A stretch of 64,000 nucleotides of DNA from Clytia hemisphaerica (lineage: Eukaryota; Cnidaria; Hydrozoa; Leptothecata; Clytiidae), in assembly GCA_902728285.1 (NCBI GenBank), contig CACVBU010000024.1, forward strand, positions 124,001 through 188,000, given 5' to 3'. Shown here piece after piece: positions 1 through 64,000 of this stretch. Position 1 is the stretch's first letter. Every line of letters starts with the position of its first letter. Below the pieces are notes generated by a model that was not told the DNA's origin, did no database searches, and saw nothing but the letters and a program-made list of their open reading frames with translations. The translations under genes were made by a program, and so were the position numbers.

Positions 1-311
1 CTGTTTTGTTCTCTAATGGGATTAAGATGTGTACCCTTGGAAAGTGCATTTTAGTTGATTATCACCGCAAAAATGTAATTTGAGGGTCAATTTCAATTTT
101 GAGTCCCATTCAAATTTGACCTTGATTTTTTTTTATTTACCCCTACAAACCGATTTTCCGTTCGGACCATAGTCGGATGTTATAATGTTATTAGATCGGA
201 TTTGGAGCAAGTGAAAGTTTCTTTTACAAAGCAGAGAGTCAAAACTATGAATGTGTATTTCTCAGGTTCAAATGATTAGAAATGAATGTTCTCATATTCT
301 GCTCTTGACAG

Positions 312-1274
312 TTCGAATCACTAGCATCGACGCTTTTCCATGAAAAATCACCGAATACTTCTTCCGACGAAGACGAACACAGTCTAACTGATGCCACCAA
401 TGATGACCAAGGTATTTTATTTTCGCTAGATGAGGCCAGGGCTACAACCTCATTAAATAACATCCAAATACAAACTTTGTGCCTTAACCTTTAAATTTTG
501 GATTCGGGAAGGTATTTTGCTTTGAAGAAACTTTTCCATGGCACAATTTAAGGAGAAGTTATTTTCTCAAGGTACACTGATACTAAATATTGAATTTAAT
601 GTTAGTATGATAAATTTCGGGTTATTTTACTATTTACGACTAAAAAAGCATGAAACTCCTGAAAGGCTCAATATATTAACGTCGGTTACTTAATCCAATT
701 TTTCGCTTCCAGAAATACTTTGGCGGACGTACAAATCCAGGACTCAGGTATGATTTCTTTTAATTCTTTTTGTGTAGAGCTTTTGATCTTTATCCTCCTT
801 CTGAAATCACGTGCTGTTTTAAGAATTTTGAGGTCTTTACAAAAATTGGTCAGAGAGGTAGATTTCACCAAGTTCAATAGTTTAGCAAATTTTAAAATAT
901 TCTTGAAGAAGACTTTTTTTTCACGATTCCCTCGTATGAAGCAAAATAACAAAGGGTATTTGCTATATTGAGGTTCTATTGACTTTCTGATGGTGACAAC
1001 AGTTTTAATATCACATTGTGATTTTGATTCTTTGGCTCAAATTGGAACAAAGTTTGTACAAATCTTTTCTTCATACAGTTTCCTTGTCCAAGTAATCTTC
1101 TTTGAAAAAAGAACCAAAATAAATATTTTTTTAAGTCTCAATTTTTCTTGCAATTGCAGAACGATAAAAAAGATTTCTCCTTTTTGTCCTTAGGTCTTTG
1201 ATAAATTAGGGGATTTTTTCCCTCAAGAAATGGTCCAACCTACCGGAGATATCGTTGATTTTGTTAATTTTTAA
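312..1274 (+). CDS. 3' end of an unrecognised gene (last three exons)
   Basis: Three exons chain in frame: 312-411, 713-747 and 1194-1274, each bounded by AG and GT, with phases 1 and 0 at the two introns and a TAA stop at 1272-1274. The product end is about 71 residues. It begins with a Ser/Asp/Glu-rich stretch (SSDEDEHS), then a basic segment (WRTYKSR), and ends in VDFVNF. The gene must start left of the window. I do not recognise the protein; an acidic, hydrophilic tail fits a cytoplasmic or nuclear protein, but that is inference. An alternative last exon at about 3316 (a short MPNPYRK reading frame after a TTTCAG) is also in frame and cannot be excluded. Support comes only from splice borders and phase. 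Confidence 0.45.
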
Positions 1275-3024
1275 AAGTCTGCTTCAATTTTATGCATTTC
1301 TTATAGTTTTATAGCAGAATTTTGTAAATGAATTTTTGAATCTTGAAAATATATTTAAAAACGAAACGAAACGAAAAATTATAAAGGCAGTATTTTTTTA
1401 TGAAAGGTTTAATCTCTAAAACCTTAACCCTATTTACCAGGGGGTATTTTGCACCACCCTGGCACTATTTGCTTAGGCTGCTCGCACCCCCTAATATGTT
1501 TTGCTATACGTGTCGTGTATAAAATTTCCGTCAGAGAGTTACCCCCGTCTTTGTGTTTTTGAGTTTTAGAGACTTGATTTGCTTGATAAGTATAATCAAT
1601 TATACTTTCATTAAATTTGAATAGCTAGAAGTTAATACAATCATTGGACTTTTAATCCTTTTTAAGAAAATTGAAACAGGTTACCCCCGAATTTGGGGAA
1701 CTCTTGGACGGATTTTATACACACGATAAGCATCCCTTTTAGCAAAGCATATCAGAGGGTGCGCAACCTATATTTTGCTTGGAACTCTCTGAAAGAGTTT
1801 TCAAAGCATACAAAACTTTCTGACTTTTAACAAAATATCATATAATTTTGAGTTAAAACACTTACCCGGTCGGGTTTTATGATTTTATTGCCAACATTGG
1901 TACCTTAAGGGAAAAAAAATTGGCTGGAAGAACACATTTTCGCCTAATTCAATCTCACGGATTTTCGACAACGCGTTTTCCGCGAAACACGAATATTCTA
2001 TGATTAAAAAAAATCACCTCTAAAATTGGTCTTTTTAAGTGCGAAATTGGACATATCATGAACAAAAAATCCTCTCAACCGCGAAATTAGATACCTTATC
2101 GGCACTTAACGCCGGCCCTTATTACGCCAGAGCCTGGTTTTGGGCTTACTCCAATTAGGGCCCTTAATAACGCCAAAATTTGTAAAAATGGCTACTTATG
2201 CTTCAAATTAGTAAATAATGACTAAATTTTACATTAAAATGTCACTTTTCAGTAGTAAACTAAAATCACTAATTTTTAAATATATTAAATATTTCACTGA
2301 AGTTTTAAATATGGAGTAAAACAATGGATGATTTTCGTCTTCGAATCATACCTAAAATCCTTTAAATTGAGAAATGACGATAAAAAATTAACGCCGCTTT
2401 AGGTTAAAATTACAAAATCTTGGCCCTTTTTACACCGGCCCTTAGACTTTTCTTTGGAAAAGTATCAGATTCTATCAGTAGAAAGACATTTAAAAGTTTT
2501 CTTTTAATTTTCACATTCAGATTTTTCAGACCTTGAAATTCTGATGGAGGGGCCCCGGAAATGCTGGTTAGCTCCAAAAAGCTATTTTTTTATTGACTGC
2601 ATTCAGAGATAATTTTTTTGGATTTCCTAGTAGCTATTGGATTTAGGAACTCTCCTATACCAAATCTTAAGAACTTTTCTGCGATATTTAGAGAGCTGGA
2701 GTCAGTTAAAAACGATTTTTTGGTAATTTTGATGGTTCAAATTTTTATGTAACCCACATAATTTCACCTAAATGTACTATTTGAAACTAAAGATTTCTTT
2801 AATTTATAAAATATGAAATACTCAAAACAACTTAGGAAAAATCTTTCGTTTAAAGTGTAACTGCAGGCCAAAATACTTTGCTAAGCACCAACCTACATTT
2901 AGGGGCCATCAGCATTTTAGGGGCCATACAATATAGTCAAGATGATGAACTGGGTTGTTTGAAATTGATTCTTTTTTTAGTCCTAAAGTAATAACCCTGA
3001 CAGTGTTCAAATATAAAAGTTTAA
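1275..3024. other. Gene-free stretch with degenerate inverted repeats
   Basis: No exon chain is visible. Sequence near 1465-1545 (GCTCGCACCCCC, then GTGTATAAAATTTCCGT) recurs inverted near 1680-1775 (ACGGATTTTATACACAC, then GGGTGCGCAAC), suggesting a decayed inverted-repeat element of about 300 bp. Near 2110-2450 the phrases CGCCGGCCCTTA and ACACCGGCCCTTAG bracket another decayed repeat. I see no target duplications. Confidence 0.35.
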
Positions 3025-3190
3025 CAGTCAAGAACACCATTAAATTAGCCTACCATAGGCTGTTTAGCCTATCATAATCGACAAAAATCGATTGCTGATT
3101 TTCGGCTAATTAGACTATATAGAATAGTCTAATTACTCTATTATAGGCTAAACAGCCTATGGTAGGCTAATTTGATGGTGTTCTTGACTG
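3025..3190. mobile_element. Short inverted-repeat element (MITE), CAGTC ends
   Basis: A 166-bp near-palindrome. The left end CAGTCAAGAACACCAT is matched inverted at the right end, and the arms continue for about 48 bp with one mismatch. It is flanked by TTTAA (3020-3024) and TCTAA (3191-3195), a 4/5 match that fits a 5-bp target duplication. No coding capacity. Its ends resemble those of the element at 37987-38562. Confidence 0.75.
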
Positions 3191-3453
3191 TCTAACCTTC
3201 AATTTTATCCGATTTTTAAGAGCACCGCGTCAAGGCTTGGTGACCTGTAAGTAATTCTTTTGTAAACATGTTTAGATTTAGATTTTTTGAAGAGAATTTA
3301 CGCCTTTCGTTTCAGATGCCAAATCCTTATAGAAAGCCGTCTAAGTGCTTGAAATTTTAATTTCAAAATTAAATAGAATTTTGTCATATTGCCAACATAG
3401 CATAAATTTTAAGAAATTGTCTAAAAAAATCTATATTTTATTTTGTAATTTAA

Positions 3454-3980
3454 CCCTTTGAGTGCCAGGGTCCTTTTTTCTAAGTTTTTTTTAAAAAATG
3501 GCTAGTTCAAACTTTAAGGGCTTATATCTCCTGATCTAGAAGGAATTAGAAGCTCGTATATAGCTCGTTGGATAGCTTAGAGTCTCTTCTTTCTTTTGCT
3601 GCGCGGACCTGACTGAACTGATGAAAAGGTGCCCAGTGGTAAAATTTCAAATCAATTCACTAGAAGACAGAATTCAAAAGTAAAACAGGGCCAAATTTGG
3701 AGGTTCTTGGATCACTCGTTGACCAAAAATAGTCAAAAAACGGTCAGAATCTCAAAAAAGTGAATTTTTGTCAATTTTTTGCATTTTTTTGACTTTTTTG
3801 CTTAAAATTTCGCTGGAAAGACTCACTTTTGAATTTTTTTTTGCTTGACCATAAAGGACAATCTAATTCCTACGAGTTCGACCAAAAATAACGATTTCTA
3901 ACTCAAACTGGGCATTACAGGAGGGCTTCGCCCTCCTATATAGCCCATGTCGTATATATACGACATCGGCACTTAAAGGG
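3454..3980. mobile_element. piggyBac-like non-autonomous element
   Basis: The ends CCCTTTGAGTGCC and GGCACTTAAAGGG are imperfect inverted repeats, directly flanked on both sides by TTAA (3450-3453 and 3981-3984). A TTAA duplication next to CCC-starting ends is the signature of the piggyBac superfamily. The 527-bp interior has no open frame. It holds short inverted motifs such as GTCGTATATATACGAC near the right end. Confidence 0.7.
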
Positions 3981-3984
3981 TTAA

Positions 3985-5059
3985 AAAAAGATCGGAGTGA
4001 TGGAGTGTTATCACTTAGTATTGTGCCAAGGTGGAACAGCTAAAGCAGATACCAGCCAAGTAAGCCAAATTTGAATATCCACACTCCTTCTTCGAGATGT
4101 TTATGTTTCTCTCACATACAAGTTCTCCACATGGATTGCTCTTATGTCTTGAGTACCATAAGTTCTTGAGTTACATAAATTCTCAAATACTCAAAATAAT
4201 TACGAAAAGAGTTTTTTAAGTTGTAATCCAAGCTTACTCACGTCTTTACCTTGATAAGAAGTTCTCAGGTAAGGATTTATAAGAAACCAAATGCTAAATT
4301 TCGAACAAAACATTTTTAATCGATTTTCAACCTTTTCGGGCACTTTCTGAAAATAACTTTTTTATTCAATTGAGCATAACTTTTGATCTAATGAATCGAA
4401 TTTAATAAATGACCAATCAAAATTAAATTTTATCTTTCTTCTTTTCTATGGAAAATGATTCTTTTTTTAATTCTTAGATTTCGAGAAAATCAGTTTCAAA
4501 GAGAGAAACTTTTTTGTGGCGCACCCGGTATAATGGCTAGAAAATACTATTTCAACCCTTTTATACCCTAAGTTTAAAAGTGAAGTGCTGTTAAGAACAA
4601 GTTAAAAAACTTTTACTTGGAAACGAATGAAAAATAATAAGAATCGAGGCTTGACTAAAATCTTAGCTGTAAATAGGTTTCTCAAATGAAACATTGAGTA
4701 TATATCAACCTTTTCCCATCACATTGCTGACGGGAGAAATTTTCCTACGTGAATTACTCTGAGAGATTACGAAATCAGCCCGCAAGAAACTTTATTTTGC
4801 TTGCATTGTTCACACTACTTAGAAAAACTTGAACTTTCGAAACTTATTTTTATTTAAGTGTGTGTGTGTGGCTGAATGATGTGAGACAAGATTGCCGCTC
4901 GAATCGGTAGCCGTGTACTTTTCAGTCGAAGTCCGTTCAATCTGTCTTCAAATACAATCTTAAATTTCTACCACTGGTGTCCATGGTAAGGCTTATACGT
5001 TACCTTTTTTCGGACACAATTTGTCAATGAATGGTATCGATGTTCTTCTTGTTATAAAT
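3985..5059. other. Gene-free stretch
   Basis: No exon chain or RNA gene is visible. The stretch holds a short GT microsatellite near 4860 and otherwise unremarkable AT-rich sequence. Confidence 0.4.
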
Positions 5060-5361
5060 ACACCCCCTTCTCATACACCCGTTGGGGTCTTATCAGCCAG
5101 TGGGGGTAAAAATGACGGACCAAAACTCGATGGGGATTGATATTCCTATATCTTTTATGACTTGGGATTTGAATTCCATTGTTTTCTAACCAGAAAATTC
5201 AATGGGGATGGAAAAATAGCACAATACTTTGCAGTGGGGATTTGCTTATCTGATTATTTTCAGCGGGGACAAAAATTAGAGTATAATTTTCCACTTGGAC
5301 GATATTTTGGCCAATTTTTCCTGTGGAAAAGGTTCCCAGTGGGTCTGTGAGAAGAGGATGT
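5060..5361 (+). mobile_element. ACACCCC-family MITE, complete copy 1
   Basis: A 302-bp element whose left end (ACACCCCCTTCTCA) is matched inverted by GTCTGTGAGAAG and GATGT on the right. Flanks ATAAAT (5054-5059) and CTAAAT (5362-5367) match at 5 of 6 bases, fitting a 6-bp target duplication. The interior shares phrases with five other copies in the window (CTCGATGGGGATTGATATTC, TTTTGGCCAATTTTTCC). The short open frame inside it is not a gene. Confidence 0.75.
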
Positions 5362-6599
5362 CTAAATTACTGTCGAAAACGAGGAATCAAGGTATTTTAT
5401 TTTCTAGATAATGTAGAAAAACAAGTTACTGTTTACTTCTGACTTAAAAAAAAAGCGTTCCAAAAGATTCCAAGTTCTTTTAGAATGACAAAGCAATACA
5501 TAAAGACACATAGATATCCATTGTCAGACTGTATCTCTACCTAAAATGTTGAATATTCTCGAAGTTAGTTGTTGGTTGGATACCCCTTAAAACCACATAC
5601 CCCTTAAAACGTACAAAGTTACCTTTTGGGCTCTCTCTTAATTTAATAATGTATAATTCACTTTTTTACAATTTCTAATATAGGTACTTTCACAAAACAC
5701 CTAATTTCAAGAATTTTAATTATCGCAAAGTGTCGTAAAATTCTTGAAAGTTATTGAAAGTTATATAAAAAATTCCTTCAAAAAATCAAGTTTTTAGGAC
5801 CCAAAAATGAATTTAATCATAAAACTTATACTTTTTAGGTACCTATACTTATGGTAGGTACGAAAAAAATAATTTTCTTCTCCATGGTTACACCTCAAAG
5901 AAATCGAATGGCCCTCAAAGTTATATTTTAAATCTCATTTATGGTGGCCAATAAAATCTGAAAATCGGCTTTCTCAAAACATGGTCATATTGCATACCAA
6001 AATGTCACAAATTCAATGGAGATTTGGAAAAACATTAGTAACATACGTCAAAAATGAAGTGAATAAAAGCTTTCACCCTTTGCATTATGGGCATGAAATC
6101 CTGAAAAATACAAATATCGTTTTGGGAATGGGTTTTTAGGAAGTACTTAATCAATTGAATCACGGTTCAGTATCTGAATTGTAATTTCACAGTTTTAGTC
6201 AGTTGTGAGCAAGGGGTCGATGTTTGTAGGTTTTAAGTTGTAATTTGATTTTAACGTACAGTTTGAAAATTTTTAGGTACCAATGATCTAATTGTAGCAT
6301 TAGTAACTTTGCAGTGAATCACTGTTCAAAATTTGAGACCAAAAGGACTATTTTATAAAAAGTTATTCAAGAAAACCATTTTGTAGATTTTAAGGGGTAA
6401 ATAGCTGAAATTGCATTTTTTCACGAAGCAATAAAAATTTTCTGAGCAGCTTTTACAAAAAACCATACCCAGGGAAGAAAATCCAGGGTGTTCCTGAAAA
6501 AATTGAAAAAATATCCAGGGGTTTACCTTTCCTATTAAAGACCTCCTCAACATGGGGGGTACAGATTTTTTCTAGAGTCCTAGAATCTTTATAATCAGG
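5362..6599. other. Gene-free stretch
   Basis: No supported gene, RNA or bounded element. Short open frames on either strand have no splice chain or recognisable product. Confidence 0.4.
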
Positions 6600-8110
6600 C
6601 ACACCAAATCATCTTACATTCTCATTCTTCAAACCACAACCAAAATTCACAATTTATACCTTCTGACTATAAGTTTTTACAATCTATTTCTTCAAACCAT
6701 CAATCTTTGCACTTTATTTCTCCAAAACCATCAATCTTTGAAATTCAAACCAGAAATTTGCACAATCCATTTCTTCATACCATCAATTTTTACAACCCAT
6801 TTATTCAAACCATTAATTTTTGCAATTTATTTCATCAAGCCATCAATTTTTACAATCTATTTCTTCAACCATTAATTTTTACAATTTATTTCATCAAGCC
6901 ATCAATTTTTACAATTTATTTCTTCAAACCATCAATCTTTACAATCCATATCTTCAAACCATCAATCTTTGCACTTTATTTCACCAAAACCATCAATCTT
7001 TGAAATTAATATCTTCAAACCAGAAATTTGCACAATCCATTTCTTCAAACCATCAAATTTTACGACCCATTTCTTCAAACCATTAATTTTTGCAATTTAT
7101 TTCATCAAGCCATCAATTTTTACAATCTATTTCTTCAACCATTAATTTTTACAATTTATTTCATCAAGCCATCAATTTTTACAATTTATTTCTTCAAACC
7201 ATCAATCTTTACAATCCATATCTTCAAACCATCAATCTTTGCACTTTATTTCACCAAAACCATCAATCTTTGAAATTAATATCTTCAAACCAGAAATTTG
7301 CACAATCCATTTCTTCAAACCATCAATTTTTAGAACCCATTTCTTCAAACCATTAATTTTTCCAATTTTCCAAAAGACGAATGATAAAAAATGTTTTGTT
7401 TCCGGAATGCGGGTGAAGGAAAAAAGTTATCATGCGGCCGGCCGGAAAATAATTTTTTTTGCTATTTTTGATAATTTATGGCTCATTGAAATAGAGTTTA
7501 AGAATAACTTTTATGTATAAACACAGCATAAATTATGCCCTAAATTACAACAAGTACGGACTACTAACGAACGAAAGTTTGTGGCCGGGGGGGTCAGAAA
7601 AAAAATTTTTTTCGCACCCGGCCGGTTTCCGGAAACAAGAAATTTTTTTTACATCCCATTTCTTCTAACCATCAATTTTTACAATCTAATTCTTCAACCA
7701 TCAATTTTTACACTTTAATTCTTCAAACCATCAGTTGTTACAATTTATTTCTCCAAAACCATCAATTTTTACAACTTATTTCTTCTTTGGGACAAATTTT
7801 CCCCAAAACTTATTATTCGAGGATTAGCCATAATTTCATGCCAAACTTATATCTACCAACTCACATTTACTTCTCAGCCGTCTGACTACTTGATTGGTTT
7901 CTACCCCTAATCTAGGTCATAGGCAAATGGAAAGTTAAACCATCAATTTTTATATCCCATTTCTTCTAACCATCAATTTTTACAATCTATTTCGTCAAAC
8001 CATCAATTTTTATAATCTATTTCTTCAAACCATTAATTTGGACATCCCATTTCTTCTAACCACCTACAATCTTTGTTCTTCAAATCATCAATTTTTCACA
8101 ATGTAATAGA
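6600..8110 (+). repeat. 30-bp minisatellite with a 270-bp higher-order unit
   Basis: Tandem copies of a roughly 30-bp unit (ACCATCAATTTTTACAAT followed by TTATTTCTTCAA) run from about 6640 to 7370 and resume at about 7650-8110. Within the first block, nine units form a 270-bp segment that is duplicated: the stretch from about 6757 recurs from about 7027. The spacer (7370-7650) contains GGCCGG-rich sequence and a second inverted GGCCGG segment. Because 30 is divisible by 3, the array creates repetitive open frames rich in Phe, Ile and Asn, which are by-products. Confidence 0.85.
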
Positions 8111-8325
8111 CTAATAATGATTTTTACAATGAATTTCTTCACAGTCAATTTTTCCAAAGCCATCAATTTTTCGATATAAATTCTGGACAATACCATAGTG
8201 TTGTAAATTTATAATATAAAATAATCCCATTTTCGTCAGCCGTAAAATAAATAAATAATGATGTTCTCTATAATGTTTCATAGAACTGCTGGAAAATTTG
8301 ACGTAAATTTTGTCCTGGTGGGAAC

Positions 8326-9288
8326 CAGGGCCGGCGAAACCGGGGGGGGGGGGGCTAGGGGGGCTGTAGCCCCCCCCCCCCCCACTTTTTTGCAACAAAA
8401 AAAAAAGATTGAGAGAGAGAAAGAGAGGGTGAGAAAAAAGTCTTGGCTACGTTCAACAATGAAGCCAAAACGGTTTAAAAATCTTTCTTTGCTCCATATC
8501 CATATAAAAATCTAACGGATAAACTTGATTTAGATGAAGTTGGTAGAGAGTTTGTGCCGACTCGAGAGCATTGCTTTAATTACTTTGGAAATTTTTAATT
8601 TTTATTACTGTACACGTTTTTTTTTTTATTAGAACACCTAAAATTTGGCTGAGCCTGGATGTGCTTATTTTTTTTAGCAATTTTCAGCCTAAAATGTTCT
8701 TAAATGCGTTCTTAATTTTTCAGACTACTCTAAATCGACAATATGATACAAAATAAAGAGCACTTAAATTTGGCAAAATTTGGACAATATTTGACTCTCG
8801 ACTTTTGAAGATCCATCCCTAAATTCGGTTAAAACTGCTTAAAAAGAGGAAAAAATTGTAGTTTCTTGTCATTTTTTTCCAAACTGAGGCTGGGCATGTT
8901 CTAAAGATGTTCTTAATTTTTCGACGTATTTCAGCCTATATGTTCTTATAAACTGGGTTCTAATAAAAAAAAAAACGTGTATACTTACTGTTAAAGCATA
9001 CTCTCAATCTACTTTTACTTATGAATTTTGAAGATGTAAAAGTCTGCTTTATTTACTTAAAGGTTTCATTTTGTTATTATGTAGTAGTATATTCTTATTG
9101 GTGATTATCAGTATAAAAAAACGCCTAACTTTTTTAATTTTTTCATTCCAATAAATTCACAAAGATTAAATTTAGACCACTTCTAGGCCAATGTAGTGTA
9201 CCATAATTTCAAAATTGGAAATGGTGGGGCCTCCTTAGTCACTATATCATTTAGCCCCCTCACTTTTAAAAGCGATTCGCCGGCCCTG
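8326..9288. mobile_element. hAT-like non-autonomous element
   Basis: The ends CAGGGCCGGCGAA and TTCGCCGGCCCTG are perfect inverted repeats; CAGGGCCGGC is a common hAT-type terminus. Just inside the left end are long G and C runs (8342-8384). I see no transposase frame and no convincing 8-bp flanking duplication, so the superfamily assignment rests on the termini. A second element at 8613-8979 is nested inside. Confidence 0.6.
8613..8979. mobile_element. TA-flanked MITE nested in the hAT-like element
   Basis: The ends CACGTTTTTT plus ATTAGAAC and their inverse GTTCTAAT plus AAAAAACGTG bound a 367-bp element flanked by TA (8611-8612 and 8980-8981). A TA duplication suggests a Tc1/mariner-type mobiliser. 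The interior phrase AAAATTTGGCT is shared with the element at 15337-15599, so the two look like one family. Confidence 0.65.
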
Positions 9289-11230
9289 AAAATACCCGGT
9301 GTTATATCTCTTTGTAAATATTCTACGCCCATAATAATCCTTAGAAGAATAACAATTGGCTAAATTTTGATCATGTACAATAAACCTTGAAAACTTTGCG
9401 TACACTTTTTTATGATGGGGAAAACTTTAAATAGATACTAATTAATAATCGTCAGTTTTTAGTGATAAATTTTAATTTTTTAAATAAAAGGAAAGGTGTT
9501 CAAGGAACAGTTGCTTTGAGAAAATCAGTCATCTTTTTCCAACCAATGATATTTGCATTTTAGACACCACTGCAACAAACTCAGTTTGTCCAGAGGGACT
9601 GCATTAAAATTCAATTTACTAAAAAAATAATATTTGTTATGGATGCTCATCTCCTTTCATAACACCCCTGTGTCACAGACCCACTGGTACCCCAACCCCA
9701 CTGGAAAGATTGGCAAAAATTTCGTCTCCGGTGGGAAAAAACCCTGTAATTTCAGCCAAACTGGGAAATTGACTTTAATTTCGTCCCAATTCGAAATTTC
9801 ATGTTTAAAAACTGCACTCCAAAACCATCGCCACTGGATTTTTTAACCTTGGAACAATATAATTTCTATCCCAATTGGGATTTCAATAGGAATTATGTTC
9901 GGACAGAATTCTTTTCTCCATCTTTGAAACAATTATAAAGTTGTTGAAAATTAAGGATTATTTGTGGAAATTCTCAAAATTAATGTTTTTTTGTAAACAA
10001 AAATTTTGTCGTAAGAAAAACAACTTTGCGGTTCGTTCGAATATTTCCATATTTGAATAATTTTCCAGTTAATCTTTGCTCATTAAGGCTTTCCATTCTC
10101 TTGCAGAAGCCACGAAGGTATAGCCAAGCAAGACAGTCCTGACAGTCAGAGAGCTATAATTACATAAACAGCCGGATGTCTGACTAGTTCTAGTATTTGG
10201 CGTGTTTAAACAATAAATTCAAAATGGTTGATGTTTTCTTTGAGAAAGGTTTCATACAGGTAACAAAAGAATTTTGTCAAGTGACAAAAGGATGGTTTGT
10301 GTCACGCTTCCAAATGGCTGAATTTCGTGTTTTGAAATTACTTATTTTGAATCACATGATTGGTACGTTATTTTCTTTTTGAGTGGATAGATGTAACATT
10401 ACTTCTTTGCAACGAAGGAGCAACTTTGTCTTCTTTTGGCTATGTTATGAATGTCTGTAATTTGGAGTAACTTTTGTGCTAGTAACTTTTTTAAGATCAA
10501 GTATGGCTGCAGTAGCGTGGTGGGCATGGGTCAAACTGGGAAGGCAGGCAACTTAAGAAAATGTTGATTTTGGCACCCCCTATGAAAAGTGAACAAATCG
10601 TGAGCGAAGGGAGCACGAAAATTTTGGTTCTTTTTTCTCTTTTTTATCGAAAATTTACTAATAATCTCAAGCTTGGTCCCTAAGTTATTTGGCACAAAGC
10701 AGAATATACATTATCAATCCCTCCCTAGACTAAAAACCTAGCTTTCGATTTACAATTATAAATCGAAGTGATAATAGTTATAGCCAAAGAGCCATGCGAG
10801 AGAACTGGTTTTGAGGAGGCATTCCATTGATTTTAGTTTGGTTGGTATTTTACCTACAGTTCTTAACTTTGTAAACCGCACGTCTGAAAATTCGATAGCG
10901 AGCTTATATTAAGATTGCGACTTAAATGAATTAAATAAACGATATTGGAAGGCAGCAAAGAACTTTAAATATTTACGGCACTTTCAAAGTACCATGGCAC
11001 CATGACGTCATCAATGGTGCCATGATTTACCAAAAGACACTATCTCATTTTCGTGCTCGATTTGCAAAGTGTTAAAAAACATCCATTTCCGATACGCAAG
11101 TGGGTATTCCAACATTTCTCATTTAAAGATCGTTGCATTATAAGTAAAGTCATTCAAAATCAGATGTCTGTTGACAGAGGTTTCAGCCCAAGTTAAGTAG
11201 AACACCGATATGGCTTTGAGAAGCTACATT
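9289..11230. other. Gene-free stretch with one MITE fragment
   Basis: Contains the ACACCCC-family fragment at 9662-9850. A possible acceptor and short open frame near 10108-10141, and a 61-codon frame at 10197-10382, have no splice partners and no recognisable product. A palindromic TGACGTCA (CRE-type) site lies at 11003-11010, about 310 bp upstream of the cystine-knot start codon; any role is inference. Confidence 0.35.
9662..9850 (-). mobile_element. ACACCCC-family MITE, partial copy
   Basis: Starts ACACCCCTGTGTCACAGACC and carries the family interior in the same orientation as the copy at 54961-55229 (CACTGGAAAGATTGGC, then TTTCGTCTCCGG). The far end is lost or too diverged to place; the right border is approximate. 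Confidence 0.55.
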
Positions 11231-11319
11231 TTTTCTATAAATCATTCATCTTTCCTCAGTTCTTCTCTTTCAGAAAATAAAATAAAATGGTTTGGAGATT
11301 ATTAAAGATTTGATGCAAA

Positions 11320-11715
11320 ATGTTGACCATCCTATGGAATAGTGTGGTTTTGCTATTTATTTTTGGTAGAGCCGTTAGCCAATCAACTCATCCTGACGCA
11401 AATAAATATTGCCAGAGTATAGACTTTGTTCAAGATGTCAAGTTCAATAACCCCAAATGCAATGGTCATAAAATGAATATACGTAACAAGCGATGTGCCG
11501 GTATATGTGGATTACGATTTATACCTAACCCTGACGATCCCCGACTGACACCGTCCGACTTGTGTGTAATGTGCCGACCGACCATCAGTGAAATTGAATT
11601 AAGCGTTACTTGCGTGAACGAGCAAGAACTTGTTAAATTAATTGTTGTTACAGACTGTAAATGTTTAAGTGTCGATTGCACTTGCAAGATGAGGAAACCT
11701 ACATTGTTCAAATGA
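11320..11715 (+). CDS. Secreted cystine-knot (CTCK-like) protein
   Basis: A single-exon frame of 131 residues. Residues 1-21 form a signal peptide (MLTILWNSVV then LLFIFGRAVSQ). The mature part has 11 cysteines: 31, 47, 59, 63, 82, 85, 98, 113, 115, 120 and 122. The CAGIC motif (59-63) gives the C-x-G-x-C ring of a cystine knot, and the closing CKC (113-115) fits the last knot cysteines. This is the plan of the glycoprotein-hormone, bursicon, DAN and norrin class of secreted ligands or antagonists; I cannot choose among them. The start gives a clean signal peptide. A TTCTCTTTCAG acceptor lies 46 nt upstream, so the 5'UTR may be spliced, and a short upstream frame begins at an ATG within that leader. 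AATAAA occurs at 11872-11877. Confidence 0.75.
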   Translation: MLTILWNSVVLLFIFGRAVSQSTHPDANKYCQSIDFVQDVKFNNPKCNGHKMNIRNKRCAGICGLRFIPNPDDPRLTPSDLCVMCRPTISEIELSVTCVNEQELVKLIVVTDCKCLSVDCTCKMRKPTLFK

Positions 11716-13688
11716 CTGCCATTTTGTATTGGCTGAATATACATTTTTTCTTATAAGTAGTTTGGTTGCTAATAGACTCGAGCCCTGAAGTTTGCCAATT
11801 CTTTTTCACTATCTTAAAAAGTAAAAGCTTTTTAGACAATCTAAACTTGTCAAACGAAAGCCCTTGGCTAAATAAACAAAAATACATATGGTACAATATC
11901 AGGGGTGGTCAAAGCTCATTTTCCAGAGAACGCTAGAATGTTAGACTGACCCTAAAATTGGAGTTGCTTATAAAAGAATTGTATAGCAGGCATTTTTGGA
12001 TATACTTTTCTTCGATGGTAAATAAACAAAAGCGTGGGTAATTATAAAATTCCATCATAAATTTAAATAAATTCAAGGCTCTATCGGGTGCGAAAAAAAG
12101 AAATATTTAGTTACTTAGGCAAATGAGTCTGCAAGGGTTCCAAAATTACGAAAATCGAAAATCGACTGCCTGAAAGGGTCATAAATTTTGGCTGAATTTT
12201 TGGGGAAATAATCTCAATCCCAGCTCTGGAATTGCGGTCATTTATTTTCTGGTCTCCGTAGAGTTCTCAGCGGTGTAGGAAAATTTGTGTAGGAGAACAA
12301 AATTTTGTTACAAAGTAATTGTCTTTTAATGTTATGAATAGATATTACTTTGTCATAAAAAATCTGCTCTCCAACAAAAACCTTTCCGACACCCCTGAGA
12401 ACGCTACTGCTGTTTGTTGGGAATAATTATTGGAAAGATTTTTTACAACTATTGTAAATATTATTTACCTTTAATAATTATCAGCGCAGTTGTATATTCT
12501 ATGGATTTGATCACCTTCGGTTTTATGTCAAGAGCGGTTTATGTCACGGACCCGGTGGGATTTTTCGGCCAGTTTGGGTAAAGATAACGGACAAAAACTC
12601 GACGGGGATTAACATTTCCATATTTTTCATGGCTGGAGATTTGAATTCCATTGGTTTTAAGCCAGAAAATTCAGTGGGGATGGAAAAACTAGACCGATAT
12701 TTTGCAGTGAGAATTTGCTTATCTAATTATTTTTAATGAGGACATAAATTGGAGTTAATTTTCCACCGGAGACGATATTTTGGCCAATTTTTCCAGCGGA
12801 AAGGGGTCCCAGTAGGTCTGTGAGAAGGGGTGTATAAGGAGTGGTTTATGTCAGTGAAGATCACTGTAATGACATAAACCATGAACATGATGAAAGCCAC
12901 AAAGCAAAGAGTGAAAATGATTTTTGTTTTGAGAAGTTTGTGTGTATTAGGAAATAATTATCAAGCTTTTGTTTTATATTTTTATTTTGTTTATATTTTG
13001 TGACTAAAAATAATATGAAGACGGCACTGTATAGGAGGTCCTGGCTATGAATACTTATAATTTAGTGTCTCGTCATGTTTGTTTACACACGGAAATATGA
13101 AATGCATTCTGGGGAATGTCAAATTTCAAAATAAATACTTTTGTCCAATTTCCAGATGATATATTTAAAGAATATCACTAGTCAATTGTAACACCAAACT
13201 GAACACGTGCAAGAAGCATGGCATGAAATGTCAAAGGTTTTTAAAGTAATAATTCGATCTTTTTTAGGATTTGGACCAAAATACCGGTGAATTTTATCGT
13301 GCACCGTACGCACAATATACAATAGAATCTCCATAAAATGAACACGCACGGGGAACATAAATTTTTTCGAATTGTGGAAATCTCTTACGTTTGGAGATTG
13401 GTTTATACAGCATTCTAAACTGAAGGATTCAGAAAACTTGTTCGAATTAAAGGAGACATTAGAGTTATAGAGGTTCGAGTTAAAGACACTCCACTGTATC
13501 ATTATCCTCTCTTTCATGATATTTTCTGTTTCTGTTTCGATGAGGGGTCAAAGATACCACCATTACGAAATAGACTGTAAACGAATCTCACAATGAGGAG
13601 CTGAAATATTTTTTATAAGAATACTTTAGGCTGCAGAAATTCCAGAAAAGGAAACAATTTGATAACAACCTGGTATTGTCGAACCATA
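11716..13688. other. Gene-free stretch; possible pogo-type terminus
   Basis: Contains the MITE at 12544-12833. Near 13420-13500 the minus strand reads TACAGTGGAGTGTCTTTAAC followed by repeated TCGAA-type motifs, which resembles the terminus of pogo/Tigger-type elements; no partner end is found. The 111-codon minus-strand frame at 13182-13517 overlaps this terminus and is not supported as a gene. Confidence 0.35.
12544..12833 (+). mobile_element. ACACCCC-family MITE, copy with a truncated left end
   Basis: The interior aligns with the family (CTCGACGGGGATTAAC, then TTTTGGCCAATTTTTCC) and the right end GTCTGTGAGAAGGGGTGT is intact. The left end begins at TCACGGACCC and lacks the ACACCCC tip. 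The surrounding phrase GGTTTATGTCA occurs on both sides, so the copy may sit inside another repeat. Confidence 0.65.
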
Positions 13689-13943
13689 GTCCGTATAAAA
13701 AACCCCGGTCTGGAAGCCTTTTGTTTCTTTCCATTGTTTCTTACTTGAACTTGTGTTGAGAAATTAGTTTGTTTTGCTCACTTTTTGATCATGTGATTAA
13801 ATCTTAAACCAATCCCAAGAGGAATACTTGGTAACGTGATCAAAAACTGAGCAAAGCGATTTCTATCTTTTGATATTGGCAAAGGAAAAAGCTAACAAAA
13901 AGTTAAAACAATAAGCTTCCAGACCAGGGTTTTTTATACGGAC
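13689..13943. mobile_element. TA-flanked MITE
   Basis: The left end GTCCGTATAAAAAACCC followed by GGTCTGGAAGC is matched inverted at the right end with one mismatch. TA flanks both sides (13687-13688 and 13944-13945), as for Tc1/mariner elements. The interior (CATGTGATTAAATC, AACCAATCCCAAGAG) resembles sequence at about 44740-44790, a diverged relative. Confidence 0.7.
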
Positions 13944-14754
13944 TATATGGTCGAACTTTATCAAAGGGATCGATCATATTATTGAAAATAGGATATATGA
14001 GGCCTGAAATACCTTATTCTTGTACCTTTTTGCTCTGAAAATATAAAGTACCCTCATTTTGAATTTTATTTGACTCTTATTTTGGGGTAAACTCTTCAAG
14101 CGAGTCAAACCTGACTCGCCTTTTAATAATTGTTTGCTTGCTCCGAATATGTTCGTGCAATGTTTTTAATGGAGCGTGTTTGTATCGTTTTTCCTTTCTA
14201 TTGTTACAAACACGTTTTTTTATAAGAGCAGGGTTTGATAAAAGTGAACTATATAAGAGCATAAGGCTTCAAAGGCCAAAATATTAAGAACAATTTAAGG
14301 GGACAGAAGCAGGTGACAGCAGCAGTCTATGCTCGCTTACCCGAGCCGCACTGATGACTCCTTGGAAAGACGAAACACGTGCCTGCAGATGGATGAACAA
14401 TTTAAGAACATTTTTAGGCTTTGGGGACTCTAACACAAGGACAAAAATACTCACAAAATGGTGAAAATAAGAAAATGTTAAGAACATTTTTAGGCTTAAA
14501 ACTCATAATTTTTGGATGTTCCTATTAAAAAAACGTGCATTGAAACTCCTAGGGCATTATTTCCTTCTGTAATCTTATGTTAGCACTGTATTAGGTAGTC
14601 CTCTGTTGTAATTCGAGTGTTCAATTCACATGATAAACAGAGAAGAAATAGAATATTCCTTTTGCGCAAAAATCGGATACAAAAATTCCCAGATACATAA
14701 CTTTTTATGCATGTTAGATTTCTCAGGAACAAGGGAAATTTAACGGACCAAATC

Positions 14755-17700
14755 ATGCAGCTACATTATTGGTGCTTAGCTGTTGTGCTTTTAAAACTGG
14801 CGTCATCCCAGGTATAACTTTTTATCTTTTAATCGTTTTTTTATAACATCCTGTTGCTGGAATTACACCTCCATCACTCCTCCTCATTTTATTTTTGCAC
14901 GTAATTTTTCTGTTTAGATTTTGGAGCCTTGTCGCAAAGATGCCTACCCAACTCACGAAAAGTGAGTGAAAACATTTTGGTCATTTTGATGTCTATGTTA
15001 TTTTTTTCATTATAATTACACCCCTGTCTCAGTCCCCGATGGGACTTTTCGAGGGGTAATATTTAAATGACGTGGGAGTGGAAATTTTTATAATTTTGTC
15101 GGTGGGGTTTCAAATTCTATTATCTGGACTGGAGCTACAAAATTCTGTTGGGTCACTATGAACTGCTAATGCGGTCACTTTTTTTAGATAAATGTTTCAT
15201 CAGAGAGGAAGGAGAATTTGTAACTTGTTCTCTATTTCATAGAACGCGAAAAATACAAAGATTTGCATTGAATTTGGATTTGCCCGGTGATCAGAGATGG
15301 GCAGAGATTGTTCAACCTCATACACAACAGGTACTACATGTTTTTTTTATAAGCATAAAAATTTGGCTCGGTGATGTTTAAGTTGAGGACTTAACAACGT
15401 TGAAAAATGCTTATAAAGATGCTCAAGCAAAATTTTAGAGAACTTTCGAAAAAAAAAATTGTTCCAAAAACCGCCAAAAACAGGCAAAATCTGGAAAATT
15501 CATTTTTCGTAGGCTCAGGGTAATGCTTATCATATGTTTAAGTTTTTGCCATATCTGAGTCTAGATATGCTTATAAATGCAGGGCTTATAAAAAACATGT
15601 AATCAGAACTTTCACACCATCTAACCCTCTGTATTTTCTAGCTTACACCAGAGACTATTTTTGACTCAACTTTGCTTGGTGATTCTTGATTGCGCTGAGT
15701 TCAGTGAAATAAACTAAAGGATACTGCCATTTAAGTTTTCACTTTGGTTTTCAATGAAATATCCATGAAAAACACATCTTTAATGGCGTCAGTATATAGT
15801 ACATGCACTAGACAATAAGCAGAAGCAGCCGGCGGAGAGATTTTTAGAAATATGTGTTCTTATCTTCTAGGAGACCAAATGTTATGACCTTTCAATTTTT
15901 TATACAAATGATGTGTACTGATTTCTAGGAACCCTTTATCGCACTATTTGTCTCCCTAAACTTATCACTACATTATGGTTTGATGTGCTCTAAAATTTAG
16001 GAAAAACAGTTTGCCAAGATAAACCTGTAAGATATTTGTTTTTCTCCACGCAACGGATTAGAATAGGTGGATTAAGAACTCATAGAAAACACTCCTCGTT
16101 AGGTTATCAAACTTTTTTACGAGTTTGCTAGCAATTAAAACTTGATAAGTTGTAAAAAAGTTGTAAAAAATCATTACTTTCAACATTTTCATTGGTCATT
16201 ACGTATCACGTGGTACATTTTAAATAAGAAAATGCACTTTTTTAGCCCTTTCTATCCAATGCAGAAATTAGCCAAATAATTTGAAATTTATTTTCCTAAT
16301 TCTAAATACAGTCTTCTTTCACCAGTATGCAACCCATTCGTGACCCATCGATAATTTCTTAGTTATAGACCATACGTTAATTTTCACTTATCTGAAGATT
16401 GCCATTGACAAAAGATTAAAAATTTACATTAAAACTGGTCTAGCGTTTGTTGATGCTAAAACTTAAGTGCAGGATTTAAAATATTTGCAAAATCATCAAA
16501 ATTGATCGAATCATAGGTCAAATTCGTTTTCGAAACTGTATAAATTGGAAAATTGTTCTTATAAAAACAATGAAAAAACTAAACGAGGAGTGCGCAGAGT
16601 CATTTACAGATTTTTCTTGTAACAATGAGAAGACAATGGATCTCTCATGGGAGCAACGAGAGAAGTTAATCCACCTATTCTAATCCGTTGCTCCACGAGA
16701 GATGTGTTCTGAAAATTTCAAGGGTCACTAGGCAACAGCATTACATCAATTTGCTTAAAAGATGTGTTATGAAGCTTTCTAGGGTTGCCTAGACAACAAG
16801 AACACGTTAGATGACATTGATTATACCCTTGTCTCATCAGAACACATCATTATTTCTAGCTGATTAATTTTCGAAGATCTGATCAGAACAGATAAAAATT
16901 TCTAGCTGAAATATGCTCTCAGAACACATCGGAAAAAAAGGTCGCCTCGCCGGCTGCTTTCGAATAAGCTATCGACGAAGTGAAATTTCCAACAACAAAT
17001 ATTCTTAACAACAAGTATTTTAAATTATCAAAGACATGGTTGTATAGATTTGCTACAATTTAGGTAATTGCGAAAACTGTAACAAATATACACGATATAT
17101 AGAATTCCCCCAGTAAATTTTTATCTTTTTATCTCTTGATAAGGGTTTGGATGATTTTTGCGTTCTCCATTACTTTTTAGATCAAGAATGTCATTCAAGT
17201 CATCAAAGATCTTGTTCCGCGAAAAGTCATTGAAATCATCGACGAAATTTTTGTAAGTGATAATACAGTGGAATTTCCAATCTTCGTATTTGAACGGTGG
17301 ACGATATTTCTATCCTTCTTCTTACTAGTGCTTACCCCCCCCAGTTGGCACAAAACGTTATATGGACGTTGTGAACATTAGGTGGACGTTGAAACAACCT
17401 TGCGTCTTCTTGTTTGCTAACTTATTAGTTTGGTATGAAAACCTATTTTTGATTTTCAGCCGATCCTGATGGTACGGATACCACAACCTTATGCTGATGA
17501 AATTCAAGGAATCTCCCGAGCAACTGGAATACCATTAGGTGAATATGAGAAGACCTATTTCTTGTTTCCAATGGGAATCTCAAACTTGTTTCTCAAAAGT
17601 TATTTTTCCCTTTTTGTTAGGAATAGGAGAGTGGTCTTCCAGCAATCTAGACACCCCCTTCTCACAGACTCGGTAGGAAAATGACGGACTCTGAAACTCG

Positions 17701-20700
17701 ACGGGGATTGATATACCCATATTTTTTATGGCTGGGGATTTCAATTCTTTTTTTTTCAAGTCCGAAAATTCAGTGGGGACGAGAAAAATATTGAATATTT
17801 TGCAGTGAGGATTGGTTAATTTGATGATCTTCAGTGGAGACAAAAATTGGAGGATAATTTTCCACCGGGGACGATATTTTGGCCAAATTTTTCAGTGGGA
17901 AGGGGTCCCAGTGGGTCTATGAGAAAGGGGTGTATCTATACTCAATTGGTATTCATGCACTTAACATTCTTATATTCCCGAAGCTGCTCTACGCTTCTAC
18001 AGAAAGAAGACTGATAGCTTTTAGGAAAAAATCAATAATTTCTAACAATCTTTTTTCACTTCCAGGCGAAATAATCTTGTACAACATATTTTACGAAATC
18101 AATCCTTTCTGTACTTCGATCGTTGGACAAGATGAATCTGGTATGATTACTCGACTTCCTTTCATACTATAAGCAGCTCCTAAGCCTTAAGGCTGGTTTT
18201 GCGTTGAGAACAGCCTAATTTTCTTTTAAAATTGATAATTTGCTTATTGAAACGTACAAAGAATTAGTTTGTATAAAAAACGTTTAAATCAGAAAAGAGC
18301 ATCTTTGGCTTTACTTATCCCTACTGTCATACAGACTTGTTTAAGTAATGAATATTATATTGTAATTTCGTAATTCTTTTCAGGAAAATTATTTCACGGA
18401 AGAAATTTGGACTTTGGCTTGATGATGGGGTAAGAACGTGTTTTTAAGAGGTTCTCAAAATATGTTTTCGCCCTTGTCCATTGGTCCATTCTATTTGAAT
18501 AGCATACCACAGTGAATCTTAAAATAGACATTGATTTTTCTGTTTGACCGAAATTCAATCCCATCACCCTTCGCGTTAACTACGCCTGCATGCAAATTAC
18601 ACTCAACTAAAAAGAAAAAGTAATGACTTTCACGACTTTTTAATTAAGACGAAAAGGATTGTGGGATTGATTTTCGGTCAAGCGTTAAAAGTAATAATTA
18701 TGACGTTTGCATAACGGTGTGCTATTTCCGTTCTTTGATTTAGATGGGACAATGCTAACAATACATGGATTTTAACAGAACGATTGAGAGATGCGATGAT
18801 CATTGTAGACTTTCAGGTATCATTAAGTTTTCGCTTGTCCTTTAATAACGAAGAAAATCCAGAATTTTGTGAGCTTTTTTATCCTAAAAAAATGACACTT
18901 CTTTTGTCTAGGTATACTCCTTACTCCAAGAGTTATCCTTACAACGCTACTGATTGATGTACTGTATAAAAGGAAATTCGACCTTTACTACAAAGAAAAT
19001 TGTCTCATTTCTGCTCATTTTTCATTTCTATTGTATTACGATTATCTAGCGTGATGGAAAGACAATTTACAGTGGAGCTCATTTTGTTGGCTACATTGGC
19101 ATGCTTACTGCAGTCAAAAAGGTATCCTTCCTTAAAATAACATTCCGTCTGATATTGTAGAGAAAAATGTCCGAAATTTCCGATATCCCCGCTGGCACAC
19201 AACGTTGTTTCAACGTTTATTTAACGTTCAGAACGTCCTGATAAAGTTAGATGAGCGTCGAAACAAGGCTGTGTGCAAGCTGGGATCGTATTTAAAAAGT
19301 ATTTCAAGACCATGAAAAATTTCACATGGAGGTTTTCCTTTCTAGCTTTTAGATTCCAATTATTGTGTAGTTTCTTTTGTATTTCGCAGAACGCTTTTAC
19401 AATGACAATCAATGCACGTTTTGGCCTTGAAGATAAATACATGGGTAAGTTCGAATCATCCTATCAGTGAAAAATACTCTTGTGATAAATATCAGGTTAA
19501 AGGATAAGGGGGGCACTCATATGGTCCGACCCACGGCATGTGGTAGGTTTTTCGAGACCCTCAAAATGCACTGTAGTACTTCTTTTAGCTGATTACACTG
19601 TAGGGGTGTGTTTTCGAACTGCTGAATCGCCAGTCTGACAGCAAAAATCTGATGTACCTTTATAGTTTTGACTCGCACTAATTTTGATTTGTTTTGCACA
19701 TCAATCTACACTGTAATAAGGGTGAGAAGCTATCGGTAAAATGTACTGTAAGGGTCCGATTTTGAATGCCTATTTTTTGGCGGCACATGCCGTCGTTTGG
19801 AAATCGAGTGCCCCTCCCCGGGTTTTTACTCGAATATTTCCGATTCATATCAGACATACATATGTCATATTAATTCAGGTGTCCCCTATTGTTTTATTTT
19901 GTTTCATTCTTGTGCTGACTCTTATGCGGTCTTACTTCAGTGAGAGAGGGGTTGATACCACGAACAATATTATCGTATTTTCAAAATAACAGGTATATTA
20001 CAATGGTTAGATGGACAATCTAACGGACAGATGGTGGCTTTCTTATCTAGACAAACTTTCGAAAATGCTACAAAGTATGGTGTTTATTGAGAATCTTTCA
20101 AAGTGTTTATAAACCTGTTAAACCTTCAGCGAGTCGTATCGGATTGTTAAACCATTAGATACAATCTACCAGACCATATGATAATGATGTAATGTTTCCA
20201 AATATGGCCATAAAATTCGCTAGAATGCTTGCGTAATGTGTTTTTTTGTCGTTCTGATGGTCTGGTATTGTTAGATAAACATTTCTCGTTCAATATCTTT
20301 TTTACTTTACGAAACCTTGGCTAATTATTAAAATTAGAACAATCTCTTACCATAACCATACCCTCTAGTATCTTTCGTGAGCGTTATCGGAATCATCTAA
20401 GCCGAAAAGATCGTCAAAGATGGGCACAAGCTCCAAGTTGAATAGCACCTTGAAAACTTTGTTAATTTCCACTCTTTAGTTACGACTCAGCCATGGAGAC
20501 TTTTTCGAATGCGGAACTTGTGGCACCCATTTATTTTATCATCGGTGGAACAAAGAAAAACGAAGGAGCTGTGATTACTCGATCACGTACCAAACCTGAT
20601 GACGTCATGACGTAATTGCTTTGTTTTTTTATATAGACTTACGTTCGGTCTTTTAGCCTTCTTAGGTTCCTCTGAAGGACACATTTTATGTCCTTTCTAA

Positions 20701-21877
20701 GGACTAATACGAGCCAGAAAAGTCTCTCAATTCTTTCGAAAACTTGTCTTTTATTAAGAGTCACATGTTCAATAGTTTTGTATCCAAAAGGTCTAGATTC
20801 CAAAATCAAATCCGTAAATACCCAACACTTTCCAATCATAGTACCCTCCCCTTGCGTTTGCCACGTGAGAACATCGGCTTTCAAAATTTATCCAATATGT
20901 TACAGTTTTTTCTCATAATATCACAATCTTTGATTTTTTTTACAGATTGGAGAGGAACAATTCATGGTACCTTTTACAAACGAATTATGATAACTGGAAA
21001 AAACCTTTATTTGTTGATGACAGAAGAACTCCTGTAAGTTATACTTGATTTGATAGCACTAAACATTGATCGTCCAATCTTTTGTATTATTTCTTGTTCA
21101 GAGAAAATATTCTTTTTCCTATCAGCTTTATCGACGGGATGAAGTAGAGTTCTTGGCTTTTTGGCTCTTCCGAATCATTTCTCTCATTTTTCTTATCATA
21201 GGGCAACAAATGCATGAAAGAGCTAACCCAAAAGGTATTGAATCTCTTATCCAATTTATTTTAAAGCTATACAAATTATGATAAAATCTGATTGTAGACT
21301 GCCAATATACGATCAAGTGAAGTTTGGCATCGGATACTTTTCATTTCTTTATCGCTCTATTTGTTTAATGATAAGTCGTAGATTTCGCGATAAAATCTAA
21401 TTCGATCTTTTATCGATCATTTTAGGGAATGAATTTCAAAGGATTGTTCAACGTTCTTTCAACCAAACCCAACTACAATAAGGTAAATAAAATTGTTCAT
21501 TCAAATTTCTTCCATACATCAACGGTTGTTTGAAAGTCTTGAAATATACATTTGCGTTAATGGATTACTGATATCAAGCTTGTGTATTCGTTATATTCAT
21601 GACTAATGGGTTTTACGGAAGTACCCAAAAAGAATGAGTATTTTCCACTAATTTTGAATTTAAAAAATAAAACTAGAAGTAAACGCTCGGGCTATTCTGG
21701 TTGCTTTTCATATAAAACTTTGCATCATGAATAGGATTTATGGTAAAACCATCGATGGAAAAACTTTTACTTTTTTTGCGTTCACAGATGACAACGTACA
21801 CAGCGCTTATGCAAGTTGATGAAGGAACTCTTGATGTTTATTTGCGAGACTGTCCAGATCCATGTTATCCCTGGTGA
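14755..21877 (+). CDS. ASAH1: Acid ceramidase (N-terminal nucleophile hydrolase), 16 exons
   Basis: Lysosomal enzyme that cleaves ceramide to sphingosine and fatty acid. Exons: 14755-14811, 14918-14961, 15243-15330, 17181-17252, 17460-17538, 18066-18140, 18384-18429, 18744-18816, 19050-19121, 19390-19444, 19993-20074, 20480-20611, 20946-21033, 21202-21234, 21426-21482, 21788-21877. All junctions are GT-AG and phases agree, giving 380 residues, close to the family's usual length. Residues 1-19 are a signal peptide. The NLDLP motif lies in the alpha part. CTSIV begins at Cys129, the expected self-cleavage site and nucleophile, followed by HGRNLDFG and by FVDDRRTP near the C-terminus; the protein ends [10 protein letters not shown]-acylethanolamine amidase is the close alternative, but length and C-terminus favour ceramidase. 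AATAAA is at 22100-22105. Several introns hold MITEs. A TTTCTCAG acceptor ends 28 nt before the ATG. Confidence 0.93.
15018..15150 (-). mobile_element. ACACCCC-family MITE fragment in a ceramidase intron
   Basis: The ACACCCCTGTCTCAGTCCCC start, then TGATGGGACT-like and GTCGGTGGGGTTTCAAATTC phrases, match the family end and interior. The copy is short and its right border is approximate. It lies in intron 2. Confidence 0.5.
15337..15599. mobile_element. TA-flanked MITE abutting the exon 3 splice donor
   Basis: The ends CATGTTTTTT plus ATAAGC and inverse GCTTATAAAAAACATG bound a 263-bp element flanked by TA (15335-15336 and 15600-15601). The donor of ceramidase exon 3 is at 15331, so the TA duplication occupies intron positions +5 and +6 and the element begins at +7. 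It is related to the element at 8613-8979. Confidence 0.65.
15821..16962. mobile_element. AGAAGCAGCC-family element with 7-bp duplication
   Basis: The left end AGAAGCAGCCGGCG and right end CGCCGGCTGCTTTCG are inverted repeats. AATAAGC flanks both sides (15814-15820 and 16963-16969), a perfect 7-bp duplication. The interior has repeated GATGTGTTCT-type phrases with TAGGGT segments, and a second element at 16051-16690 is nested in it. It lies in ceramidase intron 3. No coding capacity. The same family occurs at 42925-43487. Confidence 0.75.
16051..16690. mobile_element. Nested MITE with 25-bp ends and 7-bp duplication
   Basis: Inverted ends CAACGGATTAGAATAGGTGG (continuing ATTAA) are perfect over 25 bp. 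CTCCACG flanks both sides (16044-16050 and 16691-16697). The 640-bp interior has no open frame. It interrupts the element at 15821-16962 and is therefore the younger of the two. Confidence 0.8.
17651..17933 (+). mobile_element. ACACCCC-family MITE, complete copy 2
   Basis: 283 bp with ends ACACCCCCTTCTCACAGACT and GGTCTATGAGAAAGGGGTGT. Flanks ATCTAG (17645-17650) and ATCTAT (17934-17939) match at 5 of 6 bases. It lies in ceramidase intron 5, in the same orientation as the gene. Confidence 0.78.
19508..19820. mobile_element. Probable inverted-repeat element in ceramidase intron 10
   Basis: GGGGGCACTC at the left and GAGTGCCCC at the right are inverted, followed inward by imperfectly matching CGGCATGTG segments. 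Borders and duplication are unclear, so this is a decayed element of about 310 bp. Confidence 0.45.
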
Positions 21878-22816
21878 AGTAGACGAACGCATCAACAATC
21901 AAGAGAAATGGCAAACTCGTTCCCTGCGTATTATCAGCTTTTTGACGCCTACTGATATAAGCGCTGGATAATACCCTGATATTGTCTGGTTTTCGAATGC
22001 AAAAGACTACCTAATTAAAAATCAAACGTCAGATATCCCTCTCAGTGACTGAGCATCTGGCCTACACAAGGGTATTCTCTGGCGTCTATTAGTAACGTAA
22101 ATAAAGCCTGGAATACACTGGGACGAGATTGAAGAAACGGAACCCCTTTCAATTCTGAATACAACCTTAATTTGTTGTTTTTTTTTGAATTTTTTTAGAT
22201 ATTCGATAATTTTTGTAAATCCCTCTTGTAAAAAGGAATTTAGATATGGAAATTGTATAGTGAAAATATAATTTATGAACTAGTAAAACCCAAAATTTAA
22301 TCACTGAAAATTGTATGCATTTTCTTCGGAAAAAAGTAGATTTTCATTTGAGCTTTTGTTTGAGAATCAAACAAAGAATTTCCATCTTATTGTAATGATT
22401 CGAAATTCACTCAATACGCTCAATGATTTCAGAGATTTATTCCATTTGTAAGAATTATATTCTGTTCTTCTTTCTGTACAACACTGTATAGCTTCGTAGC
22501 TTCGTGGATGTTGCAGAACTAATTTTCAATCTAATGCTACTTTAATTGATGATTTCTAATTATTGAAAAATCTGTTAGTAGTATTTTGAGATTACTCACT
22601 TCACAATCTTCTTCTATTCTAGGGACGTTTCTTATTTGTGATTTGATTGGAAAGGACTTCATTCAAGATACTGGTTGATTGCCATGATCAATTCTGTATT
22701 CGCTGAATAGAATCTTATTGTTTGTCGTCACAGTGTAAAATTCATACACTATGATACTCACGGTATACGAAAGCAGGTTGAAAATTTTTCGTGTGCAAGT
22801 TTTTATAAGTTAAGCT
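21878..22816. other. Ceramidase 3' flank, gene-free
   Basis: Includes the AATAAA at 22100-22105. No further exon or RNA gene is visible up to the giant transposon. Confidence 0.45.
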
Positions 22817-22937
22817 GGATCAGGTGCAGTTAGCGCGGTCACTGGTTGGATTCTTTAGTAGTGGAGATCACTGTTAAAGAATATAACCTGATGTCGTTTA
22901 ACCTAATAATGTTATAAAATACAGACCAGAAAGTATT

Positions 22938-25087
22938 TCACTGTTAAACAATCCAACCTAGTCCACTGTTAAACAATCCAACCTAGTCCACTGTTAAACA
23001 ATCCAACCTAGTCCACTGTTTAACAATCCAACCTAGTCCACTGTTTAACAATCCAACCTATAGTCATGTCCAGTCCACTGTTAAACAATCCAACCTAGTC
23101 CACTGTTAAACAATCCAACCTAGTCCACTGTTAAACAATCCAACCTACTCCACTGTTTAACAATCCAACCTAGTCCACGGTTTAACAATCCAACCTAGTC
23201 CACTGTTTAACAATCCAACCTACTCCACTGTTTAACAATCAAACCTATAGACATGTCCGGTCCACTGTTAAACAATCTGACCTAGTCCACTGTTAAACAA
23301 TCTGACCTAGTCCATGTTAAACAATCCAATCTAGTCCACTGTTAAACAATCTGACCTAGTCCACTGTTAAACAATCCAACCTAGTCCACTGTTAAACAAT
23401 CCAACCTATAGTCATGTCCGGTCCACTGTTTAACAATCCAACCTATAGTCATGTCCAGTCCACTGTTTAACAATCCAACCTAGTCCACTGTTAAACAATC
23501 CAACTATAGTCATGTCCAGTTCACTGTTTAACAATCCAACCTAGTCCACTGTTAAACAATCTGACCTAGTCCATGTTAAACAATCCAATCTAGTCCACTG
23601 TTAAACAATCTGACCTAGTCCACTGTTAAACAATCCAACCTAGTCCACTGTTAAACAATCCAACCTATAGTCATGTCCGGTCCACTGTTTAACAATCCAA
23701 CCTATAGTCATGTCCAGTCCACTGTTTAACAATCCAACCTAGTCCACTGTTAAATAATCCAACCTATAGTCATGTCCAGTTCACTGTTAAACAATCCAAC
23801 CTAGTCCACTGTTTAACAATCCAACCTAGTCCACTGTTAAACAATCCAACCTATAGTCATGTCCAGTCCACTGTTAAACAATCCAACCTAGTCCACTGTT
23901 AAACAATCCAACCTATAGTCATGTCCAGTTCACTGTTAAACAATCTGACCTAGTCCACTGTTAAACAATCCAACCTATAGTCATGTCCAGTTCACTGTTA
24001 AACAATCTGACCTAGTCCACTGTTAAACAATCCAACCTATAGTCATGTCCAGTTCACTGTTAAACAATCCAACCTAGTTCACTGTTAAACAATCCAACCT
24101 AGTCCACTGTTTAACAATCCAACCTACTCCACTGTTTAACAATCCAACCTACTCCACTGTTTAACAATCAAACCTATAGACATGTCCGGTCCACTGTTAA
24201 ACAATCTGACCTAGTCCACTGTTAAACAATCTGACCTAGTCCATGTTAAACAATCCAATCTAGTCCACTGTTAAACAATCTGACCTAGTCCACTGTTAAA
24301 CAATCCAACCTAGTCCACTGTTAAACAATCCAACCTATAGTCATGTCCGGTCCACTGTTTAACAATCCAACCTATAGTCATGTCCAGTCCACTGTTTAAC
24401 AATCCAACCTAGTCCACTGTTAAACAATCCCACCTATAGTCATGTCCAGTTCACTGTTTAACAATCCAACCTAGTCCACTGTTAAACAATCTGACCTAGT
24501 CCATGTTAAACAATCCAATCTAGTCCACTGTTAAACAATCTGACCTAGTCCACTGTTAAACAATCCAACCTAGTCCACTGTTAAACAATCCAACCTATAG
24601 TCATGTCCGGTCCACTGTTTAACAATCCAACCTATAGTCATGTCCAGTCCACTGTTTAACAATCCAACCTAGTCCACTGTTAAATAATCCAACCTATAGT
24701 CATGTCCAGTTCACTGTTAAACAATCCAACCTAGTCCACTGTTTAACAATCCAACCTAGTCCACTGTTAAACAATCCAACCTATAGTCATGTCCAGTCCA
24801 CTGTTAAACAATCCAACCTAGTCCACTGTTAAACAATCCAACCTATAGTCATGTCCAGTTCACTGTTAAACAATCTGACCTAGTCCACTGTTAAACAATC
24901 CAACCTATAGTCATGTCCAGTTCACTGTTAAACAATCTGACCTAGTCCACTGTTAAACAATCCAACCTATAGTCATGTCCAGTTCACTGTTAAACAATCC
25001 AACCTAGTTCACTGTTAAACAATCCAACCTAGTCCACTGTTTAAGAATCCAACCTAGTCCACTGATAAACAATCCAACCTACTCCAA
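22938..25087 (+). repeat. Left-arm tandem array of the giant transposon
   Basis: About 2.15 kb of the 25-bp unit CCACTGTTAAACAATCCAAC plus CTAGT, with variants TTTAACAATC, CAATCTGACC and a longer form carrying TATAGTCATGTCC. A higher-order duplication is visible: the rare variant TAAATAATCC occurs at 23751 and again at 24681, and flanking units agree, so a block of about 930 bp is duplicated. There are no unique spacers, so it is not a CRISPR array. Confidence 0.93.
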
Positions 25088-25134
25088 CAATCCTTCGAGG
25101 ATTGGCCATATTAATGACCTTATTTCGAAATTTC

Positions 25135-25734
25135 CAATCTGTTTTTCATTGTTTGATCCGTCAAAGTTGAACTTGAGGGAATAAATCACCTTTTCAGTGA
25201 TGACTCTAAAATGCGTTTAAACCAACTGGCATTTGTAATTTGGCATTTGCTCATGAGGGATTTTAATAGCTTTACCATTGTATTTTCTGTCATGGCATTT
25301 AAGGAATCGTCTTTTTAGAGTCATCACTGAAAAGGTGATTTATTCCCTCAAGTTCAACTTTGACAGATCAAACAATGAAAAACATGGAATTTCTCAAAAA
25401 CTGCAGTCATTAAGACTGAAACTTTTTGCCGTAGGGCTAGGCTATGGCAAATCTTGCAAATTTTACAATCTATAGAAAGAACTGAATAAAAAACGTCAAA
25501 TACTTTAAAAAATCAAAAATGTCACTTTTTCTCTCTGTTTTGGTTCCTTTGTTTGATTCGAAATGCCAGAAAAGGGGATTCCTTTGCTCAAAATGGCATT
25601 TCAAATGCCAATAAAATGCCAACACGCTGGCATCATTAGGCATTTGACAAACCGAACAATTGCGCGGAACAATAGAATTCAAAAGAATACTGCAAGCAAT
25701 TACAAATGCCAGGCTGGTCTAAACGCAGCCATTA
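25135..25734. repeat. Overlapping inverted repeats inside the giant transposon
   Basis: Two inverted pairs overlap. First, about 75 bp at 25135-25212 (with GAACTTGAGGGAATAAATCA) recur inverted at 25317-25390. Second, GCGTTTAAACCAACTGGCAT near 25212 recurs inverted, with mismatches, at about 25700-25734. Several GGCATTTG copies lie between. This looks like a small element disrupted by another; borders are uncertain. Confidence 0.55.
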
Positions 25735-25739
25735 TCAAT

Positions 25740-28700
25740 AATGTTTGACATTTGATTTTAATATTGATGTTTTTATGTGTAAGGCTTGGGGTATGTTTTG
25801 TTTCTTTTCGTTCGTAAGACTTAGGGTAATTCTTACATTTTCCGTAAGTCTATCTTGTGGTTTATTTTTTTTGTTTTTTTTCTTAACATTTTTTTGGTTG
25901 TTCTATGGCCTTCTATACCTATGCAGACAGAAGCCTGTTCCATATGCGCTAGAAAATTAAAAATCGAAAATTCTAACTACTGTCCTAGGTGCAAAAGACG
26001 ATCCCATGCTAAGTGTAACGGCATATAAGCAAAATTCATTAAAAATATCTGCCTCTGCAAAACTTGCAGAATTGACGCACTACCTAATTTTGATTCTGAT
26101 GATGAATTACCTGCTGGTAAAGTCATAAGTTACTTAAAATCATATTTTGAGCATTTGAATACTATCTCGAATACTTTTTCTAACATTGATTCGCAAAAAG
26201 ACGACCAGATTAACGAGTATGACTATAATGACCACGTGATTAAGAATTTTAACTGTAAATATTACAGTACTCAGAATTTACCTATCTTCCTCTCAACAAA
26301 ATTCACTCTCTTGTTTTCATCTTAACATATGTTTTCTAGATAAACACCATGACAATCTCATGACAATATTATCTAAACTCAATCATAACTTTGATTTTCT
26401 TGGTATTAGTGAGACCCGACTAAAATCTTCTATCAAAAACTCGAAAAACACAAATCTTTCTATCAAGGGTTATAAATCTTTTGACACACCAGCTGTTTCT
26501 TCAGTTGGAGGTACTGTTTTCTATATTTCTGAATCTCTCGATAGTAAACCTCGCCAAGACTTTTCTAAAATCATCTCTTTTAATAGTGGCAATCTTGAAT
26601 CTACTTTTGATGAAATAATTTTTAAAAACCGAAAAAATCATTGGGTGCATCTACAAACATCCTTCTTTCAAAATCGATCTTTTTAATGAACAATATTTAT
26701 CACCTCTTTTGAAAAAAGCATGCTAAGAAAATAAAAAGCTCATTTTGTTAGGTGACTTTAATATTGATCTCCTTACCTGTCATACTGAAATCTCTCACTC
26801 TAAGTTTCTTGATACACTTGGTGCATATCAAATTCTTCCATCGATCATACTTCCTACTAGGGTAACCGACACATCCAGCACTCTCATCGACAACATTTTC
26901 ACCTCAAATACTGACTGTTCTTCGATATCTGGAAATCTTACAGTGGCTTTATCTGATCATCTACCACAATTTTTAATATCCTGAATACTTCTAATTCAAA
27001 ACTTAAGCCCCATTTGCCCTTTCGTCGTGGACTGGTCTAAATTTCGTGCACATATCTTTAAACGTGAATTTGATAGCATTGACTAGAAAGGCTTGATCGA
27101 TATTGACAAAGGTGATGTTGAATCTTCTTTTAATGCTTTGATACTCGTTTTGCTCTTTTATATGAAAACCATGTACCTCTTAAACAAGTTACTAGACGTG
27201 AAAGCAGGTCTTCTTCTGAAACCCTGGATCTCTAGAGGTATCTCACTTCGATGAAAATTAGAGATGGCTTATTTCGTGACTATCTAAACACAAACCTACC
27301 TGATCTGAAGGCTTTCTTGCGTGGTAGGTATAAATTTTATCGTAACCGAATCGTTTTTCTCTGTCGTTTGAGTAAAAAACTTCACTATTCTAAATTCTTT
27401 TTTCATAATTCAGGAAATATTCGAAAGTTATGGCAAGGCGTTCGTGAAATTATATCCTCTTCCTCATCTTCTAGCTGCATCTCTCTTAATATTGAGGACA
27501 CCCTCTCTTCTAATCCCAAAGAAGTTTCTGAAACTTTTAATGACTTCTTTGTAACAATCGCAGGTAGTATTCATTCCAAAATCCCTTTTACTCGTCCTCG
27601 TTTCTCTGAGTGGTTGAAAGACGAAAATCTGAATGCAAACTCTTTTTTCATTGTTCCCACGACCCCTAATGAAGTATTTGCTGTTCTCAAGTCCTTAAGT
27701 GATAACAAATCCACGGCGGTCCAAGTAGCATATCCTATCCGATAATCAATTCAAATCTACAAAGCTTTTCTCTGATTCTTTCTGACATTATCAACTTGTT
27801 TTTCTATTCTGGTATTTTTCCATCTAAACTCAAAGAAGCCAAAGTCATACCTATCTTTAAAGAAAAAGGCTCTCCTGCACTTGATGCTGAAAACTACAGG
27901 CCCATCTCTCTGCGCTCAAACATTGATAAAATCTTTCAAAAACTTATGCACAAACGTCTTATGACTTTTCTTGATCAATCAGGCTCTTTGTATCCACTCC
28001 AATTTGGTTTCCACTCAAAACACTCTACAGAAACAGCACTTCAATATTGTGTTGATCAAATCTTAACTGCTTTGGATGAAGGTGAGTATGGCTGCTCTAT
28101 TTTCATTGACTTACAAAAAGCTTTTGATACCGTTGACCATGAGATTTTAACTTCAAAACTAGAATTCTATGGGGTTCATGGGACAGCTCTTGATTGGTTT
28201 CGCTCTTTTTTATCTGATTGATCACAATTTGTGTCTATTTCTAGCATTAGTTCTAAAACTAAGCCTATGCTTCACGGTGTTCCCCAAGGCTCTGTTCTTG
28301 AACCATTATCATTTCTTCTTTACGTTAACGACTTGTATATCGCCCTTCCTTATTCCCAAGTTAATTTATTCGCTGATGACACAATGCTTTTTATCAGAAA
28401 CGAACTCTTAAAACTGTAACAATCACCTTTTTTTCCCATGATTTCTTTTGTTTGATGAAGAACGTTGCTCCGACGTTGCCTTCTCTCGCCAGTACGTATT
28501 TTTTTCTTGCGGAATTTATAACACTCCTTATTAAATATTTCCCGCTTTCCAAAAGGGAAATATTTATTAAAACGGGCTTTCTCCATAATTTCCCGTGTCA
28601 AAACGCCTTCCGTACGCCCTGACTGACGCCCGTTTTTATTTTCACAGCGAAAGATGCATCCAGTGAATTATAAGTAATGCATCATGATTCAAGTCGACTG

Positions 28701-31045
28701 ATAAACTATATATATAATATATGTTACAAGTTCCTTACGGATTCTCAAGCCCAGTTATGATAAAACTATTACATGTTAGTAGCAGACCCGACTGGCAATT
28801 GTTATGTAGCAGGTTGAAACATGAGTATTTGCTGCTAGAAAGATGCAGTTTGTTTTCAAGTTAAAATCTTTAAAATAAATCAAACTGTGTGGGTTTCTTT
28901 ACTTCCAAACAACCTACCAATAGTTTTGGAACACTCCATAATAAAGGGAGATGGCTGTTCTTGTGGATTGACTTTCTGGTTACCCCATATAAACACGATG
29001 TGACATGAAAGTGAAGAGACTTGTTGGTTTTTTGATTTGTTGGTTTTTGTTTGATTTCTTGACTCATATATCTCATGGCAAATGGGATAGCAAATGACTT
29101 TTCATTTATTGCTTGGCTTTACATATGATACATCTAACTTTGAACCCTCCAGAATGTTGAAAAAAGCATTTTATGAGATAAGTTTCGATTGTGATTGTAA
29201 TTTTCATGGAAATTTTTAATCGACAGATTTGACTTGGCGTCAGTTTTGTTTGGTTGATAAATCTTTAGCTTTACCATGACCGTGGGATGATTTTCAATAA
29301 ACTTTTGTTGTTATACACAGTTTTGTTTCCTACACATGATGACTCCAGCCATGATTGGTATCAGAATTTTGGAAAAAAACATCTTACGACGACGAGAAAT
29401 TGTTGATAGAAATTATATTGACTTATTTTTACAATTTTGGTGGTGTGGGTTTTGTTGTTGTTTACACCGTGGGATCCTGTTAGGGTATCTTGATTGTTGT
29501 TTGTTGGAATTGATTACCAAAAAAAAGAGAACCTTTTTTTGATAAATACTTTATTTTTTTCATGAACCGTGTGGATGGTTGACATCTTTCTCTAGTCTTG
29601 TAAACCAATGCAGTGTCTGTTTTCAAATCTTGAATTCTCTATACCTACTGAACTGAATTGAAGCTCTGACTAGCTCTGTTTAAAGCTATTTAAATGCTTT
29701 AAAACTTTAAAACTTTGAGGCATATTCTTTTCTTTGTTGCTATTAAAGATAGATTTTTACTTTGTCCTAATGTAAATTTATTGTAAAGTTTTAGTTTTTG
29801 AGTTTAGTTCATCTGCAGTAGTATTTTTTCAGTAATCCTTAAATCTTGTGAATAAAGTAACATTTAACCAGACTTATTGCCCTCATTATATTCAAATTTT
29901 TATTTTTTTTTAGGACTGATGAGTACATATTTTTAAATACCAAAACAAAGCAAACAACATGCCAGTTCTTTCTAGACAAATATATATGTATACTTTATTA
30001 TGTGTGCTTTGATTTCTATTTTAATCAACCCTCTCAACTGCTGATCTTTCAACTATCATTTAGGATTATAGAATGGGCTTTCATAGTACCATTTTCTCTA
30101 AGTATTTTTTACCACTTGCATGGATTAAAATATTATTTTCTCACGATAAAAGCTCACCCTCAATAGGGTGACACGACATTTGTAGAGTTTTTGAACAACT
30201 TAAGACTTGGAATTGTAACTTGTAACTCTCACCTTGCTTTCTTTTACTAAGGCTAATTATCCCTTTTTATATATGTCAATAATGACCTTCATTTTTAAGG
30301 AAATATTTAGTCGCAATTTTGCGATTCTTGTTTGGGATTTACATACGGATTATCTTTTTTCTCACGGTTGAGTGGATCGTTCTGTAAACGTTTACCTAAA
30401 AGTTTGTTCTCTTGGTTTGATTGGTGGATTCTTTGCAACATTAGGTAATGTTTTTGTCAGGTTTGTATCGAAAATCTCGTGCTTACGTAGTTGGTGGTTT
30501 GGTCTCTACCGAGAGGAATGTTCGAATTCCAGGGATTATCTTTTAATATTCTTTTTATTTACAAAATCTTTAATCGAATGTTACCACCTCTTCTGCAAGA
30601 ACACTTCATTTTGACTCGGCTTGATGATGTTGAGCGTCATGAAGTCATGCGATGTAAATCTGGTCTGTTAAAACTTCCCGAGGTCTCCACAGTAACTTAT
30701 GGCAATTACTCAGTACTATATCAATCCATTTTATCTTGGAATGAACTTCAGAAATTCTTGACCTTTGATATGATATGTCAACCTTATAATTGGATCGTCT
30801 TAAGGACTTAATTAAATTATATTACCTGTCGCAATATTTCTAATTATTTTTATCAAATTACCTATTCTAGCCATAGATTCATTTATATCTTACATTAACA
30901 TAGGTACTTATTTTTATAAAAATTTTTGTAGATTTATTTCTTGTAACTTAACAATTTTGCGACAACCTCCTTAGTTTAGATTTTCTTCTATGAGTGTGGT
31001 CGCTAGTCTTGTTATAGACAAATAAATAAACACTACTACTACTTG
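25740..31045 (+). pseudogene. Degraded CR1/L2-like LINE, + strand copy
   Basis: Ordered fragments of a non-LTR retrotransposon. 25924-26110 encodes a PHD-like finger (CSICARKL, then CPRCKRRSHAKC and CLCKTC) broken by a stop. 26360-26984 encodes an endonuclease (ETRLKSS, GDFNIDLL, SDHLPQF). 27251-28419 encodes reverse transcriptase (FIDLQKAFDTVDH, GVPQGSVL, FADDTMLF) with stops and frameshifts. 30491-30811 encodes the C-terminal part (HEVMRCKSGLLKLPE). The 3' end resembles that of the minus-strand copy (CTCCTTAGTTTAGAT, GAGTGTGGTCGCTAGTCTT) and ends in ACTACTACT near 31045. About 2.07 kb at 28420-30490 is unrelated and replaces roughly 200 codons. The 5' border is approximate. Not functional. 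Confidence 0.85.
28420..30490. other. Unidentified insert replacing part of the + strand LINE
   Basis: Unrelated to the LINE, this block sits where the other copy encodes the end of reverse transcriptase. I find no terminal repeats, splice chain or recognisable protein. Its open frames (28870-29076 and 29336-29542) are short and unsupported. AATAAA-type signals occur, for example near 29850. Confidence 0.4.
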
Positions 31046-31228
31046 TCACGAGTAAACAACCTAACCTAGTTTCATTCCTGGTCACTGGTCTCTTAAAGAA
31101 AGCAGATACTCTCAGCTATCCAACGAGCTATAAAAAAACTCTAAATCTTTCTGGTTCAGGATGTATTGACATTTATACTTATACTTGGTGGAAATACAGT
31201 ACATAGTGTGATTTGCGTTGTTACTAAA

Positions 31229-32495
31229 AGAGGTAACGAGTGGTAACGATGTGGTAACGAGGTAACCAGTTAAAAGCGGTGGCCCTAAGGGCTCTAATTT
31301 TGAATAACTCGATTCTGGTGAATGTAGAGCAGGACTTAATGTTTCTAGTGAATGTGATAGTGGAGTCGATGGTCCTGTTGAATGTGCAGCAGGGGTTGGT
31401 GGTTCTGGTGAATGTGCAGCTGAATATGGTGGTTTTGATGATTGTGCAGCAGGAGTTGGTGGCTCTGGTGAACGTGATAGTTGAGTTGATGGTTCTGGTG
31501 AATGTGATAGTGGAGTTGGTGGTCCTTGTGATTCTGCAGCAGGACATGATTGTTCTGTTGATTCTGCGACATGAACTGGTGACTTTGCAACAGAACCTTG
31601 TTGTTCTGGTGATTCTGCAACAAAACCTAAAGGATCTGGTTATTCTGAAGCAGCAACTTGTGATTATGGTGATTATGCAGCAGGAACTGGTTGTTCTGGT
31701 GGTTATGCAACAGATCCTTGTGGTTATAAAGGTTCTACAGAAATACATGTTGGTTCTGATGTTTCTTAGCACAAAACTGTTAGTTTTGGTAGATCTATAT
31801 CAGGACTTGGGATGGATGGATTATCATGATTTTCGAATATATTGTATTCAGGTGTTTGACAGTTTTCTATAGGGCTAGAATTGTGATAAATGCTATCTAA
31901 AGACATTAACAACTGTCAGTGTTTGACTTATTTTGCCAGATACCTAATATTAGTAATAATGTGTTGGCTTATAGGTTTGAACTATAAGCTCCACCATTAC
32001 ATCCACAAGGAACTGAAACTCCTGCTACACAATCATATGCACCAAAACCACCAAATCCACCATCAAATTCAACAGTAACTCCAACTTCATCAGCAACTCA
32101 AACTCCAACGTTGCATTCAACAGAACCATCAACTCCAACATCACATTCACCAGTACCGGTGTATTCACCAGAACCATCAACTCCTGCCTCCCATTCACCA
32201 GAAACACCAATCCCTGCTGCTAATTCAACAGAATCACCGACTCCTTATGCACATTCACCAGAACCACCAACTCCTGCTGCACAATCATCAAAACCACCAA
32301 CTTCGGCTGCACATTCACCAGAACCACCAACCCCTGCTGTCCATTCAACAGGAACACCAACTCCACTATCACATTCACTAGAAGCATTAAGTCCTGCTCT
32401 ACATTCACCAGTATCGAGTTATTCAAAATTAGAGCCCTTAGGGCCACCGCTTTTAACTGGTTACCTCGTTACCACCTCGTTACCACCTCGTTACC
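31229..32495. repeat. Inner palindrome with a 30-bp Pro/Thr-coding repeat
   Basis: The left arm from GGTAACGAGTGGTAACG through GCGGTGGCCCTAAGGGCTCT recurs inverted at 32390-32495. The arms continue inward as a 30-bp tandem repeat reading, on the + strand of the right arm, roughly PTPAAHSPEP per unit, and its inverse in the left arm. An open frame with no stop runs from about 31990 to 32530 (about 180 codons, Pro, Thr, Ser and His rich). It could be a captured mucin-like exon or a coding-period minisatellite; there is no start codon in good context and no splice partner. Confidence 0.7.
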
Positions 32496-32499
32496 ACCT

Positions 32500-32667
32500 G
32501 TTTAACAGTGGACTAGGTCAAATTGTTTAACAGTGGACCGGACATGTCTATAGGTAGGATTGTTAAACAGTGGACTAGGTTGGATTGTTAAACAGTGGAC
32601 TAGGTTGGATTGTTAAACAGTGGACTAGGTTGGATTGATAAACAGTGGACTAGGTTGGATTGTTTAA
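32500..32667 (-). repeat. Right-arm tandem array, part 1
   Basis: A short block of the 25-bp unit in inverted orientation (AACAGTGGACTAGGTTGGAT). It is separated from the main right array (36118-37327) by the minus-strand LINE, so the two parts were once one array. Confidence 0.85.
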
Positions 32668-32668
32668 C

Positions 32669-32705
<37 letters not shown>

Positions 32706-35700
32706 TTTATTTGTCCTAAAAAGCGAGACTAGCGACCACACTCATAGACATAAAGCTAAACTAAGGAGGTGGCCGCACGATATAATTACAAGAAAAGCTA
32801 AGAAAAATAAAGTTACTAAGGTCTTACTAGTAACAAAGTGAAATAAAATTTTTTATAAAATAATTTTCGAAAAATTGGAAAAAATTTAAAAAAATAAATA
32901 AAAGAAAAACTAAAATAAAAAAAAAGAAGAAACTATTGAAATTTAAAATCAAACTCGAAAAAGAGAGGGGAAAAAAAATGTAAAAAATTAAAAAAAACAA
33001 AAACAAATCAAGTGTACGAGGAAAGAAAATATAATTTACTTAAATCTTTAAGACGATCCAATGCTAGTGTAGACGAATCATCGAAAGTAACAAAATCTTG
33101 AATTTCATTCCAAACCAAGATGGATTGGTATAAAATTGAATAGTTACCATAAGTCACTGTTTTTACTTCAGGTATTTTTAAAAGTCCAGACTTACAACGG
33201 ATTACTTCATGACGGTCTGTATCATTTAAACGTTTGTACTCAAGAGTTTGTATGAGAGGAAGAGGTAATTTTCGATTCAAAAGTTTAAAAATAAAGAGAA
33301 TGTTAAGGTATTTAACAAAATCAAAAAATGAAAGAAGTTTAAACTGCAAAAAGAGAGGAAAAGAATGAGCACGGAAGTCAGAAAAAGACATGATTCTGAG
33401 AGCTTGTTTTTGAAGAATAAGAATTCGGCGGGCGTGGATCGTTTGGCGTTGCCCCCAGATTTGCGCTGCATAAGATATGTGACATTGAAAAAGAGAAAAA
33501 TACAATGAAGTTAATATTTTCTTGTCGACATAATGCCGAAGTTTACTCAGAGCTCCATTAGCTCTCTTTAGTTTATTGCAGACAAAATCGATGTGGTGTT
33601 TCCAGTTCAGATGTTCATCAATATACACACCAAGGTATTTTACAACTTTGCTTGGTCTGAGCCGATGCCCGTTGATTTTAATTTTCAAGTCGTAATCGAT
33701 CTTCTTACGTATTGGACGGAATAATAAGAGCTCTGTTTTACTAGCGTTTATAGAAATTTTATTAGCTTTGAGCCAATTCATAAGAAGCTTCAGATCAATA
33801 TTAGCTTGTTTGGCGATCGGTTTCAAAGATTCATTCGCAAAAAAGAGCATAGTATCATCAGCAAACAAACTGACAAGAGAATAGCGAAGAGCAATATGAA
33901 GATCATTAACATAAAGGAGAAAGAGTAGAGGGCCTAAAACAGAACCTTGGGGGACACCATGTTGCATGTGTTTAGAAGAAGAGCTTTTACCAGAGACTGA
34001 AACAAACTGTGATCTTTCAAAAAGAAATGATCGAAACCATTCAAGAGCTTTCCCACGAACCCCATAAAAATCTAGCTTTGACAGTAAAATAGAGTGGTCA
34101 ACGGTATCAAATGCCTTTTGTAAATCGATAAAAATTGAGCATCCATACTTACCTTCATCTAGAGCACTTGAAATTTGGTTGATGGAGTAAAGGAGGGCTG
34201 TTTCAGTTGAATGATTTGATCGGAATCCGAATTGTAATGGGTAGATTGAATTTGATTGGTCGAGAAAGTTCATCAGTCGTTTATGCATAAGTTTTTGGAA
34301 GATTTTGTCAATATTAGAAAGAAGAGAAATTGGCCTGTAGTTCTCAGCATCGAATGGAGAACCTTTGTTTTTGAAAACAGGAATAACTTTCGCTTCCTTC
34401 AGCTGACTTGGAAAGACACCAGTAAAGAAAGAGAGATTTACAATACGAGTAAAGATCGAAGAAAGGGTGTCCAAATTGGAAGAAATGATTCGATAAGGGA
34501 TGCTATTCGGACCTGAAGCCTTGTTTTCACTGAGAGAAATAAGAGCTTTAGAGAGTTCAAGATTAGAAGCAGGAGCAATGAGAAAGTAGTCGGTATTTCG
34601 ATTGTCATTCTTCAGCCATTCTGAAAAATGATGACGTGTGAAGGGAATTTTGATCGTATTTTACCTGCAATGGTTGAAAAGAAATCGTTAAAAGCTTCAG
34701 AAACTTCTTCAGGATTCGAAGATAGGGAATCATTGATGTTAAGAGAAATAGAGCTTGAAGAAGAAGGAGAAGCTATAATCTCTCTGACGCCTTGCCATAA
34801 TTTTCGAAGATTGCCTGAGTTTTGAAAAAAGTAACGAGAATAATGGAGTTTTTTACTCGCACGGATAAGAGAAACAATGCGATTTCGATAAAATTTATAT
34901 CTGTCACGAAGAAAATTCTTAAGATCGGATGAAGAATCAGGAACTTTCAAATAGTCGGTTTTAAGGCTATCTCTGATGTTCATAGAGACGAGAATACCTT
35001 TGGTGATCCAAGGTTTGAGTAGAAGGTTAGCTTGACGTCTGGTCAACTGTTTCAAAGGAACATGCTTATCATACAAAGAAGAAAAACGAGTCAAAAAAGA
35101 ATCAAAAGATGAGTCAACATTTCCCTTTTCAATTTCAAGAAGACCATTCCAATTGACGCTATCAAATTCTTCTTTGAAACTAGCCTCGTCAAATCTAGAC
35201 CAATCTCGACGAAAAGGAAGTTCAGGTTTGTACTTAGAGTCACAGTCAGTATTCAAAATTAGAAATTGTGGAAGATGGTCAGATATAGCAACTGTAAGAT
35301 TTCCAGAGAAAGAAGAGCAGGGAAAGGGAGAGGTAAAGATGTTATCAATAAGAGTACTAGAGGTATCAGTGATCCGCGTTGGCAAGGTAATAGTTGGTAG
35401 AATCTGGTAGGCACCAAGAATGTCAAGAAATTTGGAGTGAGAAATCACAGAGTCACAAGTCAAAAGGTCTATGTTGAAATCGCCTAACAAAATAAGATTT
35501 TTATTTTCTTGACAGGATTTTCTCAGCAAAGGTTTTAAGAATTTATCATTGAAAAGGTCGATGTCTAAAAGGGGATGTTTGTAGATACATCCAACAATGA
35601 AGTTTTTCCTATTTTTTAAGACGATTTCAACAAAGGTTGATTCGAGATTACCACAGTCCGAGTGTACTATCTTTGAAAGATCTTTACGAGGTTTTTTGTT

Positions 35701-36117
35701 GAGAGAGTTCGAGACAAAAAGAGCAGTTCCCCCAACTGTTGAGACTGCAGGGGTATCAAAAGATTTGAAGCCGCTAATAGAAAGTTCAGTGTTTTCGATA
35801 GAAGATTTGAGTCTTGTTTCAGTGATACCGAGTATACTGAAATTATGATTGAGATTAGAAAGTAAAGTAGTAAGGTTATCATGATGTTTTTCTAAAGAGC
35901 AGATATTGAGATGAAGGCAAGAAAAAGTTTGTTTTTTGAGAGGTAGAGAAGCAAATTCTTGAGTACTATGATATTTGCAGTCAAAATGATTAACATGATC
36001 ATCAAAAGTAATATCGCCACGTTGTTCATCGATTTGAGAATCGAAGTTAGAAAAAGAGTTTGAAATAGAATTTAGATGTCTAAAATATGATTTTAAGTGA
36101 CTTATATCTTTACCAGT
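32668..36117 (-). mobile_element. CR1/L2-like LINE, minus-strand copy, nearly intact
   Basis: On the minus strand a frame open from about 36112 to 34612 encodes the endonuclease (HLNICSLEKH, ETRLKSS, GDFNIDLL, SDHLPQF) and linker. It is followed, after a one-base frameshift near 34640-34650 in a run of A, by reverse transcriptase to 33008. Motifs are FIDLQKAFDTVDHS, HGVPQGSVLGPL, LFADDTMLF and VKYLGVYID, with a C-terminal HEVIRCKSGLLKIPE segment. The frameshift is inferred because the next frame restores agreement with the + copy (IPFTR, FSEW). The 5' end is truncated inside ORF1 (GKDISHLKSYF) and the 3' tail is (TTAC)n at 32668-32700. It sits in the 25-bp array, whose unit reads on across the insertion without a clear duplication. 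Confidence 0.9.
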
Positions 36118-37327
36118 GAACCGGACATGGCTAGGTTGGATTGTTAAACAGTGGACTAGGTATGATTGTTTAACAGTGGACTAGGTCAGATTGTTTAAGG
36201 CCGTTTAACAGTAAACCGGACATGACTATAGGTTAAATTGTTAAACAGTGGACTAGGTAGGATTGTTTAACAGTGGACTAGGTCAAATTGTTTAACAGTG
36301 GACCGGACATGACTATAGGTTGGATTGTTAAACAGTGGACTAAGTAGGATTGTTAAACAGTGAACTAGGTTGGATTGTTAAACAGTGGACTAGGTTGGAT
36401 TGTTAAACAGTGGACTAGGTTGGATTGTTAAACAGTGGACTAGGTTGGATTGTTTAACAGTGGACTAGGTTGAATTGTTAAACAGTGGACTAGGTTGGAT
36501 TGTTTAACAGTGAACCGGACATGGCTAGGTTGGATTGTTAAACAGTGGACTAGGTTGGATTGTTAAACAGTGGACCAGGTTGGATTGTTAAACAGTGGAG
36601 TAGGTTGGATTGTTAAACAGTGGACTAGGTTGGATTGTTAAACAGTGGACTAGGTTGGATTATTAAACAGTGGACTAGGTTGGATTGATAAACGGTGGAC
36701 TAGGTTGGATTGTTTAACAGTGAACCGGACATGGCTAGGTTGGATTGTTAAACAGTGGACTAGGTAGGATTGTTTAACAGTGGATTAGGTCAGATTGTTT
36801 AATGCCGTTTAACAGTAAACCGGACATGACTATAGGTTAAATTGTTAAACAGTGGACTAGGTCAAATTGTTTAACAGTGGACCGGACATGACTATAGGTT
36901 GGATTGTTAAACAGTGGACTAGGTTGGATTGTTAAACAGTGGACTAGGTTGGATTGTTAAACAGTGGACTAGGTTGGATTGTTAAACAGTGGACTAGGTT
37001 GGATTGTTTAACAGTGGACTAGGTTGAATTGTTAAACAGTGGACTAGGTTGAATTGATAAACGGTGGACTAGGTTGGATTGTTTAACAGTGAACCGGACA
37101 TGGCTAGGTTGGATTGTTAAACAGTGGACTAGGTTGGATTGTTAAACAGTGGACCAGGTTGGATTGTTAAACAGTGGAGTAGGTTGGATTGTTTAACAGT
37201 GAACCGGACATGGCTAGGTTGGATTGTTAAACAGTGGACTAGGTTGGATTGTTTAACAGTGGACTAGGTCAGATTGTTTAACAGTGAACCGGACATGGCT
37301 AGGTTGAATTGTTTAACAGTGAAATAC
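36118..37327 (-). repeat. Right-arm tandem array, part 2
   Basis: About 1.2 kb of the same 25-bp unit in inverted orientation, with recurrent longer forms carrying CCGGACATGACTATAGG or CCGGACATGGCTAGG. It ends next to the unique terminal segment that matches the left end. Confidence 0.92.
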
Positions 37328-37451
37328 TTTCTGGTCTGTATTTTATAACATTATTAGGTTAAACGACATTAGGTTATATTCTTTAACAGTGCTCTCCACT
37401 ACTAAAGAATCCAACCAGTGACCACGCTAACTGCACCTGATCCGTTAAGCT

Positions 37452-37986
37452 TAACTTAAAATAACATAAAAAAAGTCTTGACTTAAGCGAAAATAGATTT
37501 TAGCAGCATAACACCTCCCTTCCGGATTTAATTCAAACATGTCATGAAAGTCCTAGTACACACGGAGAATCGGGTCGAGGCTCAATATGCTTAGCAAAAT
37601 CTAATTCTCAGCCTCAATTTATGCTTATTTATTCATTTATTTTATGCTTAGACTTCGATTTGTTGATTTTCTATGGGCTCATGAAAATTTCGAATTTTTA
37701 AGTCGGAACATTGATTCAGCTCAAAGAATGAAAAATTGGCGTCGCGTGCAAAAATCTTTGGTCCGAGAAAGCTCAAACAGCTTTAAAAGTAACTCTAAAA
37801 TCTAAAAAGGTCAGCGTTTTAGAAAAGCTGCACGAAATTTTTTACATTTCAAGCTTGGAGGTATGCTTAGCATTATGCCTATTTTTTCACCGAACTTTAG
37901 CCTTAATTAGTATGCTTATGAAAAATAAGATCATGAGAGCTCGAATCGAAAGCGAAAAGAAAGAAAATATTTATTCACATCTTTGC
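37452..37986. other. Gene-free stretch
   Basis: AT-rich sequence with several TATGCTTA-type motifs (for example near 37590, 37865 and 37910) that may mark a decayed repeat. No gene is visible. Confidence 0.3.
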
Positions 37987-38562
37987 CAGTCAGGAACAGT
38001 CGCCTTATTAGGAGACGCCTCCTGATTAGGAGACATGTAGGTCGCTTGGGGTCGCTTGATTAGGAGACCCGTCTCCTAATTAGGAGACATAAAACTTTGA
38101 TCTCAATTTTAAGGGCTTTAGGCTTTTCCGCGCATTTTGAAACTAGTTTTAATGGAAAGAGCAGCCTCGAATTGGTAAAGTTTTAAAAAAATTATCAAAA
38201 TTTCTCGGTGCAATCGATCACAATCCTAATATAAAGCACTACAAGGAAGCCCCTCTTGATTTTTTTCATGTCCGCCATTTTTCTTTTTGAGACGCTTTTG
38301 TTCAGAAGACAGATTCTTACTTCTGATTGGTTCTTATGGATTATTAAAATTGTGATTGATTCCACCGGTGGATTTTTCTGAAAATCACTATATGGAATCA
38401 ATTTTTTGTGCTCTTTCCATTGGGAGCAATCAAATCATGCGCAGTTTGCTCGTTCACGAGATAATTACACCCGTCTCCTGATTAGGAGACGTGAACCTCC
38501 TGATTAGGAGACGGGTCTCCTAATCAGGAGGCGTCTCCTAATAAGGCGACTGTTCCTGACTG
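37987..38562. mobile_element. MITE with 48-bp perfect ends and 5-bp duplication
   Basis: Inverted ends begin CAGTCAGGAACAGTCGCC and are perfect for 48 bp, followed by further GGAGAC/GTCTCC repeats (TCTCCTGATTAGGAGAC). TTTGC flanks both sides (37982-37986 and 38563-38567). The 576-bp interior has no open frame. The tips resemble the element at 3025-3190. Confidence 0.85.
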
Positions 38563-38639
38563 TTTGCGGGTTCTGTTTAAAAAGCGGGAAAACTCGGGAG
38601 AAAATCGGACTTTACTTCCGTGTTTTGTGCGCCATTTTG

Positions 38640-39265
38640 AAGTTCAACCTAAACGAGACACGTGGTTTGGTTAGAAAGACTCTCAGAAGTCACATGCACA
38701 GGTACAAAACACCACAAGGTCAAGGACAGACAGAGGTGACCACTAGCTGTACGTTAAACTTCTTCTAAAAGTAAGTATGATTATCTGGATATACTTACTC
38801 CTTATGATGTGTAAGAGCTATGTGTGGAGTAAATATGATTGATGTTTTTGAAAAGCATATTTCGAATGAGAATTTGTTTAATCGTCTTGATGTCAAATGT
38901 ATCGATTCTTATATTGTTAAAAGGCAGTTAAGATGGGCTGGCCATGTTGTACGCATGGATATGAATCGTCTACCAAGGAAAATGATTTCGTCGTGGGTCA
39001 GTGAAAAACGACCGCGGGGTTCTCCCGAAATGACTTACGGTCGCTCTTTGTTTAAAGCTCTTAAAAAGGCTAATATTGATAAAGACAACTGGTATAATCT
39101 CGCTATGGACAGGAACAACTGGAGAGATGCTTGCAATATAATTTCTTGATTTTTTTCTTTACCTAGCAGCGCAATGAATATCCTAAATTTGTTAGTTTTT
39201 TTTCCTAACAATTTTTAGGCCAATTCCCCTTAGGGGATGGTACAATTTATTTATTATTATTACTT
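38640..39265 (+). pseudogene. LINE 3' fragment (reverse-transcriptase C-terminus)
   Basis: The frame 38820-39149 encodes about 109 residues ending in the LINE-type C-terminal region (RQLRWAGHVVRMD, RLPRKM, GSPEMTYGRS, WYNLAMDRNNWRDA), typical of RTE-like endonuclease/reverse-transcriptase proteins. It ends at a TGA, then an AT-rich 3' end with TTATTATTATT. This is a 5'-truncated copy of a LINE different from the two in the giant transposon. The left border is approximate. Confidence 0.7.
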
Positions 39266-39354
39266 ACTCCTTATGAGAGGTTGTAGCCAGTTGATGTTTA
39301 AAGCTTCACTGCTCAAAATTTTCAAATTTTCAAAATGTCTTGGGAAATTTGAAT

Positions 39355-40667
39355 GGGCCATTCCAGTTTTTATTCGTTACCCCCCAATGGACGACATGGA
39401 ATTTCCATAGCAAATTGCTTTCAAGAAAGTCTGGAATTTCCGTAACAAATTTACAAAATACTTATCAATACCGTGGAATTCCATTACTGTAACCTAAAAA
39501 AATCATGGAATACACCGTTTAGCAGTCGGGTGTTTAAGATAAAAACTGCAATTATTGCTCTTTTCGGAAATTATTGCCGAAAACGGCAATTTTTTTAACG
39601 ATGAAATGCTGAATCAGCAAAATGTGTTGTCCTTTTAAGGGCAAAGATGTCAGAGGTGTTTGAAAATGGTAAAATTGCATCGAGAAAAAGGTTTTTCGGA
39701 TTTTTAAAAGTGATTATTTCAATTTTTCGTTGCTCAATAACATGAAAAGTTCTAAAATAATAAGTTAAAAGATCCTGCATCGATGCCGAAACACAGCCAA
39801 AAAGAGATAACAAAACCCCCGTTGTAAATGTGTTTACATATGACTCGATTTTGCTATCTGCATTTCCAACAAAAACCAGTTGAAAACAAAACTAAACGAG
39901 GCACAGTGGGCCTACTTATCGCGAGGGTGTCAAATACCACGTGTTCAATAATAAAATCAACTTTTATTTGCAAAAACGGCAATAATTGCCGAAAACGGCA
40001 ATTTTCATTTATTTACTTTTTTATTTTTCTGCTGATTCAGCATTTCATCGTTAAAAAAATTGCCGTTTTCGGCAATAATTTCCGAAAAGAGCAATAATTG
40101 TAGTTTTTATCTTAAACACCCGACTGTTTAGGAGTGTCGACTGCGCACGTGTCAATCCAATTTTCCATTGTTTTGATTTTAGCGACCACGGAAAATTCAC
40201 TCTCCTCCGCAAAAAAACGGTAGGTAAACATCTGGTTTTCATAAGGAAACATAGCAGAAAAACGGTAGGTAAAGAACTCCTTTTAATTATAACTTATTTT
40301 CCTCTTGATGAATTTTTGTGAAATTTTCAGGAGAGACTTATAAGATTATCATTGATATCATGTTCAAATATCTAAATCATTCTTTTTAAAGGAGAGAAAA
40401 AAATTCACAATGTTTACATTCCTCTAACCTTTCACAGTACTAAAGTGCGCATTTTTACCTACCATTTTTACCGGGCCTCTGCAATGGAGTACCGTGAAAT
40501 AGCGAGACTCCTAAACGGTGTATTCCAATACTTTAATGCAAAATTAAGTAAAATTCATGGAATTCCGATACTTTCTCTTTAAAGTTTGCCTGGAATCCCG
40601 TGCAAAAATTTATTTCAAAAATTGATGTCATCCATTAGGGGGTAATGTTTTATTTCTGGAATGGCCC
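39355..40667. mobile_element. Inverted-repeat element split by a nested MITE
   Basis: The ends GGGCCATTCCAG and CTGGAATGGCCC match, as do long inner arms (TTACCCCCCAATGG against CCATTAGGGGGTAA, and GGAATACACCGTTTA against its inverse near 40515). AAT flanks both sides (39352-39354 and 40668-40670). GGGCC ends with a 3-bp duplication fit a PIF/Harbinger-type mobiliser, which is inference. The element is interrupted by the one at 39523-40126. Confidence 0.75.
39523..40126. mobile_element. CAGTC-ended MITE with 5-bp duplication (nested)
   Basis: Inverted ends CAGTCGGGTGTTTAAGAT continue for about 100 bp, including GAAAACGGCAATTTTTTTAA and GCTGAATCAGCA. TTTAG flanks both sides (39518-39522 and 40127-40131). 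The 604-bp interior has no open frame. It interrupts the element at 39355-40667, so it is younger. Confidence 0.85.
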
Positions 40668-40682
40668 AATGCAGCAGGGCAA

Positions 40683-40965
40683 CAATCAAAAATATATGTT
40701 CCATTCAGGTCCTAAAACATCTTTAAATCCAGTTGGTCGGGCGGTCGGTAACAGATTTTGTCGGATTTTTAAGATCTAGTAAATCCCAATGAATCAAGTC
40801 GGCAATCAACAGAATTCCGATTACGAAACACGTTGTCTATACCACTGGGCCACGACGGCTGCTAATTTTCTGAAATTCAATTTTCCGAAATTCAACTTTC
40901 CAAATCGGGTTTTCTTGTAAATAAACAGTCGGTTGGACGACCCAAATGGAACATATTTTTGATTG
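40683..40965 (-). repeat. Inverted-repeat element with a tRNA-like segment
   Basis: CAATCAAAAATATATGTTCC at the left is matched inverted by GGAACATATTTTTGATTG at the right. Inside, on the minus strand (about 40862 back to 40790), GTGGCCCAGTGGTATAGAC resembles a polymerase III A box, followed by a weak candidate B-box. It may be a tRNA-derived short repeat. No duplication is clear. Confidence 0.4.
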
Positions 40966-41169
40966 GCGCCCAGTCCAACCAACTGATAATTTTTTACTTT
41001 TCCGAAAGTTTTGAGTCAGAAAGTCACAAAATTGTTGGAATTATATCCAATTCCATCCATTCCATCCTTCGCTTCACCCGCCGTGAATGTTTATTGTAAT
41101 TTTGATTGCACAAAAATTAACAGAGATAAAATATTTCACATATCCAGACGGTGTCAATCGAACAAATTG

Positions 41170-41500
41170 AACGCTGAACCAATCGAACACAATTGAATAA
41201 TTGCAATTCGATTGTCAAACGCAATCGAATCGCAATTGAATATTACCCAGGATTTGCTGTTCGATTGATTCGATTACGTTCGATTGTATTCGTTACGTTC
41301 GATTGATTCAATTGTATTAGATTTTATTCGCTTTGGTATGGTACTTAAGCGCTCGGCCGACCACACTGATCCAATTTAATTTAATCGCAATCAAACTCAT
41401 CGAACATAATCGTAATCAAACGAAATCGAAGATTAATCCAATGTAATTGACAATCAATCGAACCAATCGAACATAGTCAACTATCAATCGAACCAATCTA
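41170..41500. repeat. Degenerate AATCGAAC-type repeat
   Basis: Clustered AATCGAAC, AATCGAA and TTCGATT motifs (for example ATTCGATTGTCAAACGC and ACCAATCGAAC) form a degenerate simple repeat of about 330 bp that reads similarly on both strands. No gene. Confidence 0.65.
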
Positions 41501-42536
41501 ACCTTACTGGGGACAGACTTTAACAGATACCTATCAGCCAGACAGACCTACCAGCTTAAGATGTTTATTTTGGACTGAAAACTCTAGAGTGGTTCTAAAC
41601 CTTTTATATTTTACTTAAAGAAATTGTACCAAAAAATCTTTTTTGCCTATTTTGGGGGTGGTGCACTTTTTGTACATTTGATTTGACAGTGCCCACAAGT
41701 ATACTATATGTTTTAATTTTCTCAGCGTACAGTTCCTTTGACAAAAACTAAAGTCTATTTCAAGTTAGCTGGCAGTCTTTTTTCAAACCTTGATAACTTT
41801 TGATAGAATTTCAATTAAGTAGCAATTTTGTGCTCGTTGAAAGGACAAATAGGAGTGGAATATTGTTGTAAAGAAAAAACTCAAAAAAGGTCGGAAAATA
41901 AAGATTGAAAATGAATTGAAGAAAATCAACTTCTTCAATAATTGTGCTATAATTATCATTTTCACACGAGTGATTCTTTGATTTTAGAACATCATTAATG
42001 TGAAAAAAAAATTCAAAAAAAATTATTCTATCAAAAGATATAGTCCAAAGTTTATCAATGATTGACTTCAAAAATCATCAAAAAACAACAAGAGCCTTTT
42101 ATTGATTTATAAATGAATATTTTTGAAATCGTTTTTCGCATTTATGATGTTTTAAGATTATAGAGTTTCTGATACAAAAATGAAGATCATAGCATTATTC
42201 TACAAGAAGTTGATTTTCCGGATTTTCTTGTTAATTTTTCATCTTCGTTTTTCCATGTTTTGATTTTTTTCTTTTTTGATAATATTCCATTCTGAATTAT
42301 CTTTTTAACAAGCACAGAACAGCTAACTAATTCAAATTCTATCAAAAGGTATAGAGGTTTGAAAAAAGACTGTCAGCTAATTTGAAATAGACTTACCATT
42401 AATTAAAAATTAACTGTACCATCTGATAGAGCTTGAAGAGTAGAGCTCCAAAATGGAGTCATTTGTCTCATTTGATTGGCTAATTTCCATGGAAATGGAC
42501 AATATATCTTCAAAATCAAAAATGCTGATTTATGCT
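41500..42536. other. Gene-free stretch
   Basis: AT-rich sequence with partly symmetric phrases: GACTTTTTTCAAACC-type sequence near 41776 and its inverse near 42358, and ACAGTTCCTTTGAC near 41730 against the 42410 region. This suggests a decayed inverted-repeat element around 41710-42415. No coding frame is supported. Confidence 0.35.
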
Positions 42537-42543
42537 GGTGTTA

Positions 42544-44580
42544 CAGGGGGGGGGTACAGCCGCAGGGTACTAACCCATAGGGTACTAACCTGATTTTTAA
42601 GAAAAATTGTCTTAGGTACCACCACCCCCTTTTTAGTACCAGGTACTTACTTTTTCTTAAGGAAACCGGGTACTTACTTTTTTTAAGGAAAAAGGGACCC
42701 CCACCCCTTTTTTAGTACCGGGTACCGGCTTTAAAATTACCAAGGAAAATAGGAGACACCACCCTTAAAACTTGCCAAGCATGGTCCCAATCTTTCAAAA
42801 GCCAGCAAAAGCAGCTCTTTGTTGTTATTATGACTTGTATATACCATGTTTTTAACTCAGATCCTCTTAAAAGTTCTTTAAATCAAACACAACTTTTAAT
42901 TACAAAGGTAAAACAAGGAAATTCAGAAGCAGCCAACGAGCCCATTTCCCCGAAATATCTGTTTCCCTTTTCCAGGAGAGAGCTTTTTTTGAAAAATGGG
43001 GAAACAGATCCGATTTTCTAGGAGAGACCTTTTCCTTAAAAAACTATCTGTTTCCCCGCTCCATCTGATGACGTCATCAGAGAGAAACAGATCAATATTT
43101 CTAGGAAGTGACATAATAAATTGGGAAACAGATATCTGTTTCCAAAAAGATGATATTGCATTGGAAACAGTTTGAACTTTCTAGGGGAACAGATATCAAT
43201 CACAAAAAGCAAGGGAAACAGATGAAAATTTCCAGGAGAGGGAAACAGATATCCTATTCCTTATCAGCTTGGGAGAACAGATCAAAATTTTGATTCTGAA
43301 AACTGTGGAAACAGACCAAATTTTTTAGGGAAGATACTTGAGATTAGAAATTTAGGTTATGAAGAGAAACAGATCTTCATTTCTAGGAATAAGATTTATG
43401 AAACTTTTGGCTAACAGATCAAATTTTCCAGGAAGGCTATGCCTGGGAAACAGATGTTTAAAAAAAGGTCCTCGCTGGATGCTTTCGGAAATTCCTTGGC
43501 AAAAGTAAAATATTATATAGCTGTAATAACGGCAATAAAAGTATATATCGATCAGAAGAAGTAAAAATCAACTTGATAAAAATTGAAGAATAGTATGAAA
43601 GCTTGGATTGGATGGATTTCCTTATTTTTTTCTTCAATAGATTGGTAATTTATTCAAATTATTCAAAACTGTGTCAATCTTATAAAAGAAGTTGAAATAG
43701 AAAAAAGTTGCATTGTTGGCTCTGGTTGGCTTTGCTTAGTTGACCTGCCTCCGTCTTAATTGTCATAAACAGACAAACAAACAAACAAACAAACAAACAA
43801 ATATAAACAGAAATAAGCTATAGGGTATAATGTAAACTGCAATAAACTAAAATAAACTAACCCTTCTAACCAAAACCAGACTGTAAGAATCATCAGTTTG
43901 GATAAGAATTTTATTGTTTAAAAGACAGATTGTATCACTTTGGATGCGACAGCTTGTAATTCTTTGCATCAGAAGGCAATGACAAACATATACCTCGTTC
44001 TAACTTGAGATAACAAAGACAAACTATCCTTCTCACTAATTAAAACAATACTGATTTTGAACAATAGCTTTTTTTACATTAGCTATTTCAATATTTGTAT
44101 AACTTAGTGGTCATAAAATTCTCCTCTTAGAAAGTAGGGAAAGTACCCATGAATTTGAAAAAAATAATTCTTTATTGGTAGAAACATAACAGTTCTTTTT
44201 TCTGAAAACTATTGAAACTAACAACCTCCAAACTTCCCTACATACTTGATAAGCAGGGAAAGTACCTTCAATTGGAAGGGGGAACTTTTCAATACTGTCA
44301 GATACTGTAAGCCATAACAAGGAAATCTTTTCTCATCAAAATCCTGAAAGTTGAAGACAAAAAATTAAACAAATGTACCATATTCAGGGCCTGAGTACTT
44401 GAAGAAAAATTGAAATGATACCCACCCCACCCTAAAATTGGTACCGGGTACTAACTTAAAATTGGAGATATACCCACCGCCACCCCAAAATTAGTACCGG
44501 GTACTAACTTTTTTGAATTTTCAAATTAGACACCACCACCCGGCTATGGGTTAGTACCCTGCGGCTGTACCCCCCCCCTG
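42544..44580. mobile_element. 2.0-kb element with G-run ends and 7-bp duplication
   Basis: The ends CAGGGGGGGGTACAGCC and GGCTGTACCCCCCCCCTG are inverted, continuing GCAGGGTACTAACCCATA. GGTGTTA flanks both sides (42537-42543 and 44581-44587). The subterminal regions hold repeated GGTACTAAC and ACCACCACCC phrases. It contains the nested element at 42925-43487. No transposase frame is visible. Confidence 0.78.
42925..43487. mobile_element. AGAAGCAGCC-family element, nested, 7-bp duplication
   Basis: The ends AGAAGCAGCCAACGAG and CTCGCTGGATGCTTTCG are inverted relatives of those at 15821-16962. GAAATTC flanks both sides (42918-42924 and 43488-43494). The interior is a series of loosely repeated phrases (GGGAAACAGAT, TTTCTAGGAGAG), so the family carries a variable internal repeat. 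Confidence 0.75.
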
Positions 44581-44587
44581 GGTGTTA

Positions 44588-45890
44588 GCGTTTTGGAGAA
44601 CATTTTCAACGAAAAAACTACTTTCAGCAAATGCGTCTCGAAGAGTACTTTCAATTCAAGTCGTTATAAAAACCCTGGCTTTTTTCCTTCTATTGTTAAC
44701 AGTTTGAGCTTTCGAACATAATTCGATTTCTTTTGCATGGTTTTTGATCTTGTGACTGGAAAATAAACCAATTCCAAGAGTCGAAATTGGTGATCAAAAA
44801 GTGTGCAAATTGCTGCTTCTTTTATTTACAACCAAAGAAAACTAGCCATGTGCTCACCGTCACACGCTGCGATTCCCTGTCCAGTGAATCACTAAATATA
44901 TTGAAAAATCTAACTAAAAAAAGATATCTCGCATAGGATTGCATCATTCTCCTTTTATGAAAGAATGCCTTAAAATAAATTGATCTTCGTTCTTTTTTGG
45001 AAATGTTTTGGCAACTGATACAAGCTTTTTTATAAAGATGGTGTTTTTCAATTCATCATGGATGTTCGTCAAAAATTTTCGAAAAATGTTTTTGTGGTCT
45101 TCATAGGTTAGGATCTAAATTCAACTCACATTTAACATGTAATACATATTTGAAGCAAAAATGGCAATCGTAAAGAAGTTTTGAGCCTTGTTGCGAGATG
45201 ATTTACAATTTGCAGTTAAAAATGCTTAATTTTTTGGCAAATATCATTATGAATCTTCTAATAAAAAAGCGTGCAGATTCAATTAGTAAAAGATTACCTT
45301 GCATTAAGTAAATCGCGGTGAAGAATTACATTTCAGATCTTCTTTATAGCCATTGTGGGTGACTTTGAAAGAATTTGAAAAGTTTTGAAAGTTTTTAAGA
45401 AATAACCAATGTAACAAAAGGTTTTGAGCTAGGGATGAGCATTTGAATGAGAATTCTTCAAAATGAAAAAGTTAAAAAGGAATTGGAAGAATGATTTTAA
45501 CCCGTCCAGCTTTTCCAATTTCTTTTATAGAAAATCGTATTTCAACAAACTTTTTTCAAAATGTTGTTTAAACACACGAATACACTAATATTAATATAAA
45601 GATTCAGAAAAATTTGACATAAATTTGATATAAATTTGATATAAAGATAAAACAATACATTACCAGATAAGGGTTTTTAATAATGACTTTGATCAATTTC
45701 AGTTATAGTTTATAGGGTTTTCATGACTGGATCTTGAGATATTTGGATTTGAAATTTTGCTGATTCAGCAGAAAAAGGCCGAGAACGCTCAAAGTCAAAG
45801 GGGTCGATCCCATCATTTAATTTCAGAACTTATCATTTTGAATTGAACATTTGGTCTTAACTTATCTATCTTGCTTTAATCGTACACATC
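44588..45890. other. Gene-free stretch upstream of the kinase gene
   Basis: Sequence at about 44655-44830 (TATAAAAACCCTGGC, AACCAATTCCAAGAG) is a diverged relative of the MITE at 13689-13943. Otherwise AT-rich with no exon chain. Confidence 0.35.
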
Positions 45891-45897
45891 TTCTTAG

Positions 45898-48319
45898 ATG
45901 GCGTCATTACGATCAAAATTGAGTGGATCAACCATCCGAACTTGCGGCAATGTCATCCGAAGAAGTTTGTCAACACAAAGTTCGCAGAAATCTTTCGTTG
46001 TTCCCGCCATCGCTAGCTCCATCGCTGTCATCACAGCAGGGGGTACGGCTGCTTATGCTTACAACCAAATGAAAAACAACAACTGTGGTATCCTTCCTGT
46101 CCTTGAGGCTTCTGCTGTAAGTATCCTGTCTGTTTTTTTTAATACACTTTTTCGACCGTAGCCGCCAGGTTCCGGGCGGGCATTTTTTCGTCCGCTTTAT
46201 TCCACTGAAACCGTCACAGTCCTTTTTTCGCACCTATAGACAGTAGAAAAATGTGTCAAAAAGGATTGGATCGAGTTTAGGGGGATAGTTAAATAATTAA
46301 GTGGCACGCGCCTGGCTGCGCGGAAACGGTCGAAAAGGTGTATTTTCTTTGGGATTTGTTATTGTTTCTGTTGTTCCTTTACCAATAGCTTGTAAATCTG
46401 TCTCTGAAACGCAGTGTCATTTTCCCATTTGAGTATGATTAAGAACCCTCAACTTTGCTCCTGATCGAAATAAAGAAATCCCTATCAAACAACAAATTAA
46501 TATTTCTTTGTTTTTGAATAATGATTTTTGGTATATTTTATATTCTAATTTCAATGCTCTTCCTTTTGCAAATAGCCAACCACAAAAGCAGCAGCGAGAG
46601 AACGAACCTTCATTATGATCAAGCCTGATGGTGTAAAACGAGGTCTTGTTGCCGATATCATCAAACGATTTGAACAGCGCGGATACAAATTGGTTGCTAT
46701 GAAAATGATGATGGTAACTAATACTATTCTCATTTTTGTGATGTTACTGTTCCTAGCAAGTCTCTCCCAATTTTACCTATTAGGTGCTAAGAGATCTATT
46801 CAAGATAATATATTGTTATAATTCGTCCTATATTTTGCATTTCTTTGAGTTTTTTACAAGATACTTCACTAATTGGTCATTTAAAGTGATAGAGATGACG
46901 CGTTCTTTAGAAAAAGTAATAAGATTCTTTTATTACATCTTAACGACCAACCAAATCAAATAAGAGCTTGTAAAAACTCCAACTTGTCCCGAAGAGTGAG
47001 GAACCCTGAAAGTGCTCTTTTTTGACAGTCCCCGCCGTTAGCTCGATTGGGAAAATCTTTCCGAATTCCGTCTTCTGATCTTAAACGAAGCATGAATTAT
47101 TTGGTTATACACAACCTTATCGGGGAGATCATCCCATCTGTGAACCATTCGTATGCCCCTTCGGGAAGCTTTTCTCGATTCGAAAGGATCTTTCCATTTG
47201 GGCTAGAGTGGCTGGGACTGAATATGATATGAATATGACATCACAAATGCAATGAAAAGGATTTATGAAAACCTGAACATTCAATTCTCGTGGAACCGTA
47301 TTTTGTTTCTACATAATTTTCTTTCTTTTCTACTTTACAGGCTGATATGCCTTTGCTGAGTGAACATTATGGTGATTTGAAAAGCAAACCATTCTTCCCT
47401 GGACTCGTCAAGTTCATCAGTTCAGGACCCGTTGTTGCCATGGTAAGGATTTTGGTTTAGAACTTATTATTGCACGTTTGTGAAAAACAAACTACAGCAG
47501 AACCTGAGGACAGGAGGCTTCGATGACCCAAATATTAAGAGCAGCTCATATCGAAAACCGTGTACAAAGACCAAATTTAGTATACAGAAATTCTACCCTA
47601 CACTCGGGTACCTAATAGCCGGGGGAGGCTAATTAATTTTCAAAAGATTTCCACTCAGGACATTCTTATTCCAACCCCCCCCCCCCCCCGCTTATAGATT
47701 TTTAGGAAATTTTTTTTGAAAGTTCCCTCTTTTGCCCTAATTCTGCTGTATTAGCCTCCTTTTCGAAAATTTTCCACCCAGAACATTTTTATTCCAACCC
47801 CCCCCGCTTATTCAAAACCACCCGGCTATTAAGTACCCGAGAAAAGCTGAATATTTCTGTTTCTTTAAAATAGATGATATATAGCTAATACGTGAAAGAC
47901 AAGAAATTCGAATTCCATGAAACGTCAACTTGATTCTCAAGCTGAATCCGTTCGTTATTGTTTGATGTCTGCCGGTCAATTGTCTGAGTCGGAAAATAAA
48001 GAAGAAATTTTACAGATGAATATTTTAGAAATATATTTTTTTACTGTTACGTCACCTTAAAATTTAGCTATGTTCTATTTTTGTTTAGGTGTGGGAAGGC
48101 AAATCCGTAGTTAAGCAAGGACGTCAAATGTTGGGTGAGACAAATCCTTTAGCTTCAAAACCAGGGTCTATCCGTGGTGATTTTTCCATTGATCTTGGCA
48201 GAAATGTCATCCACGGAAGTGATTCAGTTGAATCAGCCAATACTGAAATCTCCTTATGGTTCAAAGAATCTGAATTGATGAATTATACTCTTCCGTTGGA
48301 AAGCATGGTGTTCGAGTGA
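45898..48319 (+). CDS. Nucleoside diphosphate kinase with mitochondrial-type N-terminus, 4 exons
   Basis: Transfers the gamma-phosphate between nucleoside triphosphates and diphosphates through a phosphohistidine. Exons: 45898-46116, 46576-46713, 47341-47442, 48089-48319, all GT-AG and phase 0, giving 229 residues. Residues 1-35 are basic and Ser-rich ([20 protein letters not shown]), as in mitochondrial targeting peptides. A hydrophobic segment follows (about 36-55, [13 protein letters not shown]). The kinase domain begins at [12 protein letters not shown] in exon 2. Also visible are [34 protein letters not shown] and the active-site motif [13 protein letters not shown] with His195. The extension makes it longer than cytosolic group I enzymes; NME4-like mitochondrial enzymes are the best comparison. 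An acceptor (TTCTTAG) touches the ATG directly, so the 5'UTR is spliced there or the transcript is trans-spliced. AATAAA lies at 48521-48526. Confidence 0.92.
47026..47220. repeat. Imperfect inverted repeat in kinase intron 2
   Basis: CAGTCCCCGCC at the left and GGCTGGGACTG at the right are inverted, with partial matching of inner sequence (GGAAAATCTTTCCGAAT against ATTCGAAAGGATCTTTCC). It also contains a TAGCTCGATTGG stretch resembling an A box. No flanking duplication is clear. Confidence 0.4.
47603..47841. mobile_element. Inverted-repeat element in kinase intron 3
   Basis: CTCGGGTACCTAATAGCCGG at the left and CCGGCTATTAAGTACCCGAG at the right are inverted with one mismatch. Two subterminal C runs follow ATTCTTATTCCAACC or TTTTTATTCCAACC, repeated in tandem. 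No convincing duplication. About 240 bp. Confidence 0.6.
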
Positions 48320-48629
48320 ATCAACTTGTTTACCTCTTCTACCCCACCGAGACATTGAATGAAGGATTTACATCTGTTTGTTCAAGAGCAAGCTATCTTC
48401 CTGTCACATTTCTGGCAATTTTTTAATAACAAATTTTTTATTTTATATTCAATTACTTTTTTATTTTGTACGGTAGAACAATAACAAATTTATGAGGGAT
48501 TTTGGGCTTAATTGATGAGAAATAAATAATTAAAACCGATTCCGTTCGTGATTTTTTTCGAGACTATTTTTACCGAGGTTCGTTACTGTCTTCAAAAATT
48601 TCTTTTAAAAATATTATGGCGGTGTAAAG

Positions 48630-51600
48630 ATGAAGAATTTTATTTTGGTAAGATGAATTTTACATATTTTGTCTTCAGTCTACAAACTCTTATTTCAGAT
48701 TAATTTATTTTCTCATTTGAACTAGTTTTCATTTGTTTTGTATCTAGAGAAAGTTTTCACTCGTTAATTCTGATGCTTTTGTTGCTTGTCTCGGGAACTT
48801 TATACCTATTACCTCAGTCGTTGGATTTTCTTTTTATAGATATTAGTCTTACTGCAGTTACTCACGAAGTTGTTTGGTCGGCCTTCGGATGAAGAAAGTT
48901 TAAAAGGTTTGTACGGACTTAAGCCTTGGTAGTAATTCATCCTCTTCCCAGACTAATTTTATACCTCAAGGCCTCGATTTTTAACGGAGTGTGTTTTTCT
49001 GCTGAACATGACTGTTTACCTTCCTGGTATAATTTTCTTTAAAGAAAAAGGCAATTTTTAAACTTGTGCATATTGATAGAAAATAGATATATTAAATAGT
49101 CTATGTTTTTTATTCATACCATTTTTGGTGATAAAAGAGATGATAAAAAAATTAATCTTTTATTTATTTAAAGTGTGTAAAGAGCCTTTGCTTGGTCGTG
49201 GCTCAGCTGCTACATCCGTGTGTAGCGGTGCAGCTCCGGACGCAGCATGTAGCAAAACCAATTGTGCTGATGTCCGGCTTGGTGTTAGTCACCCCTGGTG
49301 GTGTGGTTCAATGCAAGATGAATGGTTCACTGTTTATTTCAATGATGTTACACGTATCACGGGTTTTCACGTGCAAGCTGCATCTCAGAGAGCTCTTGTC
49401 CAATTCAGCTTGATGTATAGTGTGACGAGGACAGATGATGGTTTAAAGTTTTATGGAACCTCACAAGATACCGTGAAAAAGGTATACCCCTTTATATTTA
49501 TTTTCATTCAAAGCTTCCGCAAAATTCATTCCGTTTAAAAAAAATTTACAAATTTGTTTATTTTCTTAACTGGCCTAGCAACTCAAGAAAGTTTACTAGA
49601 ATCATTTTATCATTATCTTTTTCAACTTAAGTTCGAACGTCTGTCTGTCCTGGGACAGGCTGGAGACTTCACAGTAGGGCCTACTAGTAATTTAAAAGAT
49701 ACTGAAATTGAGCCAGTGCGGTTAGCACGTTCGACAGTGGCTTTACAACACAACCCCTTGATATTAACCATTAAATTTATTTTTGGAAATAGATTTTCGA
49801 TTCTACAGAGATGTTCGAGACATTTTGGTTAGAGGAGTGGATTGATGCGACAATTATATCGATACGGCGTGAAAATAACGGTGGACATACACACCAAATT
49901 CAAGTGGAATTCTATGGCTGTCCTCACTATTACGGTAACAAAAATCATTTGTATTGTTCAATTATGTTATGATTAATGGATCTTTTTTATTGTATTTTTA
50001 CACTAGAGAAGAGTCGACGATGATGAATTTTTTTTGGGATCTATCTAAACCACAGTTGTTGAATTTAAAAATTTCACGGAAACAAATTATGACTTATTTT
50101 TATCATTTATTTTAACACACCATGCTCAAGGAGTTCTAATGTTCGAAGGGTTAAATTTTGTTTGCTCAAAAATACAAGGGTTAAACGTTTACAGTACAGT
50201 GTTATGGGATGAAGTATACAACGTATTAAGAGGTTTTGTAGGCTGCATGCATCCCCAAATTAGTTTTGATATATCAAAACTTATCAGAGGGGATGTGTGC
50301 AGCCTAGAGGTTTTGCTATTTAAAAAATTCGAGCTCATTTTATAGATAGTTGGGCTCTCTACTACAGTACTCAAGAGGTCACCAACACTGAAACCGTATC
50401 CCACCCACAAGATGGATACCTCCAATGGAACAATGACGAGGAGATTAATAAAGTTGAATTCAACTTTGCAACTGAAGAAGTGGTCGAATACTTTGATATT
50501 GAACTACCTATAGAATCTGAGAGAAAGAAGGATTTCTTACTGGTTCTTTCATATACTGACGTGTATGGTGAAAAAGTAAGTTTTTCGATCCCCTCCTTAC
50601 AATTTTTTAAAGCCTTCGGATGTTCTCAACTTTTTAAGTTTTAAGCCTGAAAATGCACTGAACATGTTCTTATTTTGACCCTTTTGTGAATATTTTTGAC
50701 CATTTTCCTAAGAAATAAGGTGTTTTTAAGTCAACAGCCTTAAAATGTTCTTTAACAATTTGGCCAGCGAAGCCTTATGTTCTTATATAGTTTGTTTTTA
50801 TAAAAAAACGTCTATCGATTTGTTTTCTGTTTAACTATGATTGGATAAATCAGAGAGTGATTTCATACCGGGTTACTTAGGTTAAAATTTTGGAAAAAAG
50901 TAGAGCAAAGTCTATCGTGCATCAAAAGCCTGTAACTACTTGGTCAATTTAATAACGCTTTACTCTTAGGTTCCAAATAAACGGGGCCCCCCGTTTATTT
51001 GCAAGAGCAGCCACCAGCAGATCTTTTTGAAATATCTGTTCTTTTTTTCCAGAAGAGTAAATTTTATGGATAAAACTAGGAGAGACTTTCCTCAAAACAC
51101 CCAGGTAAAATCCAGGGGTCGCCTTAAAAACATCTGTACCTAAAATCCAGGAGCACATTTTAAGGAAAAACACATACAATTTTCCAGCGGACAATCATCT
51201 GTTCAGCCAGATTCTTTTTTCCAGGGAGCTTTATAATTTTCTTAAAAGGTCCTATTTTCTAGGAGCATTTTAACTTTCTTAGAGAATAGCATAATATTTC
51301 TAGAGAACAGATATATACTTTTTCCAGGAGTACCATTTTTCTCCCAGAACAGAATGATATAACCCGGGAGAGCCGAGGATACTGAACAGATAGTTTTTTC
51401 CAGCAGAAAGGGACCTCAAGAACAGATATTTCATACTTCCTAGCAGGTGGCTGCTCTTGTATTTGGAACCTAAGAGTATCTCAATATTTAAAATTGACTA
51501 TCATTCTTCTAATAAATGTAATTAATTGTCAACTTTCTTTTGAATATGGATAACCCTGTAGAAACATCCCTTGATAAATTTTCATGTAAACCAAATAACT

Positions 51601-54600
51601 TTGTCCTAACTTTCTTTATAATTCGTACGATAAGATGATAATAATAATATAAAATAATTCTTTTGTATAGGTATCCTTGCTTTTAACTGACCATTTTGTG
51701 AAACAAGATGGAAACACATTTCGATATGTGTTCAATAGTCCAACAACTCTCAAAGGACAAGTGTTCATTACCCCACTTCTTCTTGAGGAATCAAGAAAAG
51801 TGAAACTTAAGACCGCTTTCTATACCAGGAACACTGCTCAAGGTAAAATCTTTAAACTCTTCTAATATCTATAATTTAACTTACAGTATCTCCTATCATT
51901 TCTATACTCAGCTTTCTTAAGCAAATGAAAGAACAACTTACTTTCGTTCTTTCAGTGTTCAAACTTCTTCCGTCTCAGACGAATTTCCGTCTTTGTGAAG
52001 TTAATAAAGATTTATTTCTGTCTCAAAATTTTGTATAATTTGCCGAAATTTCAAGCTAAAATTGCTATTTAAAAACCTTGGTTGAGCACAAATTTTGGGA
52101 AATTCTTTTGTTTATTCTGCTTTGCCTTTCTATATCATAAAAGTGAATATCTTTAAAATAGTCTGAATCATGGACATCTATAAAACTGATTAATATTATA
52201 AATAAGGAGCATAAATCAGTTCGAGGCGGGGTTAGAGGAGATTCCAGCAGCTTTATATATTTATCACAATAGTTTGAAAATACGTGTCTGTTTTCTGTAT
52301 GAAAAGTGTTTTTGGTGAAACATGCTAAAAATTATAAGTAAGCTTCTCTTCTTTACAACAGCTACTCACCGATGGTCTTGGCACGACGATAAGTTACTCG
52401 ATACTCAAAAGTATCATCATTTTGATACCAGCAACGAAGTCCAACGGTCGCTGCCGTTCCCCTTTAGCCATTGTATGCTATCCATCGGCCCACTTGGTTG
52501 CAAAACTGGTTTCACACTTCAAGCCCATTTTAATGGTAAATAAAATATTCCTGTGTGAAAATGCTTAATGACTAGTAAACTATGAGCCCTTTTTGCTAAT
52601 CATCTGACGACATAGTCAATTTTATAAAAAGAATCACAGACCTTTACAAGAATCATGTTTTGCGCCGGATTTTTTTCTTATTTAGCGCACGACTTCAACA
52701 CAATCATTCATTTTACATTTGCTATTCCGAATATTTATAGAGAATACACAAATCAGTTACTGCATACAATCTTGTCCTTAGAGAGCCGAAGTAGAAAAAC
52801 TCCTGTAGTAGAGGCCACTATGTCTTCCCGTGTGCCTGTGCAAAGGGATTTTATGATTTTTTATCTGTATTTCAAATAATTTCAGTTAGTATACTGAGTT
52901 CTTTTTTTTCTTCAGTACCACAAACACGTTATGAATTTCAGTATGCCGCCACATCAACTCATACTGAGAATTGTGTTCCTGGTGCTCAACCTAGCACTGA
53001 TTGGACACTCGTGTATATCGACCAAGTCCAAATTGTCAAGGGCACTCGCCTCCGTGGTTTTACGTTAAAAAGTGCAGATTGGGAAGGAACAACTTTGGAA
53101 AGAAACATTGACGTGAAAATTTGGATCAACTCACCATCGTCAGACCTTTGTTCTCTAATAAATGGAAATATTGAGCCTTATTTTCAAGGAAGCCTAAAAG
53201 CCAATGTTAAGGATGGTAATATAAAAAGATTTCCCCTCGTTGAACAAATGCAAGATGTTGTGAATTGGCCCTTTTGGTACTCAGGCTCTTCCATTACCGT
53301 AGCTTTCAATGATAGGCCTTATGATGACTTTTTCTATTTTGTGAGATTGTACAGAGACGGTGAGGTTTCTTTCTTTCGTTTTCATTTTCAAATCTTGGTC
53401 ATTCAACTGAAATAACTAGAACTCTAACCTCAATCACTCAAATTCTTTCCTTATCCAAGAAGTGTTTTACCATCTTCCGTAACCTAACCCTGAATCACAG
53501 ACCTTTCGTACAACAGACATGTAATAATGTAATTGCAACTGTCGAAATAACTCGATCGAAACTACACTGTAATTCCTGATGCTCTGTTTTCTCAAATTTC
53601 ATTACAACTTGAAATATGCCCAAGAAGACTTTCCAGAATACTTCTCTTACGGGATTTTAATTTTAGTAACAACCTAAATCAAGATATATTAGATATAACC
53701 GTAATTTCTATCAAAGATATCGGTCGTTTCGAGGGTCCGTTGTTTTGATTGCTGACAATGCTCATTTAGTTTGTTTTGTTAATAGATTTCCTTTGCCTTT
53801 GTATCGTATTATATTCTTTCGCTTCTCTTTTTATAGGGTTCCTCTCTCCTGGCAGTATAATCTACTTTAAGGGCAGAAAGTTTCGCGAGACCGCGGATTT
53901 AAGTTTCGCGATTTTTACTTTTTGAAGAAAATTTACGCAAGAAACTTTCGCGGTTTTTTGTGAATTTTCAATTTTAGTAGCAATAACTTTCGCGAGTGGC
54001 TAGGGAAAGTGAATAAAAAATTATTTCAAATCTCATTTTTTTCTTCAATCGAAAGAGTGATATGCTAATAAATGAAAAATAAACTATTTGCACTTCTTCC
54101 TCCCATTCTGATATCGATAATATCGACTCTCCTCGGCTTTTAAAACTTGTTTAGGAAAATTTCATTTTTTGCGAAAAAATGCCAAAAACGCGAAAAACGC
54201 GACAGCTTCTGCCCGTGAAAGTTTCTGCCCTTAAAGGAGTGTTTTTTTCGGAAGGGCTTGGAACCTTTTAGTGTTTTTATGCTATGTTCGTGTCATTACT
54301 TATAACAAACACGCGTAGTATAGGAGCACGAATCCTAGGGATTACAAGGATCCTATTACTGAAACAAATTTTGGACGCACCATGCGTGCATGACTTATTC
54401 ATGATATGCACCATATTGCAATGTCTTCCACGGACCCAAGAGCTTGTAGGTTGAAAGTGACATAAAATCAGTCAATAAGTCCCTTTCAACCAATCAGCTG
54501 TTGTGCCCGTGGAAGACATTGCAATGGTGTATTTCATGAATTGAGACTTTAACTTTGTATTATTTTTTTCCCATTTTAGTATGTGATCATTCCAACCCTA

Positions 54601-57600
54601 CCAAGGAGGTGGTAAATAACCTACAAGACTCTTCATTTACCACGAACTGTGATGGTGATCCATCAGATGTCAAATTCTCCAAAAATGATTTCTACAATCT
54701 GCCTGTAGGATGCGGCGATTTGTATATTGACCTTGAAAATAACTATTTAGTCAACAAGATCAAAATCAAAGGCAGGGCCAGTGCATTTCCTACTGAATTT
54801 GAATTATTTGCTTACTTGAACAATTGGGTTCCTACAGGGGTGAGTGTGTTTTAAACGTTACCTTTACTTCCATTTTATTCATCTATCGAATACATCTCTT
54901 TATAGGGTAAAAAATGGCTGAAAATATGTTAGCTCTTGTAACTTCATTCTAATCATCATGACACTCCCTTCTCACAGACCAACTGGGACCCCTGCCCACT
55001 GGAAAAATTGGCCAAAATATCGTCCCCAGCGGAAAATTATACTCTATTTTTTGTCCCCGCTGAAAACAATCAATTTGTAACACTGTATAATATTTTGCTA
55101 TTTTTCCGTCCCCAGAGTTTTGTAACTTCGAAAACAATGGAATTTAAATCAATCCCCATTGAGTTTTGGTCCCATATTTTAACCCCTACTTGATGAAAAA
55201 ATCCCACCGGGTCTGTGAGAAGGGGGTGTATCATGATACATGATTATTGTTTCATAGCATTTCCATAAAAGCCACCCTGGCTTAGAATATTTCTACCTTG
55301 ACAAACCCAGAAGGATAAAGGAGTTGAAGGTGAAAGCTTTAAAATATCATGGTAGTGGATTTGACTTCAAAATCGATATTATCACTTGTGAAGATGGACC
55401 AGGTCAGTCCTTTCTTAGTCTACACAATATACAGCTCCAGGAATTTAGGCCTTACTTTTGGTCTATAGACACAGCTAAAGGCGGCCACTAGTAACCCCCA
55501 CCGGGAATTGCTTATTAATAGGTTAAAACATAACAGACAACTTTCACAAAAGATGTTTATCAATAGAGATTTTCAAATAAAAGAAAGGTTTCGAAACTCT
55601 CTATTGTTTCATTAAAACCTCAGTGCGCATGCGATTTATCCAGAGAATTTCAATATTCCAAACAAGAGCAGTGCTCATATCCCGAAGAGTAGGAGTTTTA
55701 CGCTCGAAACGAAGGAAGATATGACGTAGCCTAGTTCTTTCCTTAATTACTTGAAGCAGGGGGTAAACCTACTAAAGCATAGTTGGTGGGGTTGGTATTC
55801 TTTTCTGGAAGTAACCCGGAACTTTTTAGGTTAGTGCGACCCATAAGTAAATTTTGAGGCTTCTCGTCATGCACTGTATGGGTCAAAAAATTTTCTTCGG
55901 AGATTTTGGTAAAGACCTGTTCTTTAAAATTATATTTCTTTATCTTAGTGTTTTGAAAAAATAACTGAACATAACCCCATTTTTATATGCTAAGTAGCCT
56001 GAAGGTTGACAGGTAAAATATTTCATTTCATTACGACATGACCGAGGAGGCGATTCTAGCAATCTTCCAGCTTTCACATTAGCTGAACAATGCAGTCTAT
56101 TAGCACATAATACTTTAACTTTAGCGGGGATTAAATTTCGCGGTTGGGCCTATCCGCGAAATTCCAACATTTCGCGGGGACTTACTTTCGCGGGTGGTAC
56201 TATTGGGTGGCAATATTTTCACGATTTTGTAACTTTTACTGTCAAATCATGCATGTTGGTTGTTGAAATACACATTATTTGCGCCTTTTTATGCAGGTAC
56301 ACTGTGCTCATAAATGTTTTGATTCTTAAACTTCTCGTTTTCTTCACGCAACGTATGAAACTGAGAAAATGTTTATTGCGAAAGTCCTCTATCTTCTTCT
56401 TAAGGATTTGTAGTATTAGAAATCCTCATAGACCATTTTTTTGCTTTAATTTATTTAACAGTGGACAAAGAGGTGCTTCGTGAGAATCTAATCACTTCCA
56501 TGCCAAGTGGATTGGCACAAAATCACTTCATGGAATTGGAACAAGAAACAAACGGTAGAATCACCGTCGTTTATATTACTGGAAATAACCAATTGGGACA
56601 TAATGGAGATGGCCCGCTTATTGGCTCGAGTGATGCTAAACTGCTTGGTAGAAGCAAATCGTTTTCTAAATTGGACAACACTGTTTTCTGTCATAACCAA
56701 CGCTTCAGTATCTCGTTCCTAGATGGTAATCATCTCTTGAATGGTTTTGTATGTGGTATGGATAGAGTGTTTACGATGAGCGCCGATCTGTCTATTTATG
56801 TCACTCTGGAAACAGGTAATTATTATAATATTGTATTTTTGTTGCTTCTCAGAGAGTTTGTATCAAAAGTACTTTTGCTTTACTTTTTAAACAATTTCTT
56901 TTTTAACACCTATTAAAAGTCTTTAAACCGTTCGAAAGATCTACTTTAGGCGTACAAACTTTTGCGAGCAGAAAGTTTTGCGATTTTCGCATATTTTAGC
57001 CATTTTCACGAAAGCAAATGTCTTTAAAATTCTTGAAAGGGCAATTCGGAAAAGTTTATGCTCGCGAAAAATAATCTGAAAAGAAAATTTACTAAAATTT
57101 TCCTTATTGACGGTAACAAGGGTTAAGTTAGATATTATGCAAAAGTCCATCAAATGTGGTCAAACCCCTCCCTAGTACGAATAGGGTTAAGGCTTTTAAG
57201 CATAAAACATACAATAAAACAGAAGATAAAAGCTCGTATACACTCTGACTTGAAAGCGGTTGTCGTAATTTCAGAGAGTTTATTCCCTGGTAGGTATTTT
57301 TGTTTGATTTGACATTAATTAACTAATACGGGAGAGAAGTTGTGCGTGATTTTCTTATTTTCTCAGTCTCTTAATCTTTCTCTTTCCATTAATTCTACCT
57401 TAGACCTTAGTAACCATAACCAGTACCCTTCTACTGCAATTTTTGATGTACAACAAGACAAACTTTGTGCAGACCAACATGGTATGATATTTTACACGTT
57501 GACGAGCGATGATTACATTTTACAAAGAACCTTGACTTCCGATTGGCAATATTTAGATAAAATGGCCACGAAAAAATGTTCAGTCATGAATTGTGATGAA

Positions 57601-60600
57601 ACTGGTAACGTCTTTTGTACATCTTCAAATACAATTTACGTGTGGTCTGTGGAGACTTCTTCTTGGACCCATTTGTATGATCTTTGGGGTCAGCAATTCT
57701 TCAAACCTTTAAACTACAACAGAACTCAGTTTTGCATAGTGGAGCAACTGCCGGGCAAGGAAGTAAATTATACTGTCATTGCATATAAGCCAGGTAAAGA
57801 TTGTTTCTACATGTGTACGAAAGAAGCTCTTATCTTTTAAACAAGATTTTTTTTTGAAATTTGTTTCTCCGTAGGGTGTAGTAATTATCTTTCCAACGAA
57901 AAAGAGAAAATTAGTAAGGCATTCATTAAAGAAGTTTTTGATAAAAAGTAGACTTTGATATCATAAATTTGTTATAGTATTACGAAAAGAGTCTTTAGAA
58001 TTTCATATTCATAACTTTTCTAAACGCTCTTATTTTCGATCGATAACAGTTCAACGGAACTTGATACCCTTCCTCAGTAACGGAGTTGAATTTTCATCAA
58101 CATTGAGCGACACCAAACATTTCTACGGCTTTGGATTCCAGCTCTCTTGGGACACAATTGAAGGAAAAATCCATTTTGCAGTCAAAGAAAAACACCACTG
58201 GGTAAACGAGTTCGTATTTAATGATCAAGAGACATTCTCATTCTCGCATGACCCAGATGTGAACATGCAATACCAAGCCTTTTCTTCTAAGACCACACAC
58301 ACCTCATCTGCCCATGAAGACTTCAAGGTGTCGACAATACTTCCATGGTCAAACGCTATTTATATTTTCGGTTATGGTTCTTCGGACGTCATTAAAGAGT
58401 TGGTTTACTTTCCATCTTCTGCTGCTTACCAGAGTATGGCATTCCTTACTTACTTCATTTCTAAGAATTTATTTATCATATTAAATTCCTCCATAATTTC
58501 ATAATCCCCTCTTGAAACTACTTTTCAGTCATATCAGAAATATCCCGCGCGCGTCCAATTGATTATGTCTGATGGAACAGTTTCTTTTTGTATTCAGGGA
58601 CCATCGATAACTTGATTGTTTTTACTGAAGATTTAAGCTACCGAAAACTTCAGGTTCCACCTCAAGGGCTCGATTATCAAATCAACGGAATCACGCTTTT
58701 ACCAAACGGACAAGAGCACGCACCCATCATTTCAGGTGATAATAATTCTCAATGCATAATTCCATATATTTGTATGGTTGCGCTTCTAGAGTCACAGCCG
58801 ATTTCTTTAATGAATTATTCTGGGGTTAAAAAAGATGATTTTTTTTCTTCAAATCTCAAGAGGAACAATCCTTAAATTTATTGCGTGTAACCCATTTTCG
58901 GGTTTGGTTTTTACCCCTTTACTTCCAAGCTCAAAAGGGCTACACTCGAGACTCCTGTATGGAAAATGAAGCCACTTAATTTCCCATCCAGAACGCCCGC
59001 GCGTGGTTTTTACACAAATGCCAGATTGAAAGTAAAGTCTATCGCTCGATTTCAAAAAATGCAGTCCTCAAAAACAAAGGAACCACTTGATACGATCTGC
59101 CGTCACGATTGCGGCGCGTTCTAGGCGCATTCTGGATGGGAAATAAGTAGTTTCACTTTTTCTTCCCTGAGAAAGGTTAAAGATTCTACTCTAGCCCTTC
59201 GGGTTTTAAACTCAATGGTTTTACCATGTAAAAGTAAAAGGCAATTACGTGCATGTAAAGATGCAATTGCATTTTTACATGGCTTTTAAAATTTGGGGTC
59301 TAAAATAGCACTTCATGAACGTGAAAAATTTACTCATTGTTTTATCTTACGCACGCGCTTAAAGCCCTATTTATTTAAAATAGTCTTTTCACTCTTTGAA
59401 AAATTACATGCATGTAAAACAGCCATTTCATAGCCGAAGCCTTTCAAAGATAAAAATCACATGCTTAAATAACAGATTTTGGAGATCTTTTTTCAATGAA
59501 AGACCCCGAAGTTTAGACTTTGTCGCTCAACTAAGTAAACTAAAATTCCCAATTTCGAAAAGGTCGGTCTTAATCTTTCCTGCTATAAGTTTGTCAACTT
59601 TCCGCAATTACTCAATCCCCCATTCACGCAAGGAATCACATCTAATGATATTTAGTAAACGTTCGCTTGGGTGATTTGAAAATATTCCGGTGTGACTATT
59701 TAGGTACCATTTAGCTCTTTTTCTAGTGGCAAGGTTCACGATTCTTTGTTCATTGAAAAGACCAATAAAATTGCTTTTTCAGATACTGAGAGGTTAATGG
59801 ACGACAACAAAGAGTACGTTTTTACACAATATGTATTTTATGGAGTAAATGGTCAAATTACAAGTCTAAATTTTCTGGCACAGCCTTACGCAATTTTAGA
59901 ATTCAAAGACATTAAACTGGAATTTCAAACTTCGTCTTATCTATTGACTGAAATGAAAATCCAGAATGATTTGTATGGTCAGATAACGAATGGAGAGGCT
60001 TATTTGGCGAACACTTTGGTCGGTTTGATTGACCCTGATACTGAAACGTGTATACAAGATGTCAGCGAAAACTGTTTACCAAAACTTGTTGAAGAAGTAA
60101 AACTTTTCAGTTACACATTACGAAAGATTCCAATCTTCGATTATCTGAAAAGAAAGCAACGGCTTAACAAAATGAGGTTTTTATTGATCTTTCCAAAAGA
60201 CAATAATGCAGCCGTCATAGCGACAGATGGTATGCATTGGATGAGACTCGAAGTGGTTGGTAAATTGAAAACTAATAGTAAGTGTATTTTGTAAGAAAGG
60301 TGTTTTTTTCAGAGTCTAACTAATACTCCCACTCGTAGATTAAGCTTGTCAAACTTAACATAACCCTTAAAAAAACATTATGTGTGAATTTAACACTCTT
60401 ATTTGATCATTGAGGTTTAAAGATCCCAAACGTGCGTTCCTAACCTTGACTTTCGATCATACTTTGTTTAAAAAACATATGAATAAGAATTGAACAAAAT
60501 TGAAAACAATCAGCTAAGTTCTATATTGTGAGAGATCCTAGCCAGTCGGTTTAATATTCCGACGAAAGCGTGAAACATTTTGATCTCATCCTCTGGCAAA

Positions 60601-63600
60601 AAAAAGTTTCTTAAAATATTTTTTACGTATAAGAAGTATAATCCATAGAGACCTGCGATTCAAACTAGATTAGGATAACGCTATCACTGTATCTCACTAA
60701 CATTCTGCCGATTGATAATTTGAGGGTTTTGAATCCCAAGCTTTTCCAGGCAGGGTGTTAGGGAAATAAGGTGATAGACTCTCTACCTTCGCTCACATGT
60801 CAAACTAAAAACATTCAAATTATTTTAGCGGAACACCTTGCGTTTTTCCCCACTCCTTTACAAATCGAAAAGAAATCACCATTGATTTTCACAACTCGTC
60901 CTATCGATCTACGAAATGGGAACGAACTGCTGATCTCTTCTATGCATGGTTGCTGTGGCACCTTAATCATCTCCGTCAAAGGCATAACACGACCAGTATT
61001 TATCAAAGAATTGAAAAAATCTGATGAAAACACACAGTATACTTTCAATTGCCAATTAAATTATGCGGGTGCACATCAGGTAATAAAAACTTTTAACCTT
61101 TTTGTTACCATATTTCGTTTCAAATTATCTTTTTAGAAAAAAGGCTGTACAGGGTGTCCCGAAAATCGAGCTCGAACATGATTCTGAGTTTCTGAGTAGA
61201 AGGTTGTTGCGTGTGTTTAACAAAATGTAAAAAAATATATACCAACACAATCATTGTTTTTATAAGAGTCATTATGATTAAAAAATTGACTTTCTTTACA
61301 ATTTTCATGACATTAAAGTTATTGAGAATTGTTTTTTGTAAAAGTTATTCATAAAAGATGTCTCGTGACAATTAATATGACACAGAGAGAAACTTTGATA
61401 AACAGTGCAAATTTAGTGAAACACACAAGAGCTTTCTTTCTATGGAAGTGGTACGACTTGATACTTTTTTTTCGAGACACCCTGTATGTACAAGCATGTT
61501 CATGGTACAAGTGACAAATATTTAAGTGGAAAAAAGAGATGTGATTACGTCAAATCATACGAGTTTTCAGAATTTGGACATGGGGTTGAAAAAGGGACTT
61601 TTCAGAAAATACATAATCCCGGGGGGGGGGTACTAGGGTTGGCGAATGAGGGGTATGTGCGTACGGGACCTCCGAAAACCGACCCTTAGAGAGACTAATT
61701 TAAAACTTTCTGATTTTTCCGACCCTTAGAGAGACTTTGAAAGGTGAAAAAACCGACCCTTACCGTCCGCACATACCCATCATCCATTTTTGCCTAATTA
61801 CCCCCCCCCCCCGGGTACATAATGACATACATTTATCCTTACATGTTTAGCTTGTATTGGTTTATCTACCTACGAGTTTGGAAAGCTACCTTATTGTCGA
61901 CAAAATTATTACCAAGGGAACGACATACGGTCCTTCTTTAAGTAAGTACAACAAAGGCATTGATTCCCTTTTTATTGATACCCCTAGTTTCTAAATTCAG
62001 CCATTTCTCAAATTAGAAAATATGTGAAAAATTTTCAAATGGAAAGAAGATCCCATACTTATGCGGGGGGGGGGGGGGGGGCGTACGGGGTTTGTGATTT
62101 CCGAAATACCGAATAATTTTGCCAAAATTTCCGCAATTCCATAAAAGAATACTTGCAATTCCGATACCGATTTTTTTGGGTATTTTTCCTCGTTTTGACT
62201 AATTTTTCATCAAATTTGATTTTTCATGTATGAATTCCGAAAAAAGGGGATAAAAACTTTATAATACCGAAATTTCAAAGCAAAACTTCATGGATTTCCG
62301 ATACCGAAACACTTTCAGAATTCCGAAATACCGAAGGAATTTGGCCTGAATTCCGAAATTCCGAAGAAAAAAGGGTCGATTTCCGCAATTCTGAAAAACC
62401 GTACGCCCCCCCCCCACTTATGCTAGTTCCTCCTTTCTGTTAGTCTACACAATAGACAGCTCCAGGCTTTTAGGCCTTACTAGTAGAGTAGGAGTTTTAT
62501 GCTCGAGACGAAGGAAGATATGACGTAGCCTACCTTTTTGTTTATTGTTAAATTGGTGTTACATGGTGTTACTTTGATAGGGTTAATTTTAACGTGGATT
62601 CAATTTCGTGAACCAGCCAAAAATCAGTGAGAAAAAGCCTGGAAAACGCCATTTTTGAGCCTAAAATATGATCCTTATAATTTCGCATGGATTTAATTTC
62701 GCGAGTCATCAATTTCACGCGATTTCGCGAGTTTTATTTTCACGAAAAAGTCAAAAATTCGCAAAAACACGAAATTGAATCTCCCGAAAATTAATCCAAT
62801 TAGAGTATTATTTTATTATTCATTGTGTGAGATTGTATACTAAGATTGATTTATTTTTAATAGCTTCACTAACATGGTTGACTGAAATGGACAAGTTGTC
62901 CTATCCGATACCTGATATTATGAAAATAGCTTTGAGCATTTACGCAGACCCATCGAAAGATTTCGGTATTTATTGGTATTCAGTGAGTAATACTGGAACG
63001 ATTAAAATTCCCGATCGTTACGGATTTCAAAATCGTGGTGAAAAGTTTTCACAATCATCTTCTCCTCCACATATACCGAAGATTAAAACAGTTTCAGACA
63101 AAATAGAATACACGATGTTTACAGTAATTGTAGATGTTAAAATTTCTCATGGTGAGGTTGGTGAGGAGTACCTCTTTCAATTCGGCAGAGAAGAATCAAA
63201 CATCAACACGCATTTCACTGTCACCATTCAAAGTGGATTCATTTTTTTCAAGTAAGCATCTGTTCTTTTTAGGAAGTACCTACCTAAAGCCTAACTCAAA
63301 AATTAGATCATAAATTTTTTCTTGTAGTCGGGAAATCACAAACTGATTTTCATAGTCGAATATTTACAGTCAGCAACACTTTATCAAATGGCAAGAACTT
63401 CCATCTAGGAATTATTTCCCGAACAAGAAGATGGTGTTATCAACTTTCCCGATTTTTACCCGTCTCCCGCCATCTTTGTGCTCCTTTCGGGAATTATGTG
63501 CCGAATAATGGAAAAATGGAATTTTTTATCTTCACTACATTAGAAATCGGGAAATGGGATACGTTCTTCCTAATTTGTTAAAGCGACGTCAAAAGATCGA

Positions 63601-63873
63601 ATGTATGGAGCCCGAAAACCTGGGCTCCAATAATTTGAAAAAGTCGCAAAGTGGAATAGTCATTACTGCGTAGAAAAGAAGCCTTGACAATACTTTCCAT
63701 TTAAATATAGTGTTACCGAATGACTTGTTGAGTTTGGCAATTGTTTTTGTAGAACACAAGAAGATATGACGAACACATCAGCACGTGTTTTGAATGACCA
63801 GTGGACAACCGTTGCTATCAAAGGAGAGGTCGTGAATGGAACGCAACAATTGCAAATCTTTTTCGATTCTAAG
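48630..63873 (+). CDS. Large secreted multidomain protein, first 20 exons (incomplete)
   Basis: Exons: 48630-48647, 48840-48906, 49174-49481, 49793-49934, 50346-50575, 51671-51842, 52362-52535, 52686-52829, 52916-53359, 54580-54839, 55258-55402, 56462-56815, 57404-57793, 58050-58433, 58598-58735, 59783-60277, 60829-61079, 61851-61941, 62864-63251, 63753-63873. All are GT-AG and in phase, giving 1572 codons and continuing rightward. Residues 1-19 are a signal peptide (MKNFILILVLLQLLTKLFG). Residues 29-178 fit an F5/8 type C (discoidin) domain (SHPWWCGSMQDEWFTVYF, IQVEFYGC). Residues 567-701 are a second Cys-bounded, possibly related module (VCDHS to ITCEDG). Residues 702-1123 have short beta-rich repeats that could be propeller-like. 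Residues 1403-1572 look laminin-G-like (WTTVAIKGEVV, LQIFFDSK). The rest I do not recognise. Most introns are phase 1, as in shuffled extracellular proteins. The donors of exons 8 and 14 are the weakest. Confidence 0.8.
50963..51476. mobile_element. TA-flanked MITE in an intron of the large gene
   Basis: The ends CTCTTAGGTTCCAAATA and TATTTGGAACCTAAGAG are perfect inverted repeats, with a second inverted block just inside (AAGAGCAGCCACC). TA flanks both sides (50961-50962 and 51477-51478). A small hairpin (AACGGGGCCCCCCGTTT) sits in the left arm only. The interior carries loosely repeated TTTTCCAGGAG and AACAGAT phrases, like the element at 42925-43487. It lies between exons 5 and 6. Confidence 0.75.
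53865..54236. mobile_element. TTTCGCG-rich inverted-repeat element
   Basis: CTTTAAGGGCAGAAAGTTTC and GTTTCTGCCCTTAAAG are inverted with a small mismatch, and the interior repeats TTTCGCG, CGCGAAA and close variants. No duplication is clear. It lies in intron 9. Related CGCGAAA-bearing sequence occurs at about 56110-56210, 56940-57080 and 62570-62800. Confidence 0.6.
54961..55229 (-). mobile_element. ACACCCC-family MITE, complete copy 3
   Basis: 269 bp with ends ACACTCCCTTCTCACAGACC and GGTCTGTGAGAAGGGGGTGT, and a perfect 6-bp duplication ATCATG (54955-54960 and 55230-55235). It lies in intron 10 with its right end 28 bp before exon 11, so the acceptor region sits directly beside it. Orientation is opposite to the copies at 5060 and 17651. 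Confidence 0.83.
55403..56461. other. Intron 11 of the large gene: dispersed repeat
   Basis: Sequence from about 55418 to 55735 (AGTCTACACAATATACAGCT, AGTAGGAGTTTTACGCTCG, AGGAAGATATGACGTAGCCT) recurs at about 62440-62535 with its middle deleted, so it is a dispersed repeat. CGCGAAA-type sequence follows near 56130-56210. Confidence 0.5.
58736..59782. other. Intron 15 of the large gene: inverted repeat, no exon found
   Basis: TTTCCCATCCAGAACGCCCG near 58980 recurs inverted near 59115-59145 (CGCATTCTGGATGGGAAAT), an element of about 180 bp. A second small palindrome (CCATGTAAAA and TTTTACATGG) lies at 59224-59283. The 92-codon frame at 59396-59674 does not join the gene in phase. Confidence 0.45.
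61150..61484. mobile_element. Tc1/mariner-type MITE
   Basis: The ends CAGGGTGTCCCGAAA and TTCGAGACACCCTG are inverted with one mismatch and flanked by TA (61148-61149 and 61485-61486). CAGGGTGTCCC is a common Tc1/mariner terminus. 335 bp with no transposase; lies in intron 17. Confidence 0.75.
61618..61815. mobile_element. 198-bp element with G-run ends and 8-bp duplication
   Basis: The ends are CCCGGGGGGGGGG and CCCCCCCCCCGGG, with inner inverted matches (GGGTATGTGCG against CCGCACATACCC). TACATAAT flanks both sides (61610-61617 and 61816-61823), a perfect 8-bp duplication. CCGACCCTTAGAGAGACT occurs twice inside. It lies in intron 17, shortly before exon 18. Confidence 0.82.
62065..62415. 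mobile_element. 351-bp element with G-run ends and 8-bp duplication
   Basis: The left end is a long G run then CGTACGG; the right end is CCGTACG then a C run. ACTTATGC flanks both sides (62057-62064 and 62416-62423). The interior is a chain of degenerate AATTCCGAAAT and ATACCGA phrases. It lies in intron 18. Confidence 0.82.
62570..62800. repeat. CGCGAAA-type repeat in intron 18
   Basis: GGTTAATTTTAACGTGGATT near the left and AATCTCCCGAAAATTAATCC near the right are loosely inverted, with TTTCGCGAG-type motifs between. Probably a decayed relative of the element at 53865-54236. Confidence 0.4.
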
Positions 63874-64000
63874 GTAGGGACCACATCATCACCATGGGCC
63901 CCTGCGAACCGTTTGATGTGAGGAGGTAAAACTTTTGGGAAAATTGCCGCCCAACTTTATCTAAACACCTTAAAATGCTTCTTAATTGGATGAAAACAGG

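Follow-up and report, generated by a model that had tools for sequence, protein, structure and literature searches.

Introduction

The arms of foldback transposons such as FB of Drosophila are made of short tandem repeats, and foldback elements are often known without the transposase that moves them. The element described here probably differs from FB in the length of its target-site duplication and in transposase type. Closer to it are two further systems of Drosophila. Galileo, a member of the P superfamily, has long terminal inverted repeats (TIRs) with internal tandem repeats, and its transposase, which is of the P type and has a THAP domain, binds at about 70 bp from the element end and a second time within the tandem repeats of its long TIRs (PMC3688188). 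Tetris, a non-autonomous foldback element of Drosophila virilis, has TIRs composed of 220-bp tandem repeats that have fed satellite arrays; its autonomous partner goes unnamed in the abstract (PMC4079207).

The third point of reference is the Merlin superfamily, whose members are relatives of IS1016 and IS1595 and are characterized by GG ends, a target-site duplication of 8 or 9 bp and TIRs of 24-462 bp (PMC8101967, in the sections used here). Since the same sections report tandem repeats inside some Merlins, and likewise in several Repbase families, repeats in Merlins are as such not new. The nearest published resemblance that we encountered is the Merlin family Sy.m_F1 (2.57 kb), in which a repeat region on the 5' side is duplicated in the opposite orientation (PMC8101967).

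The window analysed here is a 64-kb stretch of DNA (bases 124001-188000 of its contig) from a host genome of 417 Mb. It holds an element that, judged by its sequence, is very probably a Merlin-superfamily DNA transposon, non-autonomous and served by an IS1595-like DDE transposase, whose ends each consist of a TIR of about 120 bp and, inward of it, 1.2-2.1 kb of a 25-bp satellite in mirror-image arrangement.

Results

Borders, Ends and Arms of the Element

A single insertion of 14.6 kb occupies positions 22817-37443 of the window and is bounded by a perfect 8-bp duplication, GTTAAGCT, whose two copies (22809-22816 and 37444-37451, neither assigned to a strand) were read from the sequence. The non-array part of the left TIR (22817-22938, forward strand) starts with GGATCAGG at 22817, and that of the right TIR (37322-37443, reverse strand) ends with CCTGATCC at 37443; GGATCAGG is therefore present at both ends and provides the GG start seen in Merlin TIRs. 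The outermost 120 bp of the two ends are 97.5% identical, with three mismatches and no gaps. At about 120 bp, this near-identical non-array TIR lies within the published Merlin range of 24-462 bp, and it is far longer if the arms are counted; the 8-bp duplication likewise agrees with the 8 or 9 bp given for Merlin.

Inward of the TIRs lie the arms, delimited by array detection and unit counts. The left arm (22939-25086, forward strand) consists of the 25-bp satellite in direct orientation, the right arm (36131-37321, reverse strand) of the same satellite in inverted orientation, and an inner piece of the right arm (32499-32671, reverse strand; array detection) has been severed from it by a LINE. 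With up to four substitutions allowed per unit, the left half of the element contains 76 direct units and one inverted unit, and the right half one direct and 48 inverted units. Within the left TIR, positions 22844-22888 (forward strand) form a terminal palindrome, a flipped unit followed by a direct unit, which could fold into a hairpin with 16 of 20 stem positions complementary; its counterpart in the right TIR lies at 37372-37416. A first-pass annotation had proposed a foldback transposon with satellite arms and nearly identical ends, and on these points our analysis bears it out: the borders, the mirror-image arrays and the flanking GTTAAGCT copies mark an element with foldback-like satellite arms that was inserted as a unit. 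Long TIRs with internal tandem repeats are also a trait of Galileo, to which we return below. Scanning the 64-kb window against Rfam gave no match at the gathering thresholds.

A Family of Elements With the Same Ends

The genome search with the terminus that the first-pass annotation had called for brought other copies to light. The terminal 136 bp have at least 41 matches in the host genome, a lower bound because 40 of 70 candidates were scored. Ends of the form GGATCAGGTNNNNTTAKC occur 236 times in the 417-Mb genome (two for the reversed control), while GGATCAGGTGCAGTTAGC with up to two mismatches gave 150 hits genome-wide (again two for the reversed control) and revealed three subfamilies, B, C and D, beyond subfamily A, which includes the present copy. 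A further subfamily, F, is represented by 68 exact ends against none in the control. All five subfamilies have GGATCAGG ends, and they differ in their satellite units, which measure 25 bp in A, 36 bp in B, 23 bp in C, 23 bp in D and, as seen in two end pieces, 34 bp in F. We retrieved 13 elements of subfamily A, this copy included, 17 of subfamilies B, C and D together, and the F copy C207 in three parts. The list of end pairs comprises 60 entries, among which three A pairs (two on C3, one on C816), one C pair (C193), one D pair, both pairs of a D-like variant and 22 F pairs were left unretrieved.

Perfect 8-bp duplications flank 24 of 31 elements (A 10/13, B 5/5, C 5/8, D 3/4, F 1/1) and are missing from the other seven. 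The ten perfect A duplications all differ from one another; that of C705 sits within a tandem-repeated flank and is hence less telling. Parts of the interior of the present element are 98-99% identical to copy C566, which, together with its perfect duplication, makes a recent insertion plausible.

An empty site bearing a single copy of the duplication had also been sought in the first-pass annotation. For the present copy none was found: elsewhere in the genome its flanks recur only as short repeat pieces, and when joined they matched their own locus in two parts and, on the left-flank side, 23 such pieces. A clear empty site does exist for the relative C513, whose joined flanks with one GAAAATCA align across the junction, at 83%, with an element-free repeat copy that carries a single GAAAATCA and lies outside our element at 41805-42091 (forward strand). 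Two weaker empty sites (72-73%) were found for C513 besides, and C854 has a weak, gapped one (74%); when compared with the retrieved loci, the remaining 20 of 22 joined flank pairs gave no match spanning the junction. Long satellite arms are difficult to assemble, so that an assembly artefact, or a segmental rearrangement instead of transposition, might be suspected; against the perfect duplications of 24 elements and the empty site of C513, we regard this as having almost no chance of being correct.

Transposase Genes in Same-End Copies

No piece of a transposase was detected in the element itself by tblastn at E-values up to 1e-3, in agreement with the first-pass annotation. The host genome contains 68 matches to PF12762 (DDE_Tnp_IS1595), of which 21 fall inside the 60 listed end pairs, that is, inside 0.13% of the genome, where 0.09 would be expected; the copies are not independent of one another and the list of pairs is partial, so that a Poisson probability for this excess is no more than indicative. 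By subfamily, these 21 matches comprise four in A, three in B, one in C, three in D and ten in F. The E-values of representative pieces are 3.2e-10 (C410, subfamily A), 4.5e-09 (C854, B) and 2e-09 (C91, D). Assignment to PF12762 was made on the sequence of the copies for A, B, D and F and by position only for C (C193).

The four A matches are distributed over two relatives, with two in C410 and two in C3. The C410 matches belong to a tandem duplication (4.9 kb, 99.2% identity), and C410 unites the transposase with A ends, a perfect duplication, the satellite of subfamily A and a core that is the homologue of positions 31042-32500 of the window; C3 is an A-end relative with transposase by position. 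The expectation of transposase-bearing relatives with the same ends, raised in the first-pass annotation, has thus come true, and we can state that the element belongs to a family with common ends in which some members carry a Merlin-type transposase gene. This gene is split into three or more pieces. In same-end copies the QIDES/QVDET, HSD and ESYW blocks are spread over separate pieces, those of C410 being QIDES, HSDEW and IESYW, which, on the basis of Merlin patterns, we provisionally take to hold the D-D-E residues. The second block of D copies reads HSDRW, NSDRL or HSVRW, not HSDEW, and the F copy C207 has an open frame of 293 residues with HSDEW. Read straight through, the PF12762 matches inside A copies contain stops, which the division of the gene into pieces partly explains. 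No Pfam family was matched by the N-terminal piece of C410.

These findings bear on the kinship with Galileo-type elements that had been suggested at first. A Galileo/P-type foldback element would share the long tandem-repeat TIRs, the lack of an internal transposase and the 8-bp duplication, yet PF12762 is the sole transposase domain found in same-end copies of all five subfamilies (C by position) and the only match over the cut-off in the pieces taken from them, among which no P-type (THAP) domain was found. We therefore consider that reading very improbable. Nearly as improbable, in our view, is that the Merlin genes are themselves passengers and that another, unseen transposase moves the element. 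Elements of this family do gather passengers, both LINEs and other inserts, but PF12762 matches lie within pairs of five subfamilies and at a frequency far above expectation, and the ends and 8-bp duplications are those published for Merlin. Because the same-end copies carry the IS1595/Merlin DDE domain, with 21 of 68 genomic matches inside the pairs, we favor a non-autonomous Merlin over a Galileo-type foldback element. Mobilization in trans, already put forward in the first-pass annotation, is most likely, given that a transposase is absent here and present in copies with the same ends.

Interior and Cargo

Most of the cargo consists of other mobile elements. LINE 1 (25212-31044, limits approximate, forward strand) comprises a decayed endonuclease/reverse transcriptase gene (RVT_1, 4.1e-16) and a LINE-like 3' end; in whole or in part it is common to 11 of the 12 other retrieved A copies, and it has no match in C410. 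An approximately 1.8-kb insert (28533-30326, strand not assigned) interrupts LINE 1; it was seen in none of those 12 copies, although a 63-bp piece of it recurs in the D copy L046. The family core (31045-32498, strand not assigned), which contains an inverted pair of 30-bp-repeat blocks, follows and has a homologue in C410. LINE 2 (32672-36113, reverse strand), with endonuclease and reverse transcriptase domains (Exo_endo_phos, 3.3e-08; RVT_1, 1.6e-39), lies within the right arm; CAGT is found on either side of it and a run of a 4-bp repeat at its 3' end, as read from the sequence. At a threshold of 85% identity, it is likewise absent from the 12 other retrieved A copies. We considered the reverse transcriptase genes as the engine of the element and rejected them, LINE 2 for this absence and its location inside an arm, LINE 1 for its LINE-like 3' end and its lack of a counterpart in C410.

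Together, LINE 2 and the 1.8-kb insert account for about 5.2 kb that, relative to the other retrieved A copies, are private to this element, which measures about 9.4 kb without them. The 16 A pairs among those listed span 6.8-24 kb from end to end. The size, held like the cargo to be unusual in the first-pass annotation, does not set this copy apart within its family.

Satellite Units and Terminal Palindromes

All five subfamilies have arms in mirror orientation. Among the 29 A-D elements, this arrangement is clear in all but C277, whose units have one orientation only; C321 and C566 contain extra units that stem from inner duplications or large inserts. Arm length varies widely among copies. 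Arms of A and C contain, as a rule, one flipped unit each (11/13 left arms in A and 7/7 in C); in B and D, the divergence of the flipped copy is too great for single units to be counted. The units of A and B are related to each other (0 of 500 shuffles scored as well), and the other five unit pairs among A-D display no clear relatedness (equalled by 41 to 499 of 500 shuffles).

Each of the five subfamilies, as judged from its representative, has a terminus in which, from about nucleotide 25, a flipped copy precedes a direct one; both resemble that subfamily's own, different unit and could together form a hairpin. Compared with shuffles, DNA folding of the termini gave z-scores of -3.45 for A, -8.11 for B, -7.38 for C and -2.66 for D, the last equalled by 2 of 200 shuffles, the F terminus having been folded without a shuffle control. 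Out of 19 stem positions, the number that are paired in both of two subfamilies and changed on both sides is 1 for A-B, 5 for A-D, 8 for A-C, 8 for B-D, 11 for B-C and 11 for C-D, where the pairing within each terminus is by choice because the stems were hand-picked from the folds. With comparison windows set after inspection of the termini, a subfamily's own unit scores best at its own terminus in 5/5 cases at the flipped site and in 4/5 at the direct site, and of the 120 possible assignments of units to termini, the true one has the highest score at either site. The exception is the direct site of the A terminus, where unit B scores 32 versus 30 for unit A.

The A satellite, searched as a dimer, occurs at 520 places in the genome (none for the control). 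The 100 of these places that were listed are without exception internal to an A element or no farther than 2.5 kb from an A end, so that none of them lies away from an element, unlike the satellite arrays fed by Tetris (PMC4079207).

Discussion

The element resembles Merlins in its GG ends, its 8-bp duplication and the DDE_Tnp_IS1595 domain of its same-end relatives. It departs from the Merlins described so far in that the TIR of about 120 bp leads into kilobase-long mirror-image satellite arms (PMC8101967). With Galileo it shares long TIRs with internal tandem repeats, and it differs in the superfamily of the associated transposase, Merlin-type here and P-type with THAP there (PMC3688188). 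It is non-autonomous and has tandem-repeat TIRs, as has Tetris, but its units are not the 220-bp repeats of that element and the type of its partner has been found (PMC4079207). As far as the parts of these reports used here allow the comparison, its working is foldback-like as in Galileo and Tetris, yet it is not a Galileo (PMC3688188, PMC4079207).

In the open-licence PMC literature, Repbase being outside the scope of the search, we found no Merlin with long mirror-image satellite arms. The ends, the arms and the transposase-bearing relatives would fit the following course of events. The transposase of the Merlin-bearing copies, supplied in trans, would have mobilized the element by cut and paste. 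By analogy with Galileo, the satellite unit may be a putative transposase-binding site, and the flipped-direct pair located 25-75 nt inward of the end the presumed core site. The arms would then offer extra binding sites, grown via unequal exchange or slippage, with units homogenized with the terminal copies; on the strength of this analogy we infer that the arms are amplified putative transposase-binding sites. More broadly, we tentatively propose, with confidence approaching an even balance, that binding arrays are seeded by the terminal palindrome and that the array co-evolves with the termini and, presumably, with the DNA-binding portion of the transposase, which would give each Merlin lineage its private satellite.

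The arms may instead be passive. A Merlin transposase might need the outer TIR only, while palindromic termini slip or exchange and the arrays drift. Very short copies with perfect duplications, C435 with 99 bp and C277 with 949 bp and units of a single orientation, speak for such passivity, as does the wide variation in arm length. The recurrence of the mirror orientation in all five subfamilies and the match between unit and terminal copies in each of them speak against it, while being compatible with neutral homogenization. We consider passive arms a serious possibility, if a somewhat doubtful one.

To our knowledge, no Merlin with such satellite arms is known. Here, a single genome contains an orphan element together with transposase-bearing relatives that have the same ends, across five subfamilies whose satellites differ. 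It thereby becomes testable whether foldback arms are arrays of binding sites, and whether transposons breed satellites in this way. The range of Merlin architecture would widen, the listed pairs measuring as much as 24 kb from end to end, passengers included. If the proposed role of the arms is true, foldback architecture would be a convergent route by which unrelated transposase superfamilies arrive at specificity through the number of their sites.

Structure of the elements

The core shared by the copies of subfamily A consists of two 30-bp-repeat blocks in inverted orientation to each other (window 31045-32498 in the main element; 2154-3585 in L021, a sequence from the A copy C410), and these blocks contain open frames with a high content of Ser, Pro and Glu. 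Copy C410 also carries an internal 4.9-kb tandem duplication (L021 5257-10000 and L022 106-4845, the latter likewise part of this copy), whose two units are 99.2% identical and within which the transposase lies. PHD-finger-like frames were seen inside several copies; the frame at 7185-8174 of the element sequence L029 gave a weak PHD match below the cut-off (0.00054), while those at L010 4425-5420 and L021 8581-9141 were judged by eye only.

Very short end pairs

Some end pairs span only 99-949 bp (L035, L043, C170:549993-550091 and C509:61582-61815), and perfect 8-bp duplications flank the very short copies on contigs C277 and C435. Such very short pairs are perhaps deletion derivatives that still move.

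Other features of the window

A higher-order repeat of 270 bp is present within 30-bp tandem arrays at 6674-8062, and an exon-like frame at 11314-11712 encodes a DAN/cystine-knot domain (2.2e-09). A run of exon-like frames occupies the plus strand at 49080-63252; the first matched F5/8 type C weakly, below the cut-off (0.0031), and four further frames scanned against Pfam gave no match.

Transposase domains elsewhere in the genome

Forty-seven of the 68 genomic matches to the Merlin-type transposase domain PF12762, the strongest among them, fall outside the listed end pairs (for example at C850:491875, C22:429517, C133:1389157 and C470:256508 of the host genome, G000). These matches may represent other Merlin families, armed or armless.
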